Position numbers and translations under genes: made by a program
Shown here: positions 1 to 64,000 of the stretch, piece after piece
How the letters are laid out: every line of letters begins with the position of its first letter
Position numbering within the stretch: position 1 is the first letter of the stretch
NCBI GenBank assembly: GCA_034401795.1
Contig: CM067363.1
Coordinates: forward strand, 32,361,470-32,425,469
Length of the DNA stretch: 64,000 bases
From: Chaetoderma sp. LZ-2023a
Taxonomy: Eukaryota > Mollusca > Caudofoveata > Chaetodermatida > Chaetodermatidae
Reading direction: 5' to 3'
The notes under the pieces: generated by a model
What the model was told of the DNA's origin: nothing
Database searches by the model: none
Seen by the model: the letters and a program-made list of their open reading frames with translations, nothing else

Positions 1-1937
1 TGAAATTATACTTGAATATATGTGATCTGCATGGCAATGTTTGGTTGGCCCGATGAAATTATATCTTCAGAGTTTGACTATTACTGGTAAACATCAGTGC
101 AAACTCGTGATTCATAATCTGTTTTGACCCTGACTAGCATGGTGTAATCATCGCAGACATATGAAGACACTGTGGCAATGTTTGATTGGCCCAATGACAC
201 CCATATGTCAGTTGTTTTTATTTCCGATGACCTGCTTTTAGAGGTTCATCTTCACAGGGTCACATGTGCCATTGTTATTTGTATTTAATTCAGATCTGGT
301 CATCATTTAAATAGTTCTGTTGTGATGTACTTGTTGCCATGCTTGTCAAGACATAGTAGATCTTTGTAATAATATAGTCATGGTAGGTAGTTTAAATACT
401 CATCTGTTTGTATAGTAACATTTTCCTGCTCAGCATGCATGACATTCTTGCGGCTTGAATATACTGGCCCTTGAGCCCCTCAGCACCACTTCTCTACTAA
501 TAACTGTTCTTATTCTGCAACTTTGAGTACACTCCTCCTTGTGTGATTCTGTCGCAACTTCTATTGCCTTCTTGCTTTTCCAGAAGTCTGTTAGAATATC
601 AGAGGTTAGAGAGATATGTATATAACTTGTTCATAGCTTCCTGTTTCTACCACCTCAGTGAGTAATTTGGTGTATATATTCCACCGGATTTATAGGTTGT
701 AAACTTGTAATTATCATTGCTTTGAATTCTTTATTTGTAACATGTTGAATGTTATTAGAGTATGCTCGTAACACTTTGTGCTGTAGGGTTTCACCAGTTT
801 GTGAAGCTTTATCCTTGTCAGGATTGTTTCTTGTTGTTCCATACTGTGTGCAACTAGCTCCTGAGGTTTGGTCACGCAGGCCCTTGAGATATGTTACATA
901 CACTTCTTTAAGGTTCTTATGGCTTTTCTATCGTATGTGATAACTGCCTCTGGCTCGGTTACGCAGGCCCGTTAACAGGTTGTTCACCTCACTCTCTTCC
1001 TTGTGTCCACTGTAACATCTGATTTCTGAGGCTTGATCATGGTGGTAATGTTTAGATCCCTTACCATCTGCTATCTCTCAACCGCAACCTTGATTTAGCC
1101 CACAATTAAAATGTGAGAAACAAATATAACAGGGAAGAGTGTGGTGCAGGCCACACTGCATCATCAGTACACCAACGAACATTGCCGAGTGGCATCATCA
1201 CGCGCCTCTCGAGTCCACAAAAGCAGACAATATTTGAATGGTCTATCAAGTGGATGTGCTTCCAAAGCGGCATCTGAGGCCAAAGGTATGGCTCAATTAG
1301 GTATATATTGTGATAGCTTAATACGTGGTGCAAAAGCACTACATATGTTTCAAGATAAAACATTGGTAGTTGGCTCTCTTTATATGGAGACGGGCACTGT
1401 CCTCTGTGGGTGGAAGTTTACTAAATTACTATCTGAACCCTTGTTGGTGACAAGTTTGTATCTTAGCAGGTTCAAATTTGATGTAGCTGCTCTATAAAAT
1501 AAGCCAATAAATTTCATTTAATGACCAATTGTGTCATGGTCAATAATTGCCAAGATTACTTATGCCTTTTAGTTGGTCTTTGTTTCGATAATGTAAGCAA
1601 TGCCTTCTTCTTTCCAATACCATGTAGACTGCTTGTGGAAACACACCTGATCAATACATGAATTGCAGGTATTAACTCACTCAGATCCTATGACTCTAAC
1701 AGCTTCATGTACAAGTATACTTTCCCCTGTACCAGTGTGGAACCAGAGCTCAATGTTCAGTGTTTTACTGTATGCATTCTTTTTGTCAGTTTTTGCAGAC
1801 TTTCAAAGCTTTGCAACTTCATTTTTGTCATAGGGCTCCAGAAATCATTTTTTCCATCCATAATTCTCTTTTCCACAAACTCTCATGGACTTTTGTCCTT
1901 TCTCTTTAGCAGTAAATAATAAATTGGTAACATTAAC
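1..1937. other. No recognisable gene
   Basis: I recognise no gene or mobile element here. The sequence is mixed-composition, non-array DNA. A phrase containing GGCAATGTTTGRTTGGCCC occurs twice (about 32-51 and 174-192), and a motif with ACGCAGGCCC occurs twice (about 873-884 and 960-970), which suggests old local duplication. A 118-codon open frame at 1141-1497 (+) resembles nothing I know and has no supporting context. Confidence 0.5.
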
Positions 1938-3180
1938 ATGTGGGCTTTCTTTGCCATCATAACCATTATGGGAATTAACCAGCTTCCAATGCTGCATATG
2001 TACTGGTCAAGTCATGCTGCATTAGGTAATGACTTTATCAAACGGATCATGGCACGTGACTGTTTCAAATGTATTCTACAGTATTTTCATGTATCAAACA
2101 GATGGAATGAATTACCTAGGGATTCACCTGACTAGAGAAAAACTGATAAACTCCAGCCATTGCTTGACAATCTAAAGGTTAGGTGTCAACAGTATTATGT
2201 GCCACATCAAAACTTATCCATTGACAAAGGCTTGATCAAATGCAAAGGATGCGGCATAATACAGTATATGCCTCTAAAACCAGGAAAACGTGGCATCAAA
2301 GCACGGATGCGTGCATCCTTCTTAATGGGATATGTCTGCAACTTCGATGTTTATTGTGGTAAGGGAGATGCAACTGGAAGGATGGGTCAAGGATTAGGAC
2401 ATGATGTCACAAGTTTAGTTTCTCACCTGTTTAGGAAGTATCATCATATATATTTTGACAGATTCTTTACCAGTGTCAACTTACTTGTACATTTGTTGGA
2501 GAATAAGACCTATGCATGCGGGACAATAATGACAAACAGAAAAAACTATCCACAAGTTTTGAAAAATCAGAAACTTAAGAAAAACAAAATCAAAGCTGTT
2601 CAGTGCGAGCAAACACCAACTTATTGTGCTCTCTTTAGTGTGAAAAAAAACCCTGTACCTTGCTTGTCAACAAATGTAATGAATGAAGTAGCTGAAGTGA
2701 GAAGATGAGCCGGTCCAAATACTGAAATGGTACCATGTCCACTTTCCATTGCTAGCTACAACCGTTATATGGGCAGCCTTGATATGGCAGACCAGAAGTG
2801 CAAATATCATTTCGGTCGCAAATCCTTGGTGGTGGTTTTATGTGTTTTGGTACTTATTGGATACGGCAATGCACAATGCTTCTGAAATCACCAATGACAT
2901 GGTTACAGTTTCACATGACCCTTGCAGAACAGTTGGCTAAAAGGTACAGTGAGAGGACGACTTCTGAAATTGCTCCACCTATTAATGCTAATAATGTTGT
3001 GGAACATAAAAAACTGAAAATAGACGGTCGCATGAAAACATGTCTGGTGTCGTGAAAATGAGGAAAAAACCTTCCGGACACCAAGTGGAAAGCTCCTGGA
3101 TCTGCAAACTTTTTAAAGTCTGCCTGTGTGAGACTTGTTTTGGACCTTGGCATGATGCAAATTTGTACAAACAACATAAC
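1938..3180 (+). pseudogene. piggyBac-like transposase, degenerate
   Basis: Decayed DDD transposase of the piggyBac/PGBD type. In one frame, MWAFFAIITIMGINQLP is followed by a stop at 2133-2135. The same frame then reads YMPLKPGKRGIKARMRA (about 2267-2317), YFDRFFTSVNLL and a second stop at 2706-2708, followed by NRYMGSLDMADQ (about 2762-2797). A shift near 2822 gives WWWFYVFWYLLDTAMHNA, and a second shift gives FHMTLAEQLAKRYSE. A third frame carries the cysteine-rich tail ICKLFKVCLCETCF...WH (about 3100-3160). The three family aspartates are still visible, in SIDKGL, YFDRFF and LDMADQ. The N-terminal acidic region and clear TTAA-flanked terminal repeats were not found. At least two stops and three shifts make it inactive. 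Family assignment is strong. Confidence 0.88.
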
Positions 3181-3441
3181 TAGAGGTAAGAATAAGACAT
3201 TTAACGATAATACATGCTTATATGTGAACGTAAATCTTTATTTTGCAAAAAACGCCAATTTCCCGCAAACTATGTAAAAAAAACTTGGTTACGTGAAAAA
3301 ACTTATGCACGAAAGGGTTATAGGAGGACTCTGAGGATGCCCTTGATACCGCATGTGCTCTATTCTCAGTAAACTCTGAACAGTTGGAGCGACCTTCTGG
3401 AAGCATGTTCATGTCCGTGACATACACAGTGCTACATTTAA

Positions 3442-4277
3442 AACAAGAGGCCCAAGGACCGTTAGTATTTGAATCATTTGGATTTAAATAGACATGATGG
3501 ATGATTTTTCGGAAAATATATGTTTTGAAGCCTGCTCACCTAGGGTCCTTCCAGCTGAGTTTGATTGAAATCTACAACGGTTAATGAGGTGTAGACATTT
3601 AACTGATTTGCCAAAACTTTTTGAAAATCCAAGATAGCAACCCGAAAATTGACCAATCAAAATTCTGCATACAAGATCTGAAGCCTTCTACCATAGGGTC
3701 CTGCCATCCAAGTCTGGTTGAAATCGCCAAAGCAGTTAATGAGGAGTAGCGCTTTAAACGATATCTGGTAAATTTTCATTAAATTCCAGATTTTCACCAA
3801 AAAGTTTACCAATCAAAATTCTGTATAAAAATTCTGAAACCTACACCCATAGGGTCCTTCCAGCCAAACTATGTTGAAATCCGCCAAGCGGTTAATGCGA
3901 AGAAGCATTTGGACAATTTCCGGTAATTCGTTTTGCAAAATCTATATTTTCACCCAAAAAATTAATCAATTAAAATTATGAATAGACATACTAGAATCTA
4001 CCACCATAGAATCTATCTAGTCAAATTTGGTTGAAATGGGTCAAGTAGCTAAGGAAGAGTAGAATTTTTGACCATTTACAGTAGATTTTTAAGTAAATCT
4101 AACATCCAAAAAATAGATCAAAATTCTGAAATGTCCGGGGGATCCCAGCATAGGATACTTCCAGCCAAATTTTATTGAAATCAGTCAAACCATTAAGGAG
4201 AAGCGATTTGACGGATGGATGACAGGCGGCCGCCATGGCATAGGCTCACTTGGCCTTTCAGGCCAGGTGAGCTAACA
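3442..4277 (+). repeat. Dispersed repeat, family A (mollusc type)
   Basis: It starts AACAAGAGGCCCAAGGAC and ends CATGGCATAGGCTCACTTGG then CAGGTGAGCTAA. The two ends are the same as in the elements at 29979-30404 and 30814-31969. Internally it holds four to five diverged monomers of about 165 bp, each with a CCATAGGGTCCTTCCAGCCA-like phrase followed by TTGAAATC and GGTTAATG. No coding potential is visible. Such elements are numerous in bivalve genomes (from memory). The transposition class is unknown. Confidence 0.75.
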
Positions 4278-4289
4278 ATTTAAGTGATC

Positions 4290-5850
4290 AAAATAAAGGT
4301 TTCGAGGTGCAAGGGCCAGTTTGTATCTCCATCGACTGAAATGAAGTCTAGCACTAGCCACACCATATCCATGCAGGTATTCATCCCAAAAGTTAAATAA
4401 TGGTGACGATTTGGTGCCATCTGCTTTATATTGTCTGTAGTGGGTCGAACTTTGAAAGTAGCACACCCAGCTGCATAATTTGTTGTCGTATTTCCATTAT
4501 GTATTCAAATACCCTTGCTGAAATCCTCAAGTGGACTTTACTTTAGCAAAATGGCTTTCTGTTCGATACACTTTAACGTTTCATCTAATAGCTCTTGTTT
4601 CTGCAACTAATCTGTGAAAGATGTCCACTTTAATCTATCAAATGCCTCGGGAACCAGTTTATGAGCTCTCATAGATCGACTATAGTGTGTTCCACTAATT
4701 ATCTTGACAGCAACAGGGCTTCAACAGATATCGCTCTCAATTCACAGATCCTCTAAGCCTAATTCTGCCTTGTGCTTACCAATATAGTGTTTGGCTCAAT
4801 GGAAGCTACCCAACCGAAAGACTACATTATCCCATTCTCACGATACAGCCCACTGTATGTCATTGGCATCACAGGAGAGCCTTTCATCAAATGTAATTAC
4901 TGGATTCTCCTGTTTCAGGCTTTCACAGAATGTTTTGTTCAGGCTTTGGAAACAATTATATACAGTGTCTGGTTCTTTGACTGATGCAGGGATCATATGC
5001 AGGAAACCAATTCTGGTTGGTTGAGTCATGGAATGTAACTACTGCATGAAATCCACCCCATCCAGAAACAGATTGACTTTTCTAATTGGGCTACTTCAGT
5101 ATTAAGTAGTTTCGTTGGTGTATTTCTCATAAATATTCAAGCTTTGTTCAAACTTTGAAGTTTCTCTTTTGTTCAAAGAATGTATCTTTAACCTTATGTG
5201 GATACCGGGTTTCTACTAATTCAACTAATAAAGCCTTGTCTCACCAGAATTCCATGCTCCTTTTTTCACTGCAATCTTGCTCTGCTGACGGCGTACTAAA
5301 TCAGATGGGTTTATTGCCATCCTCATAACATGAACACCGTCCTTACCATCAAATGTATCTTGCGAATAATCTGCACTGTCTGCAGCACTTTGAACAAATG
5401 TTCCACTGGAAATGTTATTTGGTAGAATAGCTTGATAAATCTCCCCCCCCCCCCCCCGCAGTGTCAAATTGCTCCAAGCTGTTTTGAGCCCAATATGTGT
5501 CGATTTCCTCGCACTCCCAATAGTTTAGATAACCGTGGTGGTTCAACATTTTAATTATTTCCTCTGCACATAGCATTGTTTTGATTCAAGTCAAGGGCTA
5601 CATTTTTCGTCATCTTTTTCCTACCCCTTGTATTGCATGTTAGAATATCCTGTCTACCAGCCAGAATGCATATTTTTTCGCTCTCCTTTAAACCAAGCAT
5701 GTCTAAATGCGACTCATAATTGATAGGTATTTGGTCGTCTTAAGATGCTTTTTGGGGCTGCATGAGCCATCTCAAAATCTTTTGCAACTTGATACATTGT
5801 CTTTGGCTTTTTCCATATATTAGCTCTGTTGACACACTAAACACAATGTC
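4290..5850 (-). pseudogene. Degenerate member of an uncharacterised multicopy protein family
   Basis: Read on the minus strand from high to low coordinate, fragments in several frames follow one order. They are AEEIIKMLNHHGYLNYWECE with IDTYWAQNSLEQFDT (about 5615-5465), LPNNISSGTFVQSAADSADY with DTFDGKDGVHVMRM (about 5425-5310), IGFLHMIPASV (about 5020-4990), VITFDERLSCDANDIQWA (about 4900-4845), WDNVVFRLGSFH (about 4826-4790) and MDMVWLVLDFISVDGDTNWP (about 4375-4315). This order matches a large family I recall from invertebrate genomes with motifs like AADN.D...TLDGK, FDQA.Y.KA and NVV.R.GGFH. It is probably mobile-element borne, but its function is not established. There are frame changes between nearly all fragments and a 15-base poly-C run inside. 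The family match is from memory. Confidence 0.55.
5443..5457. repeat. Homopolymer C15
   Basis: A run of 15 C on the plus strand, inside the degenerate gene at 4290-5850. Its length may be uncertain in assembly. Confidence 0.9.
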
Positions 5851-5859
5851 CAAGATGTT

Positions 5860-7080
5860 GGTTTATTTAAACTTCGCCGTTCTACTGATATAGACGGCTC
5901 AGTCACACTGAGCACGCATTGCCATACATGCAATATTAACATTACTAGTGTATGCACTGTAACAGGAATGGTGCCATTTCATAGTTCCAACTAGAATTAG
6001 GAATGTATGTCATTTATTTCAAGTTCAATGCACCAGAATATATCTTTCCTAACCTTTGAGCATTCAATAAATTTGGTCACGGATGATGTGGATTACCCAT
6101 CTCAAGTTTTTCACTTTTCTTGATTGTTTGGTATTTAATGCATTTATCATAGTTAGTGGTAAGTCTCTGTCGCTTACCCGTTAACTTAATCCCAGGACTA
6201 CTTTGGTTAGAGGCCATTGTACCACAGGCAAAAGAAACTAATTATTCAGGTGATTATATGGTCAACTGTTATAACGATATTTTAATATTTTTTATTTGCA
6301 TTCTATTACAAGAAGAAAGCACATTAATAACTGAAACAACATGAAGTATTTCATACATAGACAAAACATCCGCTCTTTGTGATAGCATTTATCAATTAGC
6401 TTTAGAGCTGACTTCTTTATCTACATCTTTGAATAATTTGTGAAAGTTGGAAAATTATGTACATTTATATTATGTAAGAGAAAATTTGTATAAATTTACC
6501 CGGGACTATTTATTACTGATAATGTCATGATCAATTTGTGTGAAAATTATCACCACTTTGATGAGTCTTTTTGTAATTTATTTAAAGTACATATAATTAT
6601 CATTTAAGTGATGATATTAAGTTTTTGTCAACACAATTTGGGGTGATAAAATTAATTTTTGTGCTTATTAGGAACTAGACTGATGGATAATTCTGTGTGC
6701 GGTAAATTGGTCCAAGTTTGAAAATTTCCCAGTAATTATGGCCCACCTAATTAGCTCTACTGCCACCCTGGCATTGACTACCAAGATGTACAGAATAAAC
6801 CTGTATGTATCAAAATTTGTTAGCTTTCGGAGTGAACGGAATCACTATTGCTGGTTATAGCCACCCAGACTAATAGTAAGATATTGATTGTGTGCGTGTC
6901 TAACAATTTGACAATGTTGTTGGTGCCTTAGTAATTAACAACTTAGTGAAATTGCTCTTCAAATCCGTAGTCGACTGAAAATTATGATGATTATTTTAGA
7001 ATATACATTGAAAACTGTTGCAGCAACAATGTTCATTCAAATTAGTATCAAATGTGTAGTAGGTGTTTTGATGTTAATTT
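5860..7080. other. AT-rich spacer, nothing recognised
   Basis: No gene, array or known element is seen. Open frames are short and without family resemblance. Confidence 0.5.
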
Positions 7081-7086
7081 GACTGA

Positions 7087-7570
7087 ATGCATGTTGTTGC
7101 TCTCATTGATAGCAATGTCAACTTACAGTGGATCCCCTCGCATTGTGGCATATTAGGAAATGACAAAGCTGATCAACTGGCTAAGGAAGGGTCAAATAAA
7201 GAACAATTCAACCATGAGGTTGACTTTGAAGAACTGAAGCATATCATTAAAGCCACAAGAACCACCAGCAGGCAGCATAATGATGCAATACACAGCCTCA
7301 GTAGGGATGATCAGACATGTATCTTCAGATTGAGGACTGGTCACAATCGTCTCAATGCACATCTTCACCATCTCAAGATTACAGATTCTGCACTTTGTGA
7401 GTGTCAGCAGGCAGAAGAAACAGCAGAACATCTCTTGCAGCACTGCCAGCGATATGAACAGGCTAGGAGAAACTTCTTGGCCTATTAAAGTATCTTTTGA
7501 AGAGACGAACAGAGGAGACAGAGACAGTTTGATGACCACTTCAGCCTTCATGCACCAAATAAGGAAAACA
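7087..7570 (+). pseudogene. LINE fragment: RNase H domain and C-terminal zinc knuckle
   Basis: This is the end of a non-LTR retrotransposon ORF2 of the RNase H-bearing type (Jockey/I-like). LQWIPSHCGILGNDKADQLA (about 7120-7179) is the last RNase H motif, with the catalytic Asp region of GNDKAD. It is followed by IFRLRTGHNRLNAHLHHL and then the Cys/His tail CECQQAEETAEHLLQHC. The frame stays open for 133 codons to 7488. The reverse transcriptase and endonuclease domains are absent upstream, so the copy is 5'-truncated. No 3' tail is obvious. Confidence 0.8.
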
Positions 7571-7730
7571 GTTTAAGATTGCTGTCATGGGAAAGATGAA
7601 CACAAGAAGAAGAATTGATAGCAACAACTTTCATGCAAATTATTGTCAATATAAGTGTTCTCTTATTTTCTCCTGGAAAATGACATACTTGCGTTGAACA
7701 CTATTGAAATACAGGCTGTGGAATGTATGT

Positions 7731-9420
7731 ATGATTACTTTATTCTGCGGCTGTAGTAGTAGAAACATCCTACAACTGCATTCAGTCCTTCGCTTTTGCC
7801 CACTGTGTCTTGTCCTCAGCCGAAATCCTTAGCTTCCTCAGGTCCATTCTTGACTGAGTGTACCGAGTCCTGCTTTCTTGAGGTCACCTCGTAGCACGTG
7901 TGGCAGATTTATGCAATGACGTCCTCTCCTGGCTTTGTATTTGCTGGCTCCAAGTAGGGCGAATTCCAAGGCTCTCTGTGCTAGTGTCTCTTCTGGCATC
8001 ATTAGCACATGGCCAGACATGGACCATTTTTGCTGGGTGACTTACAAACAGCGGCGATGTACATGTATTACACATCTTGTATAGTGCATCATTGGAAATT
8101 ATGCTGTTTGGCCATCAGTGTCTAGTAATGGTGCGGAGGTGTTTGCGGTGGCAGGCATCGAGTTTGTCTAGAGCTGCCTTTGGAGCTGCCCAGCTGTTAC
8201 AGTTATACAGCATCAAGGATACGAAGGTTGCATTGTATAAACGTAGTCTTTTTATCAAGGGCATCTTTGATCTACGAATCCATAGCTTCCAGAAGGACTG
8301 GAAAGCTATGTTCCCCATGACGCAGCGTGCAGCAATGTCCACAGTACTGCAAAGCAGTGAGCCCAGGATTTTACTTCTCCATGGTTCACCGCCACGAAAT
8401 GGATCATCATTTTCTTTAGTTCATGCTTTGTAAATAGGTATATGTGGGTGAACTCTGTTTTGGAATCATTCATAGAGATTCTCAATTTTTAGTTTGCTTG
8501 CAGATATTGGGAGAAGTTCGTCAAGGGGTTTCTTTTCCTTGTCTGAAGTGCACGCCATCGGCAAATTCCATCTCTAGCGGCATACCCAGTATTGACACTG
8601 AGGGATTTGGTCTTGTGGAAGTTTCCCGCACAGATTTCAATACAGCAGCAAGGTAACAGGTGAAAAGCACCGGAGATAGACCATCTCCCTGTGGGGAGCC
8701 AATTGATGTCTCAAACTCTACAGACTTCACTGACTTGACTCGTACTCTCAGATTGATGTCTGCAAGCAGTAGTCTCACTAGCGTAGCTCATCTTCATTGA
8801 AACTAGCCTGGCATAGTACATCTAGGATCTTGGTGGGGCATAAAAGCTGAATTGATTAGGTGCGTGATAGGTTTTGAGATAATGTCACTTGCATATGTGA
8901 ATAGTTCATTGCTCATGACATCAGGTCCAGATGCACATCCATTTTTCAAGGCTTTAAGTGTCTTCTCAACTTCTGCTGTTTAAATTGGTGTTAGTAATGG
9001 CCTGGGTCGCCTGAGAACGGGTGCAAGGACTCATCATCGTTGTCAGTGAACTGTTCCTTGTACCATTCTCGAATGGTCTCGACTTTTCCCTGCTCAGTCC
9101 CGATAAAGTGTCCTTCAGAGTTGTGTACAGTGAGTGGTGGTATGTAGCCAGTAACTCACAGGGCTTGGGCTGCCCGAAACATTTTGTGGCAGTCATCCGT
9201 GGCAGTGATTTCATCTTTTAGGGAGGCTGCTTGTTGAATAGCAAGATCTATGAAAGATGACACCTCCACTCTGGTCTCCTCCGTAAGTACCAACTTTGTT
9301 GGGAAACTAAGTCATCAAGGATTGCGGCCTGACATCCGCATTCAGCGGCAACTGTGTCTAACCACCTCCTAACAAGAAACTGCTTGACATCCTCGGACGA
9401 CGAAATCTTCCCAGGCTTAC
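7731..9420 (-). pseudogene. LINE ORF2 remnant: reverse transcriptase to C-terminus
   Basis: Minus-strand fragments occur in the order of a LINE ORF2. The linker VEVSSFIDLAIQQAASLKDE (about 9290-9200) comes before the RT core IGSPQGDGLSPVLFTCYLAA (about 8700-8640). Next is MEFADGVHF, where the catalytic FADD has become FADG. Then come the thumb region KLWIRRSKMPLIKRLRLYNA...LDKLDACHRKHLRTI (8115-8342) and the C-terminal GHVLMMPEETLAQRALEFAL with KYKARRGRHC (about 7850-8015). The tail LRKLRISAEDKTQWAKAKD ends near 7790, and an AATAAA signal (TTTATT at 7738-7743) follows. Several frame changes and the FADG substitution show it is dead. The clade is unclear (RTE- or CR1-like). Confidence 0.8.
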
Positions 9421-9431
9421 CATAGCTACGT

Positions 9432-9660
9432 GGAGTGCAACATTAGAGGCAAACCTTAGGTGCAGACTGAACACTATGACATCGATAGTACATGCATTCA
9501 AGAGACTAAACTAGCTAAACACTCAGAGCAGCAACTACAGACAAGCCATAAGCTGTGGAATGTACTGCTGCGAATACGTCCTATGTGCATGGTTACATTA
9601 TCCGAGCTGGCGGACAAATGGCCAGTTGCACATGCAGGTGGCCTTTACAGTCAATAGACT
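9432..9660 (+). pseudogene. LINE endonuclease (APE) N-terminal fragment
   Basis: CNIRGKP, a stop, then EHYDIDSTCIQETKLAKHSE correspond to the first and second motifs of apurinic-like LINE endonucleases (NIRG and IQETKL). The orientation is opposite to the adjacent reverse transcriptase fragment, so it is either a separate copy or an inverted piece. The frame ends at 9657 without further domains. Confidence 0.6.
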
Positions 9661-10225
9661 AAACAAATATGGCGTCCAATAGTTACAACGATTATGGAGT
9701 CAGGGCATAGCATGCTGGGTAGCATAGCATACTGGGTAAATTGAACAGAAATCAACAAGCATTTCATATCTCATGCAAAAGTGACTATAATTAATGGGAC
9801 ATTTAATTTAAGAACAAAAGCAAACATGTATAAGCTGGACAATAGGCTCCTTTGATGGTCAGTGTACTATGAAAAGTAGGTTACACTGACTAAGTTTTGA
9901 AACACAACAACTTTACCATAAGCACTGTTCATGCTTGTCAAAGAAAATTGTACTTTTGCCCAGATTCTAAGTTCAACACCATGAGAAAAATCTGATGAGA
10001 ATTCTCGAATCATTATAATGCTAGTTTACGACTTGCCATGTGAGTGACAGGTGTGTTCCCACATCCATTTACACCGCGTTTACTCCATGTGTTATACAAT
10101 ATATGAAACTATGTTCCATTCGTAACTGGAAGCCAAAATAATTGATTCTTTGCATCTAAAGATTAAAGAATGAATTTGTAAATTTAATTCAGACGGGCAA
10201 ATCTGCTCAAATCTCACGCATTCAT
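9661..10225. other. Spacer before the 36-bp array
   Basis: Nothing recognisable. The short phrase GGGCATAGCATGCTGGGTAGCATAGCATACTGGGTA at 9704-9739 is a local duplication of GCATAGCATRCTGGGTA. Confidence 0.4.
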
Positions 10226-13200
10226 TCACCGACCTGTCCAAATCTACCCTTCCCAACATCTCTGCCCCTCCATCCCACACTGACCCGCCCAACATCTTTG
10301 TCCCACCCAACATCTCCGACTCACCTAACATCTCTGAACTGCCCAACATCTCCGCCCCTCTATCCCACACCAACCCGCCAACATCTCCACCCCTCCATCC
10401 CACACCAACCCACCCAACATCTCCACCCCCTCCATCCCACCCAACATCTCTTCCCCTCCATCCCACACCCAACATCTCCATCCCACACCAACCCACCCAA
10501 CATCTTTGTCCCACCCAACATCTCCAAATTGCCCAACATCTCCGCCCCTCCATCCCACGCCAACCCACACATCTCCGCCCCTCCAGCCCACACCAACATT
10601 TCCGCCCTCCATTCCACACTGACCTGCCCAACATCTCCGCCCCTCCAACCCACCCAACATCTCCGCCCCTCCATCCTACACCAACCCACCCAACATCTCT
10701 GCCCCCGCATCCAACACCAACCCACCCAACATCTCCACCCCTCCATCCCACACCAACCCGCCCAACATCTTTGTCCCACCCAACATCTCCGACTCACCCA
10801 ACATCTCCAAACTGCCCAACATCTCCGCCCTCCATCCCACACATCTCTGCCCCTCCATCCCACCCAACATCTCCGCCCCTCCATCCCACCCAACATCTCC
10901 GCCCTCCATTCCACACCTACCTGCCCAACATCTCCACCCTCCATTCCACACCAACCTGCCCAGCATCTCTGCCCCTCCATCCCACCCAACATCGCCGCTC
11001 CTCCATTCCACACTGAGCTGCCCAACGTCTCCACCCTCCATTCCACACCAACCCATCCAACATCTCCGCCCCTCCATCTCACACCAACCCACCCAACACC
11101 TCCACCCCACACCAACATTTCCAAACTGCCCAGCATCTCTGCCCCTCCATCCCACACCAAGCCACATATCTCCGCCCCTCCATCCCACACCAACCCACCC
11201 AACATCTCCGCCCCTCCATCCCACCCAACATCTCCGTCCTCCATTTCACACATATCTGCCCCTCCATTCCACATCAACCTGCCCAACATCTCTGCCCCTC
11301 CAACATCTCTGCCACTCCATTCCACACCAACCCACCCAACACCTCTGCCCCTCCATCCCACACCAACCCACCCAACATCTCCACCCCTCCATCCCACACC
11401 AACCCACCCAACATCTCCGACTCACCCAATATCTCCGAACTGCTCAAAATCCCCCCCCCCCTCCATCCCACACCAACCCACACATCACTGCCCCTTCATC
11501 CCACACCAACCCTACCAAACATCTCTGCCCCTCCATCCCACACCAACCCGCCAACATTGCAGCCCCTCAATCCCACACTGACCGGCTCCTTATCTCCGAC
11601 TCACCCAACATCTTTGAACTGCCCTACATCTCTGACCCTCTATCCCACACCAACCTGCCAACCCACCCAACATCTCCACCCCCTCCAACCCACACATCTC
11701 CGCCCACCCATCCCACATCAACCCACCCAACATCTCAACCCCTCCATCACACACCAACCCACCCAACATGTCCTCCCCCTCCATTCCACACCAACCTGCC
11801 CAACATCTCTGCCCCTGCAACCCGCCAACATCTCTGCCCCTCCATCCCACACCAACCTACCCAACATCTCGGCTCCTCCATTCCACACTGAGCTGCCCAA
11901 CATCTCTGCCCCTCCATTCCACACCAACCCACCCAACATCCCCGCCCCTCCATCCCACCCAACATCTCTGCCCCACCAACCCACCCAACATCTCTGCCCC
12001 TCCATCCCACATCAACCCACCCAACATCTCCACCCCTCCATCCCACACCAACCCACACATCTCCGCCCCTCCATCCCACATCAACCCACCCAACATCTCC
12101 ACCCCTCCATCACACACCAACCCACCCAGCATCTCCACCCCTCCATTCCACACCAACCCACCCAACATCTCCGCCCCTCCATTCTACACCAACCCACCCA
12201 ACATCTCCACCCCACACCAACCCACCCAACATCTCCACCCCACACCAACCCACCCAACATCTCCAAACTGCCCAACATATCCGCCCCTCCATCCCACACA
12301 AACCCACACATCTCCGCCCCTCCATCCCACACCAACCCAAATAACATCTCTGCCCTCCATTCCACACCAACCCGCCCAACATCTCTGCCCCTCCAACCCG
12401 CCAACATCTCTGCCCCTCCATCCCACACCAACCCACCCAACATCTCTGATCTTCCATTCCACACTGAGCTGCCAAACATCTCCACCCCTCCATTCCACAC
12501 CAACCCACCCAACATCTCCGCCCCTCCATTCCACACCAACCCACCCAACATCTCCGCCCCTCCATCCCACACCAACCCACCCAACATCTCCACCCCTCCA
12601 TCTCCACCCCTCCATTCCACACCAACCCACCCAACATCTCCAGCCTACACCAACCCACTCAACATCTCCACCCTCCATCCAACACCAACCCACCCAACAT
12701 CTCCACCCCTCCATCCCACACCAACCCGCCCAACATCTTTGTCCCACTCACCCAATATCTCCGAACTGCCCAAACTCTCCCCCCCCCCATCCCACACATC
12801 TCCACCCCTCCATCCCACAACAACCCACCCAACATCTCCATCCCACACCAACCCACCCAACATCTCCACCACTCCATTCCACACCGACCTGCCCAACATC
12901 TCTGTCCCTCCATCCCACACCAACCCACCCAACATCTCCGCCCCTCCATTCCACACCAACCTGCCCAACATCTGTGCCCCTCCAACCCACCAACATCTCT
13001 GCCACTCGATCCCACACCAACCCACCCAACATCTCCGCTCGTCCATTCCACACTGAGCTGCCCAACATCTCCACCCCTCCATCCCACACCAACCCACCCA
13101 ACATCTCTGCCTCTCCATTCCACACCAACCTACCCAACATCTCTGCTCCTCCATCCCACACCAACCCACCCAACATCTCCACCCCTCCATTCCACACCAA

Positions 13201-15687
13201 CCCACCCAACATCTCCGCGCCTCCATCCCACACCAACCCACCTAACATCTCTGCCCCTCCATCCCACACAAACCCACCCAACATCTCCACCACTCCATTC
13301 CACACTGACCTGCCCAACATCTCTGCCCCTCCATCCCACACCCACCCGCCAACATCTCAGCCCCTCCATCCCACACCAACATCTCCACCCTTCCATCCCA
13401 CCCAACATCTCTGCCCCTCCATTCCACACCGACACACCCAACATCTCTGCCCCTCCATCCCATACCAACCCACCCAACATCTCCGCCCCTCCATTTCATA
13501 CCGAGCTGGCCAACATCTCTGCCCCTCCATCCCACACCAACCCACCCAACATCTCCACCCTTCATCCCACACCAACCCGCCCAACATCTCTGTCACACCC
13601 AACATCTCCGACTCACCTAACATCTCTGAACTGCCCAACATCTCCGCCCCTCTATCCCACACCAACCCGCCAACATCTCCGCTCCTCCATCCCACACCAA
13701 CCGACCCAACATCTCCACCCCCTCCATCCCACACCAACCCACCCAACATCTCTGCCCCTCCATCCCACCAAACATCTCCACCGCTCCATCCCACACCAAC
13801 CCGCCCAACATCTTTGTCCCACCCAACATCTCCGACTCGCCCAACATCTCCACCCCTCCATCCCACACCAACATCTCCGCCCATCCATCCCACCCAACAT
13901 CTACGCCCCTCCATTCCACACCAACCCATCCAACATCTCCACCCCACACCAACCCACCCTCCATTCCACACCAACCCACTCAACATCTCCAACCCCTCCA
14001 TCCTACACCAACCCACCCAACATCTCCACCCCTCCATTCCACACCAACCCACCCAACATCTCCACCCCTCCATCCCACACCAACCCGCCCAACATCTCTG
14101 ACTCACCCAATATCTCCGAACTGCCCAAAATCTGCCCCCCCCCTCCATCCCACACGAACCCACACATCTCCGCCCCTCCATCCTACACCAACCCACCCAA
14201 CATCGCCCCTCCATCCCACCCAACATCTCTGCCCCTCCATTCCACACCAACCCACTCAACATCTCCGCCCCTCCATCCCACCCAACATCTCCGCCCCCTC
14301 CATCCCACACCAACCCGCCAAGATCTCTGCCCCTCCATCCCACACCAACCCGCCAACATCTCAGCCCCTCCATCCCACACCAACATCTCCGCCCCTTCAT
14401 CCCACACCAACCAACCAACATTACCCATCCATTCCACACCAACATCACCCTTCCATCCCACCCATCATCTTCGCCCCTCCATTCCACACCAACCTGCCCA
14501 ACATCTCCGCCCCTCCATCCCATACCAACCCACCCAACATCTCGGCCCCTCCATCCCACCCATCATCTCCGCCCATACCAACCCACCCAACATCTCCGCC
14601 CCTCCATCCCACCCATCATCTCCGCCCCTCCATTCCACACCAACCTGCCCAACATTACTTCCATCCCACCCATCATCTCCACCCCTCCATTCCACACCAA
14701 CCCACCCAACATCTCCGCCCCTCCATCCCATCCAACATCTCCGCCGCTCCATTTCACACCGAGCTGCCCAACACCTCTGCCCCTCCATTCCACACCAATC
14801 CACCCAACATCTCTGCCCCTCCATCCTACACCAACCCACCCAACATCTCTGCCCCACCAACCCACCCAACATCACCCCTTCATCCCACACCAACCGGCTC
14901 AACATCTTTGTCTCACCCAATATCTCTGAATTGCCCAAAATCTCCCCCCCCCCTCCATCCCACACCAACCCACACATCTCCACCCCTCCATCGCACACCG
15001 ACCCACCCAACATCTGTGCCCCTCCATCCCACACCAACCTGCGCAACATCTCTGCCCCTCCATCCCACACTGACATGCCAAACATGTCTGCTCCTCCATC
15101 CCACACTGACCTGCCCAACATCTCTGCCCCTCCATCCCACACCAACCCAACCAACATCTCCACCCCTCCATCCCACACTAACCTGCCCAACATCTCTGCC
15201 CCTCCATCCCACACCGACCTGACCAACATCTCCGGCCTCCATCCCACACTGATCTGACCAACATGTCTGCCCCTCCATCCCACACCAACCCACCCAACAT
15301 GTCTGCCCCTCAATCCCACACCAACCACCCAACATGTCTGCCCTCCATCCCACACTGACCTGACCAACATCTCCGCCCCTCCATCCCACACCGACCCACC
15401 CAACATCTCCACCCCTCCATCCCACACCGACCCACCCAACAGCTCTGCCCCTCCAGCCCACACTGACCTGACCAACATTTCCACCACCTCTCCATCCCAC
15501 ACTGACCTGACCAACATCTCCACCTCTCAATCCCACACCAACCTACCCAACATCTCTGCCCTGCCCAACATTTCCGCCCTCCATCTTACATAAACTCCCA
15601 ACATCTCTGCCCTGCCCAACATTTCCGCCCTCCATCTTACATCAACCTTCCCAACATCTCTGCCCTCCATTCCATACCAACCTACCT
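10226..15687. repeat. 36-bp minisatellite, about 150 units, extreme strand asymmetry
   Basis: The unit is about 36 bp, composed of CATCCCACACCAACCCACCC followed by AACATCTCCGCCCCTC. Common variants are CCATTCCACACCGAGCTGCC, a contracted unit lacking the second CACC, and TTTGTCCCACCCAACATCTC with GACTCACCCAACATCTC. Because 36 is a multiple of three, several frames stay open on both strands for hundreds of codons. These are by-products, not genes. The plus strand is nearly free of G. Variant units recur as blocks: a GACTCACCTAACATCTCTGA-containing stretch of about 90 bp is nearly identical at 10316 and 13610, with related blocks near 10790, 11408, 11596, 12745, 13830, 14100 and 14910. This indicates irregular higher-order duplication. 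Confidence 0.95.
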
Positions 15688-15734
15688 ATTAATTATCCCC
15701 ACATTTTTCGAAGAAGTGTCGATTATGAGATTTA

Positions 15735-16190
15735 TGCCGTCTCTGTGCAGAAATTGATTCTAACATAACTCCACCGAAGCCATTTGATGGATATCAACCA
15801 CGTCTGGTATGTGAGTTCACCCATATGACTATGGAATGCAAGAGGACATTTAGATTTGGCTCCGCCCTCAAGGGGCTGCGGTAGGGGCCAAAAAGTCAAA
15901 TTAATTGTAATGCAACGCCACCAAAACCATTGTATGGAAATAAACAAAATTTGCTATGAGTTACCCACATGATTTTGGATCTGCCTACATTTGGCACCAC
16001 CACAGAGGTGTGTAAGGGATTAAAAGGTCCAATTTTCATGTACAAAAATTGATTGTAACGCAACTCCTCCGAAATCCAAAATCGTTGGACAACCAAACTT
16101 TTTATATGAGTTACCCATTGATTGTGGATGGAGGAGGAAATTTACATTTGCCGCCACCCACAGGGGTGGGGGTCAAGCAGCGAATGTGGG
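15735..16190. repeat. Three diverged tandem copies of about 155 bp
   Basis: Each copy begins with AAATTGATTSTAACRYAACT followed by CCRCCGAA. It then has ATGAGTTACCCA with an ATTTGGC/ATTTGCC-CCACC motif and ends in AAAAGTC or AAAGGTC. The copies start near 15749, 15899 and 16048. The build (long diverged monomers, no coding) resembles the dispersed repeats of families A and D. Confidence 0.6.
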
Positions 16191-16384
16191 GATTTGCGAT
16201 GACACGTCATCAACCGAGCAATCTAGTTATAACTGTGATTGAAGATGAATAATAATAACTAAGAGTAACTATCTCTGATACATGTTTATTATAAAGAATT
16301 TAATTTATTGCAAATTTTAATCACAAATTTGTACAACAGTTAAATAACTTTTAAATATTGTTTAAGATATAATGCTGTGTTATT

Positions 16385-16885
16385 ATCACGATTAGCAATA
16401 AGGGGGGATAACTTATGATCATGATAGAGCAACAGGAAGGGGATATAACTGCTATGATCATGATACTATAGCAATACTATAGCAATAAGGGGATAACTTG
16501 TGATCACAAATTGAGCAAACAGGAAGGGGGAGGTAAGTGTTATAATCACGATACAGTAGCAACAAAGGGAGATAACATGATCATCATAGAGCAACAAGGG
16601 CAGATAACTGCTATGATCACGATACAGTAGCAATAAGGTGGATAACATCATCACGATTGAGTAACAGGAAGGGGAGGTAACTGTTATAATCACGATACAG
16701 TAGCAATAAGGGGAAATAATGTATGATCATGATAGAGCAACAGGAAGGGGAGGTAACTTATGATCACGATACAATAGAAATAAGGGGGGGATAACTTATG
16801 ATCATGATAGAGCAACAGGAAGGCGAGATATCTGTTATCATAATACAGTAGCAATAAGGGGAGATAACTGTTATAATCACAGGTA
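16385..16885. repeat. About 70-bp tandem repeat with GGGAGATAAC motifs
   Basis: The unit is roughly TATGATCATGATAGAGCAAC, AGGAAGGGGAGGTAACTG, TTATAATCACGATACAGTAG, CAATAAGGGGAGATAAC. There are about seven imperfect copies with alternating AGAGCAACAGG and CAGTAGCAATAAGG halves. Isolated related units recur at about 18205-18315, beyond the 66-bp array. Confidence 0.75.
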
Positions 16886-16918
16886 AATATATTATTTTCT
16901 GGTGTTGCAAAATTTTGA

Positions 16919-17165
16919 TTAACCCATTAATGGCTAAATTTGGTCAGGAAAATCATCAAAATAATTATTTATTGAATGTACATTTTCAGACTGAGGTTAT
17001 TTTTGAAAATTTACCACTGGAATGACTGGCTAAATTATTGAGCCAGTGGTAAGTTTTCAAAAATAGTCTTCTCTTGGTGTGCAAATAAGCATTCCTCAAC
17101 AATATTGTCGAGATTGGTTTTGGTCGTCTTCACCATGAAACGGCTAATGCTCTCATGTTATGCTT
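16919..17165. mobile_element. Palindromic MITE (family H), TTAA left end
   Basis: The left end is TTAACCCATTAATGGC. The centre is a hairpin at about 16980-17090 with arms containing TTTTTGAAAATTTACCACTGG and AGTGGTAAGTTTTCAAAAAT around AAATTATTG. The right end is decayed. The same hairpin recurs at 21899, 27528, 48367, 57120 and 60040. No coding. Confidence 0.65.
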
Positions 17166-17257
17166 ACTAGAGGGAAATTTACCCAGGATGCAAGAAGCCA
17201 TATTCGTATCAAATATTAGAAGTAACATTCATTAGTTTTCTCTTGGTTTCTTTGAAA

Positions 17258-17982
17258 TTGATGTACTTTCACTGCACAATAGTGCATCAAGAGCTGTCCT
17301 ACATGTTTACACCTCAGGATAAATTGGTGTACTTTCACTGCACAGTAGTGCATCAAGAGCTGTCCTACATGCTTACACCTCAGGAGAAATTGGTGTACTT
17401 TCACTGCACAGTAGTGCATCAAGAGCTGTCCTACATGTTTACACCTCAGGATAAATTGGTGTACTTTCACTGCACAGTAGTGCATCAAGAGCTGTCCTAC
17501 ATGCTTACACCTCAGGAGAAATTGATGTACTTTCACTGCACAGTAGTGCTTCAAGAGCTGTCCTACATGCTTACACCTCAGGAGAAATTGGTGTACTTTC
17601 ACTGCACAGTAGTGCATCAAGAGCTGTCCTACATGTTTACACCTCAGGATAAATTGGTGTACTTTCACTGCACAGTAGTGCTTCAAGAGCTGTCCTACAT
17701 GTTTACACCTCAGGATAAATTGGTGTACTTTCACTGCACAGTAGTGCATCAAGAGCTGTCCTACATGTTTACACCTCAGGATAAATTGGTGTACTTTCAC
17801 TGCACAGTAGATCATCAAGAGCTGTCCTACATGCTTACACCTCAGGAGAAATTGATGTACTTTCATTGCACAGTAGTACACCAAGAGTTGTCCTACATGC
17901 TGACACCTCATGAGAAATTGATGTACTTTCACTGCACAGTAGTGCACCAAGACCTGTCCTACATGTTTACACCTCAGGAGAT
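17258..17982. repeat. 66-bp minisatellite, 11 units
   Basis: The unit is 66 bp: TTGGTGTACTTTCACTGCAC, AGTAGTGCATCAAGAGCTGT, CCTACATGCTTACACCTCAG, GAGAAA. There are 11 head-to-tail copies. Two subtypes (CATGTTTACACCTCAGGATA and CATGCTTACACCTCAGGAGA) are interspersed. The unit is 22 codons, so long frames stay open on both strands. The last two units are more diverged (GTACACCAAGAGTTG). Confidence 0.93.
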
Positions 17983-18339
17983 AACATCAACTGGACATCA
18001 GCATCTGGTATGTCCAGCCAAACACTGGGTAATTAACTACATATAGTTCGTTGGTACCCAATTCCACATTGAATTACTATTGCAGAAGATTTGTAGCCGG
18101 GTACCCATCTCAATGAACGCTTTCTGTCGTCTGTTTTAATGGACTATATGAAAATGGGTTATTTTTGTCCACTGTGGCGAGGTTCATGGTGTGTGAATAA
18201 TTCAAAATGTTATAATCACGACAGCAGCTGTCAGGGAGAAGAACTCTTATAATCATAATAAATAGGGAGATATTTTATTATCATGGTACATCATCAGTCA
18301 AGGGAGATAACTTATTGACTTTCCAATGGCAACATTGAC

Positions 18340-18605
18340 TTTTAACCTATACCATCCAAAAACTAGGTCAGACTGACCTACTTCTTATAACAGCCTATTC
18401 CCAAAGATAGCCACCAAGTTAGAAGTAGCTCTAAATATGGTGAAACATTCCCATTGGTTCCCATACTTATGAACACTTCCAAGAGGCATAACTCTGTTGT
18501 TTGACATTGGAGTCATCGCTAAAATCGCTTATGTAAGATGTCGTGATTCACGATTAACACCCTAGTATAATCTCACTGGACCTTTCAGGCCAAGTGAGCT
18601 AATAA
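18340..18605 (+). repeat. Remnant of family A dispersed repeat (3' end)
   Basis: It ends CTCACTGGACCTTTCAGGCC then AAGTGAGCTAA at 18573-18602, the terminal signature of the family seen at 4235-4277. The upstream part (AAAACTAGGTCAG near 18358) is too decayed to place. Confidence 0.5.
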
Positions 18606-18639
18606 TAGTTTTGCCAGAGGAATCCAATATGTCACTCAA

Positions 18640-18930
18640 GTATATGATGTCATAATAAGTTACATCACAGGTAGTCTGACGTCGCAATCAAACTACTAAT
18701 GTATGGCATATCTAAGTCCATCATGAACACTTAATAGTCTATCAGTTGTACGAATTGTATGTCTTTACTACTTACTAACCGTTCTGTTGAATATTTTGAA
18801 ACTAATTTGACTGGGAGCTGTTGCTGCTAGAGATTCAAATAGTGCAGGGATCGATTGATCCCAACACGGGCAAAGCATGGGTGGAGCTTAGCTCAAAGTG
18901 GATTAATTCACTGTCCTTACGCTCGGTGAC
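18640..18930 (+). repeat. Dispersed repeat family B, copy 1
   Basis: It contains, in order, GTCTGACGTCGCAATC, GTACGAATTGTATGTCTTTA, CTGTTGAATATTTTGAAACT then AATTTGACTGGG and GCTGTTGCTGC. It continues with GATCGATTGATCCCAACACG and GGGTGGAGCTTAGCTC. The same order is seen at 28910, 30415 (reverse), 53430 (reverse), 56310 (reverse), 57625 and 63765 (reverse). Confidence 0.7.
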
Positions 18931-19129
18931 CTGTGACCTTGAAACTTGATATACCTCAAACGTACATTCCTTCTAGCCAGACAAAGTATGGTGGGATCTG
19001 CCAAATTGGTGGGTGATTCCACATTCATGGAATGAGTTTTGTCCAAAAATATATATTCTGGTATGTACGTAGTAACCCCACAAATTTTTTACTTTGACCT
19101 GGATCTGGCTTTTGCATTCCTAAGGTATG

Positions 19130-19470
19130 GTTAAAAGATGTGCTTCCGGTATGCAATGAGTGACCCTGTGACCTACATATTGGGCACATTTACTTGATGC
19201 TCTTGAGCTTATGATTGTCAAATTTGATGATTCTACCTTCCTAGTCACGAGATGTGCTTCCGGTATGCACTGAGTGACCCTGTGACTCTTAGTCACGAGA
19301 TGTGCTTCCGGTATGCACTGAGTGACCCTGTGACTCTTAGTCACGAGATGGGCTCTGGTATGCACTGAGTGACCCTGTGACCTAGATATTGGGCACATTT
19401 ACTTGATGCTATTGAGCTAATGATTGTCAAATTTGATGATCCTACATTCTTAGTCATGAGATGTGCTGCG
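19130..19470. repeat. Short tandem repeat, about 48-bp unit inside a larger duplication
   Basis: GATGTGCTTCCGGTATGCAC with TGAGTGACCCTGTGACTCTT and AGTCACGA repeats three to four times. It is bracketed by two copies of a longer unit with ATATTGGGCACATTTACTTG followed by GATGCT and ATGATTGTCAAATTTGATGA. Confidence 0.75.
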
Positions 19471-19519
19471 CATAAGCAGAGGCAGGCGGCAATACTCACT
19501 CACCCCTTGCACATGTATC

Positions 19520-19745
19520 ATAATTTAGGAAGAGTAGCTATGTATAATAATTGAGCAATTGTAACCTCCTCTTGTTCACGTATAGTAATTGAGAAAGAGT
19601 AACCTCCCCTTATACATGTATAATAATTGAGGAGAGTACCTCCTCTTATAAACGTATAATAATTGAGGAAGAGTAACACATGCATAATAATTAAAAGGTA
19701 ACCTCTTGTACATATATAGTAATTGAGGAAAAGTAATCTCCCCTT
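19520..19745. repeat. About 38-bp tandem repeat
   Basis: The unit is roughly TAACCTCCTCTTGTACATGT followed by ATAATAATTGAGGAAGAG. There are six imperfect copies ending at the left end of the Tc1-like element. Confidence 0.7.
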
Positions 19746-19760
19746 ACACATATATATATA

Positions 19761-21424
19761 TACACCTGTGCAAAAGTTAAGCACCACCCTATTTTTACGC
19801 ACATGCAAGGGTATATTCATGTGCTATGAAGAAAGCAATAGCATAAACATTTATGTACCCATCCATCTTAGTGCAAGAGGTAATAATGCAACTAGAGGAA
19901 TGCTGATTATGATGGTGGGGAAACACTGTATGTTTTTGTTTGAACTTGAAAACGAGGCCTGAATATGGTTACGTTGACACAACTGACAACTATTGCCCTA
20001 CAGTTGACACACGTGGCTAGATTGTCATTAATGGTGTCTGAAAACGAAGTTTAACATCTGTGCACGAGTTTGAGACTGTCATTATTAATACCGGGTATAT
20101 CCACCTTGTGCCTGGATGACGGCCTGGACACGACGTCTCATGCTGGTCACCAACCGACTGATACGCCATTGTGGTATTCGTTGCCATTCAAGATGGAGTG
20201 CGTCTGTTAATTCCTGTAGGTTCTGCACAGGAGGATCCCTCCTTCTCACCATGTTTCCCAGAATGTCCCAGATATGCTCAATAGAGTTCATGTCAGGGCT
20301 CCTTGCTGGCCATGGTAGGGTTTCGATGGCATTCTGGCGGAGGTATTCATGCACAGCTCTAGCACAATGTGGTCGGGCGTTGTCATCCATGAATATAGGG
20401 TGGGTTCCAGGTGCATGATTTACAAAATGAGGGACCACAACTCTATCCAGTATGGAATCTTGATATCTTTGTCCATTTAGTGTTCCAGGTACAGTCAACA
20501 GATCCAATGAGATACAATCAAATGAGATGCACCCCCGTATCATAACGGAACCTCCACCAAATGGAACTTCTTCCATGATGTTACGTTGGTCGTACGCCGT
20601 GCGTCTGGACCTCCATACACGAGTTCGACCATCTGTGGCATGAAGCAGGAACCGACTTTCATCGGACCAGTGTACCCGTCTCCAGGATCTCTTGTTCCAG
20701 TGTCTTCTTTCGTTGCACCACCTCAGACGCTCCTCTTTGTGGTGTGCAGTGAGGAGAGGATGTCTGACAGGTCTCCTAGCTTTCATGCCAGCAGCATACA
20801 GTCTCCTTTTGACGGTAGACATTGACACTCTATTGCGCGTTTCCCATTGCTGGCTGAGCACTCTGCTGTTGGTGAATAGAGATCTCCTAACAAGGCGTAC
20901 TAGGGCTCGATCATCACGGGCAGTAGTCTTCTTCGGTCTTCCAGATCTAGGCCTGTCCTTCACCTCGTTAGTTTGCCCATGTTTTGCAATCAAACGACTG
21001 ATTACAGTATGGTTAATGTTCAGCTGTCTGCCAATCTCTCTGCATGACATACCAGTGGTATGCATGCCTATGATTTGCCATTTCACACGATCGCTTAACC
21101 TTCGTCTTGCCATAGCGGTTCACAATCAAGAGCTAATTCTCTCTGTACAAATAAACCACGGTCATGAACACAAAATTCCTAATCTTGTCACCTAAATCTG
21201 TATGTAATGTTCTACACCTCAAACTGGACTTTTACATAACTGAACACGTGTGCTGTTTCCCGCCACGCACGGACATCAAGCGGCGTGAAGTCATGCATGC
21301 ATGTGCATTTCGTACTTGGAATTATGTCAGCTAACGCGGGGACAAAAAGTATGGCAGCCTAGTTGTACCATCATGTTTCCACGTTCTATTGTTTTTGCTG
21401 GTGCTTAACTTTTGCACAGGTGTA
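19761..21424 (-). mobile_element. Tc1-like DNA transposon, apparently whole (copy 1)
   Basis: A 1,664-bp element bounded by inverted repeats. The left end reads TACACCTGTGCAAAAGTTAA then GCACCA (19761-19786). The right end is its reverse complement (21399-21424), with TATA on both sides, consistent with the TA target of Tc1/mariner elements. It carries one 342-codon transposase on the minus strand. A second copy, in the opposite orientation, lies at 38744-40403. Both share flanking non-coding sequence nearly base for base. Confidence 0.93.
20085..21113 (-). CDS. Tc1-like transposase, DD34E, uninterrupted
   Basis: A cut-and-paste transposase of 342 residues, the usual length for Tc1. Residues 5-45 form the first helix-turn-helix ([14 protein letters not shown]...[20 protein letters not shown]). 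Residues 54-63 hold a GRPR-type minor-groove hook ([10 protein letters not shown]), and a second DNA-binding half runs to about residue 115. Catalytic residues are D151 (HWSDESRF), D244 (FMDDNARPH) and E279 (NSIEHIWD), with 34 residues between D244 and E279. A glycine box PFGGGSV follows at 184-190. MIRGCISF has Arg where the second copy and the family have Trp (MIWGC), which may weaken activity. The start is the ATG of MARRR, shared with copy 2. The reading frame is open throughout; activity is not shown. Confidence 0.95.
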   Translation of the reverse strand: MARRRLSDRVKWQIIGMHTTGMSCREIGRQLNINHTVISRLIAKHGQTNEVKDRPRSGRPKKTTARDDRALVRLVRRSLFTNSRVLSQQWETRNRVSMSTVKRRLYAAGMKARRPVRHPLLTAHHKEERLRWCNERRHWNKRSWRRVHWSDESRFLLHATDGRTRVWRSRRTAYDQRNIMEEVPFGGGSVMIRGCISFDCISLDLLTVPGTLNGQRYQDSILDRVVVPHFVNHAPGTHPIFMDDNARPHCARAVHEYLRQNAIETLPWPARSPDMNSIEHIWDILGNMVRRRDPPVQNLQELTDALHLEWQRIPQWRISRLVTSMRRRVQAVIQAQGGYTRY

Positions 21425-21689
21425 TATAATAATTGGAGCCATGCCATATAATAAAAAAGCAAAATATTGTAATATAATGTGTAAATATTATAAATTTCTG
21501 GTCATATATATAATTTAACAATAATATTTAATAGAAACGGGAATAAATATATATCTGGTTTATCTCATCATATATGTTATATATACATGGCTTTAGACAG
21601 AAAGGCCAGAACAGTTTAATCTTTTGTTGAATGAAGATTCCAACATACATCTTAAATAGGACGTGGGTGGATGTGGAAAGATAATAACA

Positions 21690-21800
21690 ATTATTGGTCC
21701 AGTCATTCCTGTGGTAAATTTCCAAAAATTATTTTCTCATGGCCTGTTTCCCATGACCACTGCAGAGGCTGTCTTTGGCTGACACGACAATAAAAGGGGC
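21690..21800. repeat. Half of a family H palindromic MITE
   Basis: GTCCAGTCATTCCTGTGGTA then AATTTCCAAAAATTATTTTC matches one arm of the hairpin element, followed by the typical tail GCAGAGGCTGTCTTTGGCTG. The opposite arm is missing. Confidence 0.45.
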
Positions 21801-21857
21801 CATAGAGCAGTTACAGAGAACAGAGTGATGGACACCTCCACAGTTCTGAGTGATAAG

Positions 21858-22050
21858 GGTAACCCTTTAAGCCTTGAATTTGTTGAAGAAAATTTAAACT
21901 TGCAGACCAAGAGAAGATTATTTCTGAAAGTTTGTCACTGGGGTTATCGAGCCAGTCATTCCAGTGGTAAATTTTCAAAAATAGTCCTCTTGGTCTGCAA
22001 ATTGACATGTTTCAAGATTACTGTAGAAGCCATTTTTTGCTGACATGAGG
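21858..22050. mobile_element. Palindromic MITE (family H) at edge of 48-bp array
   Basis: The left end GTAACCCTTTAAGCC and right end GACATGAGGGTT enclose a hairpin at 21899-22003. Its arms are GCAGACCAAGAGAAGATTAT and AGTCCTCTTGGTCTGC, with CCAGTCATTCCAGTGG near the loop. One diverged unit of the neighbouring satellite (CAGAGAACAGAGTGATGG, CTCCACAGTTCTGAG, 21811-21850) lies on its left and the main array starts on its right. It therefore appears to have inserted in the array edge. Confidence 0.65.
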
Positions 22051-25000
22051 GTTCTAACTGATCAGGATACATAGAACAGAGTTGCGGAAAACTCCATGAT
22101 CAGGATACATAGACAGGGTTGCGGAAAACTAACTGATCAGGATACATAGAACAGAGTTGCGGAATATGCCAGAGTTCTAACTGATCAGGATACATAGAAC
22201 AGAGATCCGTAAAACTCCACAGTTCTAACTGATCAGGATACATAGAACAGAGTTGAGGAAAACTCCAGTTCTAACTGATCAGATACCTAGAACAGTTGCC
22301 GAAAATGCCAGCGGTCTAACTGATCAGGATACATAGAACAGAGCTGCGGAAAACTCCACAGAGTTCTAACTGATCAGGATACATAGAACAGAGTTGCGGA
22401 AAACTCCAGATTTCTAACTATCAGGATACATAGAACAGAGTTGGGTAAAACGCCAGAGTTCTAACTGATCAGGATACATAGAACAGAGTTGCATAAAACT
22501 CCACAGAGTTCTAACTGATCAGGATACATAGAACAGAGTTGCACAAAACTCCAGTTCTAACTGATCACGATACATAGAACAGAGTTGCGGAAAACTCCAG
22601 AGTTCTAACTGATCAGGATACATAGAACAGAGTTGCAGAAAACTCCACAGAGTTCTAACTGATCAGGATATATGGAACAGAGTGGGTAAAACGCCAGAGT
22701 TCTAACTGATCAGGATACAGAGAACAGAGTTGGGTAAAACGCCAGAGTTCTAACTGATCAGGATACATAGAACAGAGTTGCAGAAAACTCTACAGAGTTC
22801 TAACTGATCAGGATACATAGAACAGAGTTGCAGAAAACTCCAGTTCTAACTGATCACGATACAGAGAACAGAGCTGCGGAAAACGCCAGAGTTCTAACTG
22901 ATCAGGATACATAGAACAGAGTTGCGGAAAACTCCAGAGTTCTAACTGATCAGGATACATAGAACAGTGTTGCGGGAGTTCTAACTGATCAGGATACATA
23001 GAACAGAGTTGCAGAAAACTCTAAAGAGTTCTAACTGATCAGGATACATAGAACAGAGTTGCGGAAAACTCCACAGAGTTCTAACTGATCAGGATACATG
23101 GAACAGAGTGGGTAAAACACCAGAGTTCTAACTGATCAGGATACATAGAACAGAGCTGCGGAAAATGCCAGAGTTCTAACTGGTCAGGATACATAGAACA
23201 GAGTTGCGGAAAACTCCAGTTCTAACTCATCAGGATACATAGAGCAGAATTGCGGAATATGCCACAGTTCTAACTGATCAGGATACACAGAACAGAGTGG
23301 GTAAAACGCCAGAGTTCTAACTGATCAGTATACATAGAAAAGAGCTGCAGAACACGCCAGAGTTCTAACTGGTCAGGATACATAGAACAGAGTTGCGGAA
23401 AACTCCAGAGTTCTAACTGATCAGGACACATAGAACAGAGTGGGTAAAACACCAGAGTTCTAACTGATCAGGATACATAGAACAGAGCTGCAGAAAATGC
23501 CAGAGTTCTAACTGGTCAAGATACATAGAACAGAGTTGCGGAAAACTCCAGTTCTAACTGATCAGGATACATAGAACAGAGTTGCGGAATATGCCAGAGT
23601 TCTAACTGATCAGGATACACAGAACAGAGTGGGTAAAATGCCAGAGTTCTAACTGATCAGTATACATAGAACAGAGCTGCGGAAAACGCCAGCGTTCTAA
23701 CTGATCAGGATACATAGAACAGAGTTGCGGAAAACTCCACAGAGTTCTAACTGATCAGGATACATAGAACAGAGTGGGTAAAACACCAGAGTTCTAACTG
23801 ATCAGGATACATAGAACAGAGCTGCAGAAAACTCCACAGAGTTCTAACTGATCAGGATACATAGAACAGAGTTGCATAAAACTCCACAGAGTTCTAACTG
23901 ATCAGGATACATAGAACAGAGTGGGTAAAACACCAGAGTTCTAACTGATCAGGATACATAGAACAGAGCTGCAGAAAATGCCAGAGTTCTAACTGATCAG
24001 GATGCATAGAACAGAATTGCGGAATATGCCAGAGTTCTAACTGATCAGGATACACAGAACAGAGTGGGTAAAACACCAGAGTTCTAACTGATCAGGATAC
24101 ATAGAACAGAGCTGCAGAAAACGCCAGCATTCTAACTGATCAAGATACATAGAACAGAGTTGCGGAAAACTCCAGAGTTCTAAATGATCAGGATACATAG
24201 AACAGAGTGGGTAAAACACCAGAGTTCTAACTGATCAGGATACATAGAACAGCAGAAAACTCCACAGAGTTCTAACTGATCAGGATACATAGAACAGAGT
24301 TGCATAAAACTCCACAGAGTTCTAACTGATCAGGATACATAGAACAGAGTGGGTAAAACGCCAGAGTTCTAACCGATCAGGATACAGAGAACAGAGTTGG
24401 GTAAAACGCCAGAGTTCTAACTGATCAGGATACATAGAACAGAGTTGCGGAAAACTCCACAGAGTTCTAACTGATCAGGATACATAGAACAGAGTTACAG
24501 AAAACTCCAGTTCTAACTGATCACGATACAGAGAACAGAGCTGCGGAAAACGCCAGAGTTCTAACTGATCAAGATACATAAAACAGAGTTGCGGGAGTTC
24601 TAACTGATCAGGATACATAGAACAGAGTTGCAGAAAACTCCAAAGAGTTCTAACTGATCAGGATACATGGAACAGAGTGGGTAAAACACCAGAGTTCTAA
24701 CTGATCAGGATACATAGAACAGAGCTGCGGAAGATGCCAGAGTTCTAACTGATCAGGATACATAGAACAGAGTTGCAGAAAACTCCAGTTCTAACTGATC
24801 ACGATACAGAGAACAGAGCTGCGGAAAACGCCAGAGTTCTAACTGATCAGGATACATAAAACAGAGTTGCGGGAGTTCTAACTGATCAGGATACATAGAA
24901 CAGAGTTGCAGAAAACTCCAAAGAGTTCTAACTGATCAGGATACATGGAACAGAGTGGGTAAAACACCAGAGTTCTAACTGATCAGGATACATAGAACAG

Positions 25001-25462
25001 AGCTGCGGAAAATGCCAGAGTTCTAACTGATCAGGATACATAGAACAGAGTTGGGGAAAACTCCACAGAGTTCTAACTGATCAGGATACATAGAACAGAG
25101 TGGGTAAAACACCAGAGTTCTAACTGATCAGGATACATAGAACAGAGCTGCGGAAAATGCCAGAGTTCTAACTGATCAGTATACATAGAACAGAGTGGGT
25201 AAAACACCAGAGTTCTAACTGATCAGGATACATAGAACAGAGCTGCGGAAAATGCCAGAGTTCTAACTGGTCAGGATACATAGAACAGAGTTGCGGAAAA
25301 CTCCAGTTCTAACTGATCAGGATACATAGAACAGAGTTGCAGAAAACTCCAGTTCTAACTGATCAGGATACATAGAACAGAGCTGCGGAAAATGCCAGAG
25401 TTCTAACTGATCAGTATACATAGAACAGAGTTGCGGAAAACTCCAGAGTTCCAACTGATCAG
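22048..25462. repeat. 48-bp satellite, about 70 units with higher-order pattern
   Basis: The core is GAGTTCTAACTGATCAGGAT, ACATAGAACAGAGTTGCGGA, AAACTCCA. Three main unit types differ after AGAACAGAG: TTGCGGAAAACTCCACA, TGGGTAAAACRCCA (shorter, about 45 bp) and CTGCGGAAAAYGCCA. These occur in repeated orders such as type 1 - type 2 - type 3, for example around 23400-23480, 23740-23830 and 25060-25150. Each unit contains the palindrome CTGATCAG. The array ends at GGTTACATTTGGCTG. No coding is credible. Confidence 0.95.
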
Positions 25463-25880
25463 GTTACATTTGGCTGTCAGAATTATAAAATGGAAAGAAT
25501 GCTGGGAATAAGGCCCTAAAATTTCAGTATCAGTTTCTAGAAATGGAGAGATTAAGTTAGGTTTTGTATAACAAAAGAATAAATTGGTCTGGCCTAGTGT
25601 TGAGATTTTACATTGTACATATATACAATAATAGTGACGCGATCAGCAAACAGTGAAGAAAGAAATATATTGTACTCATCAGGATTGAATGAAAAAGTAA
25701 ATTTAGCAGACAAAATAAAACAATCACTTAGTTGTGGCAGTTTGTATTAAAAATATAATATAAAATAAATGAAAAGTGCAAAAATATTTAACAGTATAAT
25801 AACAATCAAGTAGAAAATATAATCACAGAAGAACCGAACAACCACGTCTATAGCGACAAGCCCACCACCACAAGGCATGC
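25463..25880. other. AT-rich spacer, nothing recognised
   Basis: A low-complexity AT-rich stretch between the 48-bp satellite and the CA microsatellite. No gene or element is identified. Confidence 0.4.
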
Positions 25881-25928
25881 GCACACACACACACACACAC
25901 ACACGCGCACGCACGCACGCACACACGC
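25881..25928. repeat. CA/CACG microsatellite
   Basis: A run of ACACACACACACACACAC grading into GCGCACGCACGCACGCACAC. Confidence 0.9.
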
Positions 25929-25969
25929 TAGCACCATCAGGCAGCCATCTAAACACGCCTGCACTTCTA

Positions 25970-26560
25970 TCATAAACCCACCAATAGGCAGACCCCATCA
26001 CAACCACCACCAGGCCCACAGTTAATACCTCTGCCTCCACCAGCAGGCTCACACCTACCCAACCTTGACACACCACCAGGCCTACAGCTAAACACCCCTG
26101 TTCCCACCACCAGGCAGATATTTAAATACCCATACCAAGATCCATCTCTGCCACCACCACTAGGCCCACACCTAACCATCACTGCGTCACCACCAGGCCC
26201 ACACCTAAAGACTCCTGCCCCACCACTAGGCCCACACCTAAACACCCCTGTCCCACCACCAGACATAAAGCTAAATACCACTGCCCCCATGACCAGGCTC
26301 ACACAACCAACCCTGCCCCCACCAGCAGCCCGACACCTAAACACCCTTGCCTCACCACCAGGCCTACAGCTAAACACCCCTGTACCACCACCAGGCCTGC
26401 AGCTAACCATCCCTACCTCACCACCGGGCCCTCACCTAACCATCCCTGCCTCACCACCAGGCCCACACCTAACCATCGCTGTCCCACCACCAGGCCCGCA
26501 GCTAACCACCTGTCCCACCACCAGGCCTACGGCTAACCACCCCTGCATCCACATCACAAG
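25970..26560. repeat. About 33-bp C-rich minisatellite
   Basis: The unit is roughly CCACCACCAGGCCCACACCT followed by AAACACCCCTGTC. About 17 variable copies alternate CCACACCTAA and CTACAGCTAA. The plus strand is pyrimidine/A rich with G confined to the AGG triplet. Open frames on both strands follow from the 33-bp period. Confidence 0.85.
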
Positions 26561-27500
26561 CTCCACTCTTCACAACAACTATAGCAGCCAGTTCTGAAGC
26601 CTCTTGCAGGACTGCATTAGTTATTATGTGAAAAGAAAGCTTCAACCTTTAGTAATGCCACGCTAGGCTTTGGAGGTAAAAAATAAATATTTTTAATTTT
26701 GCCAGGACTACATATTATGAAATTCTTTAGCACAAGACTCATTATGAACAAGCAAGGATAGAGTTTGATGTGAGGAAAATGAGAATTTCCCGAGGGTACC
26801 GAAATCATTCACCTTAACACAGCAGCTAATCCATAAGCAGGCTTTCTCATAAGGGCCTTTTGAGGGTATAGACCCCAAAATGTACCTGGGGCCGCCAAAA
26901 GTTGTGGTAGTGGGTCCCATGAGACCCCTGAAAATATTGCATGATTGTTAAATATTAATTACTTTTATGGGGTTTTTTTGCACAAACATACACACAGTCT
27001 AGCATAGGACCACCATAAATCATAACTGTGCACCCATGGTACTCTCTAATATTAGCATGAATGAAAAAACTGCATGGGGGGGCCCAACTCTCAGTTTGGG
27101 ATGCCCAGATTACTAGGTGTGCTAGGTCCCTGGGACCGCCAAAATTTAGTCCATAAGCAATCCAAATATGTAATTAAACAATATACAGCATATCTTAGAA
27201 ACAGCAAATCATGTTTTCAAAACAAAATAAAGCATATATTTTAGACATAATGCTCACTATTTTAGACATGACTGGATTGGCTACGGCAGTAATGTCTTCC
27301 AATCCAATTATGCTCAAAATAATCAGCAGAACATTTCTTACTAACATGTTTCTGTTTTTGTTTTGGAAACACTAACTGATTTATGGGGTACACTGTAACA
27401 CAGGTACTGACCAGATACACTTAAAGCTAACCTTTAATATGCTACCTGTGCTCAAAATCAGGTTACCTACTTTTAACGTTTTAGCACTCAAATCAGCCAA
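26561..27500. other. Non-array DNA with two short duplicated motifs
   Basis: No gene was found. GTACCTGGGGCCGCCAAAAG (26882-26901) and a diverged partner GGTCCCTGGGACCGCCAAAA (27124-27143) suggest an old internal duplication. At 27298-27346 a phrase with TCCAATCCAATTATGCTCAA then CATTTCTTACTAACA is shared with 57969-58016, next to the 39-bp array. Confidence 0.45.
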
Positions 27501-27523
27501 AAACAGCTTCTGAAGTGGTTTTG

Positions 27524-27665
27524 AGAAATGTCCATTTGCAGACCAACAGAACTTTACTGGAATGACTAGCAGTCATTCCAGTGGTAAATTTTCAAAAATA
27601 GTCTTCTCTTAGTCTGCAAATGGACATTTTCCATGAGAAAACTTAAATCTTTTTAAACTAATTTA
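27524..27665. mobile_element. Palindromic MITE (family H), short form
   Basis: The hairpin runs 27528-27627. The outer arms are ATGTCCATTTGCAGACCAA and TTAGTCTGCAAATGGACAT, and the inner arms meet at TGGAATGACTAGCAGTCATT then CCA. The left arm lacks the TTTTTGAAAATTT block kept in the right arm. It ends near GTGTTAAAGC. Confidence 0.65.
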
Positions 27666-28340
27666 AGTGTTAAAGCTAGCCTCTATAATATGTTACACGT
27701 GTTGGAAATCAGGTAACCTACTTTTAAGTTACACACATTTTTCACATTTGAAGCGGCTAAGTTATCAAACACTGCTGATGAATGCAAGAATGGAAGACAC
27801 AGGCAACACCATAAATCCCTTCCCCCAATCCCCACCCCCTTACCCTGACCAAGAGTGGAGGAGAAAAATTATGTACAATAATGATACACCTCAGTAATAA
27901 CATGACAAGAAATGGAACACAAACCAAACAAAAAATCTGACAGATTGGATTCCTCTATCAGATTTACTGAATGTCGTCACCAAAGTTAACCATTCAGTTA
28001 GCATTACTGATTTTATTCTGATCCACCTTTGACCACCAAAACTGTTGAAAAGGTGCATGTCTTATTTGATATGAGCACAGTAAAAGAATAGACATTAGAC
28101 ATGTCAGAGTGGTAAGGCTTCAAACAATTTATTGCATGTTCCGATTTCGTTCTAACACCAATGTTCTGTCATGTGTCAATAAAGATTTAGTTTTTCTGTC
28201 CATTGAATGTGCTAAGTTTACTGACATGTACATGTCTGGAATGTCAAGTGTGTGACAGATAAATAACTTAGTAGCTATACACATCAGATAAGCACCATAC
28301 AAGGTTAATATAACATTATACTTTACACAGTTTGACTGTG
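27666..28340. other. Spacer, nothing recognised
   Basis: Unique-looking AT-rich DNA. The phrase GCTAACCTTTAATATGCTAC at 27427-27446 has a diverged partner GCTAGCCTCTATAATATGTT at 27675-27694, on the other side of the hairpin element. Confidence 0.4.
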
Positions 28341-28344
28341 AATA

Positions 28345-28800
28345 ACTCTCCATTATTATATCTATGATGTCATGATCTACACATTAAAGTAGTTATGTCC
28401 ATGACTCATAATAAACACATTAGTGATACCGTAGTTATGTCTATGACATCATAATAGACACATTAGTGATACCGTAGTTATGTCTATGACATCATAATAG
28501 ACACATTAGTAATACCGTAGTTATGTCTATGACATCATAATAAACACATTAGTGATACTGTAGTTATGTCTATGACATCATAATAGACTCATTAGTGATA
28601 GGTAGTTATATCTATGACATCATAATAGACACATTAGTGATACCGTAGTTGTCTATGACATCATAATAGACACATTAGTGATACCGTAGTTATATCTATG
28701 ACATCATAATAGACACATTATATCTATGATGTCATAAGATACATTAGGTATACCATAGTTATATCTATGACATCATAGACAGATTAGGTGATACTGTAGT
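28345..28800. repeat. 43-bp tandem repeat, about 10 units
   Basis: The unit is ATAGACACATTAGTGATACC, GTAGTTATGTCTATGACATC, ATA. Copies become more diverged at both ends. Confidence 0.9.
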
Positions 28801-28909
28801 TATATATAGTGGTACATTTTCAAAGATAGTTTTTTCTCTCCATGTAAATGGGCTTTAAGACTGTGCTTCTTGACTAATCTTGACCATTCAAGGTTTTAGA
28901 TCTGCTTAT

Positions 28910-29215
28910 ATATAGCCACAGAACATATCTACTCAGCTGAATTGATGAATACAGTTTCTCAGTCAATCATATGATGTCATAATCAACTATCTGACATGTA
29001 GGATTATGTCATAATCAATTACGTCAGAGGCAGCAACAGCACCCAGTAAAATTTATTTCAAGATATTCAACAGCTTACCTGTAGTTTTCTAGAAATTGAG
29101 ATTCAGGGAGTGCATGGATCGATCGATCCCAACACGGCAGTGTGGGTGGAGCTTAGCTCGAGATGGGTGGGGCATAGCTAAAACTTGATTCCTCCATTAA
29201 CCCTTTGAACCCAAA
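28910..29215 (+). repeat. Dispersed repeat family B, copy 2
   Basis: TCAGTCAATCATATGATGTC, a TCATAATCAATTACGTCAGA block, CAGCAACAGCACCCAGTAAA, TTCAACAGCTTACCTG, GGATCGATCGATCCCAACAC and GGGTGGAGCTTAGCTCGAGA appear in the family order. The central TTGTACGAATTG segment has been lost. A TTAACCCTTTGAACCC motif follows at 29196. Confidence 0.7.
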
Positions 29216-29279
29216 AGGACAAATGCTAAAGAGCATCTACAATGCAACAATTATTCTGCTCAATATTCCGACTAGGTCC

Positions 29280-29950
29280 TGTCAAATTAGATTCAGAACA
29301 TTCAGCATATTTCCTGCATAGCTTCAGCATATTTCCTGCATAGCTTCAGAATATTCAGCATATTTCCTGCGTAGCTTCAGAATTCCCGCATAGCTTCATA
29401 ATATTCAGCATATTTCCCACATAGCTTCAGAACAGCCAGCATGTTTCCCGCATAGCTTCAGAATATTCAGCATATTTCCCCACATAGCTTCAGAATAGTC
29501 AGCATATTTCCCCACAGCTTCAGAATGTTCAGCATATTTCCCTCATAGCTTCAGAATATTCAGCATATTTCACGCATAGCTTCGGAATATTCAGCATATT
29601 TCCAGTAAAGCTTCGGAATATTCAGCATATTTCCCGCATAGCTTCAGAATATACAGCATATTTTCCGCATAGCTTCAAAATATTCATCATATTTCCTGCA
29701 TACAGCATAGCTTCAGAATATTCAGCATATTTCCTGCATAGCTTCAGAATATTCAGCATATTTCTTGTATAGCTTCAGAATATTCAGCATATTTCCCTCA
29801 TAGCTTCAGAATATTCAGCATATTTCCCTCATAGCTTCAGAATATTCAGCATATTTCCCTCATATCTTCAGAATATTCAGCATATTTCCCTCATAGCTTC
29901 AGAATATTCAGCATATTTCCCTCATAGCTTCAGAATATTCAGCATATTTC
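29280..29950. repeat. 31-bp tandem repeat, about 21 units
   Basis: The unit is AGAATATTCAGCATATTTCC followed by CTCATAGCTTC. The last six copies are almost identical; the first are more variable. It ends directly before a family A element. Confidence 0.9.
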
Positions 29951-29978
29951 CCGCCTTAACATTGAGTCTGAGAGCGCA

Positions 29979-30404
29979 AACAAGAGGGCCAAGGGCCTGT
30001 GATGCTCACCTGGACTATTACCATCTGAAACATTTGCATTTAAATATACATGATTGTTTACATTAAACAAGATGGCCGCCAAATAAATTGACCAATCAAA
30101 ATTCTCATTAGATGTGTCGAGGCCTACCACCACAGGATTAATCCACCCAAGTTTTGTCAAAATCAGGCCATTGATCTTGGAGGAGTAGGGTTTTAAAGGG
30201 TTTTCAGATAATTTTTTGGAAAATCCAAGATGCCCAGCGGAAAAACTGACCATTCAAAATTTAGCTCCCAGCCAAGTTTAATTAAAATCTGTCATGCAGT
30301 TCATGAGTAGGGTCTTAAAGAAAATATTGATGAACGGACAGACGATGAACAGACAATTGATGGTCGCCATGGCATAAGCTCTCTTAGCCATGAGCTATAA
30401 TAGA
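29979..30404 (+). repeat. Dispersed repeat family A, copy 3
   Basis: Starts AACAAGAGGGCCAAGGGCCT, with CTCACCTGG soon after. Ends GGTCGCCATGGCATAAGCTC then CATGAGCTA. Internally there are two to three monomers with ACAAGATGGCCGCC and a TTTGTCAAAATCAGGCCATT-type phrase. Confidence 0.75.
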
Positions 30405-30414
30405 GTAATCAAGT

Positions 30415-30780
30415 GATAGCCATGCGCTACCCATCTTTAGCTAAGCTCCACCCACATTTTGCCCATGTTGGGATCGATTGATCCCTGAACTACTTGACTA
30501 TCAATTTCCAGAAAACTATACAGTCAGCTAAGCTATTGTATATTTTGAAACTAATTTGACTGGGTGCTGTTGCTGCCTATGTTTTCAAAATGTTCAACAG
30601 CATGTTTATTAAATAGTAAACACTTATAATTTGTACAAAAACGCTTAGTCCGTCATCAATTAAGCATTTGTGATGAACTTATTTATGTTATTCATTACGT
30701 AATTGATTATGACATTATCCTACATGTTATATAATTGATTGCGACGTCATATGATTGATGGATAAACAGGAAATGTCCTT
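30415..30780 (-). repeat. Dispersed repeat family B, copy 3 (reverse)
   Basis: Read on the plus strand it runs in reverse order: TAGCTAAGCTCCACCCACAT, GGGATCGATTGATCCCTGAA, ATTTCCAGAAAACTATACAG, ATTTTGAAACTAATTTGACT then GGGTGCTGTTGCTGCC. It ends with ATGTTTATTAAATAGTAAAC, AATTTGTACAAAAACGC, ACGTAATTGATTATGAC and GCGACGTCATATGATTGATG. This is the most complete copy and the best guide to the family. Confidence 0.75.
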
Positions 30781-30813
30781 TGGTTAGGTGCTTTTTTAAT
30801 ACATGTAATTTTG

Positions 30814-31969
30814 AACAAGAGGCCCAAGGGACCTGTATCGCTCACCTGGACCATAGACATCTCAACTAGAATGGTCATTAACAATAAGCAGAAATCTAAT
30901 GAGTTGAGCAGACTTGTAACGAGAAAACAGAGGCCATGTTTCTTTATGTATCAATTTCTCTTTAACAAACTTTAATGGCCCTTAGTCATCAATATCATAT
31001 CTCCCAAATTTCGGCCCAATTCAGTGGTCCTGGAGATGAAGTTGTTTTCATGAAAACCAGGCCATCCAAGATTTGGCAAATCAAGTTCCCTTGAACAAAC
31101 TTGGTGCAGCTCATGCCCTAAATGATATTTTATGAGTTTAATCAATCGCTCAAACAGTTCTGGCGAAGATTTTAAGACATTTCTAAAAATGGGCCAAAAT
31201 CCAAGATGGCTGCTGCCCAAATTGACCGATTGGCTTCATTTGAAGAAACGTGAATCTCTACACCCTAAGGATGCTTCCTGCCAAATATAATTGAAATCGG
31301 CCCAGTACTTCTAGAGAAGATATTTAAAATTTCCTATTGCTTTAGTATGGGAACTTTCGGCGGGAAAATGATCCAAGATGGCCGCCAAACCGTTTATCCG
31401 AGTTTCGAAAATTGCAAATTGGGATTAGAATACCCAAAAACATATATAAAACCAATTTCAGCCTCAAAATCCACCAAACACACAAAATTTTGATTGGCCA
31501 ACTGCGGCCATGTTTTTTTACGGATCAACTTCCCTTCAACAAACTTTAATGGCCCTTAGTCCCTAATCATATCTGCCAAAGTTCGTCCCGATCCCTTCAG
31601 CGGTTCGGGAGAAGTCATTTTCGCTAAAACTAGGTCGACCAAAATGGCCGCCGAACCATTTGACAAATCAAGTTCCCTTGAACAAACTTGGTTCAGCTCT
31701 TGCACTAAAGCATTTTTCATGGGATTTGCTTCAATCCACCTAACGGTTTCAGAGATTTTTAATGACGTTTCTAAAAATCGGCCAAAATCCAAGATGGCCA
31801 CTGGCCAAATTGGCCAATCTGCTCCATTTGAACAAACTTTGATCCCTATACCCTAAGGATGATTCCTGTCAAATATAATTGAAATCAGCCCAGTGGTTCT
31901 TGAGAAGTCGTTTAAAGGAAAAGTTGATGGTCGCCATGGCATAAGCTCACTTGGCCAAGTGAGCTAACA
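30814..31969 (+). repeat. Dispersed repeat family D (long form), copy 1
   Basis: Starts AACAAGAGGCCCAAGGGACC, then TGTATCGCTCACCTGGACC. Ends GGTCGCCATGGCATAAGCTC, ACTTGGCCAAGTGAGCTAA. The inside consists of two large diverged monomers. Each has CTTTAATGGCCCTTAGTC, CATATCTSCCAAA, CCAAGATGGCCGCC-like motifs, CCCTTGAACAAACTTGG and CCTGCCAAATATAATTGAAA. The segment CCAAAAACATATATAAAACC at 31434-31453 is the unoccupied form of the Tc1 insertion site at 38744. Confidence 0.8.
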
Positions 31970-32015
31970 AATGAAGGGGATTCCTTAAGAAAAGTAGCAA
32001 TTCAATTACCTATCT

Positions 32016-32145
32016 TTAACCCTCTCATGGTGGTCAAGATGATGATGACCATTGACCACATGCTCATTCCAGCACTCAATTTATGGCATCTTCTCTTGAT
32101 CATCAAATGGATATTATTTTTTTTTCTTGACAATTAAAGGGTTAA
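32016..32145. mobile_element. Short TTAA-bounded MITE
   Basis: 130 bp from TTAACCCTCTCATGG to CAATTAAAGGGTTAA, TTAA included at both ends. ATCTTCTCTTGATCATCAAA then TGGATATT is a decayed arm of the family H hairpin. A tandem array starts within about 15 bp of its right end. Confidence 0.65.
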
Positions 32146-32159
32146 AGGAAAGCCAAAAG

Positions 32160-33385
32160 CACAATATCATCAGCAGGATATAGTCAGTAAGACATTGTCA
32201 GCAGGATATCATAGGACATCGTCAGCAGGATATCATAGGACATCATCAGCACGATATCATAGGACATCGTCAGCAGGATATCGTCAGTAAGATATCAGTA
32301 AGAGGACACCGCCAACAAGATAACATCAGTAGAGTACCATCAGTAAGATACATCAGTAGGATCTCTTCATTAGAATACTGTCCATATAATATTGCACGCA
32401 GGATATTGTTAGCAGGATATCATCAGCAGGATGGATACCCTCATAAGGATATTATCAGTAGAAGGATAATGTCAATAAGAGAATACTGTCACTAGGATGT
32501 AGAAGGATAACGTCAATAAGAGAATACTGTCACTAAGATGATACCTTCAGTAGTAGGACATCTTCAGTAGGATACCGTCATTAGGATAACGTCAGTAGGA
32601 TACCATCAGTCTGATACAGTCAGTATGAGGATACAGTCAGTAAGAGCATACCTTCAGTAGGAAGATACCATCAGTAACAGCATACCTTCAGTAGGAAGAT
32701 ACTGTCAGTAAGAGCATACCTTCAGTAGCAAGATACCGTCAGCAAGAGCATACCTTCAGTAGGAAGATACTGTCAGTAAGAGCATACCTTCAGTAGGAAG
32801 ATACCGTCAGTAAGAGCATACCTTCAGTAGGAAGATACTGTCAGTAAGAGCATACCTTCAGTAGGAAGATACCGTCAGTAAGAGCATACATGTACCTTCA
32901 GTAGGAAGATACTGTCAGTAAGAGCATACCTTCAGTAGCAAGATACTGTCAGTAGGAGGACACCTTCAGTAGGAGGATACCTTTAATAGGAGGATACCGG
33001 AAGTAAGAGGATGCCATCAGTAAAACGATACCATCAGTAGGATACCGTCAGTAGCAGGATACTGTCAGTATAATACCATCAGTAGAATGCCATCAGCATC
33101 TTCTGAACAGTCAGTGGAATATTGCGAGTAGAATAACGTCAGTAGGACATCGTGACTTGAATAATGTTAGTAGGACATCGTGACTTGATGTGTCAGTAGA
33201 ATACCGTCAGCAGAAAAGTCAGTGGAACATTGTGAGTAGAATATCGTTAGTAGAACATCGTGACTTGAATAATGTTAGTAGGACATCGTGACTTGAATAG
33301 TGTCAGTAGAATATCATCAGCAGAACACTGTCAGTAGAATATTGTGGGAAGAAAATTATCAATAGGACATCGTGACTTGAATACT
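32160..33385. repeat. Complex tandem array: GATATCATCAGCAGGA-type and 34-bp units
   Basis: The first part is short ATCGTCAGCAGGATATCATA units. The middle (about 32600-32960) is a clean 34-bp array, CATACCTTCAGTAGGAAGAT followed by ACTGTCAGTAAGAG. The last part is degenerate GTAGAATACCGTCAG and ACATCGTGACTTGAATAATG units. All share the theme CAGTAGGATA, so they look like successive expansions of one sequence. Confidence 0.85.
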
Positions 33386-33843
33386 CGATTGTCTTTAGAG
33401 GCTAATTAACATGTAATTAAAATAGTTATTTTTACAATTTTATTAAAAATATAATTAATTCTATCATCACTTGAGATAGCAACACACTGTAATTCACATG
33501 ATTATTTTAAGATGTAAACATCGCAATACTTGAAGAAGCCACATGCTGTAATCTGAACAATTCCAACAAATATTTTCTTGAATATTTTGACAACAATTTG
33601 ACTGATATTCATTACTGCTTATGTCACCAACAACTGTCAATGAAAGTATATTTGCAGTACATGGGCATGCATGTAATTATCAGTTATCGTGTATAATGGC
33701 CACGCAATAAGCACCCGCGGTACAAATAGCCAGCAAAAACCTACTAAGTATCAAGTACCGGTATCTTCTCTTGGCCTGCAGATGGCACTACAAAAGCCAT
33801 TTTTGCTGGTATGGCCATTAGCTAGTGTATAAATTACTCCATT
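33386..33843. other. Region downstream of the RAB27 stop; half hairpin
   Basis: On the minus strand this would hold the RAB27 3' untranslated region. A possible AATAAA lies about 400 bp after the stop (TTTATT at 33439-33444); this is weak evidence on its own. TATCTTCTCTTGGCCTGCAG then ATGGCACTACAAAAGCCATT (33762-33802) is one arm and tail of a family H MITE. Confidence 0.4.
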
Positions 33844-34039
33844 TCAGCATATACAACTACTTCCTGTGCTAACTTCATCCATCTCTTTCCGATGTAACCC
33901 TTTTCTTCCATTTTTCATGCCAGGTAATTGTGCCTTGTCGACGCACGTCTCCATTCGTTGCATGACTGTCTCGAGTAGACATTCGACGGACTTTGCGACA
34001 TTCTGTCCCGTCGCTGCACTCGTCTCAAAGTAAGAAAAC
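33844..34039 (-). CDS. RAB27: RAB27 last coding exon
   Basis: The acceptor TTATTCAG is followed by G that completes a Gly codon. The exon then encodes [40 protein letters not shown] and a variable tail ending GSSCIC and TGA (TCA at 33844-33846). ETSA is the G5 guanine-base motif. RMETCVDK matches the Rab27 signature RMERCVDK. The C-x-C end is the double geranylgeranylation site, with Ile in place of the vertebrate CGC Gly. The 65-codon length, counting the stop, equals that of the vertebrate exon within a few residues. Confidence 0.95.
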
Positions 34040-37000
34040 CTGAATAATCATCAACAGACAAACATAAAGATAATAAATGGCCCAAAGGTCATAGTGCTCA
34101 CCTAGCTGATGAACAACTGTAAACATGTTTACATTAATTAATGCACAACACGCACCATTGGCCAATCAGGCAAGCATAACTGTTGCCATAGACCAATTGG
34201 GCAATGGTCCTTATTATTGACCAATGAGTCAATCAACCTTACCACTAATGACTAACAATGCAAGTGTCACTGACACTAGTAACTAATGGGACAAGCACCA
34301 TTTGTCAACGGGACAAGGGTAACATGCCACTGCCCAATGGAACCATGGTCCTTGGCCTTACTGAGCAATGAGGCAAGTATCATTGACACAATTTACCAAT
34401 GGGGTAAGCATAACTGATGTCACTGACCAACAAGAGCACAAGTTCCTTTAATTATTGACCAATGAGGCAAGTGTTACAGACATAAATGACCAATGGATAA
34501 GGCACCCTTGGCCAATGTAGCAAGTGTAACTGATTCCATGGACAAATGGGGCAAGGGTTCTTGGCATTATTGACAAATGAGACAATCATTTCACTAATGC
34601 TATACAACTCAATGGGACAAGAAGCAGTTGTTAAAATGGAAAGCGTAACTGATGTCAATGATCAATGGGTCAACAGTCTCTGGAAAACAAATGGGCTGGA
34701 AATATGGAATTTGTGCAAGAAAAACAAAGTCTGTGTATGCCTGACTCTACTGACCACCAGAAAATGGGACACACAACAAATGCCATTTACAAATAGGTCA
34801 ATGGTCACAAGATAAGACTGGGAGAGGAAATACAAAAATATTGGCGTCCTTGACATTAGAGCTGGGCTGTATTGATATTTACATGACGGTATCGGTACCA
34901 TGAAAAAATACCGAGGTACCACGGTATACCGTCATCTGAGCTTGAGGCATGCCACGAAATTAGAACCATTTTTTCCATTTCCTTCTCACTTCCATCTCCA
35001 ATCAACGGTAAATATAGGTAAAATAAATAAATCGGCTTCCTGATTTAGAGAAGAAAAACATGGCTATTGCGACTGTTTAGTTTCACGATTTTATTAGGTC
35101 ACTATTTTTATTGACGTAATATAATTCACGGGAATATCGGTCAAAGGGTGTGGTCGACTCGCTAACTATAACCCGCTGTTTGAGACATTGGGGTGCACTA
35201 CTTTCAATCTCGATTGTTCTTGCTATTAATGCGTGTGAACAGCAAGAGTCTAGACAAAATCCGCGAGTATTGTTGTACGCTTTTATTTCTGTTGGAGTCG
35301 TATATACTGTTACTCGCGAAAACAGGCCTATACACATACATATAACACGACATTGAATATAGCCGATTCCAAAGTTTCTGATAATTACCGAGTATCCGAT
35401 GTGCAGACTCATTACTCGCCATGCTTCATATGAACAATGCGTGTAAAAAGCTATTTCCGACGTGTAGCCAGTTGAAAAATGAATTACAAAAACTAAAACA
35501 CTATAATTTTTAGGCGTCGTTACTTAAACTGGATTTAATCCTAAGAAATTTCTTAAAACAAGCCAGAAAAATAAAAAATAACGACTGAACGCTGCTCGTT
35601 GTTAAAAAATTAGCACGTGATCAAAACGGCGCGAGCAAATACGTTTTAATAAATTTTCATTGATAAATTCAGCATAGTAATGTATTTTCCCACGGTCTAG
35701 TTCATGAACAACCAATCAGTTACGTCTTTGCGAGATCGCTGTTGTGTTTGAATAGCACGCAGTTTGTATGTTACTTTGTTATTCTAGCGTGTTTGTTCGG
35801 TGACAAAATGCTTGGAGTAATAATTACTACCGGTTGACGCCCAGAGAATGAGTTTAGATGTTTTAAATAAAGCAATTTTACTGTGAGACTTTCAAGACGT
35901 ACGTTTGACATACAATTCTGCCTGTCATTATTTTGTAATTGACGTCTTGATGTTTGTTTTTACAACGACCCTTTCACCTCAACTCGGCTAATAGTTAGGG
36001 ATGCCTGTATTTTTGGCACTATTAGCACCTATTTACCCTTGGTCAAGTCAGATTTTATGAATATATTTCTCAAATATTGCTCAAACATTATGGACGGTAT
36101 TCACGATATTTGGAAATGTCAACCGTCACGGTATCGGTTCACGGTATACCGCGGTCCTCACGGTACTACCGTCAGACCACCCAGCTCTACTTGACATTAC
36201 TGACCAACAGAAAAAGAACCACTGACGAATGGTTCAGGCATCCCTAACACAAATTGGCATGACTGACCAACAGGAAAAGTAGCATTGACCAATGGGCCAG
36301 GTATCCCTGACACAAATTGGTATGACTGACCAACCGGAAAAGTAGCATTGACCAATGGGTCAGGCATCCCTGACACAAATTGGTATGACTGACCAACGGG
36401 AAGTGGCATTGACCAATGGGCCATACATCCCTGACACAAATTGGCATGACTAACCAATGGGAAAAGTAGCATTGACCAATGGGCCAGGCATCGCTGGCAC
36501 AAATTGGCATGACTGACCAACCGAAAAGTAGCATTGACCAATTGGCCAGGCATCCCTGACACAAATTGGTATGACTGACCAATGGGAAAAGTTGCATTGA
36601 CCAATGGGCCAGGCATCCCCGACACAAATCGGCATGACTGACAAATGGGAAAAGTAGCATTAACCAATGGGCCAGGCATCCCTGACACAAATTGGCATGA
36701 CTGACCAACGGGAAAAGTAGCATTGACCAATGGGGCAGGCATCCCCGACACAAATTTTGTCAAATGATTAAAGTGTAATAAAGGAACATTTCTGTCAAAT
36801 CTATTAACAAATACAAATACTGTCAAATTCATTACCAATTTACAAAACGTGACACAGATTATTTTCCCAACAGGCTTCAATACTTAAAAGCGCCTTAAAG
36901 AGCCAGAGTTATGGCCCTTATTTCAAGTTGTGGCCTCAACATATTTATAGGGCAAATAGATATTGAAGTTTTCTTTTAGTCCATAAACAATTGACAAAAC

Positions 37001-40000
37001 AAATGTATTTTAAAAGGGGTACCCAGACACCCAGCCCCAGCATGCTCAGCGCCAAACTATTATTCAATATCAGAAGATATAATTACACCTAGTCTTTCAT
37101 TCTGTAGCAATAAAGTATCTTTTTTTTAAATAAGTAATGGGTTATTCAGAAATCTGTCTTGCTCACGTGACCTTTGACGTGTACAAGGGAACGATCTATA
37201 CGGATGTGTCAGTAGGCTGTTTTGTCTGTACGCATTACTTAAGCGTTTATAGTATAAGCACGGACAGTGAGATATTGGTTATTCTAAGCCAGATATATAA
37301 TTCTATTTGCCAAACTATATAATCACATTAAAACAATGTAATGTGTGTCTGAATCTTTGGCCATCAGCGGTTTTTACACCATTGACAGCGATAATGTCGT
37401 ATTTTGACATTCCGTGTGACATCTTTTTAGCATTCCATTTCATGTAGCCTACATAAACAAGAGGCCTAAGGGGCCTGTGTCGCTCACCTGGAGCACTATG
37501 CATTTTTGTCAAAATTGTTGGTGGGTGGTTTAGTAGTCTTTTAAATGATTTTGTGAACATTTTTGCAAGTCCAATATGGCCGCCAAACACGCTACATTTT
37601 GATTGGTCCACTGCGGACATGTTTCTGACATAGCGCCTTCCCTTGAACAAACTTTAATGGCGCTCAGTGCCTAATCATATCTCCCAAATTGCGGCACAAT
37701 CCGTTCAGTAGTTCTGGAGTTGTTTTGGCAAAAAATAGGTTATCCAAGATGGCTACCAAACCATTTTGCCAATCAAGTTCTCTTGAACAAACTTGGTGCA
37801 GCACTTACCCTAGATGATATTTTATGCATTTTGAATCGATCCCCCAAGCAGTTTCGGAGTAGATTTTTAAAGACATTTCTAAAAATCGACCAAAATCCAA
37901 GATGGCCACCAACCAAATTGGCCGCTCGGCTTTGTTTGAACAAACATGGACCTCTATGCCCTAAGAATGCTTTCTGCCAAATGTACTTGAAATCGGTCCA
38001 GTGGTTCTCGAGAAGACATTTTAAATTTCCCATTGCTTTAGAATGGGAATTTTTGGTAGGAAAAAGATCCAAGATAGCTGCCAAACCGTTTATCCAACAG
38101 TTTCAAAAATGGCAAATATGAAATCAGAATACCCACAAACATATATGAAACCAATTTCGGCCTCAAAATCCATCAAATAAAAAATCCAATATGGCTGCCA
38201 AGCATGCTACATTTTGATTGGTATACGGTGGCCATGTTTTTTGATGGATTACCTTCCCTTGAACTTTAATGGCCCTTAGTCTCTAATCATTCTCCCCAAT
38301 TTCGGCCTGATCACTTCAGTGGTTCTACAGAAGTCGTTTTCGGGAAAACAAGGTCATCCAAGATAGCCACCGAACCATTTGGTCAATCAAGTCCTCTTGA
38401 ACAAACTTAGCTTACCTCTTGCCCTAGATGATGTTTCATGAGTTTTTAATCGATTCCCCCTATGGTTTCAGAAAAGAAGATCTTTAAAGACGTTTGCTAA
38501 AATCGGCTGAAATCCAAAACCGATCGGGTTCATTTGAACAAACTTGTATCCCTATTCCCAAAGGATGCTTCCTGCCAAATATAATTGAAATCGGCCTAGC
38601 AGTTCTCGAGAAGACATTTTAAATTTCACATTGCTTTAGTATGGGAGCCTTTACCAGCAAAATAATCCAAGATGGCCACCAAACTGTTTATTGGACAGTT
38701 TCGAAAATGGCAAATTTGAGCTCAGAATAGCCAAAAACATATATACACCTGTGCAAAAGTTAAGCACCAGCAAAAACAATAGAACGTAGAAACATGATGG
38801 TACAACTAGGCTGCCATACTTTTTGTCCCCGCGTTAGCTGACATAATTCCAAGTACGAAATGCACATGCATGCATGACTTCACGCCGCTTGATGTCCGTG
38901 CGTGGCGGGAAACAGCACACGTGTTCAGTTATGTAAAAGTCCAGTTTGAGGTGTAGAACATTACATACAGATTTAGGCGACAAGATTAGGAATTTTGTGT
39001 TCATGACCGTGGTTTATTTGTACAGAGAGAATTAGCTCTTGATTGTGAACCGCTATGGCAAGACGAAGGTTAAGTGATCGTGTGAAATGGCAAATCATAG
39101 GCATGCATACCACTGGTATGTCATGCAGAGAGATTGGCAGACAGCTGAACATTAACCATACTGTAATCAGTCGTTTGATTGCAAAACACGGGCAAACTAA
39201 CGAGGTGAAGGACAGGCCTAGATCTGGAAGACCGAAGAAGACTACTGCCCGTGGTGATCGAGCCCTAGTACGCCTTGTTAGGAGATCTCCATTCACCAAC
39301 AGCAGAGTGCTCAGCCAGCAATGGGAAACGCGCAATAGAGTGTCAATGTCTACCGTCAAAAGGAGACTGTATGCTGCTGGCATGAAAGCTAGGAGACCTG
39401 TCAGACGTCCTCTCCTCACTGCACACCACAAAGAGGAGCGTCTGAGGTGGTGAAACGAAAGAAGACACTGGAACATGAGATCCTGGAGACGGGTACACTG
39501 GTCCGAGGAAAGTCGGTTCCTGCTTCATGCCACAGATGGTCGAACTCGTGTATGGAGGTCCAGACGCACGGCGTACGACCAACGTAACATCATGGAAGAA
39601 GCTCCATTTGGTTGAGGTTCCGTTATGATATGGGGGTGCATCTCATTTGATTGTAAGTTGGATCTGTTGACTGTACCTGGAACACTAAATGGACAAAGAT
39701 ATCAAGATTCCATACTGGATAGAGTTGTGGTCCCTCATTTTGTAAATCATGCACTGGAACCCACCCTATATTCATGGATGACAACGCCCGACCACATCGT
39801 GCTAGAGCTGTGCATGAATACCTCCGCCAGAATGCCATCGAAACCCTACCATGGCCAGCAAGGAGCCCTGACATGAACCCTATTGAGCATAGCTGGGACA
39901 TTCTGGGAAACATGGTGAGAAGGAGGGATCCTCCTGTGCAGAACCTACAGGAATTAACAGACGCACACCATCTTGAATGGCAACGAATACCACAATGGCG

Positions 40001-43000
40001 TATCAGTCGGTTGGTGACCAGCATGAGACGTCGTGTCCAGGCCGTCATCCAGGCACAAGGTGGATATACCCGGTATTAATAATGACAGTCTCAAACTCGT
40101 GCACAGATGTTAAACTTTGTTTTCAGACACCATTAATGACAATCTAGCCACGTGTGTCAACTGTAGGGCAATAGTTGTCAGTTGTGTCAACGTAACCATA
40201 TTCAGGCCTCGTTTTCAAGTTCAAACAAAAACATACAGTGTTTCCCCACCATCATAATCAGCATTCCTCTAGTTGCATTATTACCTCTTGCACTAAGATG
40301 GATGGGTACATAAATGTTTATGCTATTGCTTTCTTCATAGCACATGAATATACCCTCGCATGTGCGTAAAAATATGGTGGTGCTTAACTTTTGCACAGGT
40401 GTATATAAAACCAATTTCGGCCTCAAAACCCATTAAATAAAAAAATACAATATGGCTGCCAAACACGTTACATTTTGATTGGCCCACGGCAGCCATGCTT
40501 TTTGACAGATCAACTTCCTTTTATCAATCTTTAATGGCCCTTAGTCCCTAATCATATCTTCCAAATTTGGGCCTGATCCCTTTAGCGGTTCTCGAGAAGT
40601 CATTTTCTGGCTAGGTCATCCAATATGGCTGCTGAACCATTTGGTCAATCAAATCATCTTGAACAAACTTGGCTTACCTCTTGCCCTAGATGATGTTTCC
40701 TGAGTTCTGAATCGATTCCCCAAGACGTTTCCTAAAATCGGCCGAAATCCAAGAAGGCCGCCTGCCAAATTAGACGATCGGGTTCATTTGAACAAACTTG
40801 GACCACTATGCCGTAAGGACGTTTCCTACCAAATATAATTGAAATCGGCCTAGCGGTTCTTGAGAAGAAATCGTTTAAATGAAAAGTTGACGGACAACGG
40901 ATGGACACACGACAGATGGTCGCCACGACATAAGCTCACTTGGCCTTTCATGTCAGGTGAGCTAAAAATCCAATATGGCCACCAAACACACTACATTTTG
41001 ATTGGCCCACGGCAGCCATGTTTTTTGACAGATCAACTTCCTTTGAACAAACTTTAATGGTGCTTAGTCCCTAATCATATCCACCAAGTTTGGGCCTGAT
41101 CCCTTTAGCAGTTCTGGAGAAGTCGTTTTTGTGAAAACTAGGTCATCCAAGATGGTTGCCGAACCATTTGGTCAATCAAGTCCTCCTGAGCAAACACACA
41201 TACAGTCAGTGACACCATTCACACACATACTGTCAGTGACACCATTCACACACATACAGTCAGTGACACCATTCACACACATACAGTCAGTGACACCATT
41301 CACACACATACAGTCAGTGACACCATTCACACACATACAGTCAGTGACACCATTCACACACATACAGTCAGTGACACCATTCACACACACAGTCAGTGAC
41401 ACCATTACGCACATACAGTCAGTGACACCATTCACACACATACAGTCAGTAACACCATTCACGCACATACAGTCAGTGACACCATTACGCACATACAGTC
41501 AGTGACACCATTCACACACATACAGTCAGTGACACCATTCACTCCCATACAGTCAGTGACACCATTCACACACATACAGTCTATGACACCATTCACTCCC
41601 ATACAGTCAGTGACACCATTCACTCCCATACAGTCAGTGACATCATTCACACACATACAGTCAGCGCCACCATTCACACACATACAGTCAGTGACACCAT
41701 TCATGCACATAGTCTGTGACAAAATTCACTCCCATACAGTCAGTGACATCATTCACACACATACAGTCAGTGACACCATTCACACACATACAGTCAGTGA
41801 CACCATTCACACATACAGTCCGTGACACTATTCACTCCCACACAGTCAGTGACACCATTCACACACATACAGTCAGTGACACCATTCACACATACAGTCC
41901 GTGACACTATTCACTCCCACACAGTCAGTGACACCATTCACACACATACAGTCAGTGACACCATTCACACACATACAGTCAGTGACACCATTCACACACA
42001 TACAGTCAGTGACACCATTCACACACATACAGTCAGTGACACCATTCACGCACATACAGTCTGTGACAACATTCACCCACATACAGTCAGTGACACCATT
42101 CACTCCCATACAGTCAGCGCCACCATTCACACACATAGTCAGTGACACCATTCACTCCCATACACTCAGTGACATCATTCAGACACATACAGTCAGGGCC
42201 ACCATTCACACACATAGTCAGTGACACCATTCACTCCCATACACTCAGTGACATCATTCACACACATACAGTCAGTGACACTATTCACTCCCATACAGTC
42301 AGTGACATCATTCACACACATACAGTCAGTGACACCATTCACACACATACAGTCAGTGACACCATTCACACATACAGTCTGTGACACTATTCACTCCCAT
42401 ACAGTCAGTGACACCATTCACACACATGCAGTCAGTGACACCATTCACACACATACAGTCAGTGACACCATTCACACACATACACTCAGTGACACCATTC
42501 ACACACATACAGTCAGTGACACCATTCACTCCCATACAGTCAGCGCCACCATTCACACACATAGTCAGTGAGACCATTCACACACACAGTCAGTGACACC
42601 ATTACGCACATACAGTCAGTGACACCATTCACACATACAGTCCGTGACACTATTCACTCCCATACACTCAGTGACATCATTCACACACATACAGTCAGTG
42701 ACACTATTCACTCCCATACAGTCAGTGACATCATTCACACACATACAGTCAGTGACACCATTCACACACATACAGTCAGTGACACCATTCACACATACAG
42801 TCTGTGACACTATTCACTCCCATACACTCAGTGACACCATTCACACACATACAGTCAGTGACACCATTCACACACATACAGTCAGTGACACCATTCACAC
42901 ACATACAGTCAGTGACACCATTCACACATAGTCTGTGACACCATTCACACACATACAGTCAGTGACACCATTCACACACATACAGTCAGTGCCACCATTC

Positions 43001-46000
43001 ACACACATACAGTCAGTGACACCATTCACACATAGTCTGTGACACCATTCACACACATACAGTCAGTGACACCATTCACTCCCACCCACACACTCACCCA
43101 TATACCAACCCACTCACCCATGCACACACACTGATTGACTCACTCAACCACCCACCTTTCCACCCACCCACCCACCAACCCTGAGAATTTGTACGTTGTT
43201 TTATTATGAGAAATTACAGACCAAATTAGATTTTCAAGAGTTTGCATCAGTTTTTGATGGTTACATCCCGTTCCAACATGAAATACGACAAATATCCATT
43301 TTCCACACTTTTTTTCGCACTCCAAGGCATTCAACTGAGAATTGGTAGGTTGCTTTATTATAGGGAGTTATAGAGCAAGTTCGAGTTTCAGACATTTTCA
43401 TCAATTTTCCTTAATGCCCCTTAATATTAGTTTTCCACAATATTTTTCGCAGTATTTCAATATATTCAATTAAGAATTGGTATGTTGCTTTCTTATGAGT
43501 GATTACAGAGCAAGTATTCGAGTTTCAGGAGTTTGTGTCAATTTTTATGGAGTTATGACTGACTTATGAAATGCGAAAATCTCTGAAAAAATGAAATTCT
43601 TTACAATATAAAATTCTGTTGAAAATTTTGAAATTAATTTGACTGGAAGACAGCAACGGCTTCCAGTCAAATTAATTTCAAAATATTCAACAGTTTTCCT
43701 GTATGGTTGTGTTGAAACTGAGATATAGGGAATTCATAGGTGTCAGGTGAAAGGATTAATTCATGCGCATGTAGAGCTTTTGCTGTGCAGGCAAAATCCA
43801 AATGTTAGATACACTTTGTGCATGTAGAACAAAATTCTTATTTCTACCCATGGTTGGGACCTCCAAAATTTAAGAAACAAGTAGTACCCGTATTTTGTGG
43901 CGACATCTCTGGCCCGTTCTTCTGACACAACGCGCTGATCTTCTAAATCTGCTTTATTTCCACATAGAACAATGTCAGGATTCTCACAGTAAGCGTGTGT
44001 CTGTAACTGAGTCACCCAGTTACGAATGTTCAAGAAAGACTGCTCACTCGTTAAGTCAAACAGCAGCAGGAAGCCCATTGCATCACGAAAGAACGCGGTC
44101 GTTAAACTTCGAAACCTGAGGAATGAATCACAAATGTGAATAAAGAGACTCTGATGTTAAACTAAATATTGAAGAATTGCTGGGAATTAACTGTCTAACT
44201 GCTGCAAGACACCAAACAATAATTTCAATCGGCAATAATTATGGCCCTGCTGAATATTTTGAAAGCAATTTGACTGAAAGGTGTTGGTGGCTTCGCCATG
44301 AACAACTTTCAGTCAAATTGTTTTCAAAATGTTCATAAAGCCCAGAGTTATTCCCCATTGAAATTAATGTCTGGTGTCTAGCAGCAGTCACACAGTTAAA
44401 AGCCACAGTACAGTATATGTTTATTTTATAAAAGAATTTGCTCCTAATGGTGCATGGGTGAATTTATTAACCCTTACCACTCTGATGTCAATATTCCATC
44501 TTTTACTGTGTGAATAGCAAAGAAACTGGTGTAAATTTTTCAACAATTTTGGTGGACAATGTTGCGGTCATAGACAGCAACATCTTCCACCAAATTTGTT
44601 AACAAGAGGTACCAGAAGATATCAGATATCTCGCCTTTTTAAGTTACCACAGGACCCGGCCTGCCCTGGACTAAATATTCTGTGAAAAAATTACGTCCAG
44701 CCCATGTACATACAACAAGAACTATAAAAAAAATTGCAAATCGCTTTCCTGCATATTAATTGAAAATCACAGGGTATGATGGACCACCGGAGTCCCATTC
44801 TGAAATTTGACACTCCACTTGTCGATTCAAAATACCCATGGTACTACCCAATCGGGCAAGCATAGATTCATAGAAGCCTAGCTGGGAGACTGAACCTTAA
44901 AGCCTTGCTTCCAGGTAGTAACCTGCAGTACAATGACTACTGGCACACCAAGACTGTATGTATGTATGTATGTATGCATTTATATAGCGCCAATTCCAGA
45001 ATTAACTGCCCAAAGGCGCTTTACAAAAGTTAAAGCTAATTTAAAATAGTGAAATATGCTTTTTGGAACAAATGGGTTTTTAGAAGAGTTTTGAAAGCCT
45101 CAACATTGTTGCTGTTTTGAATGTTGGATGGAAGCTCGTTCCAAAGTTTTGGTCCAGCTATGGAGAAAGCACGCTCTCCAATGACAAGATTGGAATTGGG
45201 TACTACGCAGAGTAGCTGTTCACTCGATCTTAGTGCTCTCGGTGCTATTCGTCTAGTTATGAGTGATGATAAATACGGTGGGGCTAAGTCACGTAGGCAT
45301 TTGAACACGAAAAGTGCGACCTTAAATTCGATTCGTTGTTCCACTGGACTGAATGAAAGGCAAATGGTTCAAACATAAGCAAAGTTCACAGCCTGAAAAA
45401 AGAAGAAACATTTTCAAAAGCAAGTATATTAATATGATGTAGGCTACATTTAAGAAGCCTATTATAGAAAATCAACACATTTTTCTAAACTAGATAAGTC
45501 TTTGCTGATTAAATTGACATTTGAAAAAACACTAACCACAGCATAATACATATAACCTGATTGCAAAGCAGCCCTAAAATCTATTTCCTTTTAATAGGGA
45601 CTAGTCCTAAGCATTGTATAGAACAAATTGGTGAAGTTGTATTCAAATCGCATAAACCATTATGGATGCAAATGTCGTTTGAAAAAAGCTTAATGCAGCC
45701 AAACCTATACCTGGCTCTATAACCTGGATACAAATCAGCCATAAAATAATCAAAGTTCAAACGGTGAATAAATCTGGGGAAAATATGAGTCGATTTCTTT
45801 TTGATGTGGACTAGTCCTAAGCATCGCAAAGAAGAGATCTGTGAAATTTTATTCAATTCTGATAACCCCTTGTGGGTGCAAATGTAGTTTGAACAAGAGG
45901 TATCGGAAGATACCAAATATATCGCATTTTTAAGTTACCACAGGACCCGGATGCCGCAGGACCCGGTCTTCCCAGGACTAAATATTCTGTGAAAAGATAA

Positions 46001-48822
46001 TGTCCAAGCCATGTCCATACATAGAACAAGAGCTATCAGCACAATACATTTAAGCAGGATGCAAATCAGCGATAAAATAAGCAACGTTCAACCGCTGTAA
46101 AAGTGTAAACAAATTTTGAAAATCAATTTCTTTTTTATGTGGACAAGTCCTAAGCATGGTATAGAACACATTTGTGACAATTTATAGAAATCGGGCAACC
46201 CCTTGTTGTCTACAATGTAATTTGAAAAAAGCTTAACACAGCCAAAATCTATACCTGGCCACATAACCGGCATACAAATCAGCCCTAAAGTAATCAGAGT
46301 TCAAACGGTGAAAAAATCCGGGGAAAATATCAAAGTCGATTTCCTTTTGATGTGGCCTAGTACTAAGCATCGTATAGAACAAAGCTGTGAAGTTTTATTC
46401 AAATCGCCCGACCCCTTATGGGTGTAAATGTCATTTGAAAAAAACTTAACACAGCCAAGAATCATAACCAGGATATATAACCTGCACACAAATCAGCCAT
46501 AAAACAATCAAGAGTTCACTGAAAAAATCTGGGAAAAATGTCAAAGTTGATTGCTTTTTTATGTGGCCTAGTCCTAAACATCATATAGAACAAATCTGCG
46601 AAGTTTTATTCAAATTGGATAAACCCTTGTGGATGAAAACGTCGTTTGAAAAAAACTTAACACAGCCAAACCTATACCTGGCCACATAACCGGCATACAA
46701 GTCAGGCATAAAATAATCAGAGTTCAAACGGTGAAAAAATCCGGGGAAAAATCGATTTCCTCTTGATGTGGACTAGTCCTAAGCATCGTATAGAACAAAT
46801 CTGTGAAGTTTTATTCAAATCGCCCAACCCTTTGTGGGTGTAAATGTCATTTGAAAAAAGCTTAACACAGTCAAGAACGATAACCAGGATATAACCTGCA
46901 TGCAAATCAGCACTAAAATACTCAAAGTTCAAACGGCGAAAAAATCTGGAAAAAATTTGAGTCGATTTTTTTGCTTTACATGGACTGGTCCTAAGCATCG
47001 TATAGAGCAAATCTGTGAGGGTTTTTTTTAAATTGGATATCCCCCTGTGGGAGCAAATGCAATTTTAAAGAAGCTTAACACAGCCAAAAAAGTTAACTCT
47101 TGACACATAAAATATTCTATGTTCAAACATGATAAATGTATGAAAAAAGTTATAAAATCAATATAATTTTGAGATGCAGACTTGTTCTAAGCATCCCATA
47201 GAACACATCTGTGTAAATTTTTTTTTAATCGGATAGGCACAAATGTCATTTTAAAAAGATTAACCTGTCCAGATGCCAACACCAACATCAGCAATTTTTC
47301 CCACTCTCCAAAAATCTTTTTTCAACTTGGTGAAAATGTGAGATAAAAAAACTTAACGCAGCCGAAACCTATACCTGGCTATATCACCTGTATACAAATC
47401 AGCCATAAAATAATCAAAGTTCAAGGGCGAAAAAATCTGGAAAAATGTCAAAGTTTATTTCATTTTGGTGTGAACTAGTCCTAAGCATTGTTTAGAACAA
47501 ATATGTAAAGTTTTATTCAAATTGGATAACACCTTGTGGGTGCAAATGTCGTTTGAAAAAAGCTTAACGCAGCCAAAAGCTATACCTGGGCACATAACTC
47601 GCATACAAATCAGCCATAAAATAATCAGAGTTTGATGCGCCGAAAAAATCCGAAAAAAACTTCCTTTTAATGTGGACTAGTTCTAACCATCATATAGAAC
47701 AAATCTGTGACGTTTTATTCAAATCTGACAACCCCTTGTGGGTATAAATGTCGTTTGAAAAAAGCTTAACACAACCAAGAACCATAACCAGGATATATAA
47801 CCTGCACGCTCGTCAGTGAGATGAATCTGAATTGACACACATCCAGTCAGTGAGATGAATCTGAGCTGACACACATTTTGTCAGGGAGCTGAATTTGAAC
47901 TGATGAACACTCAGTCAATGAGATGAAGCTGAACTGACACACATTCAGTCAGGCAGCTGAATCTGAGCTGACACAGTCAGAAATGACGAACATTCAGTCA
48001 GTGAGATGAATCTGAACTGATGCACATTCAGTCATGCAGCTTAATCTGAACTGACGAACATTCAGTCAGTGAGATAAATCTGAACTGATGCACATTCAGT
48101 CACGCAGCTTAATCTGAACTGACGCACATTCAGTCAGTGAGATGAATCTGAACTGACGAACATTCTCACACATGTGACAAATGTCATCTTAAAGACCTAG
48201 TCTCCAAATACTTGATTGTGGACCACCCTCTGATTGATCATCGGAAGTGCCCTTAGACGCACTTAGCAAAAATCAATGATGGAAAAAGACATCAAGCTGA
48301 AAGAAAGGTGTACAGCAAACCCTTTAACGACTAAATTTCTTAGAAAATTAAAATATTTACTTATTGAATGTCCATTTGCGGGCCAAGAGAGGACTATTTT
48401 TGAAAGCTTACCACTGTAATGACTGGCTCTGTTACCGAGCCAGTCATTTCAGTGGTAAAATTTCAAAAATAGTCTTCTCTTGGCCTGCAAATGGACATTA
48501 CTCAAACCCACAACAGAGGCCGGTTTTGTCCGGTTTCATCACGAAAGGGTTAATGTTATCTCTCAAACATTTTTCAATATTTAATATAACGCTAAAAATA
48601 GAAATGCAATTACCAATGACTGTGTTTAGAAGTGTCAGGGATTACACAGGCACTGTGTGGATAATAGCTCTAGCTCGAGCGAGAATTTGGCAAAATTGTC
48701 AATCTATATATTATGTATTATTATGCTGCTTTGACATTCACAATACGGTCATTCAGTTTCTGGCTGTGTGGGAAAATGAGAACAGGTCTGCTTACAAATG
48801 CAGGAAACACAGTGTACCACTG

Positions 48823-48918
<96 letters not shown>

Positions 48919-51900
48919 TGAGTGCTTGCATACATGTGTGTGTGTGGGTGGGTGTGGTGGGTGTGTGCGTGCGTGCGTGCATGTGGTTGGTGGGTGGGTG
49001 CATGCAAGTGCGTGGACAGGATGGATGATAGAGATAATTGAACAGATGAATGGATGGACGGATGAATGAATGGATGGATGGACGGGTGGGCGGGAGGGAT
49101 GGATGGATGGTCGGGTGGGATGGATGGATAGACAGACAGACAGATGGATGGGTGGGTGGATGGACAGATGATCAGACACACACATACATAGATAATGATT
49201 AGTTGTTTTATTATTTATTGAATAGAAATTAGTCACATCATTCACTGCAGACATATTGATGTTCCTTTCACTGTTGGTGTCCGTTTTATGCAAGGACATT
49301 ATTCCGCTTTACACGAGGACATGTGAACAGAATCAGACTTTATGATTTCTTAGTCTGATTTCCAAGAAGCAACCGAATGATTATTTTGAGAGCATTTTGA
49401 CTGAAAGTTTGTGCTGCTATAACTTTCAGTCAAATTGTTCTCAAAATAATCATCACGAGACAAACTAGTTACAATATCATTAATGAGATAATTAAAAGCC
49501 AGAGTTAATGGTCAACTTCAGATTGCAATTATCAGATTAAGTCTTTTACATCTGAAGGGTTTTTCAAAAGAATATTGCATCATCATTCATCCTGAAAGCA
49601 TGATGCTGACTACTGCATGATGTTCATAGCAGTCATTAACCCTTTCACCCACAAATCACGGATATTATTTATTCTTTACGAAATAAAAACTTATTCTGTT
49701 GAATATTTTAAAAATAATTTGGCTTCCAGTGAAATTAATTTCGAAATTGACAATATTCACGTTTTCCTGTATGGTTGCCTTGAAAATGAGATATTGGGGA
49801 ATTCATCGGTGAAAGAGTTAAAGCTGACAGTTTGCTAATTACACAAACACACACTACCAGACTCATGTGAAGCACCCTCCCTCCCTCCCTCTACCTCCTC
49901 TCTCCCTCCTCTCTCCATCTCACTCCCCCTCTCTCCCTTCCTGTCCAGCTCTCTTTCCCCCTCTCCTTTCAAATTCCTCTTCCCTCTCTGGCTCCTTCCC
50001 GCCCTCCCTCTCTCCATCCCTCCCTCTCCCACTCTCTTGTTCTCTGCCATCTTCCCTCCCTTTCCCACTCTCTCCCACCCACACCCCCCCCCCCCTCCAA
50101 TACACACCACCTTTCCCTCCCACTGGGATTGTCTGTACCATAACGGGACATGGCTCCATAATGACTAATGCGTCATACCTTTCCTGTCCAGAAGTGTCAT
50201 CCCCTCTACCTTTCTAACTCCCTTACTCTCTTCCTGCCCTCACTCTCCACCTGCTCTCTCTCCCTCCCCATCTCTTCCTCCCTCCCTCTCCCACACCTTT
50301 CATGTCCAGCAGTGTCACAGAGTTGTAGATGTATCCGTTGACTTCGCTCCCACTGTCTCCCTCCCCTCTCCCTATCTTTCTCCCTCCCTCTCCCACTTGC
50401 TCATACTTTCCTGGCCAGAAGTGCCCCAGAGCTGTATTCATTGACCCATATCTCACCATCTCTCTCCCACTCTCTCATACCTTTCCTGTCCAGCAGTGTC
50501 CCAGAAATGTAGATGTATTCATTGCCCCCTATCTTTCCCTCTCCCACTCGCTAATACTTTCTTGTCCAGCAGTGTCCCAGAGCTGTACATGTATTCATTG
50601 ACCCATATCTCACCATCTCTCTCCCACTCGCTCATACCTTTCCTGTCCAGCAGTGTCCCAGAGCTGTAGATGTATTCATTGACCCCTATCTCTCCCTCTC
50701 CCACTCACTCATACTTTCCAGTCCAGCAATGTCCGAGAGCTGTAGATGTATTCATTGACACCAATCTCTCCCTCTCCCACTCACTCATACTTTCCAGTCC
50801 AGCAGTGTCCCAGAGCTGTAGATGTATTCATTGACCCCTATCTCTCCTTCTCCCACTCGCTCATACTTTCCTGTCCAGCAGTGTCCCAGAGATGTATTCA
50901 TTGACCCCCTATCTCTCCCTCTCCCACTCGCTAATACTTTCTAACTCCCTCCCTCTCTTCCTGCCCTCACTCTCCACCTGCTCTCTCTCCCTCCCTCTCC
51001 CTTTCTCCCTCCCCATCTCTTCCTCCCTCCCTCTCCCACACCTTTCATGTCCAGCAGTGTCACAGAGTTGTACAAGAGGTGTTCAGTTTATTTTGTCACA
51101 AGGTTGCACGATTTCTTGCTGCACGCTTATGGTCAATTGTCTCACTCACAATACCTTTTTACAAAGCCCACGAGCTTACCGACATGCTAGTTTAGTCTGT
51201 TAAAGGTTTTCAACATGCCAAGACATAAAATAAGCAAGAGAGCGGAATGTATAATTCTCCATCTTTTGAGGAGGGGAATGACGCCGTCACTGATCAGAAA
51301 TGAACTTTTGAAAGAAAATATCAGTGTCAGTGTGAGGACCATTTATCGCGTAAAGAATAACATCGGAAAAGAACGACAATTGACGAATCTAACACATGGA
51401 AAATCTGCTACATTGAAAATCAGAAGACAAACTGTAGTATCAAAACAAGTGATAGACAAAGTGAAGAAAATGATAGCAAGAATTAACCCACCGACACAAC
51501 GTGAGATGAGCAATCTATTAGGAATTAGTTTGGGATCCGTAAATAACACCATAAACAGTGTTATCAAGGCAAAACTGAGAAAAAAATGTTTGGTTCATAA
51601 ACTATCCCTAGAGCAAGTTGAAAAGAGGAGGAAGAGGAGCTGGAGGCTGTACCTGAAGCTGTGTGCGGGGAAGTGGAAAAACTTTGTCACCACAGATGAG
51701 GCTATGTTTTATCTAGGTGGAAGCTACGGAAAACGGCCAGTCTGTTATGTTAGGAAAGGACAAATTGATATGGATAAGTTGAAGTTTGTTAAACGTGACA
51801 GTTTCGCGCCTGGTTTCATGGTATGGGCAGGCGTCAGTCATTACGGAAAGACCAGTCTTAAATTCATTGATCGGAATGTGAAAATCAATGCTGATTATTA

Positions 51901-53311
51901 CATCAAACATGTTTTGAGACCCTTTTTGAAACATGATGTTCCCAAATTATTCCCAGGGAACAAACAGAAGGACATGGTTTTTCACCAAGATAGTGCCTCC
52001 TCTCATACTGCACGAAAGAGCTTAACATACTTAAAGCAGAACAATGTTAAATTCATTAGCCCTGAAGAATCTGTGATCAATAAAGCCCTTTCTTCTTGGC
52101 CTAAGCGCTGTAGACTGACATACTCATGGGTCTCAAATTGAACATCTTCTGCAATGAAATTATTTTGTGATAAATTATTGTTGATTAAATACTTATTTGA
52201 AATTTGTGACAAAATAAACTGAAGACCTCTCGTAGATGTATCCGTTGACTTCCCTCCCACTGTCTCCCTCCCCTCTCCCTCCCTCTCCCACTTGCTCATA
52301 CTTTCCTGGCCAGAAGTGCCCCAGAGCTGTAGATGTATTCATTGCCCTATATCTCACCATCTCTCTCCCACTCTCTCATACCTTTCCTGTCCAGCAGCGT
52401 CCCAGAAAACCAGATGTATTCATTGCCCCCTATCATTCCCTCTCCCACTCGCTAATACTTTCTTGTCCAGCAGTATCCCAGAGCTGTAGATGTATTCATT
52501 GACCCATATCTCACCATCTCTCTCCCACTCTCTCATACCTTTCCTGTCCAGCAGTGTCCCAGAAATGTAGATGTATTCATTGCCCCATATCTTTCCCTCT
52601 CCCACTCGCTAATACTTTCCTGTCCAGCAGTGTCCCAGAGCTGTAGATGTATTCATTGAACCCTATCTTTCCAACTCGCTCATACTTTCCTGTCCAGCAG
52701 TGTCCCAGAGATGTATTCATTGACCCCCTATCTCTCCCTCTCCCACTCGCTAATACTTTCCTGTCCAGCAGTGTCCCAGAGATGTAGATGTATTCATTGA
52801 CCCCCTATCCCATCATCTCTCTCCCTCTCCCACATACTTTCCTGCCCAGCAGTGTCCCAGAGCTGTAGACGTATTCACTGACCCATATCTCACCATCTCT
52901 CTCCCACTCGCTCATACCTTTCCTGTCCAGCAGTGTCCAAGAGCTGTAGATGTATTCATTGACCCCTATCTCTCCCTCTCCCACTCACTCATATTTTCCT
53001 GTCCAGCTGTGTCCCAGAGCTGTAGATGTGTTTATTGACCCCTATCTCTCATCTCTCCCTCTCCCACTCACTCATACTTTCCTGGCCAGCAATGACCCAG
53101 AGCCGTAGATGTATTCATAGACCCCTATCTCTCCCTCTCCCACTCACACATACTTTCCTGGCCAGCAGTGTCCCAGAGATGTAGATGTATTCATTGACAC
53201 CAATCTCTCCCACTCTCTCTCATACCTTTCCTGTCCAGCAGTGTCCCAGAGTTGTAGATGTATTCGTTGACTTCGCCCGATTGTTCCATCAGCACCAGGG
53301 ACTCTGTGAAC
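33844..53311 (-). CDS. RAB27: RAB27 small GTPase gene, three of the coding exons (spliced)
   Basis: Rab27 is a prenylated Rab GTPase of secretory granules and lysosome-related organelles; it recruits Slp/Slac2-type effectors. The exons at 53226-53311, 43888-44115 and 33844-34039 join in phase (0, then 2, then 2) at AG|G and GG|G. They give 169 residues that track vertebrate Rab27A (221 aa in human). These include [20 protein letters not shown] (G3/switch II), [31 protein letters not shown] (G4 NKxD), [11 protein letters not shown] (G5) and a CIC prenylation end. About 50 N-terminal residues (P-loop, switch I) are missing; their exon must lie beyond 64000, since I find none up to there. Introns in the window are 9,848 and 9,110 bp and full of repeats. 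No defects are seen in the exons. Confidence 0.95.
34085..34848. repeat. Degenerate CCAATGGG array, left part (interrupted by hAT element)
   Basis: Loose repeats of ATTGACCAATGRGRCAAGYR with ACTGAYRTCAYTGACC, diverged and of uneven spacing (about 30-60 bp). The array resumes at 36198 on the far side of the inserted hAT element, where it is far more regular. Confidence 0.75.
34857..36189. mobile_element. Non-autonomous hAT-type DNA transposon with 8-bp target duplication
   Basis: 1,333 bp starting TAGAGCTGGGCTGTATTG and ending ACCACCCAGCTCTA. It is flanked by the direct repeat CTTGACAT at 34849-34856 and 36190-36197. An 8-bp duplication and YAGAGCTGGG-type short inverted ends fit the hAT superfamily. 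Subterminal regions on both sides are dense in CGGTATACCG-like palindromes (34886-34934, 36119-36170). No transposase domain is recognisable inside, so it would depend on another element. It sits in a RAB27 intron. Confidence 0.85.
36198..36765. repeat. 63-bp minisatellite, about 9 units (right part)
   Basis: The unit is TGGCATGACTGACCAACGGG, AAAAGTAGCATTGACCAATG, GGCCAGGCATCCCTGACACA, AAT. The 21-codon period leaves several frames open on the minus strand. It is much more homogeneous than the left part at 34085-34848. Confidence 0.92.
36766..37455. other. Intronic spacer, nothing recognised
   Basis: Unique-looking RAB27 intron sequence. No exon-like segment or known element is seen. Confidence 0.4.
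38744..40403 (+). mobile_element. Tc1-like DNA transposon (copy 2, broken)
   Basis: 1,660 bp bounded by the same TACACCTGTGCAAAAGTTAA then GCACCA inverted repeats as copy 1. It sits in a family D repeat at a site reading ACATATATAAAACC in the undisrupted paralogue (31440-31453), so the TA-rich target is directly visible. Its orientation is opposite to copy 1. Confidence 0.93.
39055..40079 (+). pseudogene. Tc1-like transposase, broken
   Basis: It matches the 342-residue transposase at 20085-21113 nearly throughout, but differs in several ways. There is a TGA in place of Cys133 (39451-39453), and the first catalytic Asp is changed to Glu (HWSEESRF). A second TGA replaces a Gly of the PFGGGSV box (39613-39615). 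One codon is lost near 39653, and one base is missing near 39751 in the HAPGTHP region. The remaining frame, [11 protein letters not shown]...NPIEHSWD to the natural stop, is preserved. It retains MIWGCISF where copy 1 has Arg. Confidence 0.93.
40969..41189 (+). repeat. Partial family D monomer next to 27-bp array
   Basis: ATCCAATATGGCCACCAAAC to AATCAAGTCCTCCTGAGCAA, the first third of a family D monomer. At the point where other copies read CTTGAACAAACTTGG, the 27-bp array takes over at GAGCAAACACACATACAG. Confidence 0.7.
41190..43085. repeat. 27-bp minisatellite, about 70 units
   Basis: The unit is ACACACATACAGTCAGTGAC followed by ACCATTC. Variants include CACTCCCATACAGTCAGTGA, a 25-bp contracted form lacking two bases of CACA, and CATAGTCTGTGACACC. 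Duplicated blocks of several units are seen: the run starting CACACATACAGTCCGTGACA recurs at about 41810, 41888 and 42630. The nine-codon period gives long open frames on both strands that are not genes. Confidence 0.95.
43086..43600. repeat. CACCCA-rich tail and three diverged copies of about 150 bp
   Basis: A CACCCACCCACCCACC-rich stretch (43086-43185) is followed by three tandem copies. Each starts TGAGAATTKGTASGTTGYTT then TATTATGAG, and contains CAAGAGTTTG or CAGGAGTTTG and TTTTTCGCA. The copies start near 43181, 43336 and 43471. Confidence 0.65.
43611..43765. mobile_element. Palindromic MITE-like element (family P)
   Basis: The hairpin at about 43611-43693 has arms CTGTTGAAAATTTTGAAATT with AATTTGACTGGAAG, and CTTCCAGTCAAATTAATTTC with AAAATATTCAACAG, around ACAGCAACGG. 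It is followed by TTTTCCTGTATGGTTGTG and ends GTGAAAGGATTAA. The arms are shared with family B and with 44258, 49371, 49636 and 53570. Confidence 0.65.
43888..44115 (-). CDS. RAB27: RAB27 central exon
   Basis: The acceptor CCTCAG precedes G TTT CGA AGT, which completes AGG Arg and reads [20 protein letters not shown]. It continues [40 protein letters not shown] and [16 protein letters not shown]. The donor is GG|GTACTAC. The exon is 228 bp. Vertebrate Rab27A splits the equivalent region with an intron after NVRNWI; here it is one exon, so that intron is absent. CGNKADLED carries the G4 NKxD. The HAYCENPD stretch is Rab27-specific. Confidence 0.96.
44258..44345. repeat. Perfect-looking hairpin (family P)
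   Basis: GAATATTTTGAAAGCAATTT then GACTGAAAG, a 20-odd base loop, then CTTTCAGTCAAATTGTTTTC and AAAATGTTC. It lies 140 bp upstream of the RAB27 central exon on the gene strand. Confidence 0.6.
44467..44602. mobile_element. Palindromic MITE (family C), TTAA at both edges
   Basis: The left end is TTAACCCTTACCACTC. The hairpin has arms CAACAATTTTGGTGGACAAT then GTTGC, and GCAACATCTTCCACCAAATT then TGTT. The right side stops at a TTAA that is also the start of the adjacent AACAAGAGG repeat. A sister copy is at 59456-59637. Confidence 0.6.
44601..44740 (+). repeat. Dispersed repeat family E start
   Basis: AACAAGAGGTACCAGAAGAT then ATCAGATATCTCGCC and TTAAGTTACCACAGGACCCG. The same opening is seen at 45892-46030. 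The rest is not recognised. Confidence 0.6.
44952..45370 (-). pseudogene. LINE 3' end (CR1/L2-like), 5'-truncated
   Basis: An open minus-strand stretch (45036-45344) encodes the C-terminal ORF2 region of CR1/L2-type LINEs: [20 protein letters not shown] with [26 protein letters not shown] and [18 protein letters not shown]. The stop is followed by the family's usual 3' end, TTGTAAAGCGCCTTTGGGCA and GGCGCTATATAAATGC, then a microsatellite tail of ATAC repeats (44955-44977). The reading frame of this last piece looks undamaged. It is typical target-primed insertion with 5' truncation, in a RAB27 intron. Confidence 0.85.
45540..47805. repeat. About 210-bp tandem repeat, about 10 units (family E interior)
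   Basis: Each unit has ATCAGCCATAAAATAATCA, GTTCAAACGGTGAAAAAATC, GATTTCCTTTTGATGTGGAC, TAGTCCTAAGCATCGTATAG, AACAAATCTGTGAAGTTTTA and TGTCGTTTGAAAAAAGCTTA followed by ACACAGCC. AGCATCGTATAG-like motifs fall near 45613, 45823, 46153, 46365, 46577, 46792, 46994, 47194, 47484 and 47688. A family E start (45892-46030) interrupts the second unit. Short minus-strand frames are shared by units but show no protein family. Confidence 0.8.
47812..48172. repeat. 34-bp tandem repeat (68-bp dimers)
   Basis: CATTCAGTCAGTGAGATGAA then TCTGAACTGACGCA alternates with CATTCAGTCACGCAGCTTAA then TCTGAACTGACGAA. Confidence 0.85.
48320..48556. mobile_element. Palindromic MITE (family H), longest hairpin
   Basis: The left edge is CCCTTTAACGACTAAATTTC and the right edge is TCATCACGAAAGGGTTAA. 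The central palindrome has arms 48367-48428 and 48438-48499 around a 9-base loop (CTGTTACCG). They pair at 57 of 62 positions. The outer arm reads AATGTCCATTTGCGGGCCAA and the inner arm AATGACTGGCT. It is non-coding. Confidence 0.75.
48818..49165. repeat. Microsatellite cluster: CGTG, GTGTGGGTG and GGATGGATG
   Basis: An essentially pure CGTG run of about 100 bp (48822-48919), a TGTG/GGTG transition, then a GGATGGATGGACGG tract with ACAG (49021-49165). The open frames over it are low-complexity by-products. Confidence 0.95.
49371..49452. repeat. Hairpin (family P)
   Basis: GATTATTTTGAGAGCATTTT then GACTGAAAGTT, a loop, AACTTTCAGTCAAATTGTTC and TCAAAATAATC. It is a variant of the 44258 hairpin. 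Confidence 0.6.
49636..49821. mobile_element. TTAA-bounded MITE (family P)
   Basis: 186 bp from TTAACCCTTTCACCCACAAA to CATCGGTGAAAGAGTTAA, so the terminal inverted repeat is TTAACYCTTTCACC. Inside is CTGTTGAATATTTTAAAAAT then AATTTGGCTTCCAG, with a degenerate return arm and GTTTTCCTGTATGGTTG as at 43690. It is the clearest piggyBac-like end pair in the window. Confidence 0.7.
49865..50175. repeat. Polypyrimidine tract (CTCCCTCC)
   Basis: Nearly pure C/T on the plus strand, G/A on the RAB27 sense strand, with a C13 run near 50084-50096. It grades into the exon-derived array. Confidence 0.9.
51073..52232 (+). mobile_element. mariner-type DNA transposon, internally deleted
   Basis: 1,160 bp inserted at a TA of the exon-derived array: the left flank is CACAGAGTTG-TA (51071-51072) and the right flank is TA-GATGTATCCG (52233-52234). 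Ends are inverted repeats, CAAGAGGTGTTCAGTTTATT then TTGTCACAA on the left, and the complement of CGAGAGGTCTTCAGTTTATT then TTGTCACAAA on the right. It lies antisense to RAB27 in its intron. Confidence 0.92.
51215..52141 (+). pseudogene. mariner/Tc1-superfamily transposase lacking the last catalytic region
   Basis: 308 codons are open from [20 protein letters not shown]. Residues 1-120 form the paired helix-turn-helix DNA-binding part. Catalytic D1 is in [13 protein letters not shown] and D2 in [12 protein letters not shown]. After KFISPEE the protein jumps directly to [13 protein letters not shown]. In relatives, FISPEEWMP is followed by NSPDxxPxD and about 50 residues before this C-terminal phrase, so the third catalytic residue has been deleted. 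The normal ending GSQIEHLLQ is present in the next frame just before 52180, so a single-base shift truncates the tail. The copy cannot be active. Otherwise the frame is clean, suggesting a fairly recent insertion. Confidence 0.88.
53226..53311 (-). CDS. RAB27: RAB27 exon encoding the G3/switch II motif
   Basis: The acceptor CCTATTCTTCAG is followed by [20 protein letters not shown] and LWDTAGQER (86 bp, phase 0 to phase 2). The donor is GGAAAG|GTATGAG. Human Rab27A has the equivalent exon with the same phases. [15 protein letters not shown] is the Rab27-specific insert before switch II. WDTAGQE binds the gamma-phosphate and water, with Gln the catalytic residue. Failure to splice here would add 27 codons and then a TGA (53144-53146) in the first array unit. 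Confidence 0.95.
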
Positions 53312-53429
53312 CTGAAGAATAGGAACTTAATTATTCAAGGTCCCCAAAGTGAACTCCATTGATTCTATTTTAGTGAATATTTTGAAACTACTGGAAGCTG
53401 TTACTGTTTCCTAATCCAACAACAGGTTT

Positions 53430-53661
53430 TAGTCAAATAATGATCTTAAGGGAGGAATCCCGTTTTAGCTATGCATCAACCACCTCTAGCTAAGCTCCAC
53501 CCATGCTTTGTCCGTGTTGGGAAAGATCAATCCATACACTCCCTAAATCTCAATTTCCAGAAAACTATACACTCAGGTAGTTAAATATTTTGAAATTAAT
53601 TTGACTGGGGGCTGTTGCTGCGATAGGCGGCAACAGCATCAAGTAAAATTAGTTTCAAAAC
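53430..53661 (-). repeat. Family B repeat, copy 4, first half
   Basis: TTTTAGCTATGCATCAACCA, TAGCTAAGCTCCACCCATGC, TTGGGAAAGATCAATCCATA, TTTTGAAATTAATTTGACTG and a complete palindrome GGGCTGTTGCTGC...GGCAACAGCATCAAGT to TTCAAAACATTCAACAGAAT. The repeat continues at 55588 after the inserted Penelope-like element. Confidence 0.75.
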
Positions 53662-55587
53662 ATTCAACAGAATATTTCCGAAAATGTTGCTCCCAATCCC
53701 AGGCATGCTAGGATGATTCATAATAAAGAAATATTAGTTACCTCTCCGGGATGTAGAAATTGTTTGAGTGTAGCTTACGTGACCATCTTGGTCACTTCTT
53801 CAGCACTAACTGACAGTCGCTGGCAACGTTACTCTGGTTCGTTCTTGGGGACTCACCTGACAGCATGGACTGGTAGACTGCTGATATAAGGTAGCCCTCA
53901 TCCCGGTTCATGGTTGGTTGATGGTTGTAGATTTCGATGGCCTCTTTAACTTTCCGTTTAAACAGGTTGATATCGATGTTGATGACCGAGGCACTGCTGG
54001 CGGGGATGGTATGGCCAGTGGTTTCTGTGTGTGTTGAGTTGGAGTTGATTTTAAGATGTTCTTTAACGCTGGTGCTGAGAGGCCTTTTTGTATCGCCTAC
54101 ATATGTTCCCTCACATTGGCCACATTCGATCTTGTAGATGACTTCAGAGTATTCATCTGTGGTCAGTTTATCTTTGGGTCTTACTAATTGTGATCTTAAG
54201 GTGTTGATGGGCTTGTGGTAAGTTTTGATGTGGTGTTATCTGAAGAGTCTGCCTAGTTCTTACAGACCTTGGATGTACGGAAGTCCGACTAGTGGAAGTT
54301 TTTCGACATCTGACATGTCTGATTGTTTATTACGAGGTAGGGGAGATGGTTTTCTCATCCACGAACTGTAACCGTTGGCTAGGAGTGATTGTTGGATGTG
54401 ACGATGTTCTTCTTTTTTGTTTGATGTTTCTGTGATGATGGAGTTTACGCGGTGAAATAGAGTTCTGATGACTGACCATTTGTGTTCCAAATGGTGGTTG
54501 GAGTGAAAATTTAGATATTAATCTGTGTGTGGGTTTTCTGTACACTAAGTTCCAGAATCACTGACATGTACCAAGACCTCTACATGTAGGAAGGCAATCT
54601 GGCCATCATCTTCAACGTCGCTGGTGAATTGGATGCATTGGTCAATACTGTTGAGGTGATCAGTGAAAGGTTGGATGTTGTATTTATTGGTGGAGGGGGG
54701 TGGGGGGGTGGGTGGGGGTCTGTGGCTGTGCCGAGTGCCTGTTGCTCGAAGGATCCCATATAAAGGTTCGCGATCACTGGTGACACTGAGGAGCCCAAAG
54801 CTACTCCATTAATTTGGTGGTAGTAGAAGTAGCCATTCTGAATGAAGTAAGTGGTGTCTAACACGATCTTCAAGAGACTGATAATCTGGATCAGTGAGAG
54901 GCTGGTCCAGTCTTTCAATGTATGGTCTTGGTCAAGAACTCTCTGGATGACTGGAAGAGCAAGTTGTCCACTGGGATGCTGGTGAAGAGTAGACACATCA
55001 AAAGAAACTATTTTGTGTGCAGGAAACTTCAAGTGATTGGATTTTGGTGGCAAAATCTTTGCTGTTTTTGATGTGGTGCTCCGAGTGGCCAACTAGTGAT
55101 TTCAGGATCTGTGTGAGGTATTTCGAGGCTTGAGATGTGATGCATCCAGTACTGGCAATGATGGGTATAAGTCAGGAATGTTAGTCTTGTGGATTTTTGG
55201 AATTCCATGGAATCTTGACACAGTGGCGGTTCCGGGGTAGAGTTTGAAGTATAAGGATTGGTCGATGATATTCTGGCTTTTCCAGTCTTTGAGCAGTTTT
55301 AGCAGGCGGTTTTTATACTGGCTGGCTGGGTCAAAAGATAATTTGGAGTATGTGTGGTGGTCTGACTGACAGAATGGAACTCTGAAGAGTCTGCCTACGT
55401 GTTCTAGCGTATACCAGCAGTCTACCAGTCCATACTGTCACATGAATCCACAAGAACTGATCGAGTGACATTGCCAGCGACTGTCAGTTAGTGCTGAAGA
55501 AGCGACTGAGATGGTCACGAAAGCTACACTCAAACAATTTCTACATCCTGGAGAGGTAACTAATATTTCCTTATTATTCAACAGAAT
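53662..55587 (-). mobile_element. Penelope-like element inserted in a family B repeat
   Basis: The 12-bp direct repeat ATTCAACAGAAT at 53662-53673 and 55576-55587 brackets a 1.9-kb insertion that splits a family B copy. Inside, about 160 bp at 53722-53885 is repeated inverted at 55412-55575. Shared blocks are AATATTAGTTACCTCTCC, GATGTAGAAATTGTTTGAGT, TTCAGCACTAACTGACAGTC and ATGGACTGGTAGACTGCTG. Inverted terminal copies (pseudo-LTRs) are known for Penelope-like elements. Coding is on the minus strand. Confidence 0.88.
53880..55410 (-). pseudogene. Penelope-like reverse transcriptase and GIY-YIG endonuclease, degenerate
   Basis: Minus-strand pieces occur in Penelope order. The RT has IVSFDVSTLHQHPSGQLALP (motif A Asp, about 55010-54950), then TTYFIQNGYFYYHQINGVAL, GSSVSPVIANLYMGSFEQQA (motif B, about 54860-54740). 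The segment that should hold the YxDD catalytic motif is replaced by a C-rich simple tract (54688-54720). Next are the RT C-terminal VYRKPTH, LEHKWSVIRTLFHRVNSIIT (about 54490-54425) and the GIY-YIG nuclease VIYKIECGQCEGTYVGDTKR then PLSTSVKEHL (about 54140-54050). A tail of HTIPASSASVINIDINLFKR and KVKEAIEIYNHQP follows. Frames change several times. It is inactive. Confidence 0.88.
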
Positions 55588-55770
55588 GTTTATTAAATAG
55601 TAGACATACAATTCGTACAACGTGATAGACTTAAGCGTTTGTGACGGACTAAATCGTATCATTCATGATGTACTTGGTTATGACGTCAGCCTGTATATGA
55701 CGTAATTGATTAGGATGTCATATGATAGATCGATAAACTGGATTCCTTTATCACAGTTAGCTGACCAATA
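55588..55770 (-). repeat. Family B repeat, copy 4, second half
   Basis: GTTTATTAAATAGTAGACAT then ACAATTCGTACAACG, GTGACGGACTAAATCG, GGTTATGACGTCAGCCTG, ATGACGTAATTGATTAGGAT and GTCATATGATAGATCGATAA. It continues copy 4 exactly from the base after the 12-bp duplication. Confidence 0.75.
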
Positions 55771-56309
55771 AGCACACACACATGCATATCATTGTTGTTC
55801 TGGCTTGTCTGATGGCCATGTTCATAATTGATTACCTTGACCTTTGACTCTTGAAAAACAAAGTCAATAGCGGCACAAAGTCAGATACAGTACCATTGTA
55901 CATTGTAACCTAATTTCCACACAGTGAGAGTTAGATGAAAATTAATCAGCAAATCCGGTCGGCCAAATCAAATATTCCAGCATACTGTATTTATTCTTCA
56001 GAAACAAACTCAACAGCTTCCATCTTGAGCCCTTGAAAACTATGTGCCGATAATAACTTCTGAACAATGGCGGACCTGATTACTGTTACACAGATGTCAT
56101 TTCAGACACCAGACCAATGAGAAGTTACATTATAGACTAGTTCCTGAATCCACTTTAATACGGATGCTTCTAGGTCAAATTCGCTTATATAAAGTAGGTG
56201 TACATGAAATAAGTCTGCCTCTCATACAAAGCCTCTCAGGCATGTCAGGAGAAGCAGATGTGTAGATGAAGTCATATTTCTTCATCCAATACAGGAATCC
56301 AGTTTTATA

Positions 56310-56545
56310 TATGTCCCACCCATCTCTAGCTAATGCATTGCCCGTGTTGGGATTGATCGAGCACTGCACTCTCTGAATTTCAATTTCCAGAAAACTAGAC
56401 AGGTGAGCCATTGCATATTTTGAAACTAATTTGACTGGGTGCTGTTGCTGCCTAATGTTTATTAAATAGTAAAGATATACAATTCGTACAACAACGCTTA
56501 GTCCATTATCAATTAAGCCTTCATGCTGAACTTATCTTCGACATT
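56310..56545 (-). repeat. Family B repeat, copy 5 (reverse)
   Basis: CATCTCTAGCTAATGCATTG, GTGTTGGGATTGATCGAGCA, TTCCAGAAAACTAGACAGGT, TTTTGAAACTAATTTGACTG, GGTGCTGTTGCTGCC, ATGTTTATTAAATAGTAAAG and ATACAATTCGTACAACAACG. It stops before the CRE-like part, near the 30-bp array. Confidence 0.7.
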
Positions 56546-56550
56546 CATTC

Positions 56551-56700
56551 GGGTTTATATTGGTGGGTTAGATCCCTCCCGGGTTTATATTGGTGGGTTA
56601 GATCACTCCCGTGGTTATATTGGTGGGTTAGATCACTCCCGTGGTTATATTGGTGGGTTAGATCACTCCCGGGTTTATATTGGTGGGTTAGATCACTTCC
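56551..56700. repeat. 30-bp tandem repeat, exactly five units
   Basis: The unit is GGGTTTATATTGGTGGGTTA followed by GATCACTCCC. Boundaries fall at 56551, 56581, 56611, 56641, 56671 and 56700. The two middle copies share GTGG for GGGT at the start. Confidence 0.95.
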
Positions 56701-57067
56701 GGGTTTCGATATATGTTAATTCCAGGTGTTAATGTAAAGCATGTGTTTCTGAACAGGCAAAAATTGCTCGTTTTCACTTAGACATTTTTTATCAAGAATT
56801 TTCAATAAATTACAATAACTTTTCATACAGATTAATGTAATCATTGCATTCATCTTCCAATAATGGGATATTCATTTAAGTGAAATTCACTAATTATTAG
56901 AGCTAAAATTAGCCATCAGAAATCCGCCTATGAAATTCATATATCATCTAAGATAACTTAGATTCTCAGTTTCCTTAAGTTATTTCTTGCTCGTTAAAAT
57001 TCATGCAATGTACATCATGACTTACCCAATGCATTTATGTTTTACCTCTAAACGTGTTTGAATTTAT

Positions 57068-57299
57068 TTAACTCTTTAATAGTCAAATTTGGTCACGAAA
57101 ATAAAATTATTTTCTTATTGAATGTCTATTTACAGGCCAAGAGTATACAATTTTTTTTAATTTGTCACTGGAATGACTGGTTATTTTATCAAGTCTGTCA
57201 TTCCAGTGATAAATTTTATTCTCTTGGCCTGTAATTTTGGACATTCCACAAGACCATAGCAGCGGCCAAATTTGGTTGGCTTGACCTTTAAAGGGTTAA
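57068..57299. mobile_element. TTAA-bounded palindromic MITE (family H), complete
   Basis: 232 bp from TTAACTCTTTAATAGTCAAA to GACCTTTAAAGGGTTAA, with TTAA at both ends and subterminal CAAATTTGGTCA and GGCCAAATTTGG. The hairpin at 57120-57245 has outer arms AATGTCTATTTACAGGCCAA then GAG, and CTCTTGGCCTGTAATTTTGG then ACATT. It is the best-defined copy for the ends of family H. Confidence 0.75.
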
Positions 57300-57624
57300 C
57301 CCGCTTATAATGTGGGCGTGTTATTAAAAGCTGTGTCATTAAAATATCACCACGTTTGTTTCGTTAATGTTGTCCTTATGGCAGGGCAAATTTAAAATTG
57401 GTTCACAGCTGTACCATATATGTAGTGAAGATTCCGGCACTCGCGCATATCTGATGTTATCATGAACCTACCTGGATAGGTGTAATCCCAATAAAAGTAA
57501 ATTATTGTAGCACACTGAATTACCTAGCAATGATTTTACTAATGAATTACATGTAAAGTACAGGTCAGAAATAGGTATCATGTTTCTAAAACAAAACAAA
57601 AAAGTACCGCTACTCTTCAAACGG

Positions 57625-58004
57625 AGGATTTCAGCTTCTCAGTCAATCATATGACATTAAATAATCAACAACGTGATGTGTGGGCTGACGTCATAATCAA
57701 TTACGCCAGGAATTACGTGGCTAAGTTTGTCACAAACATATAATTGATGATGGACTAAGGGTCGTTGTACAAATTGTATGTCTTTACTATTTATTAAACA
57801 TGCTGTTGAATAGGCAATAACAACACCCAGTCAAATTAGTTTCAAATTATTCAACAGCTTACATGTATAGTTTTCTGGTTGAGATGGATCCCAACACAGG
57901 AAAAGGATGGGTAGAGCTCAGCGACAGATAGGTGGGGGCATAGATAAGTGGATTCCTCCATTGGATCATTCAATCCAATCATGTTCAAAATAACCAACGA
58001 AACA
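57625..58004 (+). repeat. Family B repeat, copy 6, and shared flank
   Basis: GCTTCTCAGTCAATCATATG, GCTGACGTCATAATCAATTA, TTGTACAAATTGTATGTCTT, CTATTTATTAAACATGCTGT, AATAACAACACCCAGTCAAA, TATTCAACAGCTTACATG and TGGATCCCAACACAGG. After the family end, 57965-58015 (TTCAATCCAATCATGTTCAA, ACATTTCTTACTAACAATGA) matches 27298-27346 and leads into the 39-bp array. Confidence 0.7.
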
Positions 58005-59335
58005 TTTCTTACTAACAATGAGACTCATTCACTTCACTCACGTTGTCCTACACACAATGAGACGCATTCACTTCACTCCAATTGTCCTGCACACAATGAG
58101 ACTCATTCACTTCACTCACATTGTCCTACACACAATGAGACTCATTCACTTCACTCACGTTGTCCTACATACAATGAGACTCATTCACTTCACTCCAATT
58201 GTCCTGCACACAATGAGACTCATTCACTTCACTCACGTTGTCCTACACATATTGAGACTCATTCACTTCACTCACATTGTCCTACGCACAATGAGAGTCA
58301 TTCACTTCACTCACGTTGTCCTACACACAATGAGAGTCATTCACTTCACTCACGTTGTCCTACACACAATGAGACTTATTCACTTCAACCACGTTGTCCT
58401 ACACAAAATGAGACTCATTCACTTCACTCACGTTGTCCTACACACAATGAGACTTATTCACTTCAACCACGTTGTCCTACACATAATGAGACTCATTCAC
58501 TTCACTCATGTTGTCCTACACACAATGAGAGTCATTCACTTCACTCACGTTGTCCTACACACAATGAAACTCATTCACTTCATTCACGCTGTCCTACACA
58601 AAATGAGAGTCATTCACTTCACTCACATTGTCCTACACACAATGAGACGCATTCACTTCACTCACATTGTCCTACACACAATGAGACTCATTCACTTCAC
58701 TCACGTTGTCCTACACACAATGAGACGCATTCACTTCACTCACATTGTCCTACACACAATGAGACTCATTCACCTCACTCACGTTGTCCTACACACAATG
58801 AGACTCATTCACTTCACTCATGTTGTCCTACACACAATGAGACTCATTCACTTCACTCACATTGTCCTACACATAATGAGACTCATTCACTTCACTCATG
58901 TTGTCCTACACACAATGAGACTCATTAACTTCACCCACGTTGTCCTACACACAATGAGACGCATTCACTTCACTCACATTGTCCTACACACAATGAGACT
59001 CATTCACTTCACTCACATTGTCCTACACACAATGAGACTCATTCACTTCACTCACATTGTCCTACACACAATGAGACTCATTCACTTCACTCACATTGTC
59101 CTACACACAATGAGACTCATTCACTTCACTCACATTGTCCTACACACAATGAGACTCATTCACTTCACTCACATTGTCCTACACACAATGAGACTCATTC
59201 ACTTCACTCACGTTGTCCTACACACAATGAGACTCATTCACTTCACTCACATTGTCCCACACACAATGAGACGCATTCACTTCACTCATGTTGTCCTACA
59301 CACAATGAGACGCATCCACTTCACTCTCGTTTTTT
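58005..59335. repeat. 39-bp minisatellite, about 34 units
   Basis: The unit is GTTGTCCTACACACAATGAG followed by ACTCATTCACTTCACTCAC. Variation is concentrated at a few sites: C/T in CACGTTG or CACATTG, T/G in GACTCATT or GACGCATT, and AATGAGAGTCA. The right-hand third is most homogeneous. The 13-codon period gives open plus-strand frames of 326 and 446 codons with no start context or family match. Confidence 0.95.
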
Positions 59336-59455
59336 TACTTTTACCTATCAACCATTAGATGCAGGATTCAAAGTGGTTAATCATGGTAGAACTACCATGG
59401 AAAATCATGGTACGGGTAGTTCATGGTTTCCCACATTCCATTTCATCTGGGTATT

Positions 59456-59637
59456 CAACCTGTAGCACACTTATGTCCATATTCTATCTTTTACTGTGTC
59501 AATGGCAAAGAAACAAGTGTACATTTTTCAACAATTCTGGTGAAAGATGTTGCTGTCTACAACAGCACCATCTTTCATCACATCTATTGAAAAATAAACA
59601 CCAGTTCATCTTTTACTTTACTTTGTAAGGGTTAAGC
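59456..59637. mobile_element. Palindromic MITE (family C), second copy
   Basis: ATTCTATCTTTTACTGTGTC matches 44493. The hairpin has arms TTTTTCAACAATTCTGGTGA then AAGATGTTGCTG, and CAGCACCATCTTTCATCACA then TCTATTGAAAAAT. The right end is CTTTGTAAGGGTTAA. A 34-bp array starts with the next bases. Confidence 0.65.
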
Positions 59638-59990
59638 TCGGCTATTCCATACATTACTACATGTAAGCTCAGCTTTCCCATACAGCACTCCTACATGTAA
59701 GCTCAGCTTTCCCATACAGCATTCCTACATGTAAGCTCAGCTTTCCCATACTGCACTCCTACATGTAAGCTCAGCTTTCCCATACAGCACTCCTACATGT
59801 AAGCTCAGCTTTCCCATACAGCACTCCTACATGTAAGCTCAGCTTTCCCATACAGCATTCCTACATGTAAGCTCAGATTTCCCATACTGCACTCCTACAT
59901 GTAAGCTCAGCTTTCCCATACATGCCATACAGCATTCCTACATGTAAGCTCCGCTTTCCAATACATCCCATACAGCATTCCTAGGTCAGT
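59638..59990. repeat. 34-bp tandem repeat, about 10 units
   Basis: The unit is TAAGCTCAGCTTTCCCATAC followed by AGCACTCCTACATG. The first unit overlaps the TTAAGCTC at the right end of the MITE. Confidence 0.9.
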
Positions 59991-60016
59991 CTAAAGCCAT
60001 AATTACATCTAACCAA

Positions 60017-60201
60017 TTAACACTCAAGTTGGTCAAAAATAGACCATGAGAATACTATTTTTGGAAATTTACCACTAGAGACAACCGAGCCAGTTATTCC
60101 AGTGGTAAGTTTTCAAAGATAGTTATCTCGTGGTATGCAGATGGACATTTTCTGTGAGATGATTGAAAATGTCTTGACAATATTTAAGAGATAAAGGGTT
60201 A
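60017..60201. mobile_element. Palindromic MITE (family H) at edge of 62-bp array
   Basis: The left end is TTAACACTCAAGTTGGTCAA and the right end is AGAGATAAAGGGTTA. The hairpin includes ACTATTTTTGGAAATTTACC and GCCAGTTATTCCAGTGGTAA, AGTTTTCAAAGATAGTTATC. One outboard array-like unit (TCAGTCTAAAGCCATAATTA at 59984-60003) lies to its left. Confidence 0.65.
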
Positions 60202-62060
60202 CAATTAAGCTAGCTCTACATTCCCACATACATGTAAGATTTTTAGACCTCAGTCTATACCCATCATTACAATTAAGCTAGTCCACATTCCCACACAGCA
60301 TTCATAGACAGCAGTCTCTACCCATCATTACAATTAAACTATAGCTCCACATTCCCACATCACTTTCATAGACCTCAGTTTAAAACCATCATTACAATTA
60401 AGCTATAGCTCCACATTCCCAGATAGCATTCATAGACCTCAGTCTAAACCCATCGTTACAACTAAGCTAGCTCCACATTCCCACATAGCATTCATAGACC
60501 GCAGTCTAAACCCATCGTTACAACTAAGCTAGCTCCACATTCCCACATAGCATTCATAGACCTCAGTCTAAACTCATCATTACAATTAAGCTAGCTCCTA
60601 GCTCCACATTCTCACATAGCATTCATAGACCTCAGTCTAAACCCCGCATTACAATTAAGCTAGCTCCACATTCCCAGATAGCATTCATAGACCTCAGTCT
60701 AAATCGTTACAATTAAGCTAGCTCCACATTCCCAGATAGCATTCATAGCTGTCAGTCTAAACCCATCGTTACAATTAAGCTAGCTCCACATTCCCACACA
60801 GCATTCATAGACCTTGGTCTAATCCCATCGTTACAATTAAGCTAGCTCCACATTCCCACATAGCATTCATAGACATCAGTCTAAACCCATCATTACAATT
60901 AAGCTAGCTCGACATTCCCACATAGCATTCATAGACACCAGTCTAAAACCATCATTACAATTAAGCTAGGTTCACATTCCCACATAGCATTCATAGACCT
61001 CAGACTAAAACCATTGATACAATTAAGCTAGCTCCACATTCCCACACAGAACTCATAGTCCTCAATCTAAACCCATCGTTACAATTAAACTATAGCTCCA
61101 CATTTTCACATAGCATTCATAGACCTCAGACTAAAACCATCATTACAATTAAGCTAGCTCCACATTCTCACATAGTATTCATAGACCTCAGTCTAAACCC
61201 ATCATTACAATTAAGCTAGCTCCACATTCCCACATAGCATTCATAGACCTGTCTAAAATCATCATTACAATTAAGCTATAGCTCCACGTTCCCAGATAGC
61301 ATTCATAGTCCTCAGTCTAAACCCATCATTACAATTAAGCTATAGCTCCACATTCCCAGATAGCATTCATAGTCCTCAGTCTAAACTCATCATTTCAATT
61401 AAGCTATAGCTCCACATTCCCACATAGCATTCATAGACCTCAGTCTAAAGCCATCGTTACAATTAAGTTAGCTCCACATTCCCATATAGCATTCACAGAC
61501 CTCAGCCCAAAACCATTGTTACAATTAAGCTATAGCTCCACATTCCCAGATAGCATTCATAATCCTCAGTCTAAACTCATCATTTCAATTAAGCTATAGC
61601 TCCACATTCCCACATAGCATTCATAGACCTCAGTCTAAAGCCATCGTTACAATTAAGCTAGCTCCACATTCCCATATAGCATTCATAGACCTCAGTCTAA
61701 AGCCATCGTTACAATTAAGCTATAGCTCCACATTCCCATATAGCATTCACAGACCTCAGCCCAAAACCATTGTTACAATTAAGCTAGCTCCACATTCCCA
61801 CATACATGTAACACTCATAGACCTCAGTCTAAAACCATCGTTACAATTAAGCTATAGCTCTGCGTTCCTATACAGCATCCATAGACCACAGTCTAAAACC
61901 ATCGTTACAATTAAGCTAGCTCAACATTCCCACATACATGTAACACTCATAGACCTGTCTAAAACCATCGTTACAATTAAGCTATAGCTCCGCGTTCCTA
62001 TACAGCATCCATAGACCACAGTCTAAAACCATCGTTACAATTAAGCTAGCTCCGTGTTCC
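60198..62060. repeat. 62-bp satellite, about 30 units
   Basis: The unit is ATTACAATTAAGCTAGCTCC, ACATTCCCACATAGCATTCA, TAGACCTCAGTCTAAACCCA, TC. The two unit types AAGCTAGCTCC and AAGCTATAGCTCC are interspersed, and blocks such as 61360-61480 and 61560-61680 are near-duplicates. It is non-coding. Confidence 0.95.
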
Positions 62061-62394
62061 CACACAATCAAATAATTAATTAGCCAATCCAAGCCTCATG
62101 CTCTATGCAATTCCTCTATACAATGCCATTACCTGTTAAATCCACAGAACAATTAACTTTCAAAAGCTTATAGTTATTTAAGTTAGGCTTGCGCGATTAT
62201 GCAATTTTTATGAAGGCGATTATTTCAGATAAATAATTACTATTATTCAATGAATTGACCTCAAGTGTGCTGGATGTAGGCATGGTGATATGCAAATAGC
62301 AACCTTCTGTGGATGATTTCAGAGCATTCTACTGTCTAAATAGCCAGCTGCAATCCCGGGATTTAATTTCCTATTCTAATTTAGGCTACTATTT

Positions 62395-63745
62395 GTGATC
62401 AAAAAGACGTGACTATCTTCCTGAGGTGCACGTGACCAAAAAGATGTGGCTATCTTTCTGAGCTACACATGGACAAAAAGATGTGACTATATTCCTGAGC
62501 TACATGTGACCAAAAGACATGATTATCTTCCTGAGGTACACATGACCAAAAAGACATGACTTATAATCTTCCTGAGGTACACGTGATGAAAAAGACGTGA
62601 CTATCTTCCTGAGCTACATGTGACCAAAAAGATGTGACTATCTTCCCGAGGTACACGTGATCAAAAAGATGTGACTATCTTCCTGAGCTCCACGTGACCA
62701 AAAAGATGTGACTACCTATCTGAACTACACGTGATCAAAAAGACGTGACTATCTTCATGATGTACACGTGATTCAAAAGACCTGACTACCTTCCTGAGGT
62801 ACATGTGACCAAAAGACATGATTATCTTCCTGAGGTACACATGACCAAAAAGACATGACTTATAATCTTCCTGAGGTACACGTGATGAAAAAGACGTGAC
62901 TATCTTCCTGAGCTACACGTGACCAAAAAGATGTGACTATCTACCCGAGGTACACGTGATCAAAAAGATGTGACTATCTTCCTGAGCTCCACGTGACCAA
63001 AAAGATGTGACTACCTATCTGAACCACACGTGATCAAAAAGACGTGACTATCTTCCTGATGTACACGTGATTCAAAAGACCTGACTACCTTCCTGAGCTG
63101 CACATGACCAAAAAGATGTGACTATCTTCCTGAGGTACATGTGATCAAAAAGACGTGACTATCTTCCTGAGGTACAAGTGACCAAAAAGAAGTGACTATC
63201 TTCCTGAGCTACACGTGACCAAAAAGATGTGGCTATCTTCCCGAGGTACACGTGATCAAAAAGATGTGACTATCTTCCTGAGGTACATGTGACCAAAAAG
63301 ATGTGACTATCTTCCTGAGGTACATGTGACCAAAAAGATGTGGCTATCTTACCGAGGTACACGTGATCAAAAAGATGTGACTATCTTCCTGAGGTACATG
63401 TGACCAAAAAGATGTGACTATCTTCCTGAGGTACACGTGATCAAAGACGTAACTATCTTCCTAAACTACACATGACCAAAAAGACATGACTATCTTCCCG
63501 AGGTACATGTGATCAAAAAGACATGACTATCTTCCTGAGGTACATGTGACCAAAAACATATGACTATATTCCTGAGGTACAGGTGATCAAAGACGTGACT
63601 ATCTTCCTGAGCTACACGTGACCAAAAAGATGTGACTATCTTCCTGAGCTACACATGACCAAAAAGATGTGACTACCTTCCTGAGATACATGTGACCAAA
63701 ACAACGTGATTATCTTCCTGAGGTACATGTGACCAAAAAGGTGCC
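62395..63745. repeat. 37-bp satellite, about 36 units, with 299-bp higher-order block
   Basis: The unit is GATGTGACTATCTTCCTGAG followed by GTACACGTGACCAAAAA. An eight-unit block starting CAAAAGACATGATTATCTTC at 62511 is repeated at 62810 with few differences (period 299 bp). It is marked by the aberrant unit ACATGACTTATAATCTTCC. Many units contain the E-box palindrome CACGTG. Confidence 0.95.
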
Positions 63746-63764
63746 ATTACTACATCATGGACAC

Positions 63765-64000
63765 TTCCAGTTTTAGCTATGCCCCGCCCATCACCAGCTA
63801 AGCCCCACCCACACCTCGCTCGTATTGGGATCGATCGATCCCTGAACTCCCTGACTATCAATTTCCAGAAAACTATTCATGTAAGCTGTGATCAGCTTTA
63901 TTTTGAAATTAATTAGACTCAGTGCTGTTACAAAATATTCAACGGAATGTTTATTAAATAGTAAAGACATAGACATACAATTCGTACAAAATGTCGGACT
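63765..64000 (-). repeat. Family B repeat, copy 7, cut by the window end
   Basis: TTTTAGCTATGCCCCGCCCA, CAGCTAAGCCCCACCCACAC, GGGATCGATCGATCCCTGAA, CAATTTCCAGAAAACTATTC, TTTTGAAATTAATTAGACTC and ATGTTTATTAAATAGTAAAG, then ATACAATTCGTACAAAATG. The remainder lies beyond 64000. Confidence 0.75.

Follow-up and report, generated by a model that had tools for sequence, protein, structure and literature searches.

Introduction

Tandem arrays whose repeat unit includes the edge of an exon have been described in chordates. Closest to the case reported here are the "mirages" of the amphioxus genes Adh3, BflGb6 and BflGb9, minisatellite-like tandem duplications of an exon-intron boundary that lie beside the intact exon; their units measure 10-160 bp, and many but not all of them have kept the AG/GT signals (PMC3087553). 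The BflGb9 mirage repeats the 3' boundary of its exon, and BflGb6 is found with 6 and 3 copies in two haplotypes, with edge units that escape homogenisation. In humans, the 31-bp VNTR of CBS, c.1444_1467+7(16_21), has 16-21 copies of a unit that combines 24 nt of coding exon with 7 intronic nt (PMC2630376); it is polymorphic in people and associated with lower enzyme activity when more units are present (PMC5188458). A 25-bp VNTR of human ABCA7 starts at the exon 18 donor; the first donor within the array is used at times and array length affects the skipping of exon 19 (PMC5954066). Repeats at exon-intron boundaries are also described for human genes in segmental duplications (PMC2812944); a report on C. 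elegans minisatellites near alternative exons (PMC4039745) has no bearing on exon-edge units.

The array described here lies in Chaetoderma sp. LZ-2023a, in a window (by which we mean the whole stretch of DNA analysed, 64,000 nucleotides long) that contains part of a Rab27 gene. An earlier note on this DNA had described the edge of a RAB27 exon, with its donor, as amplified about 22 times inside its own intron, and had considered a minisatellite of such origin unusual. The amplification is real, as detailed below; as to its being unusual, the amphioxus mirages (PMC3087553) and the VNTRs of CBS (PMC2630376) and ABCA7 (PMC5954066) provide precedents.

Results

The assignment of the gene to RAB27 was borne out by a search of the joined peptide of exons A and B (Table 1) against the PDB, which returned Rab27A as the best match (E 8e-56) and Rab3A as the first protein other than Rab27 (9e-31), so that among Rabs of known structure the top match is a Rab27. 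The first five residues of this query are intron read-through and lie outside the matched region. A 16-residue peptide of exon A is identical in human Rab27A. About 5.2 kb past the window edge and on the strand of the gene lies a P-loop exon of the Ras family (C5:32430624-32430740), which likely belongs to the same gene. The in-frame joining of exons A and B, the Rab27A match, exon C and the P-loop exon together make the gene look intact.

Table 1. Positions of the Rab27 exons, of the array and its parts, and of two boundary arrays elsewhere in the genome. Positions refer to the window unless a locus handle is given; a slash marks the splice junction.
Feature	Position	Strand	Description
Rab27 exon A	53226-53311	minus	28 residues + AG; acceptor TTCTTCAG/GTT, donor GAAAG/GTATGAG; parent of the array; in frame with exon B
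Exon-edge array	50173-53225	minus	22 copies; unit of ~76 bp, 81/76 alternation, higher-order unit of 157 bp; transposon inside
Distal block, ~8 units	50218-50941	minus	87% identical (760 aligned columns) to 50945-51073 joined to 52235-52841
Longest-exon copy (copy 50322)	50278-50347	minus	51 nt of exon + 19 nt of intron, 90%; CAA and CGN kept
Most distal fragment	50173-50198	minus	20 nt of exon + 6 nt of intron, 25/26 identical; donor 9-mer AAGGTATGA
DNA transposon, ~1.16 kb	51073-52232		TA on both sides, similar inverted ends of ~28 bp, open frame of 316 codons; splits one copy
Rab27 exon B (...DVATKYG)	43888-44115	minus	next exon after A; A-B intron ~9.1 kb
Rab27 exon C	33900-34039	minus	3' end approximate
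Boundary array, Ras-family exon	L058:2813-4029		acceptor side; 40 bp x ~30; unit resembles polypyrimidine tract + acceptor; TRF end ~37 nt before exon
Boundary array, TCP-1 family exon	L067:743-1216		donor side; 28 bp x 17, 97% matches; unit begins at inferred GT

In each full copy of the array, the last 47-51 nt of exon A are followed by the donor and roughly 30 nt of intron rich in purines. The unit thus repeats switch II codons together with the 5' splice site, as the note had stated, and its identity to the exon spans the full 47-51 nt, well above the 20 bp below which the note would have given up the idea. A scan of the window for the core of the exon finds exon A and 22 copies, which agrees with the count of about 22, although not all are whole units: the transposon splits one, and the most distal consists of a fragment of 26 nt. 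Eighteen of the 22 spacings measure 70-83 bp and the rest 109, 118, 176 and 1259 bp, the last of which spans the transposon; TRF reports periods of 76, 81 and 157. The genuine exon is indeed the upstream-most unit, as had been proposed, but because the gene is on the minus strand this places it at the highest coordinate.

Identity to the last 47 nt of exon A amounts to 38-44 of 46-47 positions in 18 of the 22 copies; the other four, which are deletion-shifted or truncated, score 32, 32, 29 and 22. A blastn search of the window with exon A and 120 nt on either side gave 28 matches besides the query itself. Of these, 27 lie within 50173-53271, at 79-96% identity and with a best E of 1e-61; the remaining match, weak and 39 nt long, comes from the upstream intron part of the query and lies at 18.8 kb. 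The exon B query gave one inverted match of 49 nt, and the exon C query none in the window. The array is genuine and lies far outside what chance would give. Its sense strand contains 38% G and 12% C, compared with 18% G and 20% C in the remainder of the A-B intron.

When exon A and the unit were searched against the 2.44-Gb assembly, at least 20 matches were obtained, all at the Rab27 locus (very common words are passed over in this search, and the number of matches is a minimum); occurrence at unrelated loci, which the note had named as speaking against its idea, was not seen among these 20 matches. Because the peptide is common to human Rab27A and the unit is found only at the Rab27 locus, exon A is the parent of the array. 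A dispersed repeat that had captured exon A was also considered and rejected, as no second locus appeared in the assembly search with its lower-bound counts.

A stop is present in 16 of the 22 copies (15 TGA, one TAA) where exon A has CGA, and the copies are therefore non-coding. Like exon A, copy 50322 and its partner at 51067, which are situated at the distal ends of two blocks of the array, carry CAA and CGN. The other 20 copies (16 with the stop, three deletion-shifted and one fragment) include none with CAA. Most units share TGA, CAG or CAT, and the loss of the donor G, states that neither exon A nor the distal-end copies of the two blocks have. Several copies had been thought identical to the exon apart from a change of CAA to CAG; this holds for two (52652 and 50675, over 37 nt), and one more has CAT (52793).

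With seven of the 23 rows set aside (exon A, the fragment, the two copies 50322 and 51067, and three that carry deletions), 16 regular internal units remain. Compared in pairs, they are 89.4% identical over the part derived from the exon and 85.7% over that derived from the intron. Third-codon sites, 16 in all, show 20 minor bases, and the 31 first- and second-codon sites show 24. Judged from these counts, the divergence pattern appears close to the expectation for unconstrained copies. The idea that the copies are coding or selected was rejected on account of the stops, the lack of a frame and the only slightly better conservation of the exon-derived part.

The identity of the distal block to a second block, which includes non-repeat sequence at the end, speaks for a block duplication inside the array; offset alignments between the blocks also reach about 86%, over shorter stretches, because the units resemble one another. 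The open frame of the transposon gives only helix-turn-helix Pfam matches, below their cut-offs, and contains what looks by eye like a DDE pattern. By its structure, the element is a candidate Tc1/mariner-like transposon. Outside the array, broken frames on the minus strand at 53792-55437 resemble, on visual inspection, a reverse-transcriptase element that ends in a GIY-YIG-like part (two frames were tried and gave no supporting Pfam match). Diverged repeats, each about 200 bp long, are located at 46119-47783 (periods of 202-205, with a doubled period of 416).

Donors were scored with a matrix of human frequencies, which serves as a ranking aid only. On this scale the donor of exon A, AAG/GTATGA, scores 4.36 bits. 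Six copies have the same 9-mer, two have AAG/GTGTGG (4.04 bits), 13 have AAA/GTAT.. (-3.03 to 2.58 bits) and one is without GT, so that by this matrix eight of the 22 come within 0.4 bit of exon A. The exon A donor is itself outscored by five ATGGTGAGA sites in the intron part of the array (4.48 bits) and by one site at 44477 (4.71 bits). The last exonic G of the donor is absent in 11 of the 16 regular internal units. Use of the first copy's donor, AAA/GTATGT (2.58 bits), would lengthen exon A by 72 nt, open and in frame, whereas use of the donor in any of the remaining 20 GT-bearing copies would run into a stop. If decoy donors were used at all, mostly nonsense transcripts would be expected. 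On these scores, it is plausible that the copies act as decoy donors.

Tandem repeats of period 10 or more take up 38% of the window, in 29 merged arrays (TRF; for example 10280-15683, 22054-25469 and 60198-62064). Placement of the array at an exon edge was considered as a remarkable feature and rejected: about 2.3 arrays are expected at random for the six boundaries of the three exons, and one was encountered. With so much of the window in arrays, an exon-edge array is not remarkable within it, yet the cover around other sampled exons is 3-10%.

Further exons of the assembly were surveyed for comparable arrays. Off-diagonal exon-edge matches were found at none of the 30 top PF00071 loci (of 150 scored matches and 332 candidates), which are weak controls because many are whole-domain matches and apparently single exons. 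A second sample comprised 50 partial-domain exons (10 PF00071, then 20 PF00118 of 56 matches, and 20 PF00071); L051 is the same exon as L046, several of the PF00118 exons come from shared genes, and the survey would miss an exon end that lies beyond the Pfam match by more than 80-100 nt. Splice-boundary tandem arrays occur in two of these 50 exons, L058 and L067 (Table 1); in addition, L052 and L053 show dispersed matches and L066 and L087 short ones. Of 21 bases at the start of the L058 exon, 10 match the unit, which is thus not coding. The L067 array resembles the human ABCA7 VNTR in that its unit starts at the donor GT, here an inferred one. Units with at least 20 coding bases were found in none of the 50 sampled exons and at none of the 30 top Ras loci. 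Boundary arrays recur in this genome, and the coding content of the Rab27 unit is exceptional in this small sample. The host genome gave 44 matches to the molluscan haemocyanin domain, which mark it as that of a mollusc; a cephalochordate host had also been considered, and a GFP search, run with no positive control, gave no match.

Discussion

The mechanism is not new. The same architecture is published for amphioxus and human CBS. The unit of the Rab27 array spans an exon-intron boundary, as in the amphioxus mirages, and the authentic exon, intact, adjoins it at one edge. Splice signals are kept in many but not all units, with GT in 21 of 22 and a donor near exon A in score, by the human matrix, in eight. 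The interior is homogenised and the edges are not: exon A and copies 50322 and 51067 share CAA and CGN, and the other 20 do not. Ends with ancestral states and a homogenised interior are the pattern described for BflGb6 (PMC3087553). The Rab27 array differs in having 22 copies of about 76 bp and in belonging to a mollusc, to which the name mirage would not extend if it were restricted to cephalochordates; for the amphioxus genes, RT-PCR and instability data exist.

The likeness to the CBS VNTR lies in a unit of coding exon end plus donor at an exon boundary. Compared with the uniform 31-bp units of CBS, those of the Rab27 array contain more of the exon and have diverged further, and a transposon lies among them. 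The ABCA7 array is likewise situated at an exon donor, but its unit begins with the donor GT and holds no coding sequence; use of an in-array donor has been demonstrated there, as has an influence of array length on the skipping of exon 19. Among the titles listed by searches of the open-licence literature, we saw no case of an exon-edge minisatellite in a mollusc. Zhuo in 2007, and Gao and Lynch in 2009, reportedly linked intron gain to tandem arrays or AGGT duplications. Such arrays are similar in that tandem copies carry splice signals; the Rab27 units offer donors, and a new intron is not evident.

We consider it highly probable that the Rab27 array is a mirage-type minisatellite, seeded by a tandem duplication at a splice boundary, and that it is a mutational by-product whose decoy donors are mostly ignored. 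The seed would have been a duplication of the boundary between exon A and its intron. The array would then have grown by slippage or unequal exchange, perhaps aided by the purine bias of its sense strand in a region rich in minisatellites. A block duplication and a transposon insertion are visible in the array. The transcript would be spliced chiefly at the upstream donor, the authentic one, while the copies would serve as no more than weak decoys; a selected function would not be required for the array.

The relation between exon A and the copies, the end copies with exon states, the restriction of the unit to one locus and the intact flanking coding exons all support the by-product reading. 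So do the similar divergence of the exon- and intron-derived parts, the stops in 16 copies, the wealth of tandem repeats in the window, the G-rich and C-poor sense strand, the boundary arrays at two of the 50 sampled exons and the published counterparts in amphioxus and human CBS. Some observations count against it. Eight copies have donors near that of exon A in score, and the matrix does not pick out the authentic donor. Conservation is slightly higher in the part derived from the exon than in the intron part, a difference that weak selection might equally produce. Lastly, the Rab27 array exceeds the sampled local background, because the two other boundary arrays hold little or no coding sequence.

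A functional decoy array, in which the copies would bind U1 and tune Rab27 splicing and the first-copy donor would yield an in-frame isoform with 24 extra residues near switch II, seems unlikely to us. The six exact and two near-equal donors speak for it, as does the open 72-nt extension from the first copy, and there is a precedent in ABCA7, where the first in-array donor is used with retention of one unit and length affects skipping of the next exon (PMC5954066). However, the donor is weaker or absent in 14 of the 22 copies, including the first (2.58 versus 4.36 bits), its last exonic G is gone from most regular internal units, and use of the other 20 GT-bearing copies would lead to stops. 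The one-unit retention in ABCA7 is unchanged by array length (PMC5954066), and regular splicing in amphioxus is reported to be undisturbed by mirages in RT-PCR (PMC3087553).

An assembly artefact, that is, a collapsed or mis-expanded repeat, is very improbable. Tandem arrays are frequently misassembled, and the assembly has only one matching place, but the regular internal units differ from one another by about 11-14%, the transposon and the block duplication come with private differences, and the array sits within a 73-Mb contig. That the array serves as a template for gene conversion into exon A, as the earlier note had suggested, is scarcely credible: the copies, mostly 80-90% identical, do adjoin the exon, but no conversion is seen at the two codons examined, where exon A is free of array-type bases and keeps the CGA and CAA that the 20 copies outside the distal ends lack, while the distal-end copies match its states instead and its 16-residue peptide is the same as in human Rab27A.

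The Rab27 array adds a mollusc to the chordate cases of exon-boundary minisatellites cited above, and it is a long and well-preserved example. It is a long shot, but this lineage may keep turning splice boundaries into minisatellites, so that arrays of near-authentic donors would serve as evolving decoys and as a source of new isoforms; in Rab27 this would be a form with 24 additional residues by switch II, made through the in-frame donor of the first copy. Effects of the array on splicing are possible. The 21 GT sites of graded strength downstream of a single authentic donor provide a natural test of how the spliceosome chooses the upstream-most among many near-identical donors. They likewise provide a test of how, by mutation, the edge of an exon could become the seed of a repeat or of a new intron.
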